Assembly (NCBI GenBank): GCA_921293015.1
Contig: OV121091.1
Location: forward strand, 40,408,839-40,472,838
Length of the DNA stretch: 64,000 nt
Source of the DNA: Phorcus lineatus
Taxonomy: Eukaryota > Mollusca > Gastropoda > Trochida > Trochidae
Reading direction: 5' to 3'
Positions 1-64,000 of this stretch are shown piece after piece; the first letter of the stretch is position 1, and each line of letters begins with the position of its first letter. The notes below the pieces were generated by a model, which had not been told where the DNA came from, searched no databases, and saw only the letters and a program-made list of their open reading frames with translations. The position numbers and the translations under genes were made by a program.

Positions 1-3000
1 AAGAAAACAAATGCAAGCCCTTTAGGCCTTTGGTCTTTCTCATATTTTATGTTCACATTGAAGTACTTGTCAAATCTTGAATGGGCCCATTCTAGACGTT
101 TTAACTATTTCGTTAACCGGTAGTAAACCCTAATAACTTGTCGTATGTCACATGTAAAATATTACACAACTATCCATATAGCTGCACATATCCACAAGTC
201 TCCGGGTATTTGTGACATTAAGAACATGTTTTTTTTTATTTTTCAAAACATGTTATGGTGAAACCTGATTCCGCGAGTGTCATTTCCCAAACAGAAAGAA
301 TAACCTGTATGTATAGAAAATCAATCAAGGGTACTGCGTCTTAAGTGTCATTCAAATCTGTCAAAAAAGTGTTGTTGTTTCTGTGCAGAATAGCCCCATG
401 TATTTTTTCACCTTTTGACCTTGAAGTTTCACATTGTATGACATTCTTGAAGATCACATGACCCAGGACATGTTTCTCCCCCTGATTCTGACTTGGTTAC
501 TTCTTGCAACTCAATCATTACGTCGCTATCGATTCTTCGCCGCTTACAACTCTGGCAACCAGCTTCGGACTGGTTCTGATGGAAATAGCCACGATGCTTT
601 CACAATAACAAGGTCAAAATGACACAGACAAGTTAATTATGTCTTGAATATATAAATGCTCTATCAATTCCAATGTCGTAGAGATAACTCAATAAACTCG
701 ATATTGATAATATTGATGAATTAAAAAATACCAATTTCATACATTTTCCTTTGAGTACCATTACACTATGTAGCGTGCAAGATCAACATGACATTTTCAT
801 ACATTATGTTGTTTGTAGGATGTTATGGTGTTGGACACATATTTAATTATTGTTTTGCTACTGTAGCGGAATGATAATCATTTCTATAATGCGACACTAT
901 AGGTAGTCGAAATACGCCTATTAACGACCTAGATTGAGTATTCAACATTAAATTGATTTTAAAAAATCGCCATTTTATTAAAAGAATAATCAAGAAATGA
1001 ATGCGTAGCATATGAAGGATGTGGCACTTGCACAGTCCTCCATTCCGCTGCAGCTCGAGAAGGTTTTCGGTGTTTTATTAATCATTATATAGTCCATAAG
1101 AACTGATAAGTACCTTTTAGATATTAGTTTTCAAAATTAAATATGAAATATGACTGGAAGAATAGCGAATATTCTTGAATTGCTTTACAATCTAGATTAG
1201 CCATATAACAAAAACAAAAAAGCTCTGGTGAGTTTTGTCTCCAGGGTTTGGATTATTCATCGAGTCCTTCTCAAGTTTCACTTACTTAGGTTGTTTGTTA
1301 CACGTGTCGCACTTCTCTTGTGACAAAGCGCTTTCTGTTTTGAAAACAATATTGTCCACAGAGGGACCTGTACATCTTGAAAGTCGTCACTTTGGACAGG
1401 GCGAGAAGAATGTCACTAGACAATGTATTGATACCGTGTTTCTGTGTGGTGTAACTGGCGATGAAGACTAGGGGGCGCTACACTAACCGGTCTCAGCGCC
1501 GAGGTCAATCATGACTTTGTTTACATTTAGCCAAGGTTTTTCGTGTTTTCTGTCGTGTAGACGAACTACACATCCAAATGTTCATCATGATGATGGATGT
1601 AAATAAATGTTGAACATTCATTTGTTTTCATCTGGGATGTATAAAAGAAGGGCAATTACAATCATATTTCGAAATTGCGATTTTCCACCTCAATGTATAT
1701 AATATTTAGTGAAATAAAAATTTAGTTGAATTATTTTCTTTTAACTGAAAATCGCATACAAAGGTGCTTTTTAAATGCACTCGACACTATGTTTTAATTT
1801 CTTAGTTTATTGTTCTTAGGTTATATTTTTATGAGCCATACATAGTACTAGGGATTTACAACTAATGTTACTGACGCCGTTTTAAAGCAAGTGATATCCG
1901 TTGCATTTGTTTCTACATTCGTATAATAAACTTATACATTGGAAATCAATGCAAATTTCATCTATTCTACTGAAATCATATAAAAGTCTTTCAAATGGGT
2001 GGCGTTAAATTCGTTGAAAATAGGACAGTAGCTCATCAGGAAATTCATTGTTTATTATCTGTAAGATTGAAGACGAACATACATAATAAGGCACTGCTAA
2101 TGACGTGGATTTGGTGGCGGCGAAATATGCAATCTTTAATCCGTACGGGTCTTAGACCTTTTCTTTCTGAGGGAGAACAACCCTTATGATTAAAATATGA
2201 TGCCTCCATTATTCTTTTACAGACTTGCACAATCTTAAACTATGGACAACCTCTTGAAAACACAACGGTTCAAGCATCGTGAACAGCGGGAAATATACAC
2301 AAAGAACTTAATTAAGCACCCCCTATTTTGTTAACTGAAAACTGAACGGTGCTCCGGTAATGTTAAGATAAATTAAACAAATTGACTTCTCCAGATATAT
2401 AATTGCTTATTTATTGACTAAGTTATTGAATCAAAAATCCATCTTTTGAACATTTTTGAAAATATGAGAAAATGTGATGATACTGATTTTTTTACCAAAA
2501 CTACCTATTGTTCGTGGGGGACAACTACACATTAAACTTTAGAATGTATATAAAATTTATATTATTATTGGTAACAACATGTTTTAATGCCAAGTAGACA
2601 TTGATGCGTCAAAACATTTTTACCATGCATGATAAGATTCTAGCCAGACATGGAACTTTCAAGTCCCTTTTTAACATTAAATAAGTAAAGGCCTTCAATC
2701 TTATAAGCCTAACCGCGGCTGCTGGAAAATATACAACACTGTGTGTGCTTGATATTCGATGAAGGGCAATATCTACAACATTGGTTCTCCCGGTTAAAAT
2801 ATTATATTCCTATGCCAATTAGTTAATGAGGAAACGTCCGTCAAAGGTTTTCGGAATTTACCGTGTCACGCCAATAGTTAATGGGATCCAAATCCAGAAA
2901 CATGGATCCCCTGGGAGCAAGATACGGAAGGAGCAATGGGCCCATCCGGTATTTTACGTAAATACACGAAATAAAAGTTAATGAAGAATGAATTCAATTC

Positions 3001-3086
3001 AAACTTTGCATAAGACAATAAACTCGAAGATATCCTGAAACAATGTAGTTTATTTAAAGTACAAGTGTGTTTGAGTGCTAGGAAAT
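1..3086. other. AT-rich intergenic DNA, no supported gene
   Basis: Both strands hold only short open frames (78 codons or fewer) with no recognisable domain and no exon-like run flanked by good splice sites. No tRNA boxes, long inverted repeats or tandem arrays were seen. I see nothing here I can name. Confidence 0.5.
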
Positions 3087-4412
3087 GTAAAAATAGAGTC
3101 ATGGGCTCTGTAGCTCATCAGACTTTTGATAGAAATAGGTGTTTGGGGTTAGACCATGGGGTCATGGGCAGTGTAGGAAAGATAGCCTGTCCCAACGTCC
3201 GAGACGGGTACCTTTGGTTGAGGACGGGCTGTAAAATTATTTAGTCCGTCCTTGTGTCGGGCCAATTTTGTCTAGGAAAGAAAACAACAATGTATTTCTT
3301 AAAAGTTATTCACAATCAAATAAAAAAGGCCCATTGCCCATTTGGGGTCAAGGGGTCACCGAACCTACAATTCAGAATCCCCATTGTCCAAGGAGTCTAC
3401 ACACAACTATTAAGCTATCAAGGCCTTTTGGAACTGGACAAGAAGATGAAATTAGGTTTTTTAGGTTTTGACCCCTGTGACCCCATTTGGGGTCATGGGG
3501 TCACCAAACCTACAATTTAGAATCCCCGTTGGCCAAGGAGTCTACACACACCTTTTCAGCTCTCTAGACCTTTTGGAACTAGGGAAAAAGATGAAATTAG
3601 GTTTTTTAGGTTTTGACCCCTGTGACCCCATTTGGGGTCATGGGGTCACCAAACCTACAATTTAGAATCCCCAGTGTCCAAGGAGTCTACACACACCTTA
3701 TCAGCTCTCTAGACCTTTTGGAACTAGGGAAAAAGATGAAATTAGGTTTTTTAGGTTTTGACCCCTGTGACCCCATTTGGGGTCATGGGGTCACCAAACC
3801 TACAATTTAGAATCCCCGTTGGCCAAGGAGTCTACACACACCTTTTCAGCTCTCTAGACCTTTTGAAACTGGACAAGAAGATGAAAATAGGTTTTTCAGG
3901 TTTTGACCCCTGTGACCCCATTTGGGGTCATGGGGTCACCAAACCTACAATTTAGAATCTCCAGTGCCCAAGGAGTCTACACACAACTATTCAGCTCTCT
4001 GGACCTTTTGGAACTGGAGAAGAAGATGAAAATAGGTTTTTCATGTTTTGACCCCTCTGACCTCATTTGGGGTCATGGGGTCACAAAATCTACAATTTAG
4101 AATCTCCATTGGCCAAGAAGTCTACACACAACTTTTCAGCTCTCTGGACCTTTTGGAACTGGAGAAGAAGATTAAAATAGATTTTTAAGGTTTTGACCTT
4201 TGTGACCCCATTTGGGGTCATGGGGTCACGAAATCTACAATTTAGAATCCCCATTTGCCAAGGAGTACGCACATAAAATTTCAGCTCTCTAGAGTCATTG
4301 GTTCTGGAGAAGAAGTCGAAAAAGTGAAAAGTTTACGGATGGACGGACGCCGGACGCCATGCCATGCCATAAGCCCATCGGGTCTTTCAGACCTGATGAG
4401 CTAATAAAAACC
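3087..4412 (+). mobile_element. Pearl-like non-autonomous element, copy 1
   Basis: The left part (ATAGAGTCATGGGCTCTGTA onward) and the right end (CAGACCTGATGAGCTA) recur around a second, shorter array at 39.5-40.2 kb, which marks this as a dispersed element and not a simple satellite. Short inverted ends are visible: TAGCTCATCAG near 3110 and CTGATGAGCTA at the right. The body is a 145-bp tandem core followed by a GGACGGACGCCGGACGCC stretch. A left module, tandem core and short right module is the layout described for the bivalve pearl elements, which have been linked to Helitrons; assignment to that class is inference from layout. Copy 1 has about 100 bp (roughly 3202-3305) that copy 2 lacks. 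No coding capacity is credible: the open frames simply follow the repeat period. Confidence 0.7.
3330..4300 (+). repeat. 145-bp tandem repeat core, about 6-7 units
   Basis: The phrase GACCCCTGTGACCCCATTTG recurs near 3470, 3615, 3760 and 3905 with an exact 145-bp step, then in more diverged form near 4050 and 4195. Each unit contains the small inverted repeat TGACCCCATTTGGGGTCA, so each could fold into a hairpin. The central units are nearly identical and the outer ones more diverged, as expected from unequal exchange. Confidence 0.9.
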
Positions 4413-6388
4413 ATTTATAGTGTTAATTCAAAGGCGTCATATACAATTTCTATGAACATTTATTCATCTAATGCTAATGAACATTGTTTCATAAAGCAGC
4501 AAACAAGCATGACACATTCAGAAAGCATAAACGCCGCTTAAGCTGCAGCCAGCAATTTGTTTAAAAGCAAATTTATCACTAGCTGTCAACAATTATGATC
4601 TAATTGTCATGTAAAACGTCTTTATGAACTTGTGAAATCTGTCGCGTAACAGAATGAAATTGCTACATATCTTGTTTCTACTTAGAAATCGTTAATTCAT
4701 CGAGGTTCAAAGTGTGGATTAAGGGCAATCTGGTCTCATCTCAATATTTTATCAAAATATAAGGTCAGATGGACCACGTCCCTGAAAGATTAATCTTCTG
4801 TGATTTATAATTGTCTAATTAATTGTATCATTATGATGACAAGAAGTAATGGCAATATAAGCGGAGTTCCCTGCTTTAAAAGTTGTTATTCACATATTAT
4901 TTCTTGTCATTCCAACTTCTAAAATGCCTCTAAAGGAAGATCATTATAATATTGTGGTTTTTATGATAGATTACTTTACATCAAGGTCGTGACTATACCA
5001 ATACGTCTTTTTAAAAGGTTTACCCTAAATGAAATGGCTGACTGACTGAGGTACAGAAAATACAAATTTAGTAATCAAGATGAAAATATTCCTTCATTAT
5101 TAATGGAATTTAAACTGTATTTTGAGTTTTATAATCTCCTCATCTTTTGTTTTAGAATTCATAAAACCAAGTGTCCATGCATCACCTCGTCAGTCAATCT
5201 GTGAGTTTCCCAGACAGTTGACTATCACGGCTGTACATTCCATGTACAAGTCTGTTTGAGTCACGTGTGATTTCAAAGATTGTATTATCAAAACTTTCAA
5301 AAAAATTTAATAGGCGATGTAAATTAACATCAGACTAGAATTGAAATTGCATTATGAAAATAATTTTGAAAATAACTTTATACTATTATTCGCTAAATAC
5401 GTTTATTAATACTTTAACAGAAAACAAAATGTGGAGTTTCAAAACCAAAATTTGAATATGAAACTGTTGTTTTGCTTCCGAAGGAAGGCTTAATCGTTTT
5501 ATAGATATTTGTAGAATAAATATGCCACTGATTATGTAGGTCTAAGAGTAAACTTATATTTATAGAATAAACATCAAAGGTTTTATTGAATTCCTGTTTT
5601 CGATAAGTCAAAATAAGTTGAAAGGGGTGGTCCTGAACACAGTGAAGCATCACTGCTACACAAGTGAAACACGTGATGCGCATAGTGTTCATCAACCCGT
5701 GTGGGCTGATTCTATTTCTTTAATCCCTAGCTTACGTATAAACTACGCGTAAAGTTACGTTAATTAAGCGTGTCATGATATGTATTTTTTAAAAGAATGT
5801 AATAAACATAGTGTATTAGACTTTAGTGACCGTATGATTTGATGATTTTTTTAAATTTTTTAAAAATTTGAAATTACTTTTCAAAAGAGGCACGTCGTTT
5901 CATCTGTGATTATGTTATTTGCAAAAATATAAATCATGGTTTTTTTTAAAGATAATTCATATTTTGGAATACAACGATATTTGAATGTTCAATATTTGTA
6001 TATTATTGTTTTAACAACTATTTTTTCTGCAAATTACTGCAAAATCCGCAAAAAAAAGGATTTTTTATATTTTCAAAATAGAAAAACACTTTTCTGTATG
6101 TTCGATCACGGAACATGTTGATATTTTAATGCGAAGTACTTTTTTATCGTTTGTCCTTAATGTTTATATGACATAAGGTAAATCATTGGAAATCACTGAA
6201 AAATATGACTTTGAGTGTACAATCCTGTAAACGCATAATAAAAAAAAATATAGTCGCAAGCGACGACAAACGGATTCAGCGCTTTAAAAGAACATTCATT
6301 ACGTACAAAGTGATGTTAGCAATCATCCCTGAAAGTTTCATGAAAATTGGCCGACGCATTTGGCTACAACAGCATGTTTCCTCTGACC
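4413..6388. other. AT-rich DNA, no supported gene
   Basis: I find no exon-like segment, tandem array or RNA gene. The longest open frames are under 95 codons and of low complexity. The last 200 bases contain phrases such as CCCTGAAAGTTTCATGAAAA that look like the left part of the dispersed repeat that follows. Confidence 0.45.
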
Positions 6389-7330
6389 TAATGTGTGATT
6401 ATTGCAAAGAAGTTGATAATGTGAAAAAACCATGCTACTTATGAATTCGTCATGATTTACTTTTTTGTTTGTACTGTTACTGCGCATCTTTTAAAACAAG
6501 TTTCAACTCTCTAAGTAAATTTTGAAAAAATAGCCCATGTTAATTTTGTTCAAAAAGATTTTTCACATTTTTTATCCTTTATTGTGAACGAATATTATTG
6601 TTCGCGAGCAATGTTTTGACAGTTTCATCAAGTCCATATACTGTTCTTACCTCCCTGAAAAATTGGTGCAATTGTGAGTCTAACTTTTTGAATTATCTCC
6701 CTTTGAATATGCTTACATGAGCAAAGTTGCCCGACTTTGAAGGGTTGCCGAACTATAAATATTTGACTTTCATCAAAATCTGAATCACCCTGAAATTCCC
6801 AATGTCTCAGGTACATTCTTGGAGATTTTCGGCTCTTAGACGCAAGTACCTTCAGAGGTGATACATTTCAAAGATGCATGGGGTCCGGAAATTTCAAAAA
6901 GTCAAAAAAAGCAATATGGCGGCGAAAGTATTCATGCTACGAATTTGCCATTATTTACTTTTTTGCTTGAAATGTTATTGCGCATCGTTTAAAAAAGGTT
7001 TCAAATCTCTAAGTACGTTTTGAAAAAAATTCCAATGTTAATTTTGAAAAGTTTGAGTGGTACTGAGCCTTTAATGGAATGTCCGAATTGGCTGAAAAGT
7101 TTCATGTCGCGAGGTCTTGGTAAGGGCTATAAGATTGTAAAGTTTGGTTGTAATTGAGTCGCTAGTTTTGGCTGAATTTTGTACACAAGAATCGTGGAAT
7201 TTATGCTTTTTATGAAATTGTCATGATTTACTATTTTGTTTGATAATATTACTACGCATCTGTAACAAGTTTCAAGTCTGCAAATGCATTTTGAAAAAAA
7301 TAGCCCATGTTTTGTTCAAAGTGAAATTGC
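6389..7330 (+). repeat. Dispersed repeat family R6, copy 1
   Basis: From about 6389 to 7190 this sequence is nearly identical to 33300-34110. The same 62-codon frame is readable on the minus strand of both copies, which only reflects the DNA identity. Inside, a degenerate unit recurs at about 6443, 6930 and 7208: a motif like GAATTCGTCATGATTTACTT, then TGCGCATC and a TTTGAAAAAA stretch. So the family has an internally repetitive structure. Copy 1 continues into a third unit where copy 2 ends in an AAT tract. The class is unknown; I see no reverse transcriptase or transposase. Confidence 0.7.
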
Positions 7331-8595
7331 CCTATTTTAGGATTCATGTTTTAGAATTGTTGGCAACAATGTTTTGAAAGTTTTGACAAGTCTATATTGG
7401 TCTTATTTTCCTTAGAATTGGAGAAGTGTAACTGGACTAGTTATGTGCCAGTGAACTTGCTTACATGAAGAAAGTTAGACTCAACAATTATTGAAATGAA
7501 CAAAGTTACTGGAGTTTGTGTCTTGGGGTGAACTCAATTTCAAAATGTACAAAATTGCAGGGGTTTATTGACAAATTAATTACTTATTTTGTCACATTAA
7601 GGTGGATTTCTTGTAAGCAGATAAGTAGAGCAAGGAATTGAAGTTTTGTTGTATGCTTACCATGTTCAAATGACGAAACAATTTTCTGGCGAACTTGGTA
7701 GGACCTTACAGTAAAATCATACACATGATATGTGATGTAATCATAAAGCAACATTTAATTATAGTTCTAAAAAAGTCATTTATGTTGTTGTTTGATTGTT
7801 TAAATGGACAGTACTGTGTCTAGAGTACAGATTAAAAAACTGGAGTTGCAAATATCAAGTAAAATGAAAGAACAAACAATAAAGAGTTCAATTTGTTTAA
7901 TCAGAAGACCAGTGAGAAACTAAACATCTGTGTAGTGAGGAGGGTCATACTTATTGAAAGATTTTTTAAATCAATAATGTCATTTAAGTTTGAATGCACG
8001 TTGATAGTGTCTGTTGCATACAATGCCACATTCTTAATGAAAAAAGTCTGAATGAATTCATTTCTTTTAATTCATTTTGAAAGTGATGATGCAGCCATGT
8101 TTTAGAAGATTGGAAAATACTTGATGAAGTAAGAATGAAAAATGTGAGAATTGCCAAAAAAAGCTACATAGAAATAAAATATCTTAGATTGCAGTCAACA
8201 TTTCTATTGTAAAGCATTGAGTTTTGTAAGCACCATTTTTATTTATGTTATTAAGAAAAGAAACTGGGAAGATTACTTATTTGTGAGGAAATTCTTTAAT
8301 CCATTAGAAACCTTTTAGAGAAGAGCATTAAGTTGACAATGACATTGGGGGTAATGTAGTTATATATATTTTTCAAATGAACAAATCATGAAATTTTTGG
8401 TACAATTTACATGAGAATACAGAAAATTTATGCAAGCCATGGTTGTAGACTCGAAATGTAGCTTTGAAATATTTGCAGGCTTTTCAGTGTATGCACTTTC
8501 TGAGTCATGATGCTGATTTGCAAAGGATTTTGTGACTATGGGTCACTTTATAGGTCATTAACTGATGGAAAATGGTGTTCTGAATGTAATTGTAA
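7331..8595. other. AT-rich DNA, no supported gene
   Basis: There are no open frames of note on either strand, no tRNA boxes and no tandem repeats. I see nothing here. Confidence 0.5.
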
Positions 8596-9830
8596 AGAGA
8601 CCTCGAAAGCAGTTCGGTTAAATTGATATTTTATTTATATGGTCATGAATAATTAAATGAACAGCAAAATAAAGAATTGCGAATGAGAGAATGATCATCT
8701 GATATGGTTTGAAAATCATATGTTATGCAATGTTTTTGCTAGATGAAGGTCTTGGAAGGAGTTATACTATAAACGCATACATGACTATGCACTAAAAAGT
8801 AAACAACATATACTTAAAGCAATACTGAGTCTCCGGATACTTTCTAAAAAGTTTACAATTAGAGAAGAGATAGCATAATGATAAAAAAAAATAGCTATAG
8901 GGGTTTACATAAACATAAGAGTTGTTTCTAACATGCTCTGACGAAAACCGCTGAGGCAGATGCAAATCGATAAAGTTGTAATGTGTGATATCAAAATATA
9001 TCTTTGACACTTCAAAATGTAGTGAATATTGAATAACTGTTTGAAGGTATTTGGGTTTGCAAAGGTAAACTTGAAACAAAAATGCATCCACTCGTATTTC
9101 AAGTTCATTGTAAGACTATACCATTTTTCTTTGAAGAAAAGTCCTGACTTAAAATATTAACGCAAACTTGAAACAGAAATGCATCCCTTCGTGTTTCAAG
9201 CTGATTGTTAGAGAATCACACTTTCTTCTAGGACTACCTTTATTTCCAAAACTTGTGATATTTGTGAAATGGGATTTACAAACAAAAATGCATCCATTTG
9301 TGTTTCGATTTCTTATTAAACAAGTGCATGGATATCTAACACTTGTATAGACAGATAAATTTGAGGTATTTGAATGACAATATTGTAATTCATAATGATT
9401 TATATTTTGGGCTGATTACATGATCAGCACTCAACGTTGAAATACTTTATTTGTAACCTTCAACTTGGAAAATGATATATCACATTGTATTTAAAACCTT
9501 TTACGTAAAGCAACATGATAGTTGTCATTGTGTAATCCTGTTATATGATGATGAACAAACTGTTCAATTCTCTTCAAGAAATGTTGATTAAATAAGAATC
9601 ACTCTTCTGCATGATTAGAATTTACGCTTCATAGCATCATTACCTGTTCAAAACTGATCAAACTGTTTCACGACGCAAACATATCTTTAAAATTGAAATA
9701 ATAATTATTTACGAAAGTCTAAAAAACTTATGATTACCTAAAAACTGAAAACAACAGAATACGAATAATAATGATTTAATAATATAATATTACATTTTAT
9801 ATATACACCTAATCAAAGGATACGCACTGT
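8596..9830 (+). repeat. Tandem segmental duplication, copy A
   Basis: The sequence aligns in order with 9926-13235 once the LINE insertion in that copy is removed. Anchors include GGTCATGAATAATTAAATGA at 8641, the GCATCCACTCGTATTTCAAG block near 9083, ACCTTTTACGTAAAGCAACA near 9496, and an AAACTTATGATTACCTAA block near 9724. An internal degenerate unit of about 100 bp built around an AAATGCATCC motif occurs three times between 9070 and 9310. No coding potential is visible. Copy A preserves the pre-insertion sequence at the LINE target. Confidence 0.75.
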
Positions 9831-10448
9831 ATTAATACGTTATATGATGTTGTGATCAATAAAAACTTGCATGTACAACAAAAAGTATTAAGTATGAAGA
9901 ATGATGTTTTTTATTCCAAATGTAAATGACACCTGGAGAGCAGTTGAGTAAAGTTGATATTATTTGTATGGTCATGAATGAATTAGATGAACAGTGACAT
10001 ATAGAAATGTAAATGAGAAAATGACAAATTAGATATGCTTTAGAAATTTAATGGACTGTTGTTATTATAAAATGGCCTTTTAAGCCAATGCAAGGGGTTA
10101 TTCTCTTAACGCATGCATAACAACTTAACACAACAACATCATAAAAACATATATATACAGCAAAACTGAGCCTCCAGTTACTTACAGAAAAGTTTACAAG
10201 TAAAAGGTGTCTTACAGGTAAGTAAGGGAGTCGTCAAGCTAAGCTCTGACGACAGCTAATCATTACAAGCATAATATCACCATAACAATAGGTGATATAC
10301 ACATAAAAGTAAAACTTATTTTTAAACGCTTTGTAGAAAACGTTTGTGGCAAATCGATATAGATGTAATGTTCGATAGCAAAATATATCATTGACACTTC
10401 AAAATGTGGTGAATATTGAATAAAGGTTTTAAGGTATTAGGTTTACAA

Positions 10449-12450
10449 AGCTATGTACTTTCCAAATATTTTTAGATTGGGTATGATTGTTCCAATCTAC
10501 AAGGGAAAAGGCCCAAAATACGACCCAAAAAACTATAGAGGTATCACTCTCACATCCTGTTTAGGAAAACTTTTTGAAAAAATTTTACTCTCGCGATTAG
10601 AAAGTTATATCAATACTATTAACCCAAATTTTCCAGACCCACTACAATTTGGATTTAGAAAGGAACATGGTGCAGTTATGTCAGCGTTTATGCTTAATGA
10701 TTGCATAACACACTATGTCGAGCGTGGATCACAAGTTTTTACAGCTTTTCTAGATAATGAGAAAGCCTTCGATCGCATTTGGCAGGATGGTTTATTCTTA
10801 AAACTTCATGATCTAGGCATAACAGGTAAAATGTGGGATCTACTATATCACAGTTACACGTGCAGCTCCTCTTTTGTCATGTATGATGGAAATAGTTCAG
10901 ATAAATTTGAAGTAAAACAAGGGGTAGGACAGGGTAGAGTCCTGTCTTCTTGGTTCTTCCTTGTTTTCATAAATGATTTAATAACTGAATTAAGAGCATG
11001 TGACAATGGTATATGTGTATATGGTATAAATGTACCATCAGTTTTGCTGGCAGATGATACAACACTATTAAGTACCACCCCATCTGGGCTTCAAAATTCC
11101 CTCAATATTGTTTCGCAATATGCCTCTCGATGGCGCCTAACATACAATGCATCTAAAAGCACTGTCATAGCTTTTCGGAAAGGGAAACAATCCAGTCTTG
11201 AACCTTTATTTTCATTTTGTAATACCCTCATAACTGTAAGACCATCAGTAAAATACGGAGGCATCCTTCTCTCATCAGATCTCTCTTGTAAAGACAGAAT
11301 CTTGACTAGTTGTCAAAAGGCAAGACAAACTATAAATTCCCTACGTTCACTGGGTCTTAACAATACTGGCCTACATCCAATTACGTGTGTAAATATATGG
11401 AAGAGAATGGTTTTACCTACAAGCTTTTATGGTTGTGAACTTTTATCCACACTACATGGTAAAGACATCCATATTGTGGAAAATACTCAACGATATTTTG
11501 CCTGTTGTGTACAAGGTTTTAACAGACGTATGTCAACAGATTCTGTTTGTGCTAACCTTGGTCTATGGACAATGGTCGGATATATTGACAAGTGTAGATT
11601 ATTATTCCTTGGAAGACTATGTAATAATTGCTGTAATTCATCAACGAAAACTTTGTTTTGTGCATTTCTATCACTCAATATTCATGTATGTACTAACTCC
11701 CGCAGTATTAGCAACACTCTGTTATGTACAGCACAAAAGTATGATCTTCTCAAATATGTTGAACATTATGTACAAACTGGTATTTTCCCCCTTAAAACAG
11801 TGTGGCGGAAAATAGTTTTTAAGTCTATCTTCTCTTTTGAAGAAACCCAATGGAAACTGAAACTCTCCATAAGAGAAGATATGTCAAGATATGCTATGAT
11901 ACACCAAAACCTCAATATGCATAGACTCTATACTCTTATAGATCTATTCCCAGATTACAAAGCCCATATACAACTAATTGTACAAACTGGTTCTAAGGCA
12001 AAATTTTCAAACGAATGTACACTTTGCAATAAACACTGCTATGACCATGATGCACACGTCATCCTACATTGTGAATCTTTGATGTGCCAGAGAAATAACT
12101 TTTATTTAAAACTACTTGACATACTTGATGTAGATGCCTATGTGAATATTGAATTGCTGGATGATGACGATGTCTTGGCACTATTTTGTGGTGCACCCCT
12201 TGACATTAATGGACTTACAAATGAAGATAGACAAACCGTAATACTTGAATTTTCACACTTTATTTATGATATAAGAATATCTCTGAGTAAATACTTCTAA
12301 ACAATGCTCCTGTAAATATTGCAATGTGCACCGTTATGGTTTGAATTTCTTGTAAATATTCCTTATGTACATATTTGATTGATATTGTTTTTGCCTAGTA
12401 ATCTTCAAACGCCATTGGAGGAAATAAAGACATTCATTCATTCATTCATT
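10449..12450 (+). mobile_element. 5'-truncated non-LTR retrotransposon (LINE)
   Basis: The 5' junction falls inside the segmental duplication and starts directly at the beginning of the reverse-transcriptase domain, so the upstream endonuclease part is absent: a typical truncated reverse-transcription product. After the stop codon comes a 3' UTR of about 130 bp and a (CATT)n tail at 12431-12450, the kind of microsatellite tail seen in CR1/L2/Jockey-type elements rather than poly(A). No target-site duplication is visible; comparison with the empty copy A suggests a target deletion of about 21 bp instead. Clade placement is inference. Confidence 0.85.
10453..12300 (+). CDS. LINE reverse transcriptase, 5'-truncated ORF2
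   Basis: The open frame of 615 codons encodes an RNA-directed DNA polymerase of the non-LTR type. It opens at the usual start of the domain (IVPIYKGKGPK, NYRGITL, residues about 12-32). Motif A is AFLDNEKAFD with Asp101, GVGQGRVLSS lies near residue 158, and the catalytic box is LADD at residues 199-202, with Leu in place of the common Tyr/Phe. After the thumb and connection region there is a Cys/His cluster (CTLCNKHC, then HVILHC) from Cys522, similar to the C-terminal zinc-binding segments of LINE ORF2 proteins. The AP-endonuclease domain that should precede the polymerase is missing. The ATG is probably fortuitous, because the true protein began further upstream. The absence of internal stops argues for a fairly recent insertion; the copy should be non-autonomous. 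Confidence 0.85.
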   Translation: MYFPNIFRLGMIVPIYKGKGPKYDPKNYRGITLTSCLGKLFEKILLSRLESYINTINPNFPDPLQFGFRKEHGAVMSAFMLNDCITHYVERGSQVFTAFLDNEKAFDRIWQDGLFLKLHDLGITGKMWDLLYHSYTCSSSFVMYDGNSSDKFEVKQGVGQGRVLSSWFFLVFINDLITELRACDNGICVYGINVPSVLLADDTTLLSTTPSGLQNSLNIVSQYASRWRLTYNASKSTVIAFRKGKQSSLEPLFSFCNTLITVRPSVKYGGILLSSDLSCKDRILTSCQKARQTINSLRSLGLNNTGLHPITCVNIWKRMVLPTSFYGCELLSTLHGKDIHIVENTQRYFACCVQGFNRRMSTDSVCANLGLWTMVGYIDKCRLLFLGRLCNNCCNSSTKTLFCAFLSLNIHVCTNSRSISNTLLCTAQKYDLLKYVEHYVQTGIFPLKTVWRKIVFKSIFSFEETQWKLKLSIREDMSRYAMIHQNLNMHRLYTLIDLFPDYKAHIQLIVQTGSKAKFSNECTLCNKHCYDHDAHVILHCESLMCQRNNFYLKLLDILDVDAYVNIELLDDDDVLALFCGAPLDINGLTNEDRQTVILEFSHFIYDIRISLSKYF

Positions 12451-13235
12451 CATCCACTCGTATTTCAAGTTCACTGTAAGACTATACCATTTTACTTTGA
12501 AGAAAAGTCCTGATTTAAAATACTAACGCAAACTTGAAACAGAAATGCATCCATTCGTGTTTCAAGCTGATTGTTAGAGAATCACACTTCCTTGTAGGAC
12601 TTCCTTTATTTCCCAAACTTGTGGAATGGGAAATACAAACAAAACTGCATCCATTTGTGTTACAATTTCCTATCAAATAAGTGCATCGATATCTTACACT
12701 GTAGACAGATAAAATATTTTGCACTTATGAGATAGGTTACATATGTAGCAGTGTTCAATTTTTGTTTCAAGGTATTTGCATTACAAAATTGTAATTCATA
12801 ATGGTTTGGATTTTGGGTTGATTCCATGATTAGCCACCAATGTTGAAAGAATTTAGTTATAACCTTCAACTTGGAAAAGGATATATCACATTGTATTTCA
12901 AACCTTTTACGTAAAGCAACATGATTAATTGTCATTGTGTACTCCTGTGATTTGAAGTTATATAGATAACGATGAACAAACTGTTCAATTCTATTCAATA
13001 AATGCTGCTTAAATAAGAATCACTTTTCTGTATGATTAGAATTTATACTTTATATCATCATTAACTTGTAAAGCTCATCAAAACATTTAAAAAAATTGAA
13101 ATAAATCATTTTTTATGAAAGTCTTAAAAACTTATGATTACCTAAGAATTGAAAACAACAGATTACGAACAATAATGATTTAGTAATAGAATATTTCATT
13201 TCATATACACACCTAATCAAACGATACGCATTAAA

Positions 13236-14364
13236 AGGTATATGAATATAAACTAATGACATATTGATAAAATCATAACCTGTGAATATGTTTCATCGCC
13301 AGTAACTTTTATGTCTTTCATACTAAAATGCGATATAAGTTGTTTGGAAACATCATTAGCACTTCTCAAATCAACATATTTTCAATGATTTGAAATTGTT
13401 AACAGAACAGAACAAACGTCGATGTTTTACCATCATGTCATTTGTATTTATCAACATTATCAAACAACATTAGCATGATGATTTTTGTTAACATTGATTT
13501 AATGTCACTTGATAGAACTAAAGTAAATAAACTGCATATGCCACTTGCTTTCTTTCTTGAAGTTCTCATTTAGTTAATCATGAGGACGCTTCGAAGATTT
13601 GAGACAGTTGAACAGTTGAGCAGTTACAAACTACCAGTCTATTTGATGTAACATCAATGATGAAGTTAGCCTGATGCATCTTTTGCGTTTCATATTGTCA
13701 GACTTGGTTTCACTTGTGGGGTAACAGAAAATCCGAAAAGCAAAGCTCTTCCCTTCCCAATTAAACAGTATCAATTGTGTTCTGCAACCACCTCAGTCGG
13801 TTGACACATTCCAAATTATAGTGCAACAACTGACAATAAGTTGATTTTTACGGCACTTTTGTCTCTTTTATGATGTGCCGTGAACACTTTGTAGTGTTTT
13901 CCTCGAACATCGTCAACGCTTAGTACACATCACACACCATTCGTCTAAATCACTGTCTCTATTATGTCTCCTCCAGCATGGGAAACGCAGCAAAATGAAT
14001 GTCTGGATACAACAAAACACAGGCAATCTTCATTATATATGAAGATGATGATCATGATGATGAAATCCATCCTTCAGCAAGTTGCAAAGCAGTGTAAATA
14101 AGTAAATCTTGTCAAAAACTTAAGTTGCATGAATATATAAGGAATGAAAGAAATGTAAAAAAACTTACATTAACAACTTCAATATTTGCCTTAGACAAAA
14201 AGTGTACATAATGTAAATTTTACGAAACATCAATAAAAAAGAAAATCTAGAAAAATAGCAATGTTGATAACATTCACATATATATATCACACATATATGT
14301 TTGATTAGGTGTATATACAACTATGACTATTGATTCTAAAAATGCTAAAATACAGATTATAAAC
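13236..14364. other. AT-rich DNA, no supported gene
   Basis: I see no exon-like segments or RNA genes. The phrase GATTAGGTGTATATACA near 14303 is close to the reverse complement of the CACCTAATC motif that ends the segmental duplications at 9.8 and 13.2 kb, so a further inverted fragment of that repeat may be present. Confidence 0.4.
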
Positions 14365-14646
14365 TACGAGGGTAAGTCAAGCTAAGCTCTTATAGTTTGT
14401 AAATTAGGAAGTACATGGTTAAGTCCGAATTTCATGTAAATGGATCATGAAATAAATTGAAATGATGCTAAAAGAATCTTTGTAAAGTAGGACTGAAGAG
14501 TTAAATGTGACAAAACAGTGATTAGGTTTGATAATTAATGGATTTTGAAATTGGCTCAGGAAATTGCATGGTTTAACTACAATCGAGATTCTTTAATTTT
14601 CAAAGTATTGACAGTTGAACTTTAAAAAGTTTGACTTACCCTCGTA
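14365..14646. mobile_element. Short TA-flanked MITE (mariner-like ends)
   Basis: Perfect 14-bp terminal inverted repeats, CGAGGGTAAGTCAA at 14367 and TTGACTTACCCTCG ending at 14644, are bounded by TA dinucleotides at 14365-14366 and 14645-14646. A TA target duplication with CGAGGG ends fits Tc1/mariner-type non-autonomous elements. The 282-bp interior has no coding capacity. It lies just downstream of the Helitron coding frame. Confidence 0.75.
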
Positions 14647-14700
14647 TTATCTCCTTAACATACGACCTAAAACATATGTATGAAGTAAAGTAAAAGGGGA

Positions 14701-14767
14701 CCACCCACTCTATGAAAGTTCCCCTGCACACCTTGAACAATAAGGTGTGCAAATGATCAGTGGGTGG
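14701..14767. repeat. Nested hairpins downstream of the Helitron ORF
   Basis: An inner palindrome has 9-bp arms (GCACACCTT 14726-14734, AAGGTGTGC 14742-14750) and a 7-base loop. It is enclosed by an outer 9-bp pair (CCACCCACT 14701-14709, AGTGGGTGG 14759-14767). It lies 61 bp beyond the stop codon of the replicase. Helitrons carry a hairpin near the 3' terminus, so this may be the element's termination structure. The exact end, expected as CTRR or a Helentron-type terminus, could not be fixed. Confidence 0.5.
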
Positions 14768-14827
14768 ATATTCCACCTCAGGATTTCTGACATTTGTGTG
14801 TCTTGTTGAGACACATTTATGATGTTT

Positions 14828-17800
14828 TTAGAAAAAGATTTCAAGTGCATCATGAAAACTGAAATACGTTGGCAAAACCTCAACCGATGCCTGGCCAATA
14901 CCTCTCACATACACATGATCAGGCAAAGTACCTGCTTCTGTGGTGGCACATCTTGCAATTTGTGTGAAATTGTGCGATTCCATTAACCTTTGGATGGAGG
15001 AACTTTTGAGGGCATTTTCATTAAAATCTCCCATAATGATTGCCTTGTCACTGTATTCACCAATTTCATCAAGTAAAGCTTTTAGCTGGTTCTTGAAAAG
15101 GGTCAGTTTGTATGTTTGTGGTCTGTACACAACAGTAACAGTTGTTGTATGTTCTGGGATGAAAAGTGTCAAGTATTCAAGGTTTGTACAATGAACATGT
15201 GGAAACTCACAATATTTTTTGCAGAAAACTCCTACACCACCATGGGACTGACTTTTGAGATTTGCAAACACGGCTCTTGATTCATCATATGACTGTGATC
15301 TTTGTTTGTGCGTGAACATGAATCCATCAAGAACTGGATGTTGAACATCTGAGAGCCAAGTTTCTGTGAGAAATATGAAGTCTGCAGAATGAAAGCGTTT
15401 ATCACGTCTCAAATTGTCAATGTGGCAAGGCAAACCCTCAACATTTTGAAGTACAAGGTGACACATGTGGTCACGGGTTTCATTTGGAGCTGGCAGACAA
15501 TACTGAGGCATGTTTGATATGGCTTCTGACACATCACTGCTACAAAAAATTGCTTTTGGGTCAAAGTCTTTGAGAATGAGTCCCTGTAACGATGTTACAC
15601 GAGAAAGCGCAACATATGCTTGTCCTGGAGCAAATATGTTCTTCAGAGAAACAACTGCTTGCTTTACTGTCAAGCCTTGCACTTTGTGAATGGTACAGGC
15701 CCATGCCAATTTTAATGGAAATTGACGCTTCATTTTCTTTGAATATGCATTCTTTTCATCATGACGACAAATGGGAGTGCTGTTTAATGGAATGCCTGCA
15801 GGAAGTCTCTTTCCTCTGCGCAGTCTTTTACCAACTTCATTGTTATCAAAGACAACATACACAACAGTAGCTTTTCCTTGTTCAGTTGCAATGTGCGAAA
15901 CTTTGCCAAAAGCGCCATTCACTAAGCCGTCAGAAGTGTCAATATTCTGTGTAAGGAGGACTCGAGCATCAATTCCGATATTTTGAGATGAAGATGAAAT
16001 CCTTTCAAACTCTCCAGTTCTCAGATTCTTTCCAAATTCCTCTATGTCAATTTGAAAAATGTCAGTGCACATTTTCTGAAGCATATCTTGATTATACTTG
16101 TCAACTTCATCATTTTTTGACAATATGTGTAGACAATTAGGGGTTTCTCCTGTCACGCGACTGGCAAGTAAATCAAGATCATCAGTTGCAATACTGATTT
16201 CATCATCATCTCTGTTCACCTTTGGTGTTTTCCTGAGTCTGTTTAGCAAAGCTGCAAATTCTGAGTCTCTTTGTCTCATTATTTCTGTCAATTCTACCAC
16301 AGAGAAACAGTCATTCCACAGATCATATCCGAGAACTGGCTTGTACAGTGGTGTGCCCTTTACTGGTGGCAGCTGATAAAAATCTCCAACAGCAAGAATA
16401 GAGACATTGCCAAAAGGGAAATCCTTCTGTTTGATTTGTTTCAATCTTCCATGGACATACGACATCAACTTCTGGTGGACCATTGAAATCTCATCAATGA
16501 TAAGAATCTGAACCCCTCCACATTTCGATCGCAGTGTATTCAAAGTATCTTCACACAGATATTGATATTGATTTGGAACTGCAATACCAATAGACAATCC
16601 TGAATGAATAGTGGAACCTTTGATGTTGAATGCAGCATTTGCAGTGGGTGCCATCAACAGAACTGATGTGTCGTCAGGGCGATCCAAAATTGGAGCAAGT
16701 AAACGTGTAGCTTCATAGTAAATAGCTTTCACCAAATGGGATTTTCCAGTGCCTGCTCCACCAGTCAAGAATACATGAAAAGGTTCAGGATCTTTGCCAT
16801 TTCGCTTGTCAAGACACCATTGTCTAAGACTGTAGAATACCTCTTTCTGTTTTTCGTTCAAGGATTTCAAGATTGCTTGTGCTTCTTCCTTGGAAACATT
16901 TGTTTGAAGTGCTTCTGCTCGTGAAACACGTTCTTCGTGAGGAAGCAAATCTGGTATGTTCTGGTCATCATCTGTTTCATTCAAATCAAAAGGTTGATCA
17001 TTACTTCTGAGCTCTTGACATTCAAGTCTATCAACCTCAGCTTGTGGACATATCTGTGACCAGGCATCTTCAAGATTACCAGAAGTTTCAAGCATGTCCT
17101 GTGCAAGTTGCATGTCTGAAGCATTCATGTCAAATACCTGTCTGTTTCTTTCTACAATTGACGTGATAGATTCTAAATTGCCTGAAGCTGTTGCAATTGC
17201 TCCATTATTGTAGAAATGTTCATACGTATGAAACTGTTGTGGTAACAGTTCAGTATCACTTCTGTGGGGAAGAAACAATTCAAGACTTGTTTGAAAGTAC
17301 TTTTCTGGATCTTTTTCCTTTGAAAATCTGGCATATCTGACAACTGCTGGATCAGTGTTTGTTCTTTTCTTGACATGCCCAAGATTGTTCTGTAAGGCAA
17401 TGACAGGTGTGCGTCGATTTTCATCAGCCACATTGGAGACTTCAGATTTTGAGAGGAATCTGTACTCAGATACAAATGTGGCTTGGCACATGTCATGAAA
17501 CTCAGGTGTGTCAGGTCTGGCTCTGTATTTGTCAACAGTACTGGGTAACCATATGTCATCTTGATCTATTTCTCCTTTGGCTAACTTTGCTCTCAGTTGT
17601 TTGAGAGGCATACTCATTCTGATTCGATTGACAGTTGGGATGAATTCAACCTTTCTTGAACAACCTTTGAGATCAAGTGTGCATACTCGGAAAATTGCCT
17701 CTTGTGCACTCACTTCACGACTGTTCAAGTACTTTGTGCCAATCTTTCTCATTGCATTTTTGGCATCTACATTTCCTTCTTTCCTCACTTCATTCTGTGC

Positions 17801-20800
17801 CCGCTCAAGTAGCAAACCCATTTCTTTTTCAGCTTTTGATATATATGACACAATGTAAACAACGCATGAGTATGCATCAACTACAAATTGAATGTCCATG
17901 TTTGCACCCCAACAGCGCAAGAGATCAGGATTGTACTGATTTACCCACACATCTGATGAGTTTCTCTTAAGGACAACACTGGTCTTTTTTGAAAGAGTTT
18001 TTGATGCATTTTCGTAGATCTCTTGGGAAATACCAACGTGTCTGAACACCTCTTCAACGGTATGAAAACTGAGATTTTCATTCTGCAAGGCTTGCCATAT
18101 TTTGCCAAGGATTTCTCTAGCTTGATCCTTAGTCATGATTTGACTATTTTTGTCAATTGCCTCTTGTAATTTCTCATCAAAAACTCTGCGTTCATCTTCA
18201 GTCATTGTGTCATAGTCAGCAACTGGAACTTCAACAGTCTTAGTTTCTGAACGACAAACAAAGGTTTTCTGAGAAGGAGGACGTGGGAAATTGAAACGAC
18301 ATTCCTTTCCATTCTTTTTGCAAGTTTTTGAATGTCTCTTACTGTGTCTCTGTACATTGGTAACAATCTCGTGCAATTCAGAGTCATCATCCTGGTTAGG
18401 CAAGTCACAGGAAACATAGTTGTTAACAAAGTCAACTACTTCATCATCAGTGTTTTCATCTATCTTTGGAGCATTATCAACCCAAAACAAGCAATGAACA
18501 TGCGGTGAACCACGCTGTTGGAATTCAACTCGGAAGAAATAGTCCTTGATTTGGCCAATAGGTTGTGCAGGAGACATGATAACTTCTCTCAAAAATGAGT
18601 GAAACCTTTGATCAAACATCCTAGCAGTTGTGACAGGATTCTTTCTCAAAATTGCACATTTTTCATTCCAATCGAGTTCATCTGCCTTACGTGGATCTCC
18701 ATCTTCCCTTAAAATGCTCTCAATTATTTCAGGCCATCTCGTTTCAGCAGATGAGAAGGAGCAAAACCATGTTGGGATGCCAAGCTGGCGAATCATGGCA
18801 AAGAGATCTTTTTGTGCAGCTGCCCAGTAAGGGGGAGTTCCTCGTATCGGCGTCAAGAATTTGTATCCTTCATCACTTTTCAGGAGATTTTGCAATGACT
18901 CATTATCACTCAGTGTGTCAGCATTAATTTGTGGTCTACAGCAATCACCTGCGCCTTTGCGTAGAGCAATAGATGCTTTTGAGATCACCTGCTCAAGTTC
19001 AGATCTGTACTGAGCATGGAAAATGTAGGGAATGCTCTGTGCACATCTTGTATCAGCATTCATTAGTCTACAGTGCAGGTAACGAGACAGAGTCAGTTTC
19101 TCCTCACGGTTGTCATGATAGATTGGACTACCTTTTGGGAATAGACATGGAAAGGCTTTGGCTTCATCATCATTGTCTTGAAGCATTCGAGTTGGAGTAT
19201 TTCCTTCAGCTGGTGCTATACTCGTTATTTGATCAAAATGTTGATCAAGTATTTCCTGACCAATGTCAATGGGTTGTAAGCATGTATCTAACAGCATACC
19301 ATGATTGTCAGATTCTTCACGAGTCAAATCAACATTTTCAGCATTTTCATCAGCAACGTCCATTTCACATTGGTCATCACTTTCATGAACGGTTTCTTCT
19401 TCATCAATTGTTGGAAGTGGATTATTCCAATTTTCATTCAAATTGACATCTCTGTAGTATCTGTTGTTAGCATGGAGATAGTTAAGGGCTTTAAAGACCT
19501 TGGTTTTGTTCACATATTGGTTCTTGTAATGTCCTTTGTAAGTCAGTTTCCTTTTAAGTTTCACCTGAACAAGCTGATCTTCTGAGTCAGTTCTCGGTAA
19601 TGCATTCACTGTTTGGACAATGTTTGATGGAACACTGACAACAGGCCCATGTACTGAGTTTTGTGCACCCTTTGGAAGAGGAACGAGTTTCATAAATGGA
19701 ATGTGCAATGATACCAGATGTTCCTCAAGTTCATTCAGAGTTTCAAGTTCTGGAGGAATTGGTTGTAACTGAAGATTGTTTACAACTGCTTCACCTGGCA
19801 TTTTTCCTCGTGAGACTTTTTGATGGCATGAGTGGCAAATCCACAGTTTTGATGATGATTCATTTGATAGGGTACAAGTTTCCTGACAATCTTCAGAACA
19901 CGTATGCAAATATGTTTCAGTGATGCACTTGTCAGCAACTAATGAAGCCTGCTCACTTTTAGCCATATAGTAATCTTTCTTACACTGAATCACCTGTTTA
20001 CGAAACAGTTTTCTTTGGCAAACAGCACAGACATAGTCAGGACCTTCTTTTACCGTTAATCTGAATGCTTCAGTAACATGTTGAATACTTTGTTGTTGCC
20101 TTTTCTTCGAAAGTCTTTTGTTTTTAACTGAGGCCTTAAACTTTACTCTTAGTTCAGGATTGGTAGCATACTTGTCAATACCAGTAGATTTCACAGCTTC
20201 TCGATGCTCAGCATTTGTAGCATATTTGTCAATACTGGCAGATTTTACAGCTTCACGGTGCTCTGCATTTGTTGCATATTTGTCAATGCTGGCCGATTTT
20301 ACAGCGTTACGGTGCTCCGCATTTGTTGCATATTTGTCAATGCTGGCAGATTTTACAGTGTCACGGTGTTCTGCATTTGTTGCATATTTGTCAATGCTGG
20401 CAGATTTTACAGCGTCACAGTGCTCTGCATTTCTTGCATATTTGTCAATGCTGGCAGATTTTACAGTGTCACGGTGCTGTGCATTTGTTGCATATTTGTT
20501 AATGCTGGCAGATTTTACAGCGTCACGGTGCTCTGCATTTGTTGCATATTTGTCAATGCTGGCAGATTTTACAGTGTCACGGTGCTCTGCATTTGTTGCA
20601 TATTTGTCTATGCTGGCAGATTTTACAGCGTCACGGTGCTGTGCATTCTTTGCATATTTGTCCATGCTGGCAGATTTTAAAGCCTCTCTGTGACAAATGT
20701 CCATTGCATATTTCAGTTTGCTTCCTGCTTTCTTACGCTTTCTATATTCAGCATCTTCATGATATCTGTTCATTTTTGTTACAGATGGTCTTTCTTCATG

Positions 20801-22387
20801 TTCTACAGTGTCAGAGAAAGTTTTCTCAGCTCTGCACATCCTCAAAGAAGTTTTTCTTTGCTTTTGCCTTTTTTCATATGACAGTTTTTGTTTGCGTTTT
20901 CTATCAACAGCTTTCGTCGGTATTGTATCAAGCTCTTGTTCTAGTGAATCTGTGCATGAGTCAGTATTCTCACTGGTCAATTCATTCGGCATCACAAATC
21001 TTTCATGTGAAGGAATGGTTGTAACAGTGACTGGAGTAACTTCAAACTGAGAGTCTACATGTGAATTCATGGACTGGGCTAGACGCATACAGTGACCATG
21101 TACCTGTTCCAAAGTGTTGTAATGTGCTATAATACATGTACCATTGACTGAGAGTTCACCAGCTTGATTTCGCGAATGTGAATCAAACACATGAAATGTG
21201 TCATTACTGGAAAGAATTGCAAATGTGGATTCACAAAATGTAACAAATGCATAATTGTGAGTCTGAAAAGATTTCCGGATGGCAAGTTGTAAGGACATGC
21301 TTGCATTGGTATCACTTTCATTTTCAGTGCTCAAGAGGCCAAAAAGAGTAGGACTTAACCTCAAATGAAATATGTTTCCATTGATCTCAACATTTTCTGG
21401 TAGCTCTTCAACATTCAAGTATGCATTGTTGATTGAAGCAAACTGCTGCAAAGATGAGTACAATTCGTTTCCATGAAACATGATTGAATTCAAGTCAATT
21501 GTCGACCAGTTAGTTACATTTGTCACTTTTGAATGCACCATTGATGCCAAACTCATAGTCACACACTGTCGGCCTGCATTTTGACCAAACACGGCATTTC
21601 CTTGGTGGAAAGAGGCATGTGTGACAGGGAAATTAGAATTGGTTGTAGTCATACATTCAGTAAGAGATCTAGAAGTACATGGTTGAGATTGGTCTTTCAT
21701 AACTGTATACAATTGCTGCAAAGGATTACTTTGTTGAGGTGTTAATTCAAATTCCATTGTGTTAGACAATACAGTTTCAGTGTTCCAATTATCATCACCC
21801 ATAATTGTTTGCACTTGTTGCCTACTATCAATTTGGTCAAGACTGTTTTTAAATTGAATGAGGTCAGCCCTCTCTGTTTCAGATGTGCATTCAAACTGTT
21901 TGCCATTCAAGGATTGAAAGTGGTTGCCAATCAAGGATTCAAACTGGTTGCCAATCAAGGGTTCAAACTGGTTGCCAATCACGGATTCAATTTGGGTGTC
22001 AGAATTGTGTTCTTTGCTCATGTCATTTAAGGGCAACCTGCGAGCAATAACAGGTTGTCCGGGATCTTTGCTCATGTCATTTGAAGACAACCTGCGAGCA
22101 ATAACAGGCTGTCCCGAATCTTTGCTCATGTCATTTGAGGACAACCTGCGAGCAATAACAGGCTGTCCCGAATCTTTGCTCATGTCATTTGAGGACAACC
22201 TGCGAGCAATAACAGGCTGTCCCGGATCTTTGCTCGTATCATTTGAGGACAACCTGCGAGCAATAACAGGCTGTCCCGAGTTCAAGCTGCTGTTTTTAAC
22301 GAGGACAGCTTCCTCTGTTGAAGTCTTCTTATGGGCTGCCCCCTTCCGCCAGTTCTTCTTTTTCGCCATCTGGAAACAATTTGACAT
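14828..22387 (-). CDS. Helitron replicase: protease-like, HUH Rep, PIF1-like helicase, endonuclease
   Basis: A 2519-codon frame. In order: five 18-residue N-terminal repeats (about 38-125); a cysteine-protease-like domain with GRQC at Cys275 and FDSHS with Asp402/His404, in the style of the OTU/C76-like domains found in Helitrons; about ten 18-residue basic repeats (DKYATNAEHRDAVKSAS, about 565-745); a Cys-rich segment (CAVC, CHSC) followed by a DUF6570-like region (about 780-920); the Rep domain with HUH (His1296, His1298, in QQRGSPHVHCLFW) and candidate tyrosines in VVYIVSYISK near 1510; an SF1B PIF1-like helicase with Walker A GGAGTGKS (Lys1882), IIDEISM, GDFYQLPPV and YVALSRV; and a C-terminal EEP endonuclease from about 2310 (QNVEGL, TETWL, GDFNEN, FSFHD). 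It should cut and unwind DNA for rolling-circle transposition. Start: the first ATG is used here; Met7 (MAKKKNWRKG) is an equally good start. Domain names are from motif recognition, not a profile search. Confidence 0.9.
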   Translation of the reverse strand: MSNCFQMAKKKNWRKGAAHKKTSTEEAVLVKNSSLNSGQPVIARRLSSNDTSKDPGQPVIARRLSSNDMSKDSGQPVIARRLSSNDMSKDSGQPVIARRLSSNDMSKDPGQPVIARRLPLNDMSKEHNSDTQIESVIGNQFEPLIGNQFESLIGNHFQSLNGKQFECTSETERADLIQFKNSLDQIDSRQQVQTIMGDDNWNTETVLSNTMEFELTPQQSNPLQQLYTVMKDQSQPCTSRSLTECMTTTNSNFPVTHASFHQGNAVFGQNAGRQCVTMSLASMVHSKVTNVTNWSTIDLNSIMFHGNELYSSLQQFASINNAYLNVEELPENVEINGNIFHLRLSPTLFGLLSTENESDTNASMSLQLAIRKSFQTHNYAFVTFCESTFAILSSNDTFHVFDSHSRNQAGELSVNGTCIIAHYNTLEQVHGHCMRLAQSMNSHVDSQFEVTPVTVTTIPSHERFVMPNELTSENTDSCTDSLEQELDTIPTKAVDRKRKQKLSYEKRQKQRKTSLRMCRAEKTFSDTVEHEERPSVTKMNRYHEDAEYRKRKKAGSKLKYAMDICHREALKSASMDKYAKNAQHRDAVKSASIDKYATNAEHRDTVKSASIDKYATNAEHRDAVKSASINKYATNAQHRDTVKSASIDKYARNAEHCDAVKSASIDKYATNAEHRDTVKSASIDKYATNAEHRNAVKSASIDKYATNAEHREAVKSASIDKYATNAEHREAVKSTGIDKYATNPELRVKFKASVKNKRLSKKRQQQSIQHVTEAFRLTVKEGPDYVCAVCQRKLFRKQVIQCKKDYYMAKSEQASLVADKCITETYLHTCSEDCQETCTLSNESSSKLWICHSCHQKVSRGKMPGEAVVNNLQLQPIPPELETLNELEEHLVSLHIPFMKLVPLPKGAQNSVHGPVVSVPSNIVQTVNALPRTDSEDQLVQVKLKRKLTYKGHYKNQYVNKTKVFKALNYLHANNRYYRDVNLNENWNNPLPTIDEEETVHESDDQCEMDVADENAENVDLTREESDNHGMLLDTCLQPIDIGQEILDQHFDQITSIAPAEGNTPTRMLQDNDDEAKAFPCLFPKGSPIYHDNREEKLTLSRYLHCRLMNADTRCAQSIPYIFHAQYRSELEQVISKASIALRKGAGDCCRPQINADTLSDNESLQNLLKSDEGYKFLTPIRGTPPYWAAAQKDLFAMIRQLGIPTWFCSFSSAETRWPEIIESILREDGDPRKADELDWNEKCAILRKNPVTTARMFDQRFHSFLREVIMSPAQPIGQIKDYFFRVEFQQRGSPHVHCLFWVDNAPKIDENTDDEVVDFVNNYVSCDLPNQDDDSELHEIVTNVQRHSKRHSKTCKKNGKECRFNFPRPPSQKTFVCRSETKTVEVPVADYDTMTEDERRVFDEKLQEAIDKNSQIMTKDQAREILGKIWQALQNENLSFHTVEEVFRHVGISQEIYENASKTLSKKTSVVLKRNSSDVWVNQYNPDLLRCWGANMDIQFVVDAYSCVVYIVSYISKAEKEMGLLLERAQNEVRKEGNVDAKNAMRKIGTKYLNSREVSAQEAIFRVCTLDLKGCSRKVEFIPTVNRIRMSMPLKQLRAKLAKGEIDQDDIWLPSTVDKYRARPDTPEFHDMCQATFVSEYRFLSKSEVSNVADENRRTPVIALQNNLGHVKKRTNTDPAVVRYARFSKEKDPEKYFQTSLELFLPHRSDTELLPQQFHTYEHFYNNGAIATASGNLESITSIVERNRQVFDMNASDMQLAQDMLETSGNLEDAWSQICPQAEVDRLECQELRSNDQPFDLNETDDDQNIPDLLPHEERVSRAEALQTNVSKEEAQAILKSLNEKQKEVFYSLRQWCLDKRNGKDPEPFHVFLTGGAGTGKSHLVKAIYYEATRLLAPILDRPDDTSVLLMAPTANAAFNIKGSTIHSGLSIGIAVPNQYQYLCEDTLNTLRSKCGGVQILIIDEISMVHQKLMSYVHGRLKQIKQKDFPFGNVSILAVGDFYQLPPVKGTPLYKPVLGYDLWNDCFSVVELTEIMRQRDSEFAALLNRLRKTPKVNRDDDEISIATDDLDLLASRVTGETPNCLHILSKNDEVDKYNQDMLQKMCTDIFQIDIEEFGKNLRTGEFERISSSSQNIGIDARVLLTQNIDTSDGLVNGAFGKVSHIATEQGKATVVYVVFDNNEVGKRLRRGKRLPAGIPLNSTPICRHDEKNAYSKKMKRQFPLKLAWACTIHKVQGLTVKQAVVSLKNIFAPGQAYVALSRVTSLQGLILKDFDPKAIFCSSDVSEAISNMPQYCLPAPNETRDHMCHLVLQNVEGLPCHIDNLRRDKRFHSADFIFLTETWLSDVQHPVLDGFMFTHKQRSQSYDESRAVFANLKSQSHGGVGVFCKKYCEFPHVHCTNLEYLTLFIPEHTTTVTVVYRPQTYKLTLFKNQLKALLDEIGEYSDKAIIMGDFNENALKSSSIQRLMESHNFTQIARCATTEAGTLPDHVYVRGIGQASVEVLPTYFSFHDALEIFF
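20150..20690 (-). repeat. 54-bp coding minisatellite in the Helitron replicase
   Basis: About ten units of 54 bp encode the 18-residue repeat DKYATNAEHR-D/E-A/T-VKSAS-I. Central units differ by only a few bases. The outermost (NPELRVKF at the C-terminal side, DICHREAL at the N-terminal side) are diverged. All units keep frame. The encoded segment is charged and probably helical. Because the unit is a multiple of three, the complementary strand also stays open here for up to 191 codons, which I treat as a shadow. Confidence 0.9.
22000..22290 (-). repeat. Second 54-bp coding minisatellite (N-terminal repeats)
   Basis: Five in-frame copies encode GQPVIARRLSSNDMSKD plus one residue, an 18-residue period. 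The units are almost identical at DNA level, so the expansion is recent. Immediately after come shorter related units around IGNQFE (residues about 136-165, roughly 8-9 residues each). The sequence differs from the internal KSAS repeats although the period is the same. Confidence 0.88.
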
Positions 22388-22400
22388 GATTATCAGTTAA

Positions 22401-25400
22401 CTCCTAAAAGAAGTTAAGCTGAAACTTTTAGCAAGAGGTTAGTAACTCATTTGAGGAATAAAATTGTGTAATGAGGGATAAGTTGGACTCTTTAAACTTA
22501 TGTTGAACTGAAATTGTAAAAATTGAAGGAATATGACTAATGGCCCCTTAGCACTGGCAGTACCAACTTGTGACCTCATGCTATTCTGCACTGTAATCTG
22601 TAACTTTGTTGAGAACTTATTATGTGAATTCATTTTAAGAAATAAAAAAGGCATGTACGTAATAAAGGCTTAATAAACATTACGAGCATTTGGTGGGGTG
22701 TTTTTTTTGTTGATCTATTTAGGTTGTTGTTTGGGTGTATATGAATCCGCCATTTTAGCTGATAATAATAAGACATGCATTGAAATTAATACACTACCAA
22801 AGCAAGGATTGGGAAAGGCAGGGGCCCTGGGCTATTTTGCACATTGAATGAAAAAATGGCTCATTCAAATTAAGAATTTTATCATTGTTCCAATTGTTGG
22901 CAGATTAAAAATTCTGAGAATTGACTCAAAGCCCTGAAAATGGCCCATTGTCAAAGGTGTCTTACCCAATCCCTGCAAAAGTAATCAAAGTAGCAATCAT
23001 TACTAGAATAATTGTGCATATCACTCGTGTTGAAAAGAATATCTGTTAACATATGAAGAATTTTCTAATTCTTTATGAAGACTAACTTTTGGACTTAATT
23101 TATCAATTGACAAAAAGAGCCATACGGACATATGCCAGCTCATTGAACACAACACAGTTTTAGAAAACAGCTACTGAATCCTATATTTATTTACAATGTA
23201 TACCATTCTTGGAAGTTAGAATTAATATGCCTCTCTTCTGAACTGGAAATCTGTTCGGCTGAGGAGTTTTACAAAATGGGGAAAGGTTTTACACTAAGGT
23301 ATTTTTATAAAACACTTTGGACAGATTATATCCTTTTTTGCTAATAAATGTTCGAACATTATGGACTTAAAATGGTTACAGTATAGAATTATTTAATTAT
23401 CATATCAGCTCCCAACAAGACAATTATTTCCTTCTTGTATGTGATGAATATCAACACCTCTTGGTTCATTTTGCATAAATGAATTAGAAACATTAAACCA
23501 TATACTTTTGGAATGTGAACCTATCTACAAATTATGGAAATAAATTGTTTATTCTTAAATTAGAAATTACCAGTCAAATTGTCATATTTGGAATGAACGG
23601 AACAAACAATAATGCTGCAAATGTAATCCTCTTTTTGTCAAAAGTAAATTTACAAATTGATGATTGTTTGTTTATAAACATCAATTATTTCAATGATCGA
23701 CACTTCTGCAATAAGAAAATATTATAGATATTTTTAATTTAAAAAATGAACCACTACTAAAAACAGAGCAAATAAAAGTAGTTTTACTCATTATTAGTAA
23801 AGACATTGTCACAATATGTGCAATCTTGTTAAAACTAGGTGTTATTTAATACGTACCGAAGTGTGTTATTACATCTATAGAATAATAAGCTATTCCGTGT
23901 CACGCAGGTGCGAACATCAGCTAATCAAAAGAGAGCTGGCCAAGCTCTCCAAATCGCGGGTCAATTTGATTGTTTCACCATTCTAGAGCACCTCGATTAC
24001 AAAATTCTTATGTTACTGATGTATTTGGAGTAAATTGTGTTGAAACATTTGATGACAGCTTTCAGTTTTGTGCATATATTGCTGACAGAATATTTGTGTG
24101 GTGTTTGTGTTCATTAGTGCAATGGTTTTTCAACAAATTAGGTCAAATAATCACAAAAGTAGTTTTCTAGGATAAATATAGACGGAAGTAGAGTCACTAT
24201 TTGACATTAACCAAGATGCAGAAGAAACTCCTGCTTGATTGGTTGAAAGCCAACTTCCTGTCCTTGTTTTATTGGTGGGTTTCAAAGTTCATAAAAGGTC
24301 AGCTGAACATGACTTCAATCAGTTATTCTTTAGATGTATTGATGGATCATTAAATCTAGTTTTATGAAATTAATTATTTTCATATTTAATTAATTGATAA
24401 TAATTGATATTAATATATTTCATATACTTAACATATTTTTCAAATCAACCTTTGTGTGATCTTCTGTGAGGAATTTTACCTTGAATGAGCTAGAAAAGAG
24501 CCAGCAAGTATCAAACTTTTTTCTAAAATACTTACAGCTTAAATATAAAAAAATATAATTCCAAATTTGTTAATGATGATACATATTCATGTTGTATATC
24601 ACTGCCAAATTGAATTTTAAATATATGATTAGTTGTGTGCAGTTTTCTAACAGTGCCTTATTTTTTTAAAAAAAAACACAAAGTTTCTTTTGAAAAATTC
24701 ACAATTGTCTATCATTTGACAAAACTTCATGTAATGATGTATAACTACCAAATTTGATCAAAATTAGATGAATAGTTAGCAAGTTAACAGCAAGCCTACA
24801 TTTGAACAAATTTTTCAGCAGAAACCCATTTGGTCAAAAGATTTGAAAGAGTTTTTCACAGAAACCTTATTTGTTGTTAAAAGACACTATATTTTCAAAA
24901 ATTGTAATCATAACAAGCAAGCATGTTTATACATTTTTAAAAAATCAGATGGCTAGTTTAGAAGTTATGAGGTGTACATTTGATTAAACAGTTTTTCCCC
25001 ATTTTTGTCAAAAAAACTCAACATTTTTCCAATCGTTTCAAAATTGTCAATCATGACACACCTTCATATAATTACATATGGTCATCTGATGAAATTTGGA
25101 TGTTAGGTTAAAAGTTATGCTGCACATGACTTTTAACAGTTTTGGTTTTCTCTGAAATATCACCAAAAAATTTGAAGATATTTAGACAAGTTAACAATGA
25201 CACAACATGACACATCATTACATATATCTGAATGTCAATGACAAATTTGAAGTAATTACGGATTAGCTATAAAAGTTATGAGCGCGACACAATGTGTAAC
25301 ATACGACAGATCCAAATATAATAGCGATGCCTGAACCATCATGAGTTTTGAAATAAAGTACTGTTTTGCCCTGATTGATTATTGTGAAAGCACCAGGCCG

Positions 25401-27611
25401 TATATTTTAAACATATCATTTTAAGAATATACATGTCAAATTTCAGAAAAATACAATTAAAGAAATGATGATCTTAATGAAAGCTGTAAAGAAAGTGTAA
25501 ATACCTGAGAGTGATCTTATGATTCTCTTAACACAGTTCAATCCAAATAAAGGAGATATTTCTATTGAAAATAAAATTTGACATTCAACGTAAAAGCTTG
25601 GACACTATGTTAGAAAATAGGTATTTCCTTTTACAAAACAGGTTTGTTTAAAGTTTTTGTTCTGTTCTATTGGTTGTAAATCATGTGCACAATGGTTTTA
25701 ACAATGTTCTATCAACAACTTTCAATTTATTTTATTTTATCCTTTCAAATTATTTTGATAAGTTTATTTTTCAGGTTTTGTTACCTATTTTTTTAAAAAC
25801 TGGAGGTTACATTCAATGCATGTGAAGCTATTAACCTGTTTACATGTACACTAACCAGTTTAATTATTTTTCATGTATTCACCAAAAAGAAATAACACTG
25901 AACAGAGAATATGTTATGAAGACATAGATGCATGTAAAAAATGCACAAATTGCTCCTAATTCCATATGACAATATATTTGCTGCGGCGTATTGAAATATG
26001 TATGGAAATATATTAGTATTTCATATTAACCGGTAAATTTGTTCATGCTCACTTGACTGAGTAACAGTGATCAAAGCCAAACTGGCTTTTGCAAAGAGAT
26101 AATGCAGTGACTAGTTTTTCAACTTTTAACTTTGCAAATTCATATTTAAACTTTCAGTAAAATCACGTCGTTAGGTTATTTTACAAAGCATAAACTGAAA
26201 TTGTGTATTTCATATCATCCAAGAAATAAGATATTTTCAGAAGACTTTACTGGTAGTTATTGTGTTGTTGCTGTATTGCAATATACTGATACACCGATAA
26301 TTCTGCGCACCCTTAATTGTAACTTCAAAGATGCTACTTCTTTTTCTATCTTATGCCTTTGGCAGTGTTTTGTTATATGAATAATCTTAGTCAACAGTCA
26401 TAAATCAAATAAAAAATGCCACAATTGGCTTTCATGAAGATTTTGCTTTTGTAAAATCTATATGAAGAAAGTTAGAAACTCACTAAAGAGTCAATATATG
26501 TTTTTAAAAACTTTCAAATAAAGCCTTATGCTTAGCCAAACACCACCATAATGCATGAGGTTGAACTCAAAAGACGTGTCTTTTTGATAGATTTGCCTTA
26601 CTATTTTCCATGTACATTTGCATAAAGGCTAGAAAAATGTCAACACTTTTAAGTCCATAATACAATGCACAAGTATATATGTTTACAAAACATAAACCCT
26701 TATCTGTGGCAATTATTCTTTTGGGAATAAGGAAAACAAAGTGTTTGTGCAGGATATTTAAATCTTTAAAAAAAAAGTATCACTATTTTAATTTAATTGA
26801 TAAATAAATCTCTATGTATAAGATCACCAATGGAACTCAGAGTAAATTCAATTCAGTTTTACATAAAAAGCCTCAATATAAAATTTGCTAAAGTTGTAAT
26901 CTGATATGAATGATTCACTTTCCGGCCATTGATAATAGGTAGGCTTCGACGCCCTGTCAACATGTGTTTTTTTCACAATAAAGGTTTTCATTAAGAAATG
27001 TTATTTTTGACGCGTCTGAATATTGTTCCAAACAAGTTCTATCGACATATGAAAAGATACTTTAACAATGTATCTTAAAAGGGAGCATTTTTATGAAATT
27101 TTGTAAAAGGTGAGGGCAATCTAAAAAAATTTAAAAAGATTTCACTTTACAAAGATATAAAATTTGCATCTCATATTTCATATGACAGTTCATTTGTAGA
27201 ACAATTTCTTAACAATGACATTATTAAACATGTATCCAGTTGGGTAATTCGTGCGAGTAAGAAATGCGTGCAAGTAGGGTGCTGCGCAGTAAAAACACCC
27301 CTCAGTGGAGGGCGCACTGATTGAGATTTATGACTCTCGCTCACTGATTGAGATTTATGACTCTCGCGGGGCCTCCCTAATTAAACTCTGGAAGTTAAAA
27401 ATCAAGAGTTGCAGACCTCTTTTAAACCTTTCAATAAAGTTCTCCGATATGACATGATTTTAGAGTTTGTTTCTTATATTGTCACCTATAACTACATTAC
27501 ATTCAACATGTGTGAAACCAGTAATACATTTAAACTTATTGTATATTAGTATTGTGTTCTTTACTTTTATTTACTGACAAAAGAAGAAAGTAAAAAGTAA
27601 GTACTTCATGC
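22401..27611. other. AT-rich DNA, no supported gene
   Basis: About 5.2 kb with no convincing coding segment or RNA gene. A weak inverted pair (AAGGATTGGG near 22804 and CCCAATCCCT near 22966) could be the ends of a small MITE of about 170 bp. A 7-bp-stem hairpin, GAGAGCTGGCCAAGCTCTC, occurs near 23930. Around 24700-25250 the text repeatedly resembles GTTATGAGGTGTACAT and CAAATTTGA phrases, which hints at old degenerate repeats. I cannot support more. Confidence 0.4.
27315..27367 (+). repeat. 27-bp direct duplication
   Basis: The block beginning CACTGATTGAGATTTATGAC occurs twice back to back, at 27315 and 27342, with near-perfect identity. It is a small local duplication of no evident function. 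Confidence 0.8.
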
Positions 27612-28256
27612 TTAGGGACCGGTCATTTATTACAGGGTGGGGTGGGCCGGGGGGTTTTCACTTTGGATTGTCTATAAAAATGTGGCCCTCCCCAACTCGT
27701 CGCAATTATTTTCATGGCCCTTCTAATTTAAGCGTATTTTTTTTTCATGACCCTCCCCAAAATCATATCTACGAAAGTTCTTGAAATTGGCCTTTTGAAG
27801 ATTTATGGTCGGTTCTACATTTAATTTTTTGGGGGATATCTCCAAAAGAGAAACTTCTTTAAGTAACACTTCAAATAATGTTGAAAAAACCCAACAGATT
27901 TACCCTTCCATTGAGGGGTTTATCATGATATCTGATAATGGTCTATAGTGTTTTAAAATCAGTTTTATGAGAACTTTCTTTTTACATCAACTGTATATGA
28001 AAATAAGTTTTGAATACTATTGCTTATAATACACACATATGGTTTACATAGTGTAAATTCTATCTTTCATTTCATCTTACTTCCAACGCTCATTTTTAAT
28101 TTATTTTTAAAATTCAAATCACAATGTCTTTTTAATCTTTAAATAACAAAATAGGTTAGCACTGAGGAAGAGAAGGAATCTTTTTATGGATGATCAACTT
28201 CTTATTGAATTTACTTTCAACAGAGATAAAAAGAGCTAAGATATTGCACTAGTTAA

Positions 28257-30024
28257 AGGGGAAGGTAAAACAGGCCCGATTTACCCATGGGTAAGCAATT
28301 AAGGCTCCAAGAGCAGTGATTGGCTACTAGCAGACTGGGGGAGATCTTATCACCCAATGTGCCACGCCTTCTAACGGTCGCTGGAGTCAGGGAGGTCAAA
28401 GGTTATGGGAATTTTACTATGAGATATCTACACCACAGGCCCTCGGATCATTAAAAAAAAATAAAAAAATTCATAAATTTTTTTTTGAGAACACCCCCTG
28501 AATAAAATTGTTCCTCTGTTAATAGTATATAGAAAGGCCAGACACTCCGTTCGACCCCATCCGCTTTCTTGACCGAATGCTACAATAAATACACACGCAA
28601 TCAATATAAAAACTATGCAGACATGTTCTCAAATGATTTGCCTTTCTAATCCAACTCACTTAAACAAATATATCTTTGGGGTTATTTAATGAGGACGGCC
28701 GAAAGACGATTTCCACGCCCAACTTAATGCTGATGGGACAAATGGCGCCCGTCACCTTGACCTTACGGGGTGTGTGGCCGCAGCGACAGATCTCATTGGT
28801 TTGATGCAAAGTTAGGAACAGATAACTCTAATTCTCCGTTCTTGCAACCAGTGAGGTCTGTCGCTGCGGCCACACACCCCGTAAGGTCAAGGTGACGGGC
28901 GCCATTTGTCCCATCAGCATTAAGTTGGGCGTGGAAATCGTCTTTCGGCCGTCCTCATTAAATAACCCCAAAGATATATTTGTTTAAGTGAGTTGGATTA
29001 GAAAGGCAAATCATTTGAGAACATGTCTGCATAGTTTTTATATTGATTGCGTGTGTATTTATTGTAGCATTCGGTCAAGAAAGCGGATGGGGTCGAACGG
29101 AGTGTCCGGCCTTTCTATATACTATTAACAGAGGAACAATTTTATTCAGGGGGTGTTCTCAAAAAAAATTTTATGAATTTTTTTAATTTTTTTTTAATGA
29201 TCCGAGGGCCTGTGATCTACACATATACTACAGTAAAATGAGATTTCACAGCAAAAATCATATAAGTGAATGAATGTGCTGGTAGATGATATTTTCTTAG
29301 AATGACTTGAATGATATTGTATTTCTTTATAAAAATAATTTTTAAAAAGATTCTCCATTTTAAATATTTTGCCTTTATTAGTCCCTTGATATGTTTGGTG
29401 TTTGTTGTGGATTCTCAAGCTATGTATGCATCAGATATTTTTACACTGTTAGACCTTATGATCCTTTAATAATTGTTAGCCAATACAAAGTACATCTATG
29501 TGCCTAATGTTGTCATATCATTGGTGGCAATACAAAATTAGGTTCAGCACAATCTCTACTCTAGTGCTAAAGGCCCATTCCCACAGGCAGCAGTGGACAG
29601 GCTGGGGTCACAGCTGTCTTGGAGTGGGGAGGGGGGTTGTTTTACATGGGAAAGACAGGACTACTAGGGTGAAATTGATATCATGAATGGAAAGTTCTTA
29701 GCCACTCAGAGACTGCTGCCATGGCAACACTCACTTATCTGATCATATGACACATACAGTGGCAAATTTGAATCTTAGGTAGGTGTATTTGAATATTATT
29801 TTCAAAATTCTCTTTACAGAGTAAATGTATTTTTTCAGAAATGACAGCTTTGTGCTCTTCAAATACTGGTGTACATGGATGCAAAAAATCATTCTTAAAT
29901 TACAAGTAGTTGTTTTGATAATTGGCTAGACAAGAGTGTACCCAACTATATCTCAACTGAAAAGACACTCTTAACTGGGAAAATTGACTCCACCCATTCT
30001 GTGTATAGGGATTTACCTTCCCCT
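28257..30024. mobile_element. T2/Kolobok-like TTAA element nested in the Harbinger-like element
   Basis: Thirteen-base inverted ends, AGGGGAAGGTAAA at 28257 and TTTACCTTCCCCT ending at 30024, are flanked on both sides by TTAA (28253-28256, 30025-30028). TTAA plus AGGRR ends match the TTAAAGGRR signature of T2-MITE/Kolobok elements. No transposase frame is visible. About 780 bp of its 1768 bp are the fold-back element nested inside it. Confidence 0.7.
28434..29214. mobile_element. Fold-back element, 368-bp arms, 8-bp target duplication
   Basis: Left arm 28434-28801 and right arm 28846-29214 are nearly perfect reverse complements, separated by a 44-base spacer. The ends are CACAGGCCCTCGGATCATT and its complement. 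The flanks are ATCTACAC at 28426-28433 and again at 29215-29222, an 8-bp target duplication as made by hAT or P-type transposases. Only a few mismatches separate the arms (for example CAGACACTCC against GGAGTGTCCG), so either the insertion is young or the arms are kept alike by gene conversion. There is no coding frame. Confidence 0.9.
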
Positions 30025-31132
30025 TTAAAAATTCCATCAAAATACATATCTTGCCAACATTTTTACACTGGAAAACTTGAAACAATGATTTTATAAATTG
30101 ATAAAACCATGGACGGACCAGGATGGGATATAAGCTCTTTACATAAGATTTCTTTTAAAGAAAATGATAATATTTAAAATCTATCTACAAACACTCTCAG
30201 AGTACAGGACCCAAACAATGTAAAATGTCAAATCTTTACTTTATAGGAAATAAATTATCAAATTTCATAACATTTAAACTGTTTGTGTACGAGTTTGATT
30301 AAAACAAATTTAACCGTCTACATAAAGTTTGTAGCACAAGAAATCTATAGAATTTTGATGGTACATAACATAAGGATAATAAAGGCAAATCTAGGTTTCA
30401 CAGAAATTACTTAAGTTAAATTTGTTACATGTTACATAATATTTAAACAATAAAGTGTAAAACCCAAAAAGTATGGAAGCTTAAGTATGAATATAGCAAA
30501 TGTTCCCAATTTTTGGAATATGAACATTGGAATTTATTTTTCTAAATAATTATGCATTTAGATATTTTTCTTAAATATGGCTATATTAACAAATTTGCAC
30601 AAATCAAGCCATCTGCTAAAGTGTTAAGGTTTCATAACTTTGTATCATTGAGAACGATTAATATAATCATTCAGATATTAATAATTTGACTAGCTGTTTT
30701 AACTTTATGAGTTTATTAGTTATCAAACATGCATTTTGGTGTATAAAATAAAGCAAACACCTGTTTACTGCTTGTATAATTTCTAACAGAACTACTTTTC
30801 TACTTTTTGTTCTACAAGAATTAAGAACCTTTGAATTGAGCAGTGAATTCATGGCAATCTTTATTATAAAAGCATGTGTTTTTAAGAATATTAAAAAGTC
30901 ATGCTCATATTCTGGATTTCTTTTTCATTTGATAAGGCTTTCAGATAATGTTTCAGCCCCACTTTCAATTGCTAAAGAGGGATGGTTTTATAACTGTCTA
31001 TTTCAAAATGACCCTCCCCAATATTTCGTATTTTATTTCATGACCCTCCCCTGGTGGGTGTATATTTTATTCTGACCCTCCCCTGAAAACCCCCGGCCCA
31101 TCCCCCCCGTGTAATAAATGACCGGTCCCTTA

Positions 31133-33298
31133 CAAAATATTTTTACATTAAATATTGAGAGAATAAAATTGTATATCAATTGATACATTTATATTTGTAT
31201 ATGCTGGTGACTGTTATGTTTTTGCATATATAAATGTTTTTGGTTAGCATTGGAGACAAACAAATTGTTCAAAGATAATAGACTGAATAGTAGGCAGTTC
31301 GGATCAAAAACTTAAATTCATAGAAACTTAATTATTTCACTATATACTGATCAAAAACCAACTCAACAGAAGAAAGTTAACCGGTTTCCGCGAAATTTGT
31401 TGGGGAAATGTACTTTATTGCCCAGAAAGGTGTGTATTGTGTGCCCCACCTATTTACTGTTTGACCCCTTATCTGCATATTCAAATACGTGTGTCGGACA
31501 CGAAGTGGCTTAGCTCCCCTGAATATCTTAGGGATCAGTTGTTAAAAAGTGTAAAAATGTTTTAACATTAAACAGTTGTAATGCGAAGCATTCGTAAAAT
31601 ATCAACTTATCAAAATATTTCAAGCACTTTATAGTGCAAACGAAAAAGCTTTCCCTTCTTTTTCAAATTAGATCTGTATGCAAATAACTCAAGAATAAGC
31701 ACCAATTTCTAGTATAAATGTTTCATTTTAAATGTCATAGAATTAACCATGCCCTACTACAAAATTGGTATCCGCACATCGATGTAACACATCTAAAAAC
31801 AAAACTATACTAACTGTTTATATGCATTTTCATATTCTTTCTTAAGAAATCTAGACAAATTAAAGGTCCATTTGTTTGTGAACATTATGTGTAATTTTAG
31901 CTATTTTGTTTCACTATTTCATGCATATTCATAGAGGTATGTATATATGTATATGTATATATACAGCAGACCGTCAAATTATTTAAGATATTATTAACAA
32001 GGCTACTATCTATTCACTAAGTTTATCTCTCTTGTGCTACTCTTTAGATTACAAAGACATCACAGAAGAAAACCCCCACAAATGTTTAATGCATTGTACT
32101 AAAACTATTGAACAAGTGATAACTATACGGCCAGTACACGTGAGCTCAAAATTAAATGAAATATTTTATGACGACTCCCGTACTTTTATTGATCAACTGA
32201 CTTGCTGTGCTCTGTGAACAATTATTGGTCCCTATCCCATAATATTTATTAAAAGAAAATTAGAAACATTATTAATGCTGTCGCTAGTTTGTGGTGGTGT
32301 TTATAGAACATATCATGATCATGTGACACACCAATTTCTAAAATATATTCCCCTTAATTTGCCCTGACCCTCAATCCAATGTGTCACGTAATATTGTGTG
32401 ATCCCTGTGTTTAGAACCAACAGATGCAGGATGGGTGGGTTTCAACATTTTCGATATTTATTTAGATGATTTAAAATATTCACCCAACATGTATACGGCG
32501 AATATTCAAACAGCGCACAAGAAAGCACATATCCCATGTGGGAGAGTATTGCATATCATAAGATGACGTCATCAAGATCAAGTTTACTCTGACAGTAGGA
32601 TATGCGCATTAGAACTCCGAACTACCTATTAATAGTGTTACCTAGATCATCTTTATGGGACACTATCCATTATAAAGTTGAAGTTATCGCCGCCAATACA
32701 TTCAAAATTATATTCCAAAAATAATGTCGACAATACATAAAGCTAGGCCGTTACACAAATACAAGAATCAGATAAGAGTTTAATGCGGTAAAAAAAAACA
32801 ATCGAAAATCGCCGGGAAATAGGCCAACTGAAAGTCACAATAACATTGGCAGCCATTTTGAATAAATCCCTCTCAGGTTCCGTCTCGCGATTTTCAAACT
32901 GGACTACCAGCATACCTAACAACTGATAGGAACGAAATCATGTTAAATAAGAACTCAAAATCACCGAATTTAATAAAATCGCGAATAAAATACACCAAAA
33001 CAATGTTTCAACTGTTATTTGCTACTTATTGTGAAGAGCGACAGCCGCATAACCCTACCTCTGCTTCTCAGGCTACTCGTTAAGCTTAGGAGTTCTCTCC
33101 CTTCTTTAGCCGCTACAGCACAAAATGGGAGTTAAAATACTGTAAACGGCAGTGGTTTGGGTTACAATGTCAACACAATCATAGTCTAGAGTAAGGCTGG
33201 CGTTTTAGCCAGATGAAGCTTAAGGTTATGCAATTGTCAGAACTATATCTTAATGCTGGTATATTTGATGAAACATCTTTGCATATACTTTTTTGAAC
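31133..33298. other. AT-rich DNA, no supported gene
   Basis: No exon-like segment was recognised. Around 32800-33150 the GC content rises slightly and CpG-containing words are more common, but I see no coding exon or promoter motif that I could defend. A TATATG-type microsatellite lies near 31940. Confidence 0.4.
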
Positions 33299-34106
33299 TA
33301 ATGTGTAATTATTGCAAAGAAGTTGATAATATGAAAAAACCATGCAAATTATGAATTCGTCATGATTTACTTTTTTGTTTGTACTGTTACTGCGCATCTT
33401 TTAAAACAAGTTTCAACTCTCTAAGTAAATTTTGAAAAAATAGCCCATGTTAATTTTGTTCAAAAAGATTTTTCACATTTTTTATCCTTTATTGTGAACG
33501 AATATTATTGTTCGCGAGCAATGTTTTGACAGTTTCATCAAGTCCATATACTGTTCTTACCTCCCTGAAAAATTGGTGCAATTGTGAGTCTAACTTTTTG
33601 AATTATCTCCCTTTGAATATGCTTACATGAGCAAAGTTGCCCGACTTTGAAGGGTTGCCGAACTATAAAAATTTGACTTTCATCAAAATCTGAATCACCC
33701 TGAAATTCCCAATGTCTCAGGTACATTCTTGGAGATTTTCAGCTCTTAGACGCAAGTATCTTCAGAGGTCATACATTTCAAAGATGCATGGGGTCCGGAA
33801 ATTTCAAAAAGTCAAAAAAAGCAATATGGCGGCGAAAGTATTCATGCTACGAATTTGCCATGGTTTACTTTTTTGCTTGAAATGTTATTGCGCATCGTTT
33901 AAAAAAAGTTTCAAGTCTCTAAGTACATTTTGAAAAAAATTCCAATGTTAATTTTGAAAAGTTTGAGTGGTACTGAGCCTTTAATGGAATGTCCGAATTG
34001 GCTGAAAAGTTTCATGTCGCGAGGTCTTGGTAAGGGCTATAAGATTGTAAAGTTTGGTTGTAATTGAGTCGCTAGTTTTGGCTGAATTTTGTACACAAGA
34101 ATCGTG

Positions 34107-34143
<37 letters not shown>

Positions 34144-34190
34144 CACGCCAATAACAATAAGGATTCAGCAAAATTTGCTGAATCCTTAAT
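33299..34190 (+). repeat. Dispersed repeat family R6, copy 2, with AAT/hairpin tail
   Basis: Nearly identical to 6389-7190 up to GTACACAAGAATCGTGGAAT near 34110, where copy 1 continues into another internal unit and copy 2 passes into an (AAT)n tract and a terminal hairpin. The tract (about 34111-34138) followed by CCAATAACAATAAGG and a palindrome looks like a 3' terminus of a retro-element tail. The class is uncertain. Confidence 0.65.
34158..34188. repeat. Perfect 15-bp palindrome after an AAT tract
   Basis: TAAGGATTCAGCAAA (34158-34172) and TTTGCTGAATCCTTA (34174-34188) are exact complements around a single central A. It sits 20 bases after the AAT microsatellite. The combination looks like a family-specific element end and not a transcription terminator. 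Confidence 0.8.
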
Positions 34191-34844
34191 TAAAATCCCA
34201 CAAACTCGATATAAATAGCTATCACAGTCAAATGCACAATCAATACGGAAACGTACGCATAAGCACCTATGTCTACAATGGTTCAGGTTTCTATTCTCAA
34301 TCAAAACTGAATGCTATTAAATTTGTTGCAAATATGTCACTTTACAGCATTTGACGTGTAGGACGGTATCAATTTTATGCTGTTGTACCATCACAAAGCC
34401 AATTCAAAAGGCATATATATATTCAACATCTGTATCATATATCTGTGTTTTATATTTCTTGATCTTTATCTATTACCTTTTCAATAGTACTTTAGGTACA
34501 GAAAGAGTATATAAATGATAAAAATTAAATGCTTCGACTTAAACTGATATATTGAAGGTGAATAAACTGAAGAAAAAACTTTATATTGCTCAGTTTTATC
34601 GTAGATATGGTTCATTTGAAAAATAAGATCGTTTCAAACGATATATAGATATTGATTAAGAGCAAATAGTAACCTAAAAATAGCTCTATGTAACCACACC
34701 AGTTATTCACCAGTTGGGTTCTCATCAATTCCACATACCCCATGTGTAATAAAGTATCATTATGAGTCATCATGATAATAAGAATGTTGTTATTTAATGT
34801 GTCATGAGTACAAAAAATACATACGGCACTCTACAGTTGCTTAC
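34191..34844. other. AT-rich DNA, no supported gene
   Basis: I see no open frames, RNA genes or repeats. The last 30 bases (CATACGGCACTCTACAGTTG) look like a badly diverged first unit of the satellite that follows. Confidence 0.5.
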
Positions 34845-37800
34845 CATATGCAGCTCCATACAAAAAACTCATGGCACTCCATACATACTTCACATATGCA
34901 GCTCCATACAAAAAAACTCATGGCACCCCATACATACTTCACATATGCAGCTCAATACAAATAACACTCATGGCACCCCATACATACTTCCCATAAGCAG
35001 CTTCATCCAAATAACAATCATGGCACCCCATACATACTTCACATATGCAGCTCAATACAAACAACACCTACTGCACCCCATACATACTTCCCATAAGCAG
35101 CTTCATCCAAATAACAATCATGGCACCACATACATACTTCACATATGCAGCTCAATACAAACAACACCTACTGCACCCCATACATACTTCCCATAAGCAG
35201 CTTCATCCAAATAACACTCATGGCACCCAATATACACTTCACATATGCAGCTCTATACAAACAACACCTACTGCACCCCATACATATTTCCCATAAGCAG
35301 CTTCATCCAAATAACACTCATGGCACCCCATACATATTTCCCATAAGCAGCTTCATCCAAATAACACTCATGGCACCCCATACATACTTCACATATGCAG
35401 CTCCATACAAATAACACTAATGGCACCCCATACATACTTCACATATCCAGCTCCATACAAATAACACTCATGGCACCCCATACATACTTCACATATGCAG
35501 CTCAATACAAACAACACCTACTGCACCCCATACATACTTCCCATAAGCAGCTTCATCCAAATAACACTCATGGCACCCAATATACACTTCACATATGCAG
35601 CTCAATACAAACAACACCTACTGCACCCCATACATACTTCCCATAAGCAGCTTCATCCAAATAACACTCATGGCACCCCATACATACTTCACATATGCAG
35701 CTCCATACAAAAAAACTCTTGGCACCCCATACATACTTCACATATGCAGCTCCATACAAATAACACTAATGGCACCCCATACATACTTCACATATCCAGC
35801 TCCATACAAATAACACTCATGGCACCCCATACATACTTCACATATGCAGCTCAATACAAACAACACCTACTGCACCCCATACATACTTCCCATAAGCAGC
35901 TTCATCCAAATAACACTCATGGCACCCAATAAACACTTCACATATGCAGCTCTATACAAACAACACCTACTGCACCCCATACATACTTCCCATAAGCAGC
36001 TTCATCCAAATAACACTCATGGCACCCCATACATACTTCACATATGCAGCTCAATACAAACAACACCTACTGCACCCCATACATACTTCCCATAAGCAGC
36101 TTCATCCAAATAAAACTCATGGCACCCCATACATACTTCACATATGCAGCTCAATACAAACAACACCTACTGCACCCCATACATACTTCCCATAAGCAGC
36201 TTCATCCAAATAACACTCATGGCACCCAATATACACTTCACATATGCAGCTCTATACAAACAACACCTACTGCACCCCATACATACTTCCCATAAGCAGC
36301 TTCATCCAAATAACACTCATGGCACGCCATACATACTTCACATATGCAGCTCCATACAAAAAAACTCATGGCACCCCATACATACTTCACATATGCAGCT
36401 CCATACAAAAAACACTCATGGCACCCCATACATACTTCACATATGCAGCTCCATACAAATAACACTCATCGCACCCCATACATACTTCACATATGCAGCT
36501 CAATACAAACAACACCTACTGCACCCCATACATACTTCCCATAAGCAGCTTCATCCAAATAACAATCATGGCACCACATACATACTTCACATATGCAGCT
36601 CAATACAAACAACACCTACTGCACCCCATACATACTTCCCATAAGCAGCTTCATCCAAATAACACTCATGGCACCCAATATACACTTCACATATGCAGCT
36701 CTATACAAACAACACCTACTGCACCCCATACATACTTCCCATAAGCAGCTTCATCCAAATAACACTCATGGCACCCCATACATACTTCACATATGCAGCT
36801 CAATACAAACAACACCTACTGCACCCCATACATACTTCCCATAAGCAGCTTCATCCAAATAACACTCATGGCACCCAATATACACTTCACATATGCAGCT
36901 CTATACAAACAACACCTACTGCACCCAATACATACTTCCCATAAGCAGCTTCATCCAAATAAAACTCATGGCACCCCATACATACTTCACATATGCAGCT
37001 CAATACAAACAACACCTACTGCACCCCATACATACTTCCCATAAGCAGCTTCATCCAAATAAAACTCATGGCACCACATACATACTTCCCATAAGCAGCT
37101 TCATCCAAATAACAATCATGGCACCACATACATACTTCACATATGCAGCTCAATACAAACAACACCTACTGCACCCCATACATACTTCCCATAAGCAGCT
37201 TCATCCAAATAACACTCATGGCACCCAATATACACTTCACATATGCAGCTCTATACAAACAACACCTACTGCACCCCATACATACTTCCCATAAGCAGCT
37301 TCATCCAAATAACACTCATGGCACCCCATACATACTTCACATATGCAGCTCAATACAAACAACACCTACTGCACCCCATACATACTTCCCATAAGCAGCT
37401 TCATCCAAATAACACTCATGGCACCCAATATACACTTCACATATGCAGCTCTATACAAACAACACCTACTGCACCCCATACATACTTCCCATAAGCAGCT
37501 TCATCCAAATAACACTCATGGCACCCCATACATACTTCACATATGCAGCTCCATACAAACAACACCTACTGCACCCCATACATACTTCCCATAAGCAGCT
37601 TCATCCAAATAACAATCATGGCACCACATACATACTTCACATATGCAGCTCAATACAAATAACACTCATCGCACCCCATACATACTTCACATATGCAGCT
37701 CAATACAAACAACACCTACTGCACCCCATACATACTTCCCATAAGCAGCTTCATCCAAATAACAATCATGGCACCACATACATACTTCACATATGCAGCT

Positions 37801-38484
37801 CAATACAAACAACACCTACTGCACCCCATACATACTTCCCATAAGCAGCTTCATCCAAATAACACTCATGGCACCCAATATACACTTCACATATGCAGCT
37901 CTATACAAACAACACCTACTGCACCCCATACATATTTCCCATAAGCAGCTTCATCCAAATAACACTCATGGCACCCCATACATACTTCACATATGCAGCT
38001 CAATACAAACAACACCTACTGCACCCCATACATACTTCCCATAAGCAGCTTCATCCAAATAACACTCATGGCACCCAATATACACTTCACATATGCAGCT
38101 CAATACAAACAACACCTACTGCACCCCATACATACTTCCCATAAGCAGCTTCATCCAAATAACACTCATGGCACCCCATACATACTTCACATATGCAGCT
38201 CCATACAAAAAAACTCATGGCACCCCATACATACTTCACATATGCAGCTCCATACAAATAACACTAATGGCACCCCATACATACTTCACATATCCAGCTC
38301 CATACAAATAACACTCATGGCACCCCATACATACTTCACATATGCAGCTCAATACAAACAACACCTACTGCACCCCATACATACTTCCCATAAGCAGCTT
38401 CATCCAAATAACACTCATGGCACCCAATATACACTTCACATATGCAGCTCAATACAAACAACACCTACTGCACCCCATACATGC
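34845..38484 (+). repeat. 50-bp satellite array, about 73 units, with higher-order structure
   Basis: The unit is 50 bp, anchored on CCATACATACTT. Two main types mostly alternate as a 100-bp dimer: type A begins CACATATGCAGCTC and type B begins CCCATAAGCAGCTTCATCC. A variant with CCCAATATACACTT and CTCTATAC recurs at 200-bp spacing (36671/36871, 37221/37421), and a module with CATATCCAGCTCC recurs at about 35440, 35790 and 38290. This is higher-order structure from unequal exchange. Because 50 is not a multiple of three and units lack stops in most frames, many overlapping open frames of 65-170 codons appear; none is a gene. Flanks are non-repetitive. No transposon ends are visible. Confidence 0.95.
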
Positions 38485-39545
38485 TTACTCCATTATGAAT
38501 GTCCTTAATAGTCTTCAAATACAACACATATCTCAGTCTACAGGTATGTAAGGTGACCTTATTATGTGAAGAAAGAGTAAATTTTCTCAAATTTATGTTC
38601 ATTACATTATTATATATGATATACTTTTAGAAATCTATAATTCATGTCAAAAATATGCGCATACCTCCTCTCAAGTTTATGATGACCAACACATGCTAAG
38701 TGACATGAATTGTATCAGGTGTACAGGTGGAACTAATTCAATCAAGCACTGGCAATCAATACAGCCTTCACAGGTGATACACTACTGACTAACCTGTTAA
38801 TCTACTCAGGCTTGTGGTGCCATTTCTGTATTGTTAATCCCTTACTTGGCAACTTGTGAACAGGTCTTCCATATACACAAACATTTCACTGCGCGAATAC
38901 TGATATGATTCACTGAACTAGCTAAGTGGGTAAGCCTGAATTGTAGTTTTAATTATCATTAACATTTTTTTATTTTGCCCTGGTTGAACATAATGTGTAT
39001 GTTTCAATTCATACCAACAAATTGAAAAGTAGCTTTCATTAATTAAATTCATTAACATTCAAATATTAAAATATTTCTAGAATTGTTAGAATGGTAGGAC
39101 AACTGCGAATATTTTTTTTGTATCACGACCGGGATTTTAAAACAAAATTGAGGCTTATCTGACTTACCGGTAACTGGTATGTTGAACCATAATCATGTGA
39201 AGTGATGCCTTCTATTAAAGGTTCTCAACTTCTTAATACTTTTATTTTTTAACATTTCCGTGGAAACACAATTTAGAAATTGTTTATCAGACAAGAATAA
39301 CAAAAATATTAAGCCTAGCTCATTCAAACTTGGTATGTTGAACAATCATGACGAGTGTCATGGTACCTTTAGTTTCCTATTTCGTCTAAATTTAGTTTTG
39401 GCTTTTTCTATGATAGAAGTTGTAAATCCTTGGTACAAGTACACATGACAAGAAATTGTTCAACATACCAAGTTTCAACAAGCAAGTTTTATGTTGTTTG
39501 AGGTCTGATCCAGTATTTTACCTTACAATGAAAACACAAAAATTA
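38485..39545. other. Intergenic DNA with a 21-bp inverted repeat
   Basis: No gene is supported. AAACTTGGTATGTTGAACAAT at 39326-39346 is the exact reverse complement of 39455-39475. A diverged direct copy (AACTGGTATGTTGAACCATA) lies near 39173. The trio may be the remains of a small element just left of the Pearl-like copy 2. Confidence 0.55.
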
Positions 39546-40193
39546 AAAAATAGAGCCATGGGCTCTGTAGCTCATCAGACTTTTGATAGAAATAGGTGTT
39601 GTGGTTTAGACCATGGGGTCATGGGCAGTGTAGGAAAGATAGCCTGTCCCAACGCCCGAGTTATTCACAATCAAATAAAAAAGGCCCATTGCCCATTTGG
39701 GGTCAAGGGGTCACCGAACCTACAATTCAGAATCCCCATTGTCCAAGGAGTCTACACACAACTATTAAGCTATCAAGACCTTTTGGAACTGGAGAAGAAG
39801 ATGAAAGTAGGATTTTAAGGTTTTGACCCCTGTGACCCCATTTGGGGTCAAGTGGTCACCAAACCTACAATTTAGAATCCCCAGTGTCCAAGGAGTCTTC
39901 ACACAATTTTTCAGCTCTCTAGACCTTTTGGAACTAGGGAAAAAGATTAAATTAGGTTTTTTAGGTTTTGACCCCTGTGACCCCATTTGGGGTCATGGGG
40001 TCACCAAACCTACAATTTAGAATCCCCGTTGGCCAAGGAGTCTACACACACCTTTTCAGCTCTCTAGACCTTTTGGAACTGGAGAAGAAGATGAAATTAG
40101 GTTTTTCAGGTTTTGACCCCTGTGACCCCATTTGGGGTCATGGGGTCACCAAACCTACAATTTAGAATCGGGTCTTTCAGACCTGATGAGCTA
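39546..40193 (+). mobile_element. Pearl-like non-autonomous element, copy 2
   Basis: Same left module (AATAGAGCCATGGGCTCTGT), same tandem core and same right end (TTTCAGACCTGATGAGCTAA) as 3087-4412, but with only about four 145-bp units and without the roughly 100-bp segment of copy 1. It also lacks the GGACGGACGCC stretch before the right end, so the array appears to have collapsed onto the terminal module. Two copies differing in unit number show that the element is mobile as a whole. Confidence 0.7.
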
Positions 40194-41134
40194 AAAAGGA
40201 AGGAAGAAGTTGAAAACCCTAAAAGCCATCACTACATATGATGATTGCTTCTATATACCAGGTTCCTATGAGCTAGCCATCATGGTGTTTTTACTTCTGG
40301 TCCGCAAAAGAACAGCCCCCTCACATATCGGATGGATTTCGACATCTATTTACCCATACATCTTTGTTGTGGAAGAGAGTATCAAAGAATAGATAATAAA
40401 AAATAAATGACACAAATGAAGTTGGTTCAATGGTATATTCTAACCACAAGCAACACAGTGGGAATCATTATTAAATCACAAAGACAAGGTTCGATGTAGC
40501 TTTCAAACAACTCAATTAGTTTTTTGTACAAACAAGCTGTATCAGACATTAATATACAGAACCTAATTTTAGTATTAAATTTGTTTGGGAAGTCTTTTGC
40601 TTTTATTCAAGTTCTTTTGGCAAAAACTTTCAACTTCGTTTATTACAGACATTACCCAACCTCTCAAGCAAGCAAAGCCAACAAGAGTTACCTCCCTTTA
40701 ATGATTGGCATAACTTCATGAAATAGTTCAAGAAAGTTAAACTGTATATGATACCAAGTTGCATATAGACTGTTACCTGCCACTAATTGAATCATTCATA
40801 AATTCTCATAGCTTTATAAAAATCAAGATTACAATTTCTTGATTACATGGCACTCAATCTAATCAGCTGCAGCTCAAATAGGGTAAGAGCAAAGTGATTG
40901 GTGTATTCCCTGAGGAAACTAAATACAAGGTGATATTCCAATTTCCTTACTTATTGTTCAATGTTCATGTATATACACAGTTCACAAAGTCAAAATGGCT
41001 TTGATGTCTTTTTTATAGTTGATAGCATAAATACATAATCTGGAACGTCACATCTGATTTAGTGTACACGAAAAGCACCTATGTTGTACTTAGCACAAGG
41101 CTCAAGATTTTATACTCTATGCCACACCAGTACA
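40194..41134 (-). other. Downstream region of FMC1, probable 3' UTR in part
   Basis: No coding segment is seen. Reading on the minus strand, this follows the FMC1 stop codon. AATAAA words in that orientation occur near 40640 and 40604 and could be polyadenylation signals, giving a 3' UTR of about 500 bp. That is inference; no transcript evidence exists here. Confidence 0.35.
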
Positions 41135-44100
41135 TCACTGGGCCGGCTTCTCACCACCAGGTTGTACCTGTTCCGGGAGTCTTAGGCCGACAAGGTTAGC
41201 GCTGGACTCCAGGTCTCTCTCCCCCTGACCTTTGTACAGGGCACTCACTTCCTGCAATAGGAGAGTGGAAAACTTGTACTATGACATTATGTGAACAATT
41301 ATTAAATTGTTATTTAACATTAAGTAGAAACTAACTTTTGACACAATTAAGTGGATATCATGTTTTATTTTGATTTACGCCATTGAGGGAATTAACAAAA
41401 GAGGAATCAAGAGGACCTTTAAAAAGTATTTCCTTCCTAATGGCAATACTCACATCAAATTAAAAGAATCTGGTCCTCCTAATATAATGCAAATGCTGAT
41501 GGTCATTTAAATTTTTTTAGTGCCATTTTGTATTAAATGATAAAAAAAAGTTAATTATAAATGATAAATATATTTGCAGGGCACCTCATGTTTCCTCCTG
41601 CTCTGGAGAAGTGATAGATAGGTGGAGCCCATGTGATGCATCTCATTCTGGCCGCGACATATCTTCTCACTCGTCACCTCGTGGCGTCGAAACTGGTCCT
41701 TCACATAGGACAACAGAGGAGAATCCTAAGAAATACGTACAATAATGTTATTCAGCATAATAACATCAATACAAAGTCAGTATTGTCAAGTATGCTTCAA
41801 CAAAGTACAATGTTTGATTCTGCTGGGTTGATAGAAGTTGTCTTATCAAATTCTCATGAAGTTCTCAGATTTACACTTCAGTTAACTTAATCATTGGAGT
41901 ACATGAAAAAACTTTTTCAACACAACAGACACGTTAAAGTGATAAAGGTTATATAAACAAGTAAAGAAGTGAGCACAGCTCACATACCCCCGCTTCAAAC
42001 TATAGTCTGGCTTTCTTTGTTGGTCTTACCCTCAAAAAGCTCACTTAGGGATCATGGTTGATAAGTGTATTAAGTTTGTTGAAGCTAGCATGTATAGTTT
42101 AGGAGATATGCTCAGGAAAAAGCACTTTGTCAGATAGTCATTGTTTTAGTAACGTTTCCATGTAAAATGCAAAAAATAAAAATAATTTTTTGGTCTTACC
42201 CCCAAGAGACGCACCAATATGGATAAGTGTATGAAGTTTGGTGATGATAGCATGTATGGTTTAGAAGATATACTCCGGACAAAGGACTTAGTCATAAATT
42301 CACTGTTTTAGTCATGTTTCCATGGAAAGCGCAAAAAAAATAAAAATCATTTGTTGGTCTAACCCTCAAAAGGCACATCAATGGATCATGGTTGATAAGT
42401 GTATGAAGTTTGGTAAAGATAGCATGTATAGTTATGAAGATATACTCCGTACAAAGGACTTTGTCACTGTTTAAGTCATGTTTCCATGGAAACCGCAAAA
42501 AATAAAAATCATTTGTTGGTCTAACCCTCAAAATCACATCTAGGGATCATGTTTTATAAGTGTATGAAGTTTGATGAAGATAGCATGTATAGTTTAGGAT
42601 AAATGCTCCGGACAAAGGACTTGGTCATAGAGTCACTGTTTTAGTCATGTTTCCATGGAAACCGCAAAAAATAAAAATCATTTGGTGGTCTAACCCTCAA
42701 AAGGCACATCTAGGGATCATGGTTGATAAGTGTATGAAGTTTGTTGAAGCTAGTATGTATAGTTTAGGAGATATGCTCCGGACAAAGGACTTGGTCATAG
42801 AGTCACTGTTTTAGTCATGTTTCCATGGAAACCGCAAAAAATAAAAATCCTTTGTTAGTCTAACCCTCAAAAGGCACATCTAGGGATCATGGTTGATAAG
42901 TGTATGAAGTTTGGTGAAGCTAGCATGTATAGTTTAGGAGATATGCTCCGGACAAAGGACTTGGTCATAGAGTCACTGTTTTAGTCATGTTTCCATGGAA
43001 ACTGCAAAAAATAAAAATCATTTGTTGGTCTAACCCTCAAAAGGCACATCTAAGGATCATGGTTGATAAGTGTATGAAGTTTGGTGAAGCTAGCATGTAT
43101 AGTTTAGGAGATATGCTCCGGAAAAAGATTTGTGACGGACGGACAGACGGACAGACAGACAGACGGACAGACGGACGGACAGAATGAACGCTATATACCC
43201 CCGCTTACGCTGTAAGGCGGGGGTATAATAACATTCAGAGATAGAAAGTTTTTTTAATTGAACAATTCAGTAACCATAACATTCTATTTTCAGTAATTAA
43301 AAAAAAAAAGAATTGATTTATTTTCAGAACACTTTTTTTAACAGGGAGGAAACGGTTGACAGCATACTTAAGCTAAACCGCATTTTTTAAATTTAGGTTC
43401 TGTGCACCATGAATCCAAGTTTACACTGAAAATAGATTTGACAGTTCTTACAGTCGACGCAGTTCAAATCAAATCTTTATAAACTTGGTTTTGGAATCTT
43501 GATCCTACAGGAAATAGGAAAGACTTACATCTTCATATCATTTCAAACCCCTAATACAAGACTGATACACATTAACAAACACATACAGCAAGTGTACAGT
43601 GCAACCTTCAGATATTTCAATTCAAATACACACTTGACGTTGAAACCTATCTGACTTTTGATTTGCCTATTCACATATAATTCTAGATAAATCCTGTTGT
43701 TCAAACTTTTAGTTGGGAATAGAACAAGAAAATTCCAAAAGAAGAAAAGTTATTGAAATCTACTTGAAACAATCATATATCAAATATCCGACAATAGACA
43801 CTTTAAAGTGATACAGAGTATGTTTTATTAACATTATCTGTTGCTTAAATAACAGCAAAAATAAATTTTGGCTTGAGTTAAGAACTAATCGCCTTTTCTT
43901 GTTTTCAAGTATAATCTAAAAACGGCTGTATAAAAAATAAAAGGGCAAAATTCAGCTTCTCATTTATATGTATCCCACCGTAATATGAATTCGGCGTTCT
44001 ATATTAGTTAAATGACCTTACTTACACTACCAATCTATATTTGTAGGTTTGTCTCCTAAAAATATGTTTCTGAAATTCCGTTTTAGTCAAAGGCGGACCA

Positions 44101-44687
44101 TTATCCAGTTTTCCTGTAAATCTTGACTTTAACTTGTCTATTACCACTTCACTGATCTCATATGCAGCAAGATGTAATTTTCACTTATCGATCTTGTTTG
44201 TTCTGCGCCTGAATCTTTGACTCAGATTCGAATTAAATGATAGATCCATCTTTCATCCTCATAGTCTTTATTTAGTCTCCACAGGGGCCAGACTCTGAAT
44301 GTACAATATCATGTAAGTATATATAATTAAGCTTGTGGCTATATAACATTAACTTGTTTATGTTATATAGCTACAAGTATATATACTTAAAAACTCTGAA
44401 TGGAAAATATAATGTAAGTATATACTTGTAGCTATATAACATAAACAAATATATAAAATAAGACTTTGATAGTCTCCTTGCCCTTGGTGTTTGCGATCTT
44501 TTTTACTTTTTAAGTCCTGCGGAATTTGTGAACTTAAGAATAGTTAATGATGATATTATATATGTGGATGCAATACATCTAGAGTCTAAAGACTAAATGA
44601 ATGTTAACGACAATTCATTACTTTCTGATAAACCCTATGCAGTTCTCGGAGTATCTGCCGATACAGCTGCCGGTTACTCGCCGCCAT
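41135..44687 (-). CDS. FMC1: FMC1 homologue, ATP synthase assembly factor (3 exons)
   Basis: Three minus-strand exons join in frame: 44687-44622 (22 codons), 41725-41585 (47 codons) and 41251-41135 (38 codons plus TGA), with GT-AG introns, all phase 0. The 107-residue product compares with about 113 in human FMC1. The first exon begins MAASNRQLYRQILREL, with the LYR tripeptide of the LYRM superfamily at residues 8-10. Exon 2 encodes VTSEKICRGQNEMH, close to the family core VTSEKLCRAQ, and exon 3 has GQGERDLESSANLVGLRLP, matching the conserved GER..ESA.LVGL.LP end. FMC1 is a mitochondrial matrix protein needed to assemble the F1 part of ATP synthase with ATPAF2/Atp12. The 2.9-kb first intron contains a tandem-core element (41984-43230). 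The gene is head to head with IGBP1 and likely shares its promoter region. The weakest point is the exon 1 donor (AAA|GTAATG). Confidence 0.9.
41984..43230 (+). mobile_element. Tandem-core element in FMC1 intron 1
   Basis: Inverted ends ATACCCCCGCTT at the left (about 41985) and AAGGCGGGGGTAT at the right (about 43215) enclose seven units of 162-170 bp starting at about 42022, 42192, 42356, 42518, 42687, 42857 and 43027. Each unit carries GATCATGGTTGATAAGTGTA and a TTTCCATGGAAA palindrome. The array ends in a GACGGACAGACGG microsatellite (43133-43185). The layout parallels the Pearl-like elements at 3.1 and 39.5 kb but the sequence is unrelated. The last four units are nearly identical and the first ones diverged. 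A single end-like piece, TATACCCCCGCTACAAAG, also occurs at 60113. Confidence 0.75.
44291..44450. repeat. Three-part repeat forming a hairpin in FMC1 intron 1
   Basis: The block CTCTGAATG...GTAAGTATATA...GCTATATAACAT occurs twice in direct orientation (from 44292 and from 44394). Between them lies an inverted copy (ATGTTATATAGCTACAAGTATATA, about 44359). The left direct copy and the inverted copy can pair over about 30 bases with a 5-base loop. It is probably a rearranged AT-rich element. Confidence 0.65.
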
Positions 44688-44994
44688 GACAGGTGCTCGA
44701 TGTAAAATGCACAGGAAATTTCTAAAACGAAGGTTGAAATTTATAATATGTTAAGTTATAATTCGTCTTGTTTTTATCATGTAAGCAAATATGATATCTA
44801 TATGATAAGATATTATGTTATCACTTTGGTTTACAGTCATCAGTTTCGCTTAATTTATTTATTGCAAAATATATGAAATTGCATTTCGTTTTATATGCAA
44901 GTTTTACTTTTTCCAAGATGGCCACTCCTGTCTGCATCTAAATCAGTGTTGAACAAAATGCTAACTTGAAAATCCACATACTAATAAGTTAAGA
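44688..44994. promoter_or_regulatory. Bidirectional promoter region between FMC1 and IGBP1
   Basis: Only 307 bp separate the two divergent start codons, so both promoters and 5' UTRs must lie here unless an upstream non-coding exon exists. No TATA box is placed convincingly for either gene. CCAAGATGGCC at 44913-44923 matches the YY1 core (AAGATGGC), a motif common in the promoters of housekeeping and nuclear-encoded mitochondrial genes. The rest is AT-rich. The shared-promoter role is inference from arrangement. Confidence 0.6.
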
Positions 44995-47900
44995 ATGGCT
45001 GACGCTAACCCGCAAGTTCCCCGGCTCCAGGAGCTGTTCGAGGAGATATGGAAGATTTATGAATTTGTTGACAGCTGCGATGAGCCACTGGCTGCTGATA
45101 AAGTCCAGGTTGGTCACCCAGTAACTTGCTGACTCTAGGCCCATCTTGTAATATATCCATTTAAGACTATGAAGAGTCATAGAGCTAAAATATTATCTTA
45201 CCCATTCTCGGAAACTAATGATATGGATTGCAAATCAATAAAGAAATGCTCTTCTATTGTTTTATTAATAGTCTTTGGAATACTAGTGAATCAAAAAGAC
45301 TATGTCATTTAGGAATTATTCTTACTGTAATTCTAATAACTGTTCTTTACATGGTACATATTACCATCCTTGACCTATTAAGCACCCTGGGGGCTTATAA
45401 AATTGAAGATTGTTGCCACTTATTTAAAATACTATTCAAATGTCTTGATATCCTAGATCCAAAAAAGGACAAATTCTGCTTAAATAATACTTCTTATTTT
45501 ACTTATTGGTGGCGTTTATAGTTTTTTCTTCCTGAAGAATGAAAAGACAAAATGTGATTTTTGGTGCTAAGAGGGAGAGGGTGTTTACTGAGTAAAATAC
45601 AGTAATTATGTATACTATTGCAATACCTACACAGTCATAGTGATACAGAGGCACCCTCAGTAACAACATTTAAAGATGCATGAAAGTAATTTGTTGTTGA
45701 TCAAAAGTTATGATTTTGATTTCAAAATATTTTTGATTGATATTCTTACCAAACGTTATAGTTGGATATTTATTATTTGAAAAAGGCCTTGATAGAAATG
45801 AAAACCTGATGAAGCATCTTTTATAAAATGTTAGGAGCGAGTAAGAACATTGTTAGTTAATCCATCCTTTCGAAAATGATAATGAAATGATAAAATGCTT
45901 TCTGACAGAATGAGGAAAAAAAAAATTTTATCTCCAATTTAAAACAGCTCAATTATCAATAATGTTAATCTTACAATTTTTCTCGAATAATTGAAATTCT
46001 ATTCTGTTTTGCCCAGTACATATCAAATTTAAAAAGCCTGTAATGTCAATATAATAAATATTTTCTCTGTCCCGATCACACCAACATTTCAGTCCAAATA
46101 TTGATATCATCATACACATTCATTTATATTAATTTATACTGGATCGAATGGAGATCATCATTTACAGACAATAATATTTCAGGACACTGTGTATTTTGGT
46201 GTAAAGAAGTGTGAACAGGCTGTCGAGATGGTGAACACTTTGAACTTGTTTAGTGACAATGAAAGACTTGAGGAAGTAGCCACATCAGAAATAAAGTAAG
46301 TCAAAAAACAACATCTCATGTTTAGTAGATGATAGTCGAAAAAGAAGGTCTTTATTAACTTCGGGCTGCTGGATATGCTGAGGTTTGCTCTCCCTGTTTT
46401 ATGTTGAATTGGATATCTGGTAAACCAATACGTTGTTGTTAGGATATGTTTCAGTTCATATTAACATGTGTCCTGTGTTTAAAGCAAATTATTGAATAAT
46501 CAGGTTTTGTGAAGTCTTTTTTTCTAAATAAATATATGTCTTTTGTACATGGTTAAGGTGGTTAGAACATGGTTAAGATATTTCACTATTACCAGCCAAA
46601 ATATTTTCATGTTTCAGGTATATGCTATTGCCAGCTTTGTTAGGATTTTTCAATTCTCAGACGACCCGAGCTGAAAGATTGCCACAAATTAAAAAAGCAA
46701 AGGTAAATATGCAAATAATAGAATAATAACCCATTTCAGTAACCTGAAAATATAATTTCAAGATTTTTCTTAGGACAGTGAACTTTTCATGGAATGCAAA
46801 AAACAGCAAAATTTAGGATATAAAGAGCAAAATTGACAGTTGCTCTAATTTACTGAATGTTGTTCTTGGTTATTAAATTTTCATGTAAGATATATTCACC
46901 ATTTTCAGACGTTCTTTATTGATTATATACGACTGTGCAAGAACTACGAGGTAACAGACATCGAGCTGCCATCTCCAGATGAGGAGGAGGAGACAGCAGC
47001 TCCTGGTCTACCTGCCCTCAACAGGTGAGATAACTACAATTAAACTGAGGTAGTAGTCAGAAATTAGGATAACACCAGTTAAGAATTGTCGGGGAGACAT
47101 ACTGGTTTTGGCTGAGTTCCCGTCCGTGTCCGAGTCCGCGCCGGCGTTCCCAAGCGTTTCCGGAGCATAACTCTGAAATTACTTGACCAATCTTCACCAA
47201 ATGTGGTATACATCCCATTCATATCATGTAGATGTGCCTTTTGGGGGTGTCAACTTCTTTTCAATTTCATAATTTTTTTTTTTTCATGGCAACAGTTTGG
47301 ACTTGTCATTTTGAAGGGTAGTGTTAGTTTCCGGAGCATAACTTTGGAACTAAATGACCAATCTTCACCAAATTTGTTATACACCCTTTTCATATCATGT
47401 AGATGTGCCTTTTTGGGATTTCAACTTCTTTTCATTTCATATTTTTTTGTTTCCATGGCAACAGTTTGAACATTGTCATTTTGAAGGGTAGTGTTAGTTT
47501 CCAGAGCATAAACTACATGACCAATCTTCCCCAAATTTTGTACACATCCCCTTCATATTATGTAGATGTGCCTTTTCGGGGTTTCAACTTCTTTTTCAAT
47601 TTTATATTTTTTTAATCTTAAATTGAATCATATGTAGTTAATATTTTGTCAAAACTTTGGAGATGTTGATTAACCAAAACCTAAAGTTTTATTGTTTTAT
47701 AGAAAAATTCTTAAATTTTATTTGACTTTAAAAAATTGTTACGAATTTTCAAAAAAAACCAAATATGCTGAAATGGTGTATGGGGGGAGACAACTGTTTT
47801 TACGAGTAAAATCACTTTCTAGTTCTTTTCTTTGTTCAGTTGAAGGTAAATGCCTTAATATCATCTTTGCTGTTTGGTAATGAGTACTGTACTGTAATTT

Positions 47901-50900
47901 CTCAATCAAATCAACGTCTCTAATAATTCAACCACATAATTTTTCTGAGGCCACAAACTCTAATCAGTTCAAATAATTTGACCATGTGCCAAAATTCATT
48001 GTGAGTGAGTGGGTTGGGGTTTAACGTGCTTTGAACACTATTTCAGTTATTAAAATTCATTGTTGATGTTCCAATAATTCAACAATGGTTTTAACATCAT
48101 TAATTATTTTGCCAAAAAAGGAGATGTATAAACAGAATTTCATACCCTAATTATATGCAGATGAAGTTTTTTTTTTTTTTAAGGCAATTGGCCCATGTAC
48201 AAAAACAATAATCATGATACAGTTTACATGCCAATAAACAGACATTTAACTATCAGTTTATAACAGATCAACATTTAAAAGCAAACTTGATAAATTGTGC
48301 ACAAAGGACATCATGATAAGACAATGTATTAACAAATAATTGACAGAAAACACCTCAAGCATTGTGGCGTTGCTGTCTAGTACACTGATTCAACTTCCTT
48401 GAGTTTTTGGTGGTTATAATGTTAGGACATTCAGTCAAGGCTAACATAACAGGCAAGAGGGTAAAATAATTGTCCTGAAATCTGAAGAGAGTTAAACTGA
48501 GCGTGTTTGATTTTGCAGAGGGATGAACATGCAGGGAATGGCGGTGACCCGGAACTCCAAGATAGAACAGTTCCACAAGAAGAAGGAGAGGGAGAAGAAG
48601 ATGAAGGAACTATTTTCTCTCATGCAGAAGGAAACTGTGGATGATGAAGTCAAGGTATTCATACATCCATCTTCTTGTATACTGTAAAATCATTTATTTT
48701 CGCGCAAACATAAAAAATGACTGACTCGTGGGGTATAATTTTCGTGCATATCGACTAAGCAATAGCAAAAATTTGGTGAGCAAAACTACATGCAACATTC
48801 AGAATAGATTACAGTGATACTAGTAGTAATTACCTGTCGGTTCTCATGTAATTGCTACGTCCATGTTACGATTTGTTGACAAAGTTATTGACTCGTATGT
48901 GACCTCGACACGTGACAAGCTTGGCCTATCAGATGATCAGAAAGCTCTGTGCATTTTTGATGACTACAAAGCCAATCGAACCGAGAGCTTGACTTGTGAT
49001 GACTGTGTTTGCACAACAAACAAAGTGCATATCGGCCTACACACTTGTGAGAGCTCTAATTAGTGACTCGTCATTAATGAATGAACCAAACATCCCTGTG
49101 AGTAATAAAATGTGTCAACCAATTTATTTGTCTGTTATTGTTTTTCTTCATGTTCATAACCATAATAATTCACGATGTTTTATTATTTGCGCGAGAAGCG
49201 CAAAAATTAAACCCCCGCGAAATATAATGATTTCACAGTAATTTCCCTCCTTTGATTAAGTATTCTAAATTTATTGCTGTGAATAAATACTAGTCATATT
49301 GGAAGTTGATTTCTTTACAAAGCACCCACTCTTTCTGATGAAAATGATTCTTAACAATCGTCTAAGCATGCACATCTTATTCTTTGGTTGTGATCCTTTA
49401 AAACCAGGAAAAGGAATGATTGATACTTGTTGAGTCAGCATGTGAAAAAGTTAAATTATCAATGATTTGCAGGGAGATAATTAGGTCAAATCTTTCATCA
49501 ACAGGGCTTAAAGTGAATTCCCTACTTATTCCTTCCCAGGTATCCACTGTTATGATTGGGTCGCATTGCTAATTTTCTCATTACTGATTGCCATAGTGTC
49601 TTGTTAAACATATGTGTGCATCTCAAAAGTGAAGGAACTCTAGTTTTTTCTAGCACTTTTTTACACAACTATCTTTATGATTGATCAACATCAGAGGTGA
49701 TGTGGAAAAGAACAACTTGACTAAAACCCTGTGTGGACAAAAATCTTATGGGTGATCCTGTTCTTGCTTGAAATGTTTTCTTTCAACGTCTCTGTCACTG
49801 GAGCATACAGAATGTCTTGGGTTCTGAATTTCAGCGTTGAACTAAAGACCTGTGCCAAAGTTATTTGTCACTTGACTTTATGTCCATAGATATCCATCTT
49901 AATTTTGTGTTGGCTAAAATAATTTTCTTGGGTTGAGTTTGATCTTTGTTAAACTTTGCAGGCTGAATTCAAATTATCTCAGCTTGAAGTAAATAATTCC
50001 ACTGACATGTTATGACTAATATTTTACTAATGTCATCAAATTTAGCTATATATATACATGATCTATGAAGGATAAAAGTTTCTCCATAGAGAGCCATGTT
50101 AAATGTTTTGACAATTTTCATATTTGTTGATAAAATGTTTTTATTCCTAAGATAACTAATTTATAGATTAAAACTAAATTTATGAGGTTGTAGCAAAGAG
50201 AATTCCTCATATATGATCAAAATGTGAGTTGTAAACAAAGCAAATTCAATCAATGAACATTATGTTCAGAAAGATGTAGTTCAACCCATTATGAACTTGA
50301 TATGTATCTGTTTCAGCGAGAGTATTACACAACCCTGCTGAAGAAGTGGGTGGATATTGGCATGGAGGAAATCGATAGTATTAACAGTAAGTACCAGAAA
50401 CATATGTAGATCTACATTAACCTTGAGTTGACTGTAGCTCAAAACACTGGTTCACCTACCTGAATTGATGTAACAATCTCGAGAAGTAAAACCGAGTTAA
50501 AGGGACAGATGAGGATACTTTTTAGTGCTTTGTTCATTAAGATCAATGTCATTTTGATTTGGGGGGGCCGGATAGCGCAGTTGTTGGCTCGTTCAGCTTC
50601 GGATCAAGCTGTCCGTGGTTCGAATCCCATCAGGGGCTCGGCAACTTTGTCTGGTTTGGGTACAATGCTTCTCTGAATTTCAGTGCAGTACCGCCCATGT
50701 TTCGCTAGTTCCAGCTGACGCTCGCAGGTTTCACCTCAATGCATAGCCACATTGGTGTTGCGGGCTTTCTCCCTGCAATAATACTAGCGGCCATGATATA
50801 AGTGAAATACACTTGGAAGCGGCTTTAAACCCCATATTGCCTCATATCACCTTATTTTGATTTGTTTCATGTTGTTAGAGTGTGTGGAACTTTCCATGTA

Positions 50901-53629
50901 CGAAACTTCTTCTTTTTGAGACAGTCTTTGCAAGAGCTTACCAGATGAAGTGGACATGGCATTTGATTTATCAGTTCTGAAAATACCTTGGTATTTACAG
51001 AAGCTGGGATTTAGACTGTCAGACATAACTTACTAACCTTATTGCAAAATGCACAATGGCCACTATGGAGGTGTATGCTGTATAGTTATATCATTTCTAT
51101 GTCCTCAATGACTGCTGAATTAACATCATGTGTCAATATTACTGTGTAGCGTGACCGTTTTTAAGACAGATTCTCATTGTTGCAGGTGAAATTCCAATCC
51201 TCGAGCACATGGCACGAATGAAAGCAGAACAGAAGAAGCATCCGGATGAAAAGAAGAGAGATTCACCACCTAAAAAGCCTGGAAGAGTGAGTCTTTGTAT
51301 CTCAAAACATTTCATGGTAATATCTCAGTTACCTGAATGATCTGCAGTAAACTCAGAAGGGTTGCACGTTTCTTATTTCTTATGATGAGGTAAGAATCAC
51401 GTCATGGACTTTAGAGGTGAGGTGAGGTGAGTTGGAGTTTAACGCCGCTTTCAAGATTATTTCACTTATATCACGGCTGCTAGTATTATTGCAGGGAGAA
51501 AGCCTGCAACACTATAGTGGCTATGCATTGCGGTGAAACCTGCGAGCATCGGCTGGAACTAGCGAACCATGGGTGGTACTGCGCTGAATTTCAGTGTAGC
51601 ATTGCACCTAAACCTGACTGCGTGTAGAACAGTTCTCTACTGCAGACAAAGTTGCTGAGCCCCTGGCGGGATTCGAACCACGGACCTCCTGATCCGAAGC
51701 CGAATGCGCTAACCACTGCGCTATCCCGCCCCCTCATGGACTTTAGAATTGTATCTCCTGTTGAGAACTTGTCTATGCACTCGTAGATTTGTGGTCAATG
51801 CTTTGTTTGAGTCATTATTAACCATCCATGACCCTAAGTTAGCAACTTCCAGTTGATGTTCAAAAGGTTTCTGTTTTTTTCAGGCTTTCTTGTAGCAATT
51901 ATACTAGCCACAATGTGAAATACTCTGAAAACTTTGTTATACCCAAATTCGACTATCTCCTCTCCAATTGATAACAAACAAAGAAATGAGATTTTTAAGA
52001 AGTTAAAATTAGATTGAAATAAAAGAGAAAGATTATTATTTAAGTATAAGTAGATAACTTCAATCTAGACTTTAATAAAATCATTTAAAATGGCAGCCGT
52101 TCCGCCCATTCATCTTGACCAAGGACATGGTTCAGAAGACTGTGTTTGGAGCGGGGTACCCATCACTTCCCACCTACACCATAGAGGAGTTCTACCAGCA
52201 GAAGGTTGATGATGGCACATTCCACGCACCAGAGTCTGCCATGGGCAAGTATGTGTCATCTTATAGTCTTAGTAAATCTTTTTCATGATGTTGCCTAGCT
52301 AATTCATCCTTGTATATGAGCTGTAGGTTTGTGTGTTTATAGTACATGCATCTTTTCAACATTTGATATGTATGTTTGCATTTCTGATGAGAGCAAGCTG
52401 CTGACCCTGAGCAAGCTGGGAGGTAGTAGTGAAAGGAGGTGATTCACTATAAGGAGTTATAGAAATACTATCATACATCCACAGTTTAAGGCTACAGGAC
52501 AAAAAAAAGCCTCAGTCGGAGCATTCAGATAAGAGTAAATGGGGGCAATGGAAATTGAATAAAGATATGGTCTAATGCTATCTCTGTTGCAGTTTAAGCT
52601 TGCGGGACCGAGCGGTGAACCCTGAGGAGATGGCGAGAGAGGAACAGCGGAAGAGGGTGATGGATAATGAGATATGTCTAACGAATCAATCGTCTCTGTT
52701 GCAGTTTAAGCTTGCAGGACCGAGCGGCTGACCCAGAGGAGGCAGCGAGGGAGGAGCAGGAGTACCTGGCGGAGCAGGAGAGGAAGGAGGAGATGGATGA
52801 TGAGGAGGAGTTGGCACGGAAACGCGAGATGGACGACTGGAAGGATGGTGAGAACATTTAAGAAGTTGATAATCAGATTAGAACAATTGTAATTGATGAC
52901 ACCTTTTTTTCTGGGAGCATCGTTTCAACACAGTTTCTTGTGTTTTTGTCAAACGCTGGAAGCTGTATTGAAATGTTGCAATCTTAGGTTAAAGAAGTTG
53001 TCATCCATTGCAACCATGGTGAAAATCTAAAACACTGATCAGTCATCATCCACAGGGGCGTGTATCGCCGAAAATTATAATAGTAATATATAGGCCTAAT
53101 GAAAAAAAAGGGTATCTCTACTATATAAATACTAGTATTTAAAAGATGAGATATCATGTTTTTATTTTAATTATATAATAATATTCTTATTTTCGGCGAT
53201 ACAAGTCCCTGTGTCAGCATCGAAATAGTTGGCAAAGTTAACAATAAACGCTTGTCTGACAGTTAAATACTCAATAAATTTAGGTGGGGCTATTTTCCAT
53301 GTGGCCAGCAAGCAAAGCTTACTTGTTCATTTCAGATAAAATAAGTGTTTTCATATTGAATGTCCATTCATTCATCTGCATTCACCAAATGTTAAAAATT
53401 GGTGAAATTTTAATTTATGTAATCTTTGTGTGGTATTCTTATTACACTATCATGTACAAGGATGATCAATATTATCTTTATGATATTTTTATAAATTAAA
53501 ACAGTTTCATGCAGTATTCAATGATAATGTTTTTGTCAGTTTCCCATAAGAATTTATAAATCATGTTTTACCTCTTATTGTTTTTCAGACCACAGACGAG
53601 GTTGGGGAAATAGGAAGAATATGTTGTGA
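44995..53629 (+). CDS. IGBP1: IGBP1 homologue (alpha4/TAP42), PP2A-family regulator, 10 exons
   Basis: Exons: 44995-45108, 46183-46295, 46618-46702, 46909-47024, 48519-48654, 50317-50386, 51186-51286, 52097-52248, 52705-52847, 53589-53629. All introns are GT-AG and the 1071 nt read through to TGA, giving 356 residues (human about 339). Family marks: LQELFEEIWKIYEFVD at the start, KYMLLPALLGFFN (exons 2-3), the TAP42 segment with RNSKIEQFHKKKEREKKMKE in exon 5, PFRPFILTKD and VFGAGYPSLPTYTIEEFY in exon 8, and DDWKDDHRRGWGNRKNM at the C terminus. The protein binds the catalytic subunits of PP2A, PP4 and PP6, stabilises them, and links them to TOR signalling in the cytoplasm. Exon 9 is Glu/Lys-rich and has a partial upstream duplicate. 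The start has a good context (AAGAATGG) and matches the usual family N terminus. Confidence 0.96.
47085..47620 (+). repeat. 170-bp tandem repeat element in IGBP1 intron 4
   Basis: Three units begin TTTCCGGAGCATAAC or close to it at 47158, 47329 and 47499. Each includes CATATCATGTAGATGTGCCT, a poly-T tract and CATGGCAACAGTTTG. They are preceded by a GC-richer leader (GTCGGGGAGACATACTGG, then CCGTCCGTGTCCGAGTCCG). This is the third unrelated tandem-core family in the window. A GGGGGGAGACAACTG motif near 47780 may belong to another end. Boundaries are approximate. Confidence 0.65.
48003..48052 (-). repeat. Fragment of a SINE 3' end
   Basis: GTGAGTGAGTGGGTTGGGGT, then TTAACGTGCTTTGAACACTATTTCA, is a diverged match to the tail region of the minus-strand SINE at 51416 (GTTGGAGTTTAACGCCGCTTTC). 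Only the 3' part is present, which is common for SINE/LINE tails. It lies in IGBP1 intron 4. Confidence 0.5.
48680..49240 (+). mobile_element. TA-flanked MITE carrying a DDE transposase remnant
   Basis: Ends are TACTGTAAAATCATTTATTT at 48680 and the complement of TACTGTGAAATCATTATATT at 49240, bounded by TA, in IGBP1 intron 5. These ends resemble a MITE family widespread in bivalves. The interior from 48863 encodes a 66-residue frame with VIDSYVTSTRDKLGLSDDQK and then ALCIFDDYKANRT. This resembles the block around the second catalytic Asp in pogo/Tigger/Jerky-type transposases (PxYxxxRxxLGLxxDQKALxIFDxFxxQxT). The frame then runs into unrelated sequence. So the element is an internally deleted transposon and not a random MITE. 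The remnant is non-functional. Confidence 0.7.
50561..50853 (+). mobile_element. tRNA-derived SINE, copy 1 (IGBP1 intron 6)
   Basis: The head has a tRNA-like A box (GGATAGCGCAGTTGTTGG) and B box (GTGGTTCGAATCCC). The body shares CTAGTTCCAGC, GCTCGCAGGTTTCACC, TGCATAGCCAC and CTTTCTCCCTGCAATAATAC with the second copy. The tail region is AGCGGCTTTAAACCCC. The target duplication ATTTTGATTTG is seen at 50551 and again at 50854. No canonical anticodon arm is preserved, so it is a SINE and not a tRNA gene. Confidence 0.88.
51416..51733 (-). mobile_element. tRNA-derived SINE, copy 2 (IGBP1 intron 7, antisense)
   Basis: The reverse strand reads GGGGCGGGATAGCGCAGTGG (A box), then GTGGTTCGAATCCCGCC (B box), the same body as copy 1, and ends GCGGCGTTAAACTCCAAC followed by a (TCACC)n tail. 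An exact 14-bp target duplication, TCATGGACTTTAGA, lies at 51402-51415 and 51734-51747, which proves a retrotransposed unit of 318 bp. This copy is the better preserved and could serve as the family reference. Confidence 0.93.
52593..52656 (+). pseudogene. IGBP1: Duplicated partial exon 9 of IGBP1 (exon 9a)
   Basis: The segment starting TTTAAGCTTGCGGGACCGAG, preceded by TCTCTGTTGCAG, is a tandem copy of the true exon 9 start at 52705 (same acceptor, same first 20 bases but one). It encodes LSLRDRAVNPEEMAREEQRK against LSLQDRAADPEEAAREEQEY in the real exon. A donor-like AGG|GTGATG lies at 52656/52657. Including 9a before 9 would shift the frame and meet a TGA after nine codons, and using 9a alone would lose the exon's C-terminal half. 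It may be a decoy, a relic, or a rarely used alternative exon. The duplication step is 112 bp. Confidence 0.75.
53051..53213. mobile_element. 163-bp MITE with 8-bp target duplication (IGBP1 intron 9)
   Basis: The ends are CACAGGGGCGTGTATCGCCG on the left and, on the right, the complement of CACAGGGACTTGTATCGCCG: 18 of 20 positions match, and the match continues as AAAA. Flanks are TCATCATC (53043-53050) and TCAGCATC (53214-53221), an 8-bp duplication with one mismatch. An 8-bp target and CACAGG ends fit hAT/P-like elements; the fold-back at 28434 also starts CACAGG. The interior is AT-rich and non-coding. Confidence 0.8.
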
Positions 53630-54343
53630 AGTTCATTCATGATCTAGGAAAAATATGTTAATCAAACTGTCAAATGTAAATGTCAACTTGCCCTTTTGCA
53701 ACATGTACCTGACACATTTGACTTTCAGGAGTTGTCTCCCTTTCTGCTTTGCTGAATTGCAAAAAGAACGAAACGGGTAATTCCATTCATAATTTCAAGT
53801 GAACAGTTAACTATGATATTTGGAAATACATAAAATGGCCTCCAATATTCTTTTATACAGAATAACACATCTGTCAGTATTCTGAAGGTTACCTGATGCT
53901 GGTTCAGTCAGTTTCTGATCAAACATCAAGTTGACATTTTTTATGACCTTGCATGTACTGAATTGTTGAGTAGGAGTTATTGATTTAATTGTACTGAACT
54001 TTGCACTGATTTTTTAATCTTTGATGTATGACTTTGATATCAATTTACAGATGTCCACATATATATTCAATACAAACTGGGGAGAATTCGAAGTATTGAA
54101 TTGAATGCCATTGTTGTTACTGTGTAAGGATTCAAAGTGTGAGATAACACTATTTTATAAATCATATTTTCTCATTTTGCTACAAAAGAGCTCTCTGTCC
54201 TTCCATGTTACGGTGCCTGCCAATCTCTGCTCAAACATGTCATGTAATGTCGTGTTGAATGAAGCTCACCCTGTTCTCATCATGTTGTCTATAGAGCTAA
54301 TTGTGACTTCCTGTTTCTGATCAGTTTCAACTTTAGAACTTGT

Positions 54344-54867
54344 TTAACCCTCGTATGACTTGTTGGGGTTTATTGGACCCCATGTGTATTTTTTTTTGCC
54401 TATAGTACATGAATAATTTTATGAGATTGAACCAGGCTTTGTGTATACAAATCAATCATATATACACAAGAAAAATGTCATTATTTTCTTATCCTTATTT
54501 TGTACTAATGTACATAATTTCAAAAGCTCATACCCCTTTTCCACCATATGGGGTCTATTACACCCCAGCGTTTAAAATGTCACAAATAGTAAATATTCAG
54601 TTACAATTTTCATAATAATTCTTAATGATGCATATCTGAAATGTGTCTTGAATAAGTTGGATATAAATTGAAATTTACATTTTTAAGTTCTGTTAGCCAA
54701 AGTTAAAACTAAAATGATATGCAAAATAGATATTAAAATCCTAAACCAACCAAATTGTTGTCTGGATAAAACAATTTAGGTGCCATCAGTGCAAGAATCT
54801 CTCTGCAGACTCCTAGTTCTCATTGGTAGTTAGTGTAAGTTTAAGGTGCTAGTGGTACGAGGGTTAA
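54344..54867. mobile_element. piggyBac-like MITE with TTAA target sites
   Basis: CCCTCGTA at 54348 and TACGAGGG ending at 54863 are inverted ends directly flanked by TTAA on each side (54344-54347, 54864-54867). TTAA with CCC ends is the piggyBac signature. Inside the left end, GGGGTTTATTGGACCCC forms a hairpin, and GGGGTCTATTACACCCC near 54550 is a related one. There is no transposase frame in the 516-bp element. Confidence 0.82.
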
Positions 54868-56838
54868 CAGAGTTCCTTTAGAACTGCATACATGTTTGTC
54901 ATTTTTCCCCCTGTGAATGTTTGGAAATGTATATATATATTATCTCTAAAGGCATATTATGAGTTGTCTTCCTTTCTTCTTTAATCTGAATTAGTGAGCT
55001 TTTTTATCTAAAAGTGTAAACTTTATGTGAAATTTATTTTTACGAAAATTACTATCATGTCCTTATTGCCGCCCTGTATTTAATTGTGTCTATAATGAAA
55101 GTTTATCTATTGACTTGAACCAAGAAATGTTTATTGTAACCATTTAATGGTAACCAATGTTTTTTTGCTTTCACTGAAATGGCACCTTAGTTGTTCATTG
55201 TTCATGCTACAAACTTATTTTTTGATGCTGAAAAAAATAGATTATGTGAAAAGTGGAATTTTAAACAAAATGGCTACAGATTTTCTTGTCATTGATGTTT
55301 ATAATGTTTCATGTTGTTATATTTGGTTATTTAATTCCCATTGATATTCAGATACTTCATCATTTGAATTGGATAGGTTAATTTTAGAGTGAGGAACTTA
55401 AAATTAAACTTACAAATTGTTTCAAAATAAACCTAGACTAGTCAGGCCATAATAAATAAGAACAGAAATTGTTTGAGGAATATTTAAAAAAATAATCATA
55501 ATATTGAATTTTGTCATTAATGTTCCTGGTATCAATAGATATAATCACATGTCGTGCTTTAGATATATGCAGTCATCCTCTTTTTCCATGCCATCAGCCT
55601 CCCTTTCACGTTGGCATTTCAGACTTAAACAGCCTACTTGTTTTCCAATTCAGAAAATGGACCACTTCGTAATAACCGGGGACCACTTGGTTTTTCTTCT
55701 TCTCTTTTGTAGTTTTGAGTTTTTTGTAAATTTGTTGTTCCCATTATGTTGTCATTGTCAATTAAATGCTTTGACTTACAGATTAGGATTTACAGAATGG
55801 TTAATCTTATCAATCTATCAGTTGAACTAGACACCATCATTTATTTGCAATGTTGATGACGTAATGACTAACTATTTCCCTAGACAAACTCGTGGTCCAA
55901 ATAATATAGCTTTAATTTGCCTTTATCTTTTAAAGCTTGAAGTTGCCCTCGAATTTCCTAATGCCTAACTCTTATCATCTTTGAACCATAGCGCAAATGG
56001 TAACAAGCACTGATCTCAACCTAAATCAAAATGATGCTGATGTGGTGATTGTAGATGTATATAAATGTTTAAGTATGTTTCTACTCAACAGAGGAGATTA
56101 CTTTTCTCATTGAACCTGTGTGTATTATGATCTTGTAGTAAATGACAAAATATGGAATTAAATTCTCACTGGTCCTAGGATTTAGCCAAGGAAGTCTTGG
56201 CTAAAGAAATGCACATTTGTTTATGAACAGTTTCATATAGTTCTTCGAAGTCATAGAATCACTTTTGTTAGGCAACTAAACTGAACTTATTATTCTTCAT
56301 GAGCAAAACTCTTATCACTTACACCAATGTTTCCTGTCGCGTCTACAAAGATTTTCATTTTTATGCTGGTTTTACAGTTAAGGGTGATACTGCTAATTGG
56401 CATCAGCCGTTTCAGATCAAAAGGCACCGAATCACGTGCACCCACTCGCGGGTGCGATATGCCGGAAATCTAGTAATTTAAGCGCCGATAATTATGACAG
56501 ACGCATTTTTCATTGGATTTATCAGCCTTTTTGTTCTTTCTGTATTTGAAAAAGGTAAGCATAAGCTATTTCATTTGCATATTCAGCTGGAAAATTTCAT
56601 GAGTTCTGCGTCATGACTTATGCGGAATGACATAAGGACTGACGCTTGACAAATACATAAGACAGGGTGTTTTAAACTTTCTTATTGAAGACTAGAATGC
56701 GTGCAGAGTTCTGAAAATTGTTGCAAATGTCAGGGGAGATTTTTCTGTGAGCAGTGAACTATTTGTCTGGCGTGCATTCAGTTTGCTTGCAAAAATGAGA
56801 CTATGACTTTAAGGGGCATTTTTAGAATCTGGAATGAT

Positions 56839-56953
56839 GAAGAAGAACAAGTTCTCATGTATATTCAACTTCGTCTTTGCAAGAAATGCAAGCTAGCAAG
56901 TGATACAAATGAATCAAATGAAGTTGACTATCCATAAAAACTTGTTCTTCTTC
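56839..56953. repeat. 115-bp inverted repeat
   Basis: GAAGAAGAACAAGTT (56839-56853) is the exact complement of 56939-56953. A second inner pair (ATATTCAACTTC and GAAGTTGACTAT) continues the stem with small bulges. The spacer is about 50 bases. It could be a tiny MITE or a hairpin RNA precursor; no target duplication is obvious. Confidence 0.55.
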
Positions 56954-57217
56954 AGCTCCATGCTTATTGTGAATTGTGAAAACTTACTTTTTATGTAAAC
57001 CTTAATATTTTTCCTGTTAAGAATTTCAAAAGTGAATTTGAGCCTAAGTTTAGAATTCTGTAAGCTATTTTAGCTTTTCAAAATTATCAACTCTTTAATT
57101 GCTTGATTAACCCAGAACCAGATTAACATGTTTAGACGAGTGCCATGAAAATACATATCTGTTCAGTGTATAGAGAAACAGTAATGTGCAATGTGTGATT
57201 GTGTGAACAATAGAGGG

Positions 57218-57819
57218 CTGAAACAGGTACCCTGTGGCCGTTATAACGAAGTGTTAACTTCAATAACAGATGGGTCCTAAGTCTTAGTAAGTAGTTCACC
57301 CTACTGAAACAGGTACCCTGTGGCCGTTATAACGAAGTGTTAACTTCAATAACAGATGGGTCCTAAGTCTTAGTAAGTAGTTCACCCTACTGAAACAGGT
57401 ACCCTGTGGGCGCTATAACAAAGTGTTAACTTCAATAACAGATGGGTCCTAAGTCTTAGTAAGTAGTTCACCCTACTGAAACAGGTACCTTGTGGGCGCA
57501 ATAACAAAGTGTTAACTTCAATAACAGATGGGTCCTAAGTCTTAGTAAGTAGTTCACCCTACTGAAACAGGTACCTTGTGGCCGTTATAACGAAGTGTTA
57601 ACTTCAATAACAGATGGGTCCTAAGTCTTAGTAAGTAGTTCACCCTACTGAAACAGGTACCCTGTGGGCGCTATAACAAAGTGTTAACTTCAATAACAGA
57701 TGGGTGTGAAGTCTTAGTAAGTAGTTCACCCTACTGAAACAGGTACCTTGTGGGCGCTATACCATAGTGGTAACTTCAATAACAGATGGGTTGGAACTCG
57801 TCAGAAGTAGTTAATCCTA
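57218..57819 (+). repeat. 86-bp minisatellite, 7 units
   Basis: CTGAAACAGGTACCCTGTGG begins units at 57218, 57304, 57390, 57476, 57562, 57648 and 57734, an exact 86-bp step giving 602 bp. Each unit carries the inverted pair AAGTGTTAACTT and a conserved AGTTCACCCTAC end. Variation is concentrated in the GTGGSCGYWATAACRAAG segment, where units fall into two alternating types. The last unit is the most diverged. It lies about 3.6 kb beyond IGBP1 with no gene near. Confidence 0.95.
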
Positions 57820-59869
57820 CTGAGAAATTTACAAGCCTTCCACTAGTTTGGAATTCTAGTTTATTAAAAATCCAAAAGGTTTAAAGACCCATTTGGCAAA
57901 TGACCCTTCCTTGAGTCAGTCAAATTAGTGGGCAAATAGCTTTTTTCAGGAAAGGCAGGTAGTGGGATATTTGAATGGCATTCTAGAAGTTATAGTGATG
58001 AAAAATGAAGACTATTTTTATGGATTATCAACTTGAATAGATGATGTTTTTAAATATTTAAATGTCATTATCAAGCAAGTGAAAATATTTCCTAGAAATT
58101 TGTATTAGAATCGATGACAAAACATTGCCCATTCAGAATAAGAAGTTGTATATCATCAGTGATGAATAACCATGTTGTGGTCTTTATTCTTCAGGATGTG
58201 ACCTCCTAATGATCAAGCAAGGATCCTCTTCTTTGCTTTACTTTTACTGGTACACTATGTTATTAATTTTGTATGCTGAATAAAGGTTTAAGAACTTCAA
58301 ATACACACAATAGAAGAGCCACACTTTCAATTACCGGTATATTTTTTTTATTACTTTCTTTTGTTACCTGTTCCAGCCCTGAACTTGCTAGATATTTAAG
58401 ATATTTTATCATTGTATGAATGAATAAAATATATCTAAATTTTTGTTTGTGTTTATTCAAAACTTCTTTGCAGGCATCGAAGAAATAGTCTTGCACTGAC
58501 AATCATTAGCACCTGCCATCAAGGAATTTCAGGGATTGACTAAAGGTATATGTAGAAAAAAACTGATGGTCTAATATTGTAAATGGACTTACTTGTTTGA
58601 TGATAGGTTATATTGATTGAAACATATTTGTCACATGGTTTTTACACAAGCAGGTTTATGTATACTCCCTACTGAAATTGTTTAACAAAAATATTCGACC
58701 AAAATACCTCTGCAATGCCAAAAAATCATGACAGAGTATGTTGTCAGAGTCAAATGTGTCAAACTTCATAAATGGACATATTTGATAGAGAAGTAGTGGT
58801 TGCTTCTGAAAGTAATCAGTTTGATGCTTATAAGTTCAGCATAGTGACAAAAAACAGGTGAAAGTCATGATAAATGATCCAAAAGCAGACAGAGAGCCAA
58901 TTATTAGTGTGTGGTATCATATGGGGCATCTAAGTACCATACACGTAATAGGGCATAGGATGTTGATTTCTTAACATTGATATCACATACGGTATTTTGG
59001 CTCTTATTCAAGCATCACACAAACTTATAGAACTTACTCTGTGCCAATTTAAAGAAACATGCCCTGATTTATTTATGAATCCGATATGGCCTTGATGCGT
59101 GCATGATATACACTGTTCAAGTTTTGCTAAGGACCATGGAATGTATTTTTATGTTAGTTTTCTCTCATAACAGCTGGATAAACCACCAATTAAAAAAATG
59201 CAGCTGAAAATAACAAAAGGTAAAAAGCGACGATTATTACGTCAATAATGTATATTCGAGCCTCTAGCACCACAAGCTCGTTAGACATCGGTAAAGGTTA
59301 TATATACAATATATGAAAAGGCAATTCACGAAGGCATATCAGGCTCCGGTATATATATACTGTTATAAACATACTCATAAAGTGACATTGGTAAGTATCA
59401 CTCGCAAAGTATTCATAAATGACATACCTCTAACTTAAAAGTGGAATTACGTCACCTGTCTTTAGTCACCTTCTTAATTAGAGCTGCGTTAATTCAATTA
59501 GTGAAAGGCAAGTTTTATGTCTTCATCGCAAGAAGAGTTGTAATAGCTTTTTAATGCCTAGTCATTGGTTCGTTTCTAAAACACAACAAATGCAGATGTC
59601 AAAACGGATCATTACGTGTATTATTACCTACGAGGGCAATCATATCTGGGGTCTTATTTTTCATACAAGGCCCTAGGGCAAAATATCATTTTTTCATTGT
59701 GACGTCACATAAAAAAACCAATGCTCTCACGTCACAGTTCGTCTATGACGTTGTGTTCCAAATGCGCTTATGCCTATGCTTGGATGTTGATTTTGATTAG
59801 TTTCTTTGATTTCTCGTCTTCGGAAATAAACAGAATATCGTATTCATGCCCATGCCATATTATGTTTAC
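57820..59869. other. AT-rich DNA, no supported gene
   Basis: No exon-like segment, RNA gene or array was seen on either strand; open frames are below 80 codons. Confidence 0.5.
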
Positions 59870-60120
59870 AACACTCGTGCCGTAATATCAGTATGTCCTT
59901 CGCTCTCGCTGGGGAAATACTAATATTGAGCACTCGTGTCGTAAATATAGTATGTCATGGACACTCATATAATATCCTCTATTTCGACATCGTCTTTTCA
60001 TGCTGCCAAGGAGGCACTGATCCTGCCGTTGGAGACGGTTTGATTCCTCCACGAGTGCTCTTCTGAGTTCCTGTTTTGTGCTTGCTGGAACCTCAGGGTC
60101 TAGCAATGCTTTATATACCC
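59870..60120 (-). other. Unidentified 72-codon frame beside a small repeat
   Basis: On the minus strand, 60106-59888 reads MLDPEVPASTKQELRRALVE and continues into a Lys/Arg-rich, then hydrophobic segment. Its first half is GC-richer and has a protein-like composition, but I do not recognise it and see no good splice acceptor. Its 3' half overlaps a repeated block: CACTCGTGYCGTAA recurs at 59872 and 59932, and the stretch 59915-59985 is repeated at 61283-61352. It could be a remnant of a mobile-element protein or a chance frame. Confidence 0.25.
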
Positions 60121-62575
60121 CCGCTACAAAGTAAGAAATTTGAAAGCAAGCGAACCCTGCGAATAATGGCGGACAAATATTTTCGTTGCGACTATTTCAC
60201 AACCTTTTTGCATGATTTTCTAATACTATGCATTATTTGATGGTGACAATTTAATTCGTTTTTAAAAATGTTTGAAAAATATATGTTTCTTATAGAGCGA
60301 AAGTAGACTGACAGTAATCGAAAACCAAACATGACACTTTTTTAAGATTCCCAGTGGGAAAAGGACAATAAGTTTTAAGATAATGTATCCCTCAAACTCA
60401 CTGAAAACGTATTCCGGCCAGAAACCAAACGTCCGATGGAAGCAAGTGATAAGCTTTCCTGTTGTTTTGCTTGAAATTCAAATAATTTATTGGCATTTGA
60501 GGGTGTTCGGCTACTGACACTAAAAAAATAGGTTGAGGGTATTAACAGGACATATCTTTTTTTAGATTCTATATGAGTGAAATTCGAATAAACAAAGATT
60601 TATTTATAGTATTGAAAGGTACGAGGGAGGTTAAATTAATGCTAGAGTGAAAGCCGGTGCATCTGAAATCGTTTCCTTAGAAAATCTGAATTCGGAGCTC
60701 GATGTTTTCATGTTGTGTTTTTATTTAATATCATACAACATTAATAAATCATTATGTCAATTTAGAAATAACGGTGATCACTATAAAGATCCCAACCCTA
60801 CAGCAACAATAATCTATGACTCAAGTTGAATATGAAGAAATATTATTTGGAAGACAAACTTCGTATGAACTGATCATTATATGATTTTTTGTCCGTTCAT
60901 TATTGTCGTTTTGAGATCATATCGACGACTACAGTTTATTACGCAGAAAATCTTACTAATATAGCAATGGATATGATGAATTGTCAGTCTAAACTTTGCT
61001 CTATTACAAATAAGAAAATATTGAAAGTAACATGTGACTATCAGAAATCAACTGCACATAAATGCTATTCACGTTTAAATCAGTTTGCAAGAGCAGCGCA
61101 ATAGCGGTTGGCTGCGCAGATCCTGTATGACAAGATTACACGTTTGTCATGCATTTATTTAATTGTTTCACGTTTATATGGCTTATATATATTACATTTA
61201 ACGTGCTAAGAGTATACATCAATCACGTTTATTACCTACGCATTCAAATGCTTTAGCTCAGGAAGTACAACAATATACAACAAAATACTAATATTAAGCA
61301 CTCGTGTCGTTAACATTATATGTCATGGACACTCAAATGATATCCTCTATTTACAAAAGGGTTAATAAATTATTAGTTCTTAAAAGCAGTTAGTACAAAA
61401 ACTAACTTTAAAAATCATTACAAATTAAGGTGTGCGAGTAACTATTTTGTATTGATGTCCAGGCTTTCCAATCAGTTTTAGGTGCAAAGAACAAAACACA
61501 AACTGAGTAAAATCAAGGGTCAAATAAAATCATATCATTTTTTAAACAAAATATTTGAATGACCATAATCACTGATTTTATTTTCGTTTAGTTAATAAGA
61601 AAATAACACACAGCTACATCTAAATATAATTTGTTTGAGTGAAATCCATAGTGATATAAATGTTAGTGAAAATTATTGTGAATTACGTATAGTGTCTAAC
61701 GAAACATCTGTGCGTCTAACTTGCAAAATATATATATGAAGGGGCCGTACGTAGACAAATACGCTGATGTAGCAGGATGAATCGGTCCTTACATTATCCC
61801 TTGAAAAGCAAGTCTTCATTCTGGAATTACAAATTCCCATTCCGAGAATCTTTTCTCATATACAATAAAACTAATCCTTGTTTTTAAAATTATTTATTCA
61901 GAGATATATAGTGTTTGACCTGGACTTGATGGCATTAAAGTGTGAAATTACTAACAAACGGAATCACATGCAAGACTAGATTGTTAAATTCCCGCCTTTG
62001 ACGATTTTCTGACCTTGAAAATGCATTTATTTAGTAATACCAAGGACTTGTATTATACAGGTCTTTAGTAATACTTAACTATCCAGCTAGTGCCTCCCTA
62101 CTGTCGGTTATAGCCGGCGGTGTCAGAGTAATGCCTCAGTAACATTAAGACAAAGAGGGGCTATCTTATCCAGGCAAATGCATTTATAGCCTCTACACTA
62201 ATTCGGATCGATAGAGTAGTTGCTTCCCTTTGGTTAATACACGTTCACTTCAATTCTGTCGATAAATTTGAGGGATACGTTGTTTCAAACCTTAGTGTCT
62301 GAGGACTACCACATCCGCTCTATATGGAATGTATTTTGAAGCTACTCTGAGGAATGACAACTGCTTCCTGAGTCCTGTGCGTAAGCCAACACACTTGTTT
62401 TAAATGTGATCCTGTTATAGACACGGCGTACGCTGGTCACATGTCCGGCGTGTGCGCCGCTTAAAGGAATCAAGCATAGCCAAAGAAACGCATCGTGGGC
62501 CAGTTCATTCTAGGTTATGGGGAGTATCAGTCACGCTGAAATCGAATATTCAGGATAAATTCCAATGCTAAACAC
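60121..62575. other. AT-rich DNA with one short dispersed repeat
   Basis: No gene is supported. The segment 61283-61352 (AAATACTAATATTAAGCACT onward) is a copy, about 85-90% identical by eye, of 59915-59985. The 62000-62500 part is less AT-rich and may hold upstream sequence of a gene that starts near the right edge, but I see no promoter element I could defend. Confidence 0.4.
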
Positions 62576-62602
62576 ATGGCTGAGCATGAATTTGAAGTGA
62601 AG
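62576..62602 (+). other. Weak candidate: first coding exon of a gene leaving the window
   Basis: ATG in an acceptable context (AACACATGG) opens nine codons, MAEHEFEVK, ending at a strong donor AAG|GTAGGT. This is the usual look of a short first coding exon, but nine codons carry little information and I find no second exon in the remaining 1.4 kb. The product is unknown. A chance occurrence is quite possible. Confidence 0.2.
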
Positions 62603-63499
62603 GTAGGTCGGGACCTAGCCTGATCGCAGTCTAATTTAATGCATGGACATAGCTTTACTCAAATTTTGTTTTTGGACAAGGTTAATTAGGATGACAACTT
62701 CTTAATTCAGATAACACAGCCGTTTCGTGTCTTAGTCAAATGTGAGGAGCTTTCAAAATCATTATAATTGTTGTAAATTCAGAATGTCTCTCCTAGTAGC
62801 GAAGGCTATGTCGGTGTCCCACCAAAACTACACAGCGTATTTCTTCGAATAGTCGACAATGCGACTATTGATTCTGACCACCTTTAGCCCCGGTGTCTAG
62901 AATATGGAGGAGGTAGGTGAGGTGAGGTGTCAATGGGGAACCCTGACGTACTAATCTGCCAGGTGGCAGCGCCGCCTGTGATGCAGTTCCGTACCGGGGT
63001 TCCCCATTCGAGGCGGTCTCTCTTATTACATTTATAATTCACACAGTTTTTATTCAAAATAACATAGGTAACCGTGACAAAATGACTTTTTGTTGGTCAT
63101 AATTCAAATTTAGCCATACTTAAACATAAATATTGTACGTACTATTTCTGGTAAGAAAAGATATTTTCTTTATCTTAGGTTGCGGTAGAGTACAGTTTAT
63201 ATAGCATTGGATGATCATTCGGCGTCTATTCAAGACGGGTTTATTTTTTCTAACAGTGATGCCCTGGGCGTTAATTTGAAACCCGGCTTCTTTTCAAGAC
63301 CCAGCCTCAAATCACGGAAATGTTGTAATCACATTGCCTTTCCTTATTGATTAAAGATTAAGAGAATCCAAGCATATTTTGCAATATAAATTATATTAAT
63401 GTCCTAACTTAACACATTTCACAAGTATTCGCTGCCCGGGTTGTAGGGCTACTTTATACCAATATCTGGTGTCACAAAAGGGTCGTGATAGACACGATG
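62603..63499. other. No supported gene
   Basis: Apart from the hairpin at 62932-63008 I see no coding exon, RNA gene or repeat array. Confidence 0.4.
62932..63008. repeat. Nested hairpin, 12-bp outer stem
   Basis: AATGGGGAACCC (62932-62943) pairs with GGGTTCCCCATT (62997-63008). Inside, CTGCCAGGTGGCAG folds separately. The segment is GC-rich against an AT-rich background and is preceded by GGTGAGGTGAGGTG, the motif that also forms the tail of the SINE at 51416. It may be an end of an unrecognised element. Confidence 0.6.
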
Positions 63500-63810
63500 T
63501 CCGGATTGTATTCTACACCTATTTTTGTATCTAAGAACCTGGTTGTATTCGATGTACAGATTTTCTAGTAGGCATAGACCTAGTTTCTATAGTAGTTTGT
63601 ATCGAAGAGCTGGCTGTATTTGATGACAAGACTGTATTCTGAGCCTACTTTATGTTATAGGGCCGGTGTGTGTTCGATGACAAGACTGTATTCTGAGCCT
63701 ACTTTATGTAAAAGGGCCAGCTGTATTCAATGACAAGACTGTATTCTAAACCTATTTAGGGCCGGTGCATGTTCGATAACCGAGCTGTATTATAGACTTA
63801 CAATTATAGT
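63500..63810 (+). repeat. Degenerate 54-bp tandem repeat, about 5 units
   Basis: GATGACAAGACTGTATTCTG recurs at 63622 and 63676, and in weaker form at about 63729. Further diverged units with GTATTCGATG and CTGTATT lie to either side. The step is about 54 bp. No function is evident. Confidence 0.65.
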
Positions 63811-64000
63811 TTCTTTCAATTCCGGGTTGTTTGCGTGGCATGAGTTATTTGCTAAGCCCTGACTTGTAATCAAGACCTTATTTAGATTAAAACGCTAGGG
63901 CGCAATTGGATTTGGCCTGATTATGATTGGTATTTGAGGTCCAATTTGTACTCACGGGAAAGTTCCTATTCAAGGCAATACGATTAGGCTGTCTTGTCGA

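Follow-up and report, generated by a model that had tools for sequence, protein, structure and literature searches.

A probable autonomous-type Helentron of Phorcus lineatus with a herpesvirus-tegument-type protease domain in one long open frame

The stretch of Phorcus lineatus DNA analyzed here, 64 kb in length and hereafter called the window, carries on its minus strand an uninterrupted frame that very probably encodes the one large protein of a Helentron of autonomous type, a DNA transposon of the rolling-circle kind.

14828..22387, minus strand: RepHel-endonuclease ORF of the probable Helentron, ATG to stop, 2519 codons, no internal stops

The initial annotation of this DNA had pointed to a stop-free frame of more than 7.5 kb without naming its strand; the frame is borne out at 2519 aa and lies on the minus strand, the plus-strand reading of 14828-22387 being broken by many stops. 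Measured from stop to stop, the frame is 2522 aa long; when the bases of the ORF region were shuffled 200 times and all six frames read, the longest stop-to-stop stretch reached 177 aa, and chance is thereby excluded as the source of so long a frame. The assignment to Helentrons follows from five Pfam profiles, VTD, DUF6570, Helitron_like_N, PIF1 and EEP, which follow one another in this sequence within a single frame, each scoring above its curated cutoff. These profile matches also support the annotation's reading of a one-frame, Helitron-class RepHel with HUH, helicase, EEP endonuclease and N-terminal cysteine protease, and the residues it had singled out (C275, H404, H1296, H1298 and K1882) are all found at those positions. 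A search of the protein against NCBIfam profiles returned sub-cutoff matches only.

First, the central part of the protein is built as expected of a Helitron replicase.

19826..20029, minus strand: Cys-rich, zinc-finger-like region, aa 787-854, recognized by eye and without a Pfam profile match of its own
19430..19810, minus strand: DUF6570, aa 860-986 (Pfam PF20209, E 2e-20)
18488..19081, minus strand: Helitron Rep (Helitron_like_N), aa 1103-1300 (Pfam PF14214, E 4.7e-29)
17843..17857, minus strand: Rep two-tyrosine motif Y1511-IVS-Y1515, opposite YLFKY of Helraiser, with both tyrosines identical in the relative L001 described below
16259..16861, minus strand: PIF1 helicase, profile match aa 1843-2043 (Pfam PF05970, E 4.7e-22)

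The Rep domain ends in the HUH motif RGSPHVH (His1296, His1298), and its region matches Helraiser (7lcc), a bat Helitron, at E 6.1e-6; the segment that places Y1511 and Y1515 opposite the Helraiser tyrosines is weakly aligned (2.0 bits) and not significant alone. The helicase retains its Walker A motif (GGAGTGKS, Lys1882) and matches solved PIF1 with a best E of 3.6e-45, in an alignment reaching about aa 2284, and it also matches Helraiser. Sequence matches to Helraiser are limited to the homologous Rep and PIF1-type helicase, and Helraiser has Leu where the Phorcus ORF has Ser, just before PHxH. The HUH Rep with two tyrosines and the PIF1-family helicase fused downstream of it are features of Helitrons at large; the Ser between G and P of the HUH motif and a C-terminal AP/EEP endonuclease in the same ORF, here with an altered terminal motif, are those of Helentrons. 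Two sequence features have been described as Helentron-diagnostic, the Ser of RGSPHxH and an (F/Y)(w/l/y/k)R triplet just ahead of the HUH motif (PMC4067079). The Ser is present, and the triplet reads FFR, which fits the rule at its first and third positions with a middle F outside the listed letters, L001 having FYR.

We infer the biochemical activities of these domains from their families. The HUH Rep would nick the element strand through its tyrosines, as family knowledge suggests, the PIF1 helicase would then peel the nicked strand off, and the C-terminal EEP endonuclease may help to open the target site.

Second, the N-terminal protease domain belongs to the VTD family and aligns with a solved transposon deubiquitinase at its catalytic residues.

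21161..21613, minus strand: VTD (Herpes_teg_N), aa 259-409 (Pfam PF04843, E 7.5e-13, 49 bits against a cutoff of 25)

An OTU or C76 protease had been suggested for this region. The OTU option fell away, the list of 16 Pfam families with E values of up to 1 containing no OTU, and the C76 option was upheld by the Herpes_teg_N match, C76 being what we take to be the protease type of VTDs. A search for solved relatives gave six rows, with the zebrafish Helitron VTD 8ADD at the top (E 1.3e-7) and large tegument deneddylases of herpesviruses in second and third place (E 1.2e-4 and 1.1e-3); the remaining three, at E 0.096 and above, were discarded as chance. In the alignment to 8ADD, Cys275 falls on the catalytic Cys, Asp402-Ser-His404 on the Asp-x-His, and Glu327/Glu328 opposite the acidic pair Asp376/Glu377. 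A further residue of note, Gln262, stands 13 residues ahead of Cys275, as far from it as the oxyanion Gln of M48 is from its catalytic Cys. The structure prediction proposed with the initial annotation, run here on aa 250-435 as a single sequence without alignment, gave no usable model (mean pLDDT 32.5, pTM 0.26), and the VTD fold thus rests on homology. According to the published work on these domains, 8ADD is DrT1-VTD2, a deubiquitinase domain of a zebrafish Helitron in which Cys322, Asp451 and His453 are each required for ubiquitin cleavage, and in which Asp376/Glu377 matter for cleavage and are proposed to hold the ubiquitin tail; ubiquitin chains are cut by three zebrafish Helitron VTDs, all of which react with ubiquitin probes as well, and two of them react with NEDD8 in addition (PMC9741609). 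The Phorcus VTD most likely functions as a deubiquitinase/deneddylase of the herpesvirus-tegument type.

Why a transposon would encode such an enzyme admits of more than one answer, and the initial annotation had named both polyprotein processing and an action on host ubiquitin. The ubiquitin side is the better founded, because deubiquitinase activity has been demonstrated for zebrafish VTDs (PMC9741609). A protease that instead cut the polyprotein, freeing Rep/helicase and endonuclease from each other, would suit a protein made as one chain of 2519 aa whose domains are separated by repeat linkers, and such processing has been proposed for the OTU-type proteases of Helentrons (PMC4067079); we nevertheless think it unlikely, given that the protease here is of the VTD family and that the zebrafish VTDs act on ubiquitin, two of them also on NEDD8 (PMC9741609). 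On the ubiquitin reading, the VTD would remove ubiquitin or NEDD8 from the transposase or from host factors, sparing them degradation during transposition. This role, suggested for VTDs in PMC9741609, may by analogy hold in Phorcus, and we lean neither toward nor away from it.

The VTD also offers a lead on the origin of the viral enzymes. By hand count, the residues leading up to the catalytic Cys match those of tegument protein 6ppb, a gammaherpesviral one, at 11/18 positions, those of tegument protein 6w2d at 9/18 and those of 8ADD at 6/17. Such a pattern might mean that the branch of Helentrons to which the domain belongs is closer to the origin of the tegument deubiquitinase of herpesviruses than are the zebrafish elements examined to date. 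We regard this as improbable and as a lead only: over the whole domain 8ADD outscores the tegument proteins (35 bits versus 25.3 and 22.1 bits), which weakens the reading.

Third, relatives of the element were sought in contig collections. The degenerate Rep motif was found at six loci in genome_contigs; in viral_contigs, no relative was found with the full protein, the VTD alone, the C-terminal two-row alignment or the degenerate Rep motif. When the six Rep-motif loci were examined by tblastn, two (L001 and L003) proved to encode Helitron relatives and the other four had no match at 1e-3. A whole-protein search of the six source genomes of these loci gave matches in three, the third (G006) in the helicase part only. 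The closer relative, L001, has a 1533-aa open frame that covers the Phorcus protein from about aa 1029 to its end, with 47% identity over 1520 columns by tblastn and 48-49% in other alignments, and it carries the same Rep, PIF1 and EEP families. As this frame starts downstream of the VTD position, it is uninformative on VTD presence; PF04843 was found in none of the six source genomes, and as none of 14 control genomes was positive either, absence is not shown by that search. The Helitron in L003 is less closely related and is distributed across several frames. The two contigs are filed under bacteria-associated names, L001 (positions 1-4691, almost wholly Helentron frame) as an uncultured Photobacterium MAG contig and L003 as a sponge symbiont contig. 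L001 is likely host (animal) DNA contaminating a bacterial bin, and L003 is best read in the same way, as animal or other eukaryotic DNA in a bacterial bin.

Fourth, the frame contains three tandem repeat arrays, whose periods of 54, 24 and 54 nt are each divisible by three.

22011..22279, minus strand: N-terminal array of five in-frame 54-nt units (18 aa each, SGQPVIARRLSSNDMSKD type)
21889..21990, minus strand: tandem array of 24-nt units, in frame (8-aa units)
20159..20683, minus strand: larger array of ten in-frame 54-nt units, basic 18-aa repeats (KSASIDKYATNAEHRDAV type)

Across the ten 18-codon units of the larger array, the variable sites are distributed 9/4/15 over codon positions 1/2/3, and single-base codon differences, summed over unit pairs, comprise 117 silent and 84 changing ones. 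The five units of the N-terminal array have 2/2/5 variable sites at the same positions, with 12 silent and 18 changing differences summed likewise. Given these ratios (117:84 versus 12:18), a clear argument for translation comes from the larger array only, and the N-terminal array by itself is not strong support.

Fifth, the C-terminal endonuclease has kept most of the residues considered here and departs from its family at the very end.

14894..15424, minus strand: EEP/AP-type endonuclease, profile match aa 2322-2498 (Pfam PF03372, E 1.2e-6, 28.9 bits against a cutoff of 24.5)
14852..14860, minus strand: EEP terminal motif Ser2510-Phe2511-His2512, which is S-D-H in the relative L001

An EEP endonuclease with GDFN had been reported at this end of the protein; GDFN is indeed present, at 2453-2456, and the terminal motif, which in EEP enzymes is usually S-D-H, reads S-F-H. 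Kept residues are N2315 (just ahead of the profile match), E2342, D2454, N2456, D2490 and H2512. The domain aligns to L001 over its whole length, with the PF03372 match ending at profile position 205 of 225 in the Phorcus ORF versus 225 of 225 in L001, and a phmmer comparison of the domain with solved structures gave no match at E up to 1. Considering the Phe2511 in place of Asp and the profile match that stops at 205/225, the endonuclease may be impaired. With one relative (L001) covering the EEP, the S-F-H may reflect either a variant of the lineage or decay of this copy.

Sixth, the ends of the element are unequally resolved, and they bear on whether this copy could still move. The putative 3′ end lies just past the stop codon.

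14701..14815, minus strand: hairpin cluster just past the stop codon, folded with DNA parameters

The hairpins are formed by TGTGTCT/AGACACA, TGCACACCTT/AAGGTGTGCA, CCACCCACT/AGTGGGTGG and GGTGGAATATCCACC. Folded as single-stranded DNA, 14680-14830 has a z of -4.48, and none of 200 shuffles folds as well. As a control, 852 equal-length minus-strand windows were folded with RNA parameters, and 23 of them fold at least as well: 14 of them lie in two 145-bp arrays, two in the N-terminal array of the ORF, one in the palindrome at 28411-29239, one overlapping the 14701-14815 stretch and five elsewhere. The cluster is probably the 3′ terminal structure of the Helentron. Typical of Helentrons are subterminal inverted repeats at both ends, a 3′ palindrome and a TT target. 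Helentron 3′ ends have been described as having a subTIR and a stem-loop (PMC4067079), which the cluster fits without amounting to proof. The palindrome word of the 3′ end has no second copy within three mismatches in the 64-kb window, and with the 3′ words searched, no 5′ end carrying a subterminal repeat to match turned up in 22388-34000. Such resemblances to the 3′ flank as there were could be put down to chance, each being short, AT-rich or off by 3-5 mismatches.

Several other elements occupy the same surroundings. At 14365-14646, just past the probable 3′ end, a short element, presumably mariner-MITE-like, is bounded by perfect terminal inverted repeats of 16 bp (TACGAGGGTAAGTCAA), and farther downstream the 615-aa plus-strand open frame at 10453-12300, which encodes a reverse transcriptase domain (PF00078, E 7.7e-28), is probably a non-LTR retrotransposon fragment. 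Upstream of the ORF, at 22803-22976, there is a foldback element of about 170 bp with imperfect inverted ends (GGATTGGG...CCCAATCC). The palindrome counted among the control windows (28411-29239) is 829 bp long, imperfect and 93.3% identical to its own reverse complement. An 817-bp dispersed repeat pair (6384-7200 and 33294-34110) is 98.3% identical, and a 73-copy array of a 50-bp unit at 34845-38486 has a strong GC skew. An element whose core is a satellite-like tandem array of 145 bp (up to 95.7% identical) occurs twice, at 3083-4322 and 39540-40169; the layout of these copies is similar to that reported for the non-autonomous oyster Helentrons Cg_HINE (PMC7492417), and among the matches of 60 bases or more listed in a self-comparison, none joins these elements to the Helentron.

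It is possible that the Phorcus copy is a decaying one, whose frame is open through youth and in which the altered EEP motif and a possibly missing 5′ end preclude self-transposition. The S-F-H in place of S-D-H, the 5′ terminus that did not turn up and a MITE with 16-bp terminal repeats just past the putative 3′ end all point in that direction. We lean against such decay without dismissing it, since the other catalytic residues checked are kept over 7.5 kb, the larger repeat array has a third-position bias, and S-F-H may be normal in the lineage. The initial annotation had called the copy possibly active; it may still be mobile, a suggestion weakened by the altered EEP terminal motif and the 5′ end not found, and decay would be compatible with its identity as a Helentron.

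A host gene domesticated from a Helentron could likewise present a long intact frame, and domesticated VTD genes are known (PMC9741609). For the Phorcus ORF we consider this highly improbable: Rep, helicase and endonuclease are retained in their usual order, a Helentron-like hairpin cluster follows the stop codon, and the insect VTD genes reported in PMC9741609 stand outside any recognisable transposon context, a contrast qualified by the cnidarian VTD genes of the same paper, which are partly fused to transposon domains.

Finally, the element has to be set against known systems, the nearest of which removes the claim to novelty made for it at the outset. The initial annotation had considered the full domain combination notable; the combination with VTD, Rep, helicase and endonuclease is not new, since Erven et al. 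(2022; PMC9741609) describe VTD-bearing Helitrons with an AP-type endonuclease in vertebrates, insects, cnidarians and molluscs, and nothing nearer than this paper was found among the literature matches listed. As presented there, zebrafish DrT1 and DrT2 resemble the Phorcus ORF in having a VTD with Asp-x-His in a Helitron frame with a C-terminal AP-type endonuclease; DrT1 differs in its two VTDs versus one in Phorcus, and DrT2 in its OTU, which the Phorcus ORF lacks (PMC9741609). Features that may be peculiar to the Phorcus copy are the sequence itself, the repeat arrays, including the long ones of 18-aa units, and the S-F-H ending. The Helentrons of mite, Culex and Drosophila (2014; PMC4067079) share with Phorcus the Ser in RGSPHxH, the PIF1 helicase, the C-terminal AP endonuclease and the 3′ stem-loop, and differ, in the account given there, in carrying OTU proteases rather than a VTD; they differ also with respect to RPA and the 5′ subTIR, the latter not found in Phorcus. 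No RPA ORF was present among the four short flank ORFs scanned, of 26 listed, which gave one sub-cutoff match to another family. The herpesvirus large tegument proteins have an N-terminal deneddylase homologous to the Phorcus VTD; they are attached to the capsid and are not known to contain Rep, helicase or endonuclease.

The Phorcus ORF adds one more case, well preserved and in a single frame, of a virus-type deubiquitinase carried by a transposon, and is in most respects an ordinary find. It has been proposed that herpesviruses acquired their VTD domain from a Helitron (PMC9741609), and the Phorcus element alone leaves that picture unchanged. Such elements nonetheless bear on the question of why mobile DNA and herpesviruses both seem to gain from cutting ubiquitin.
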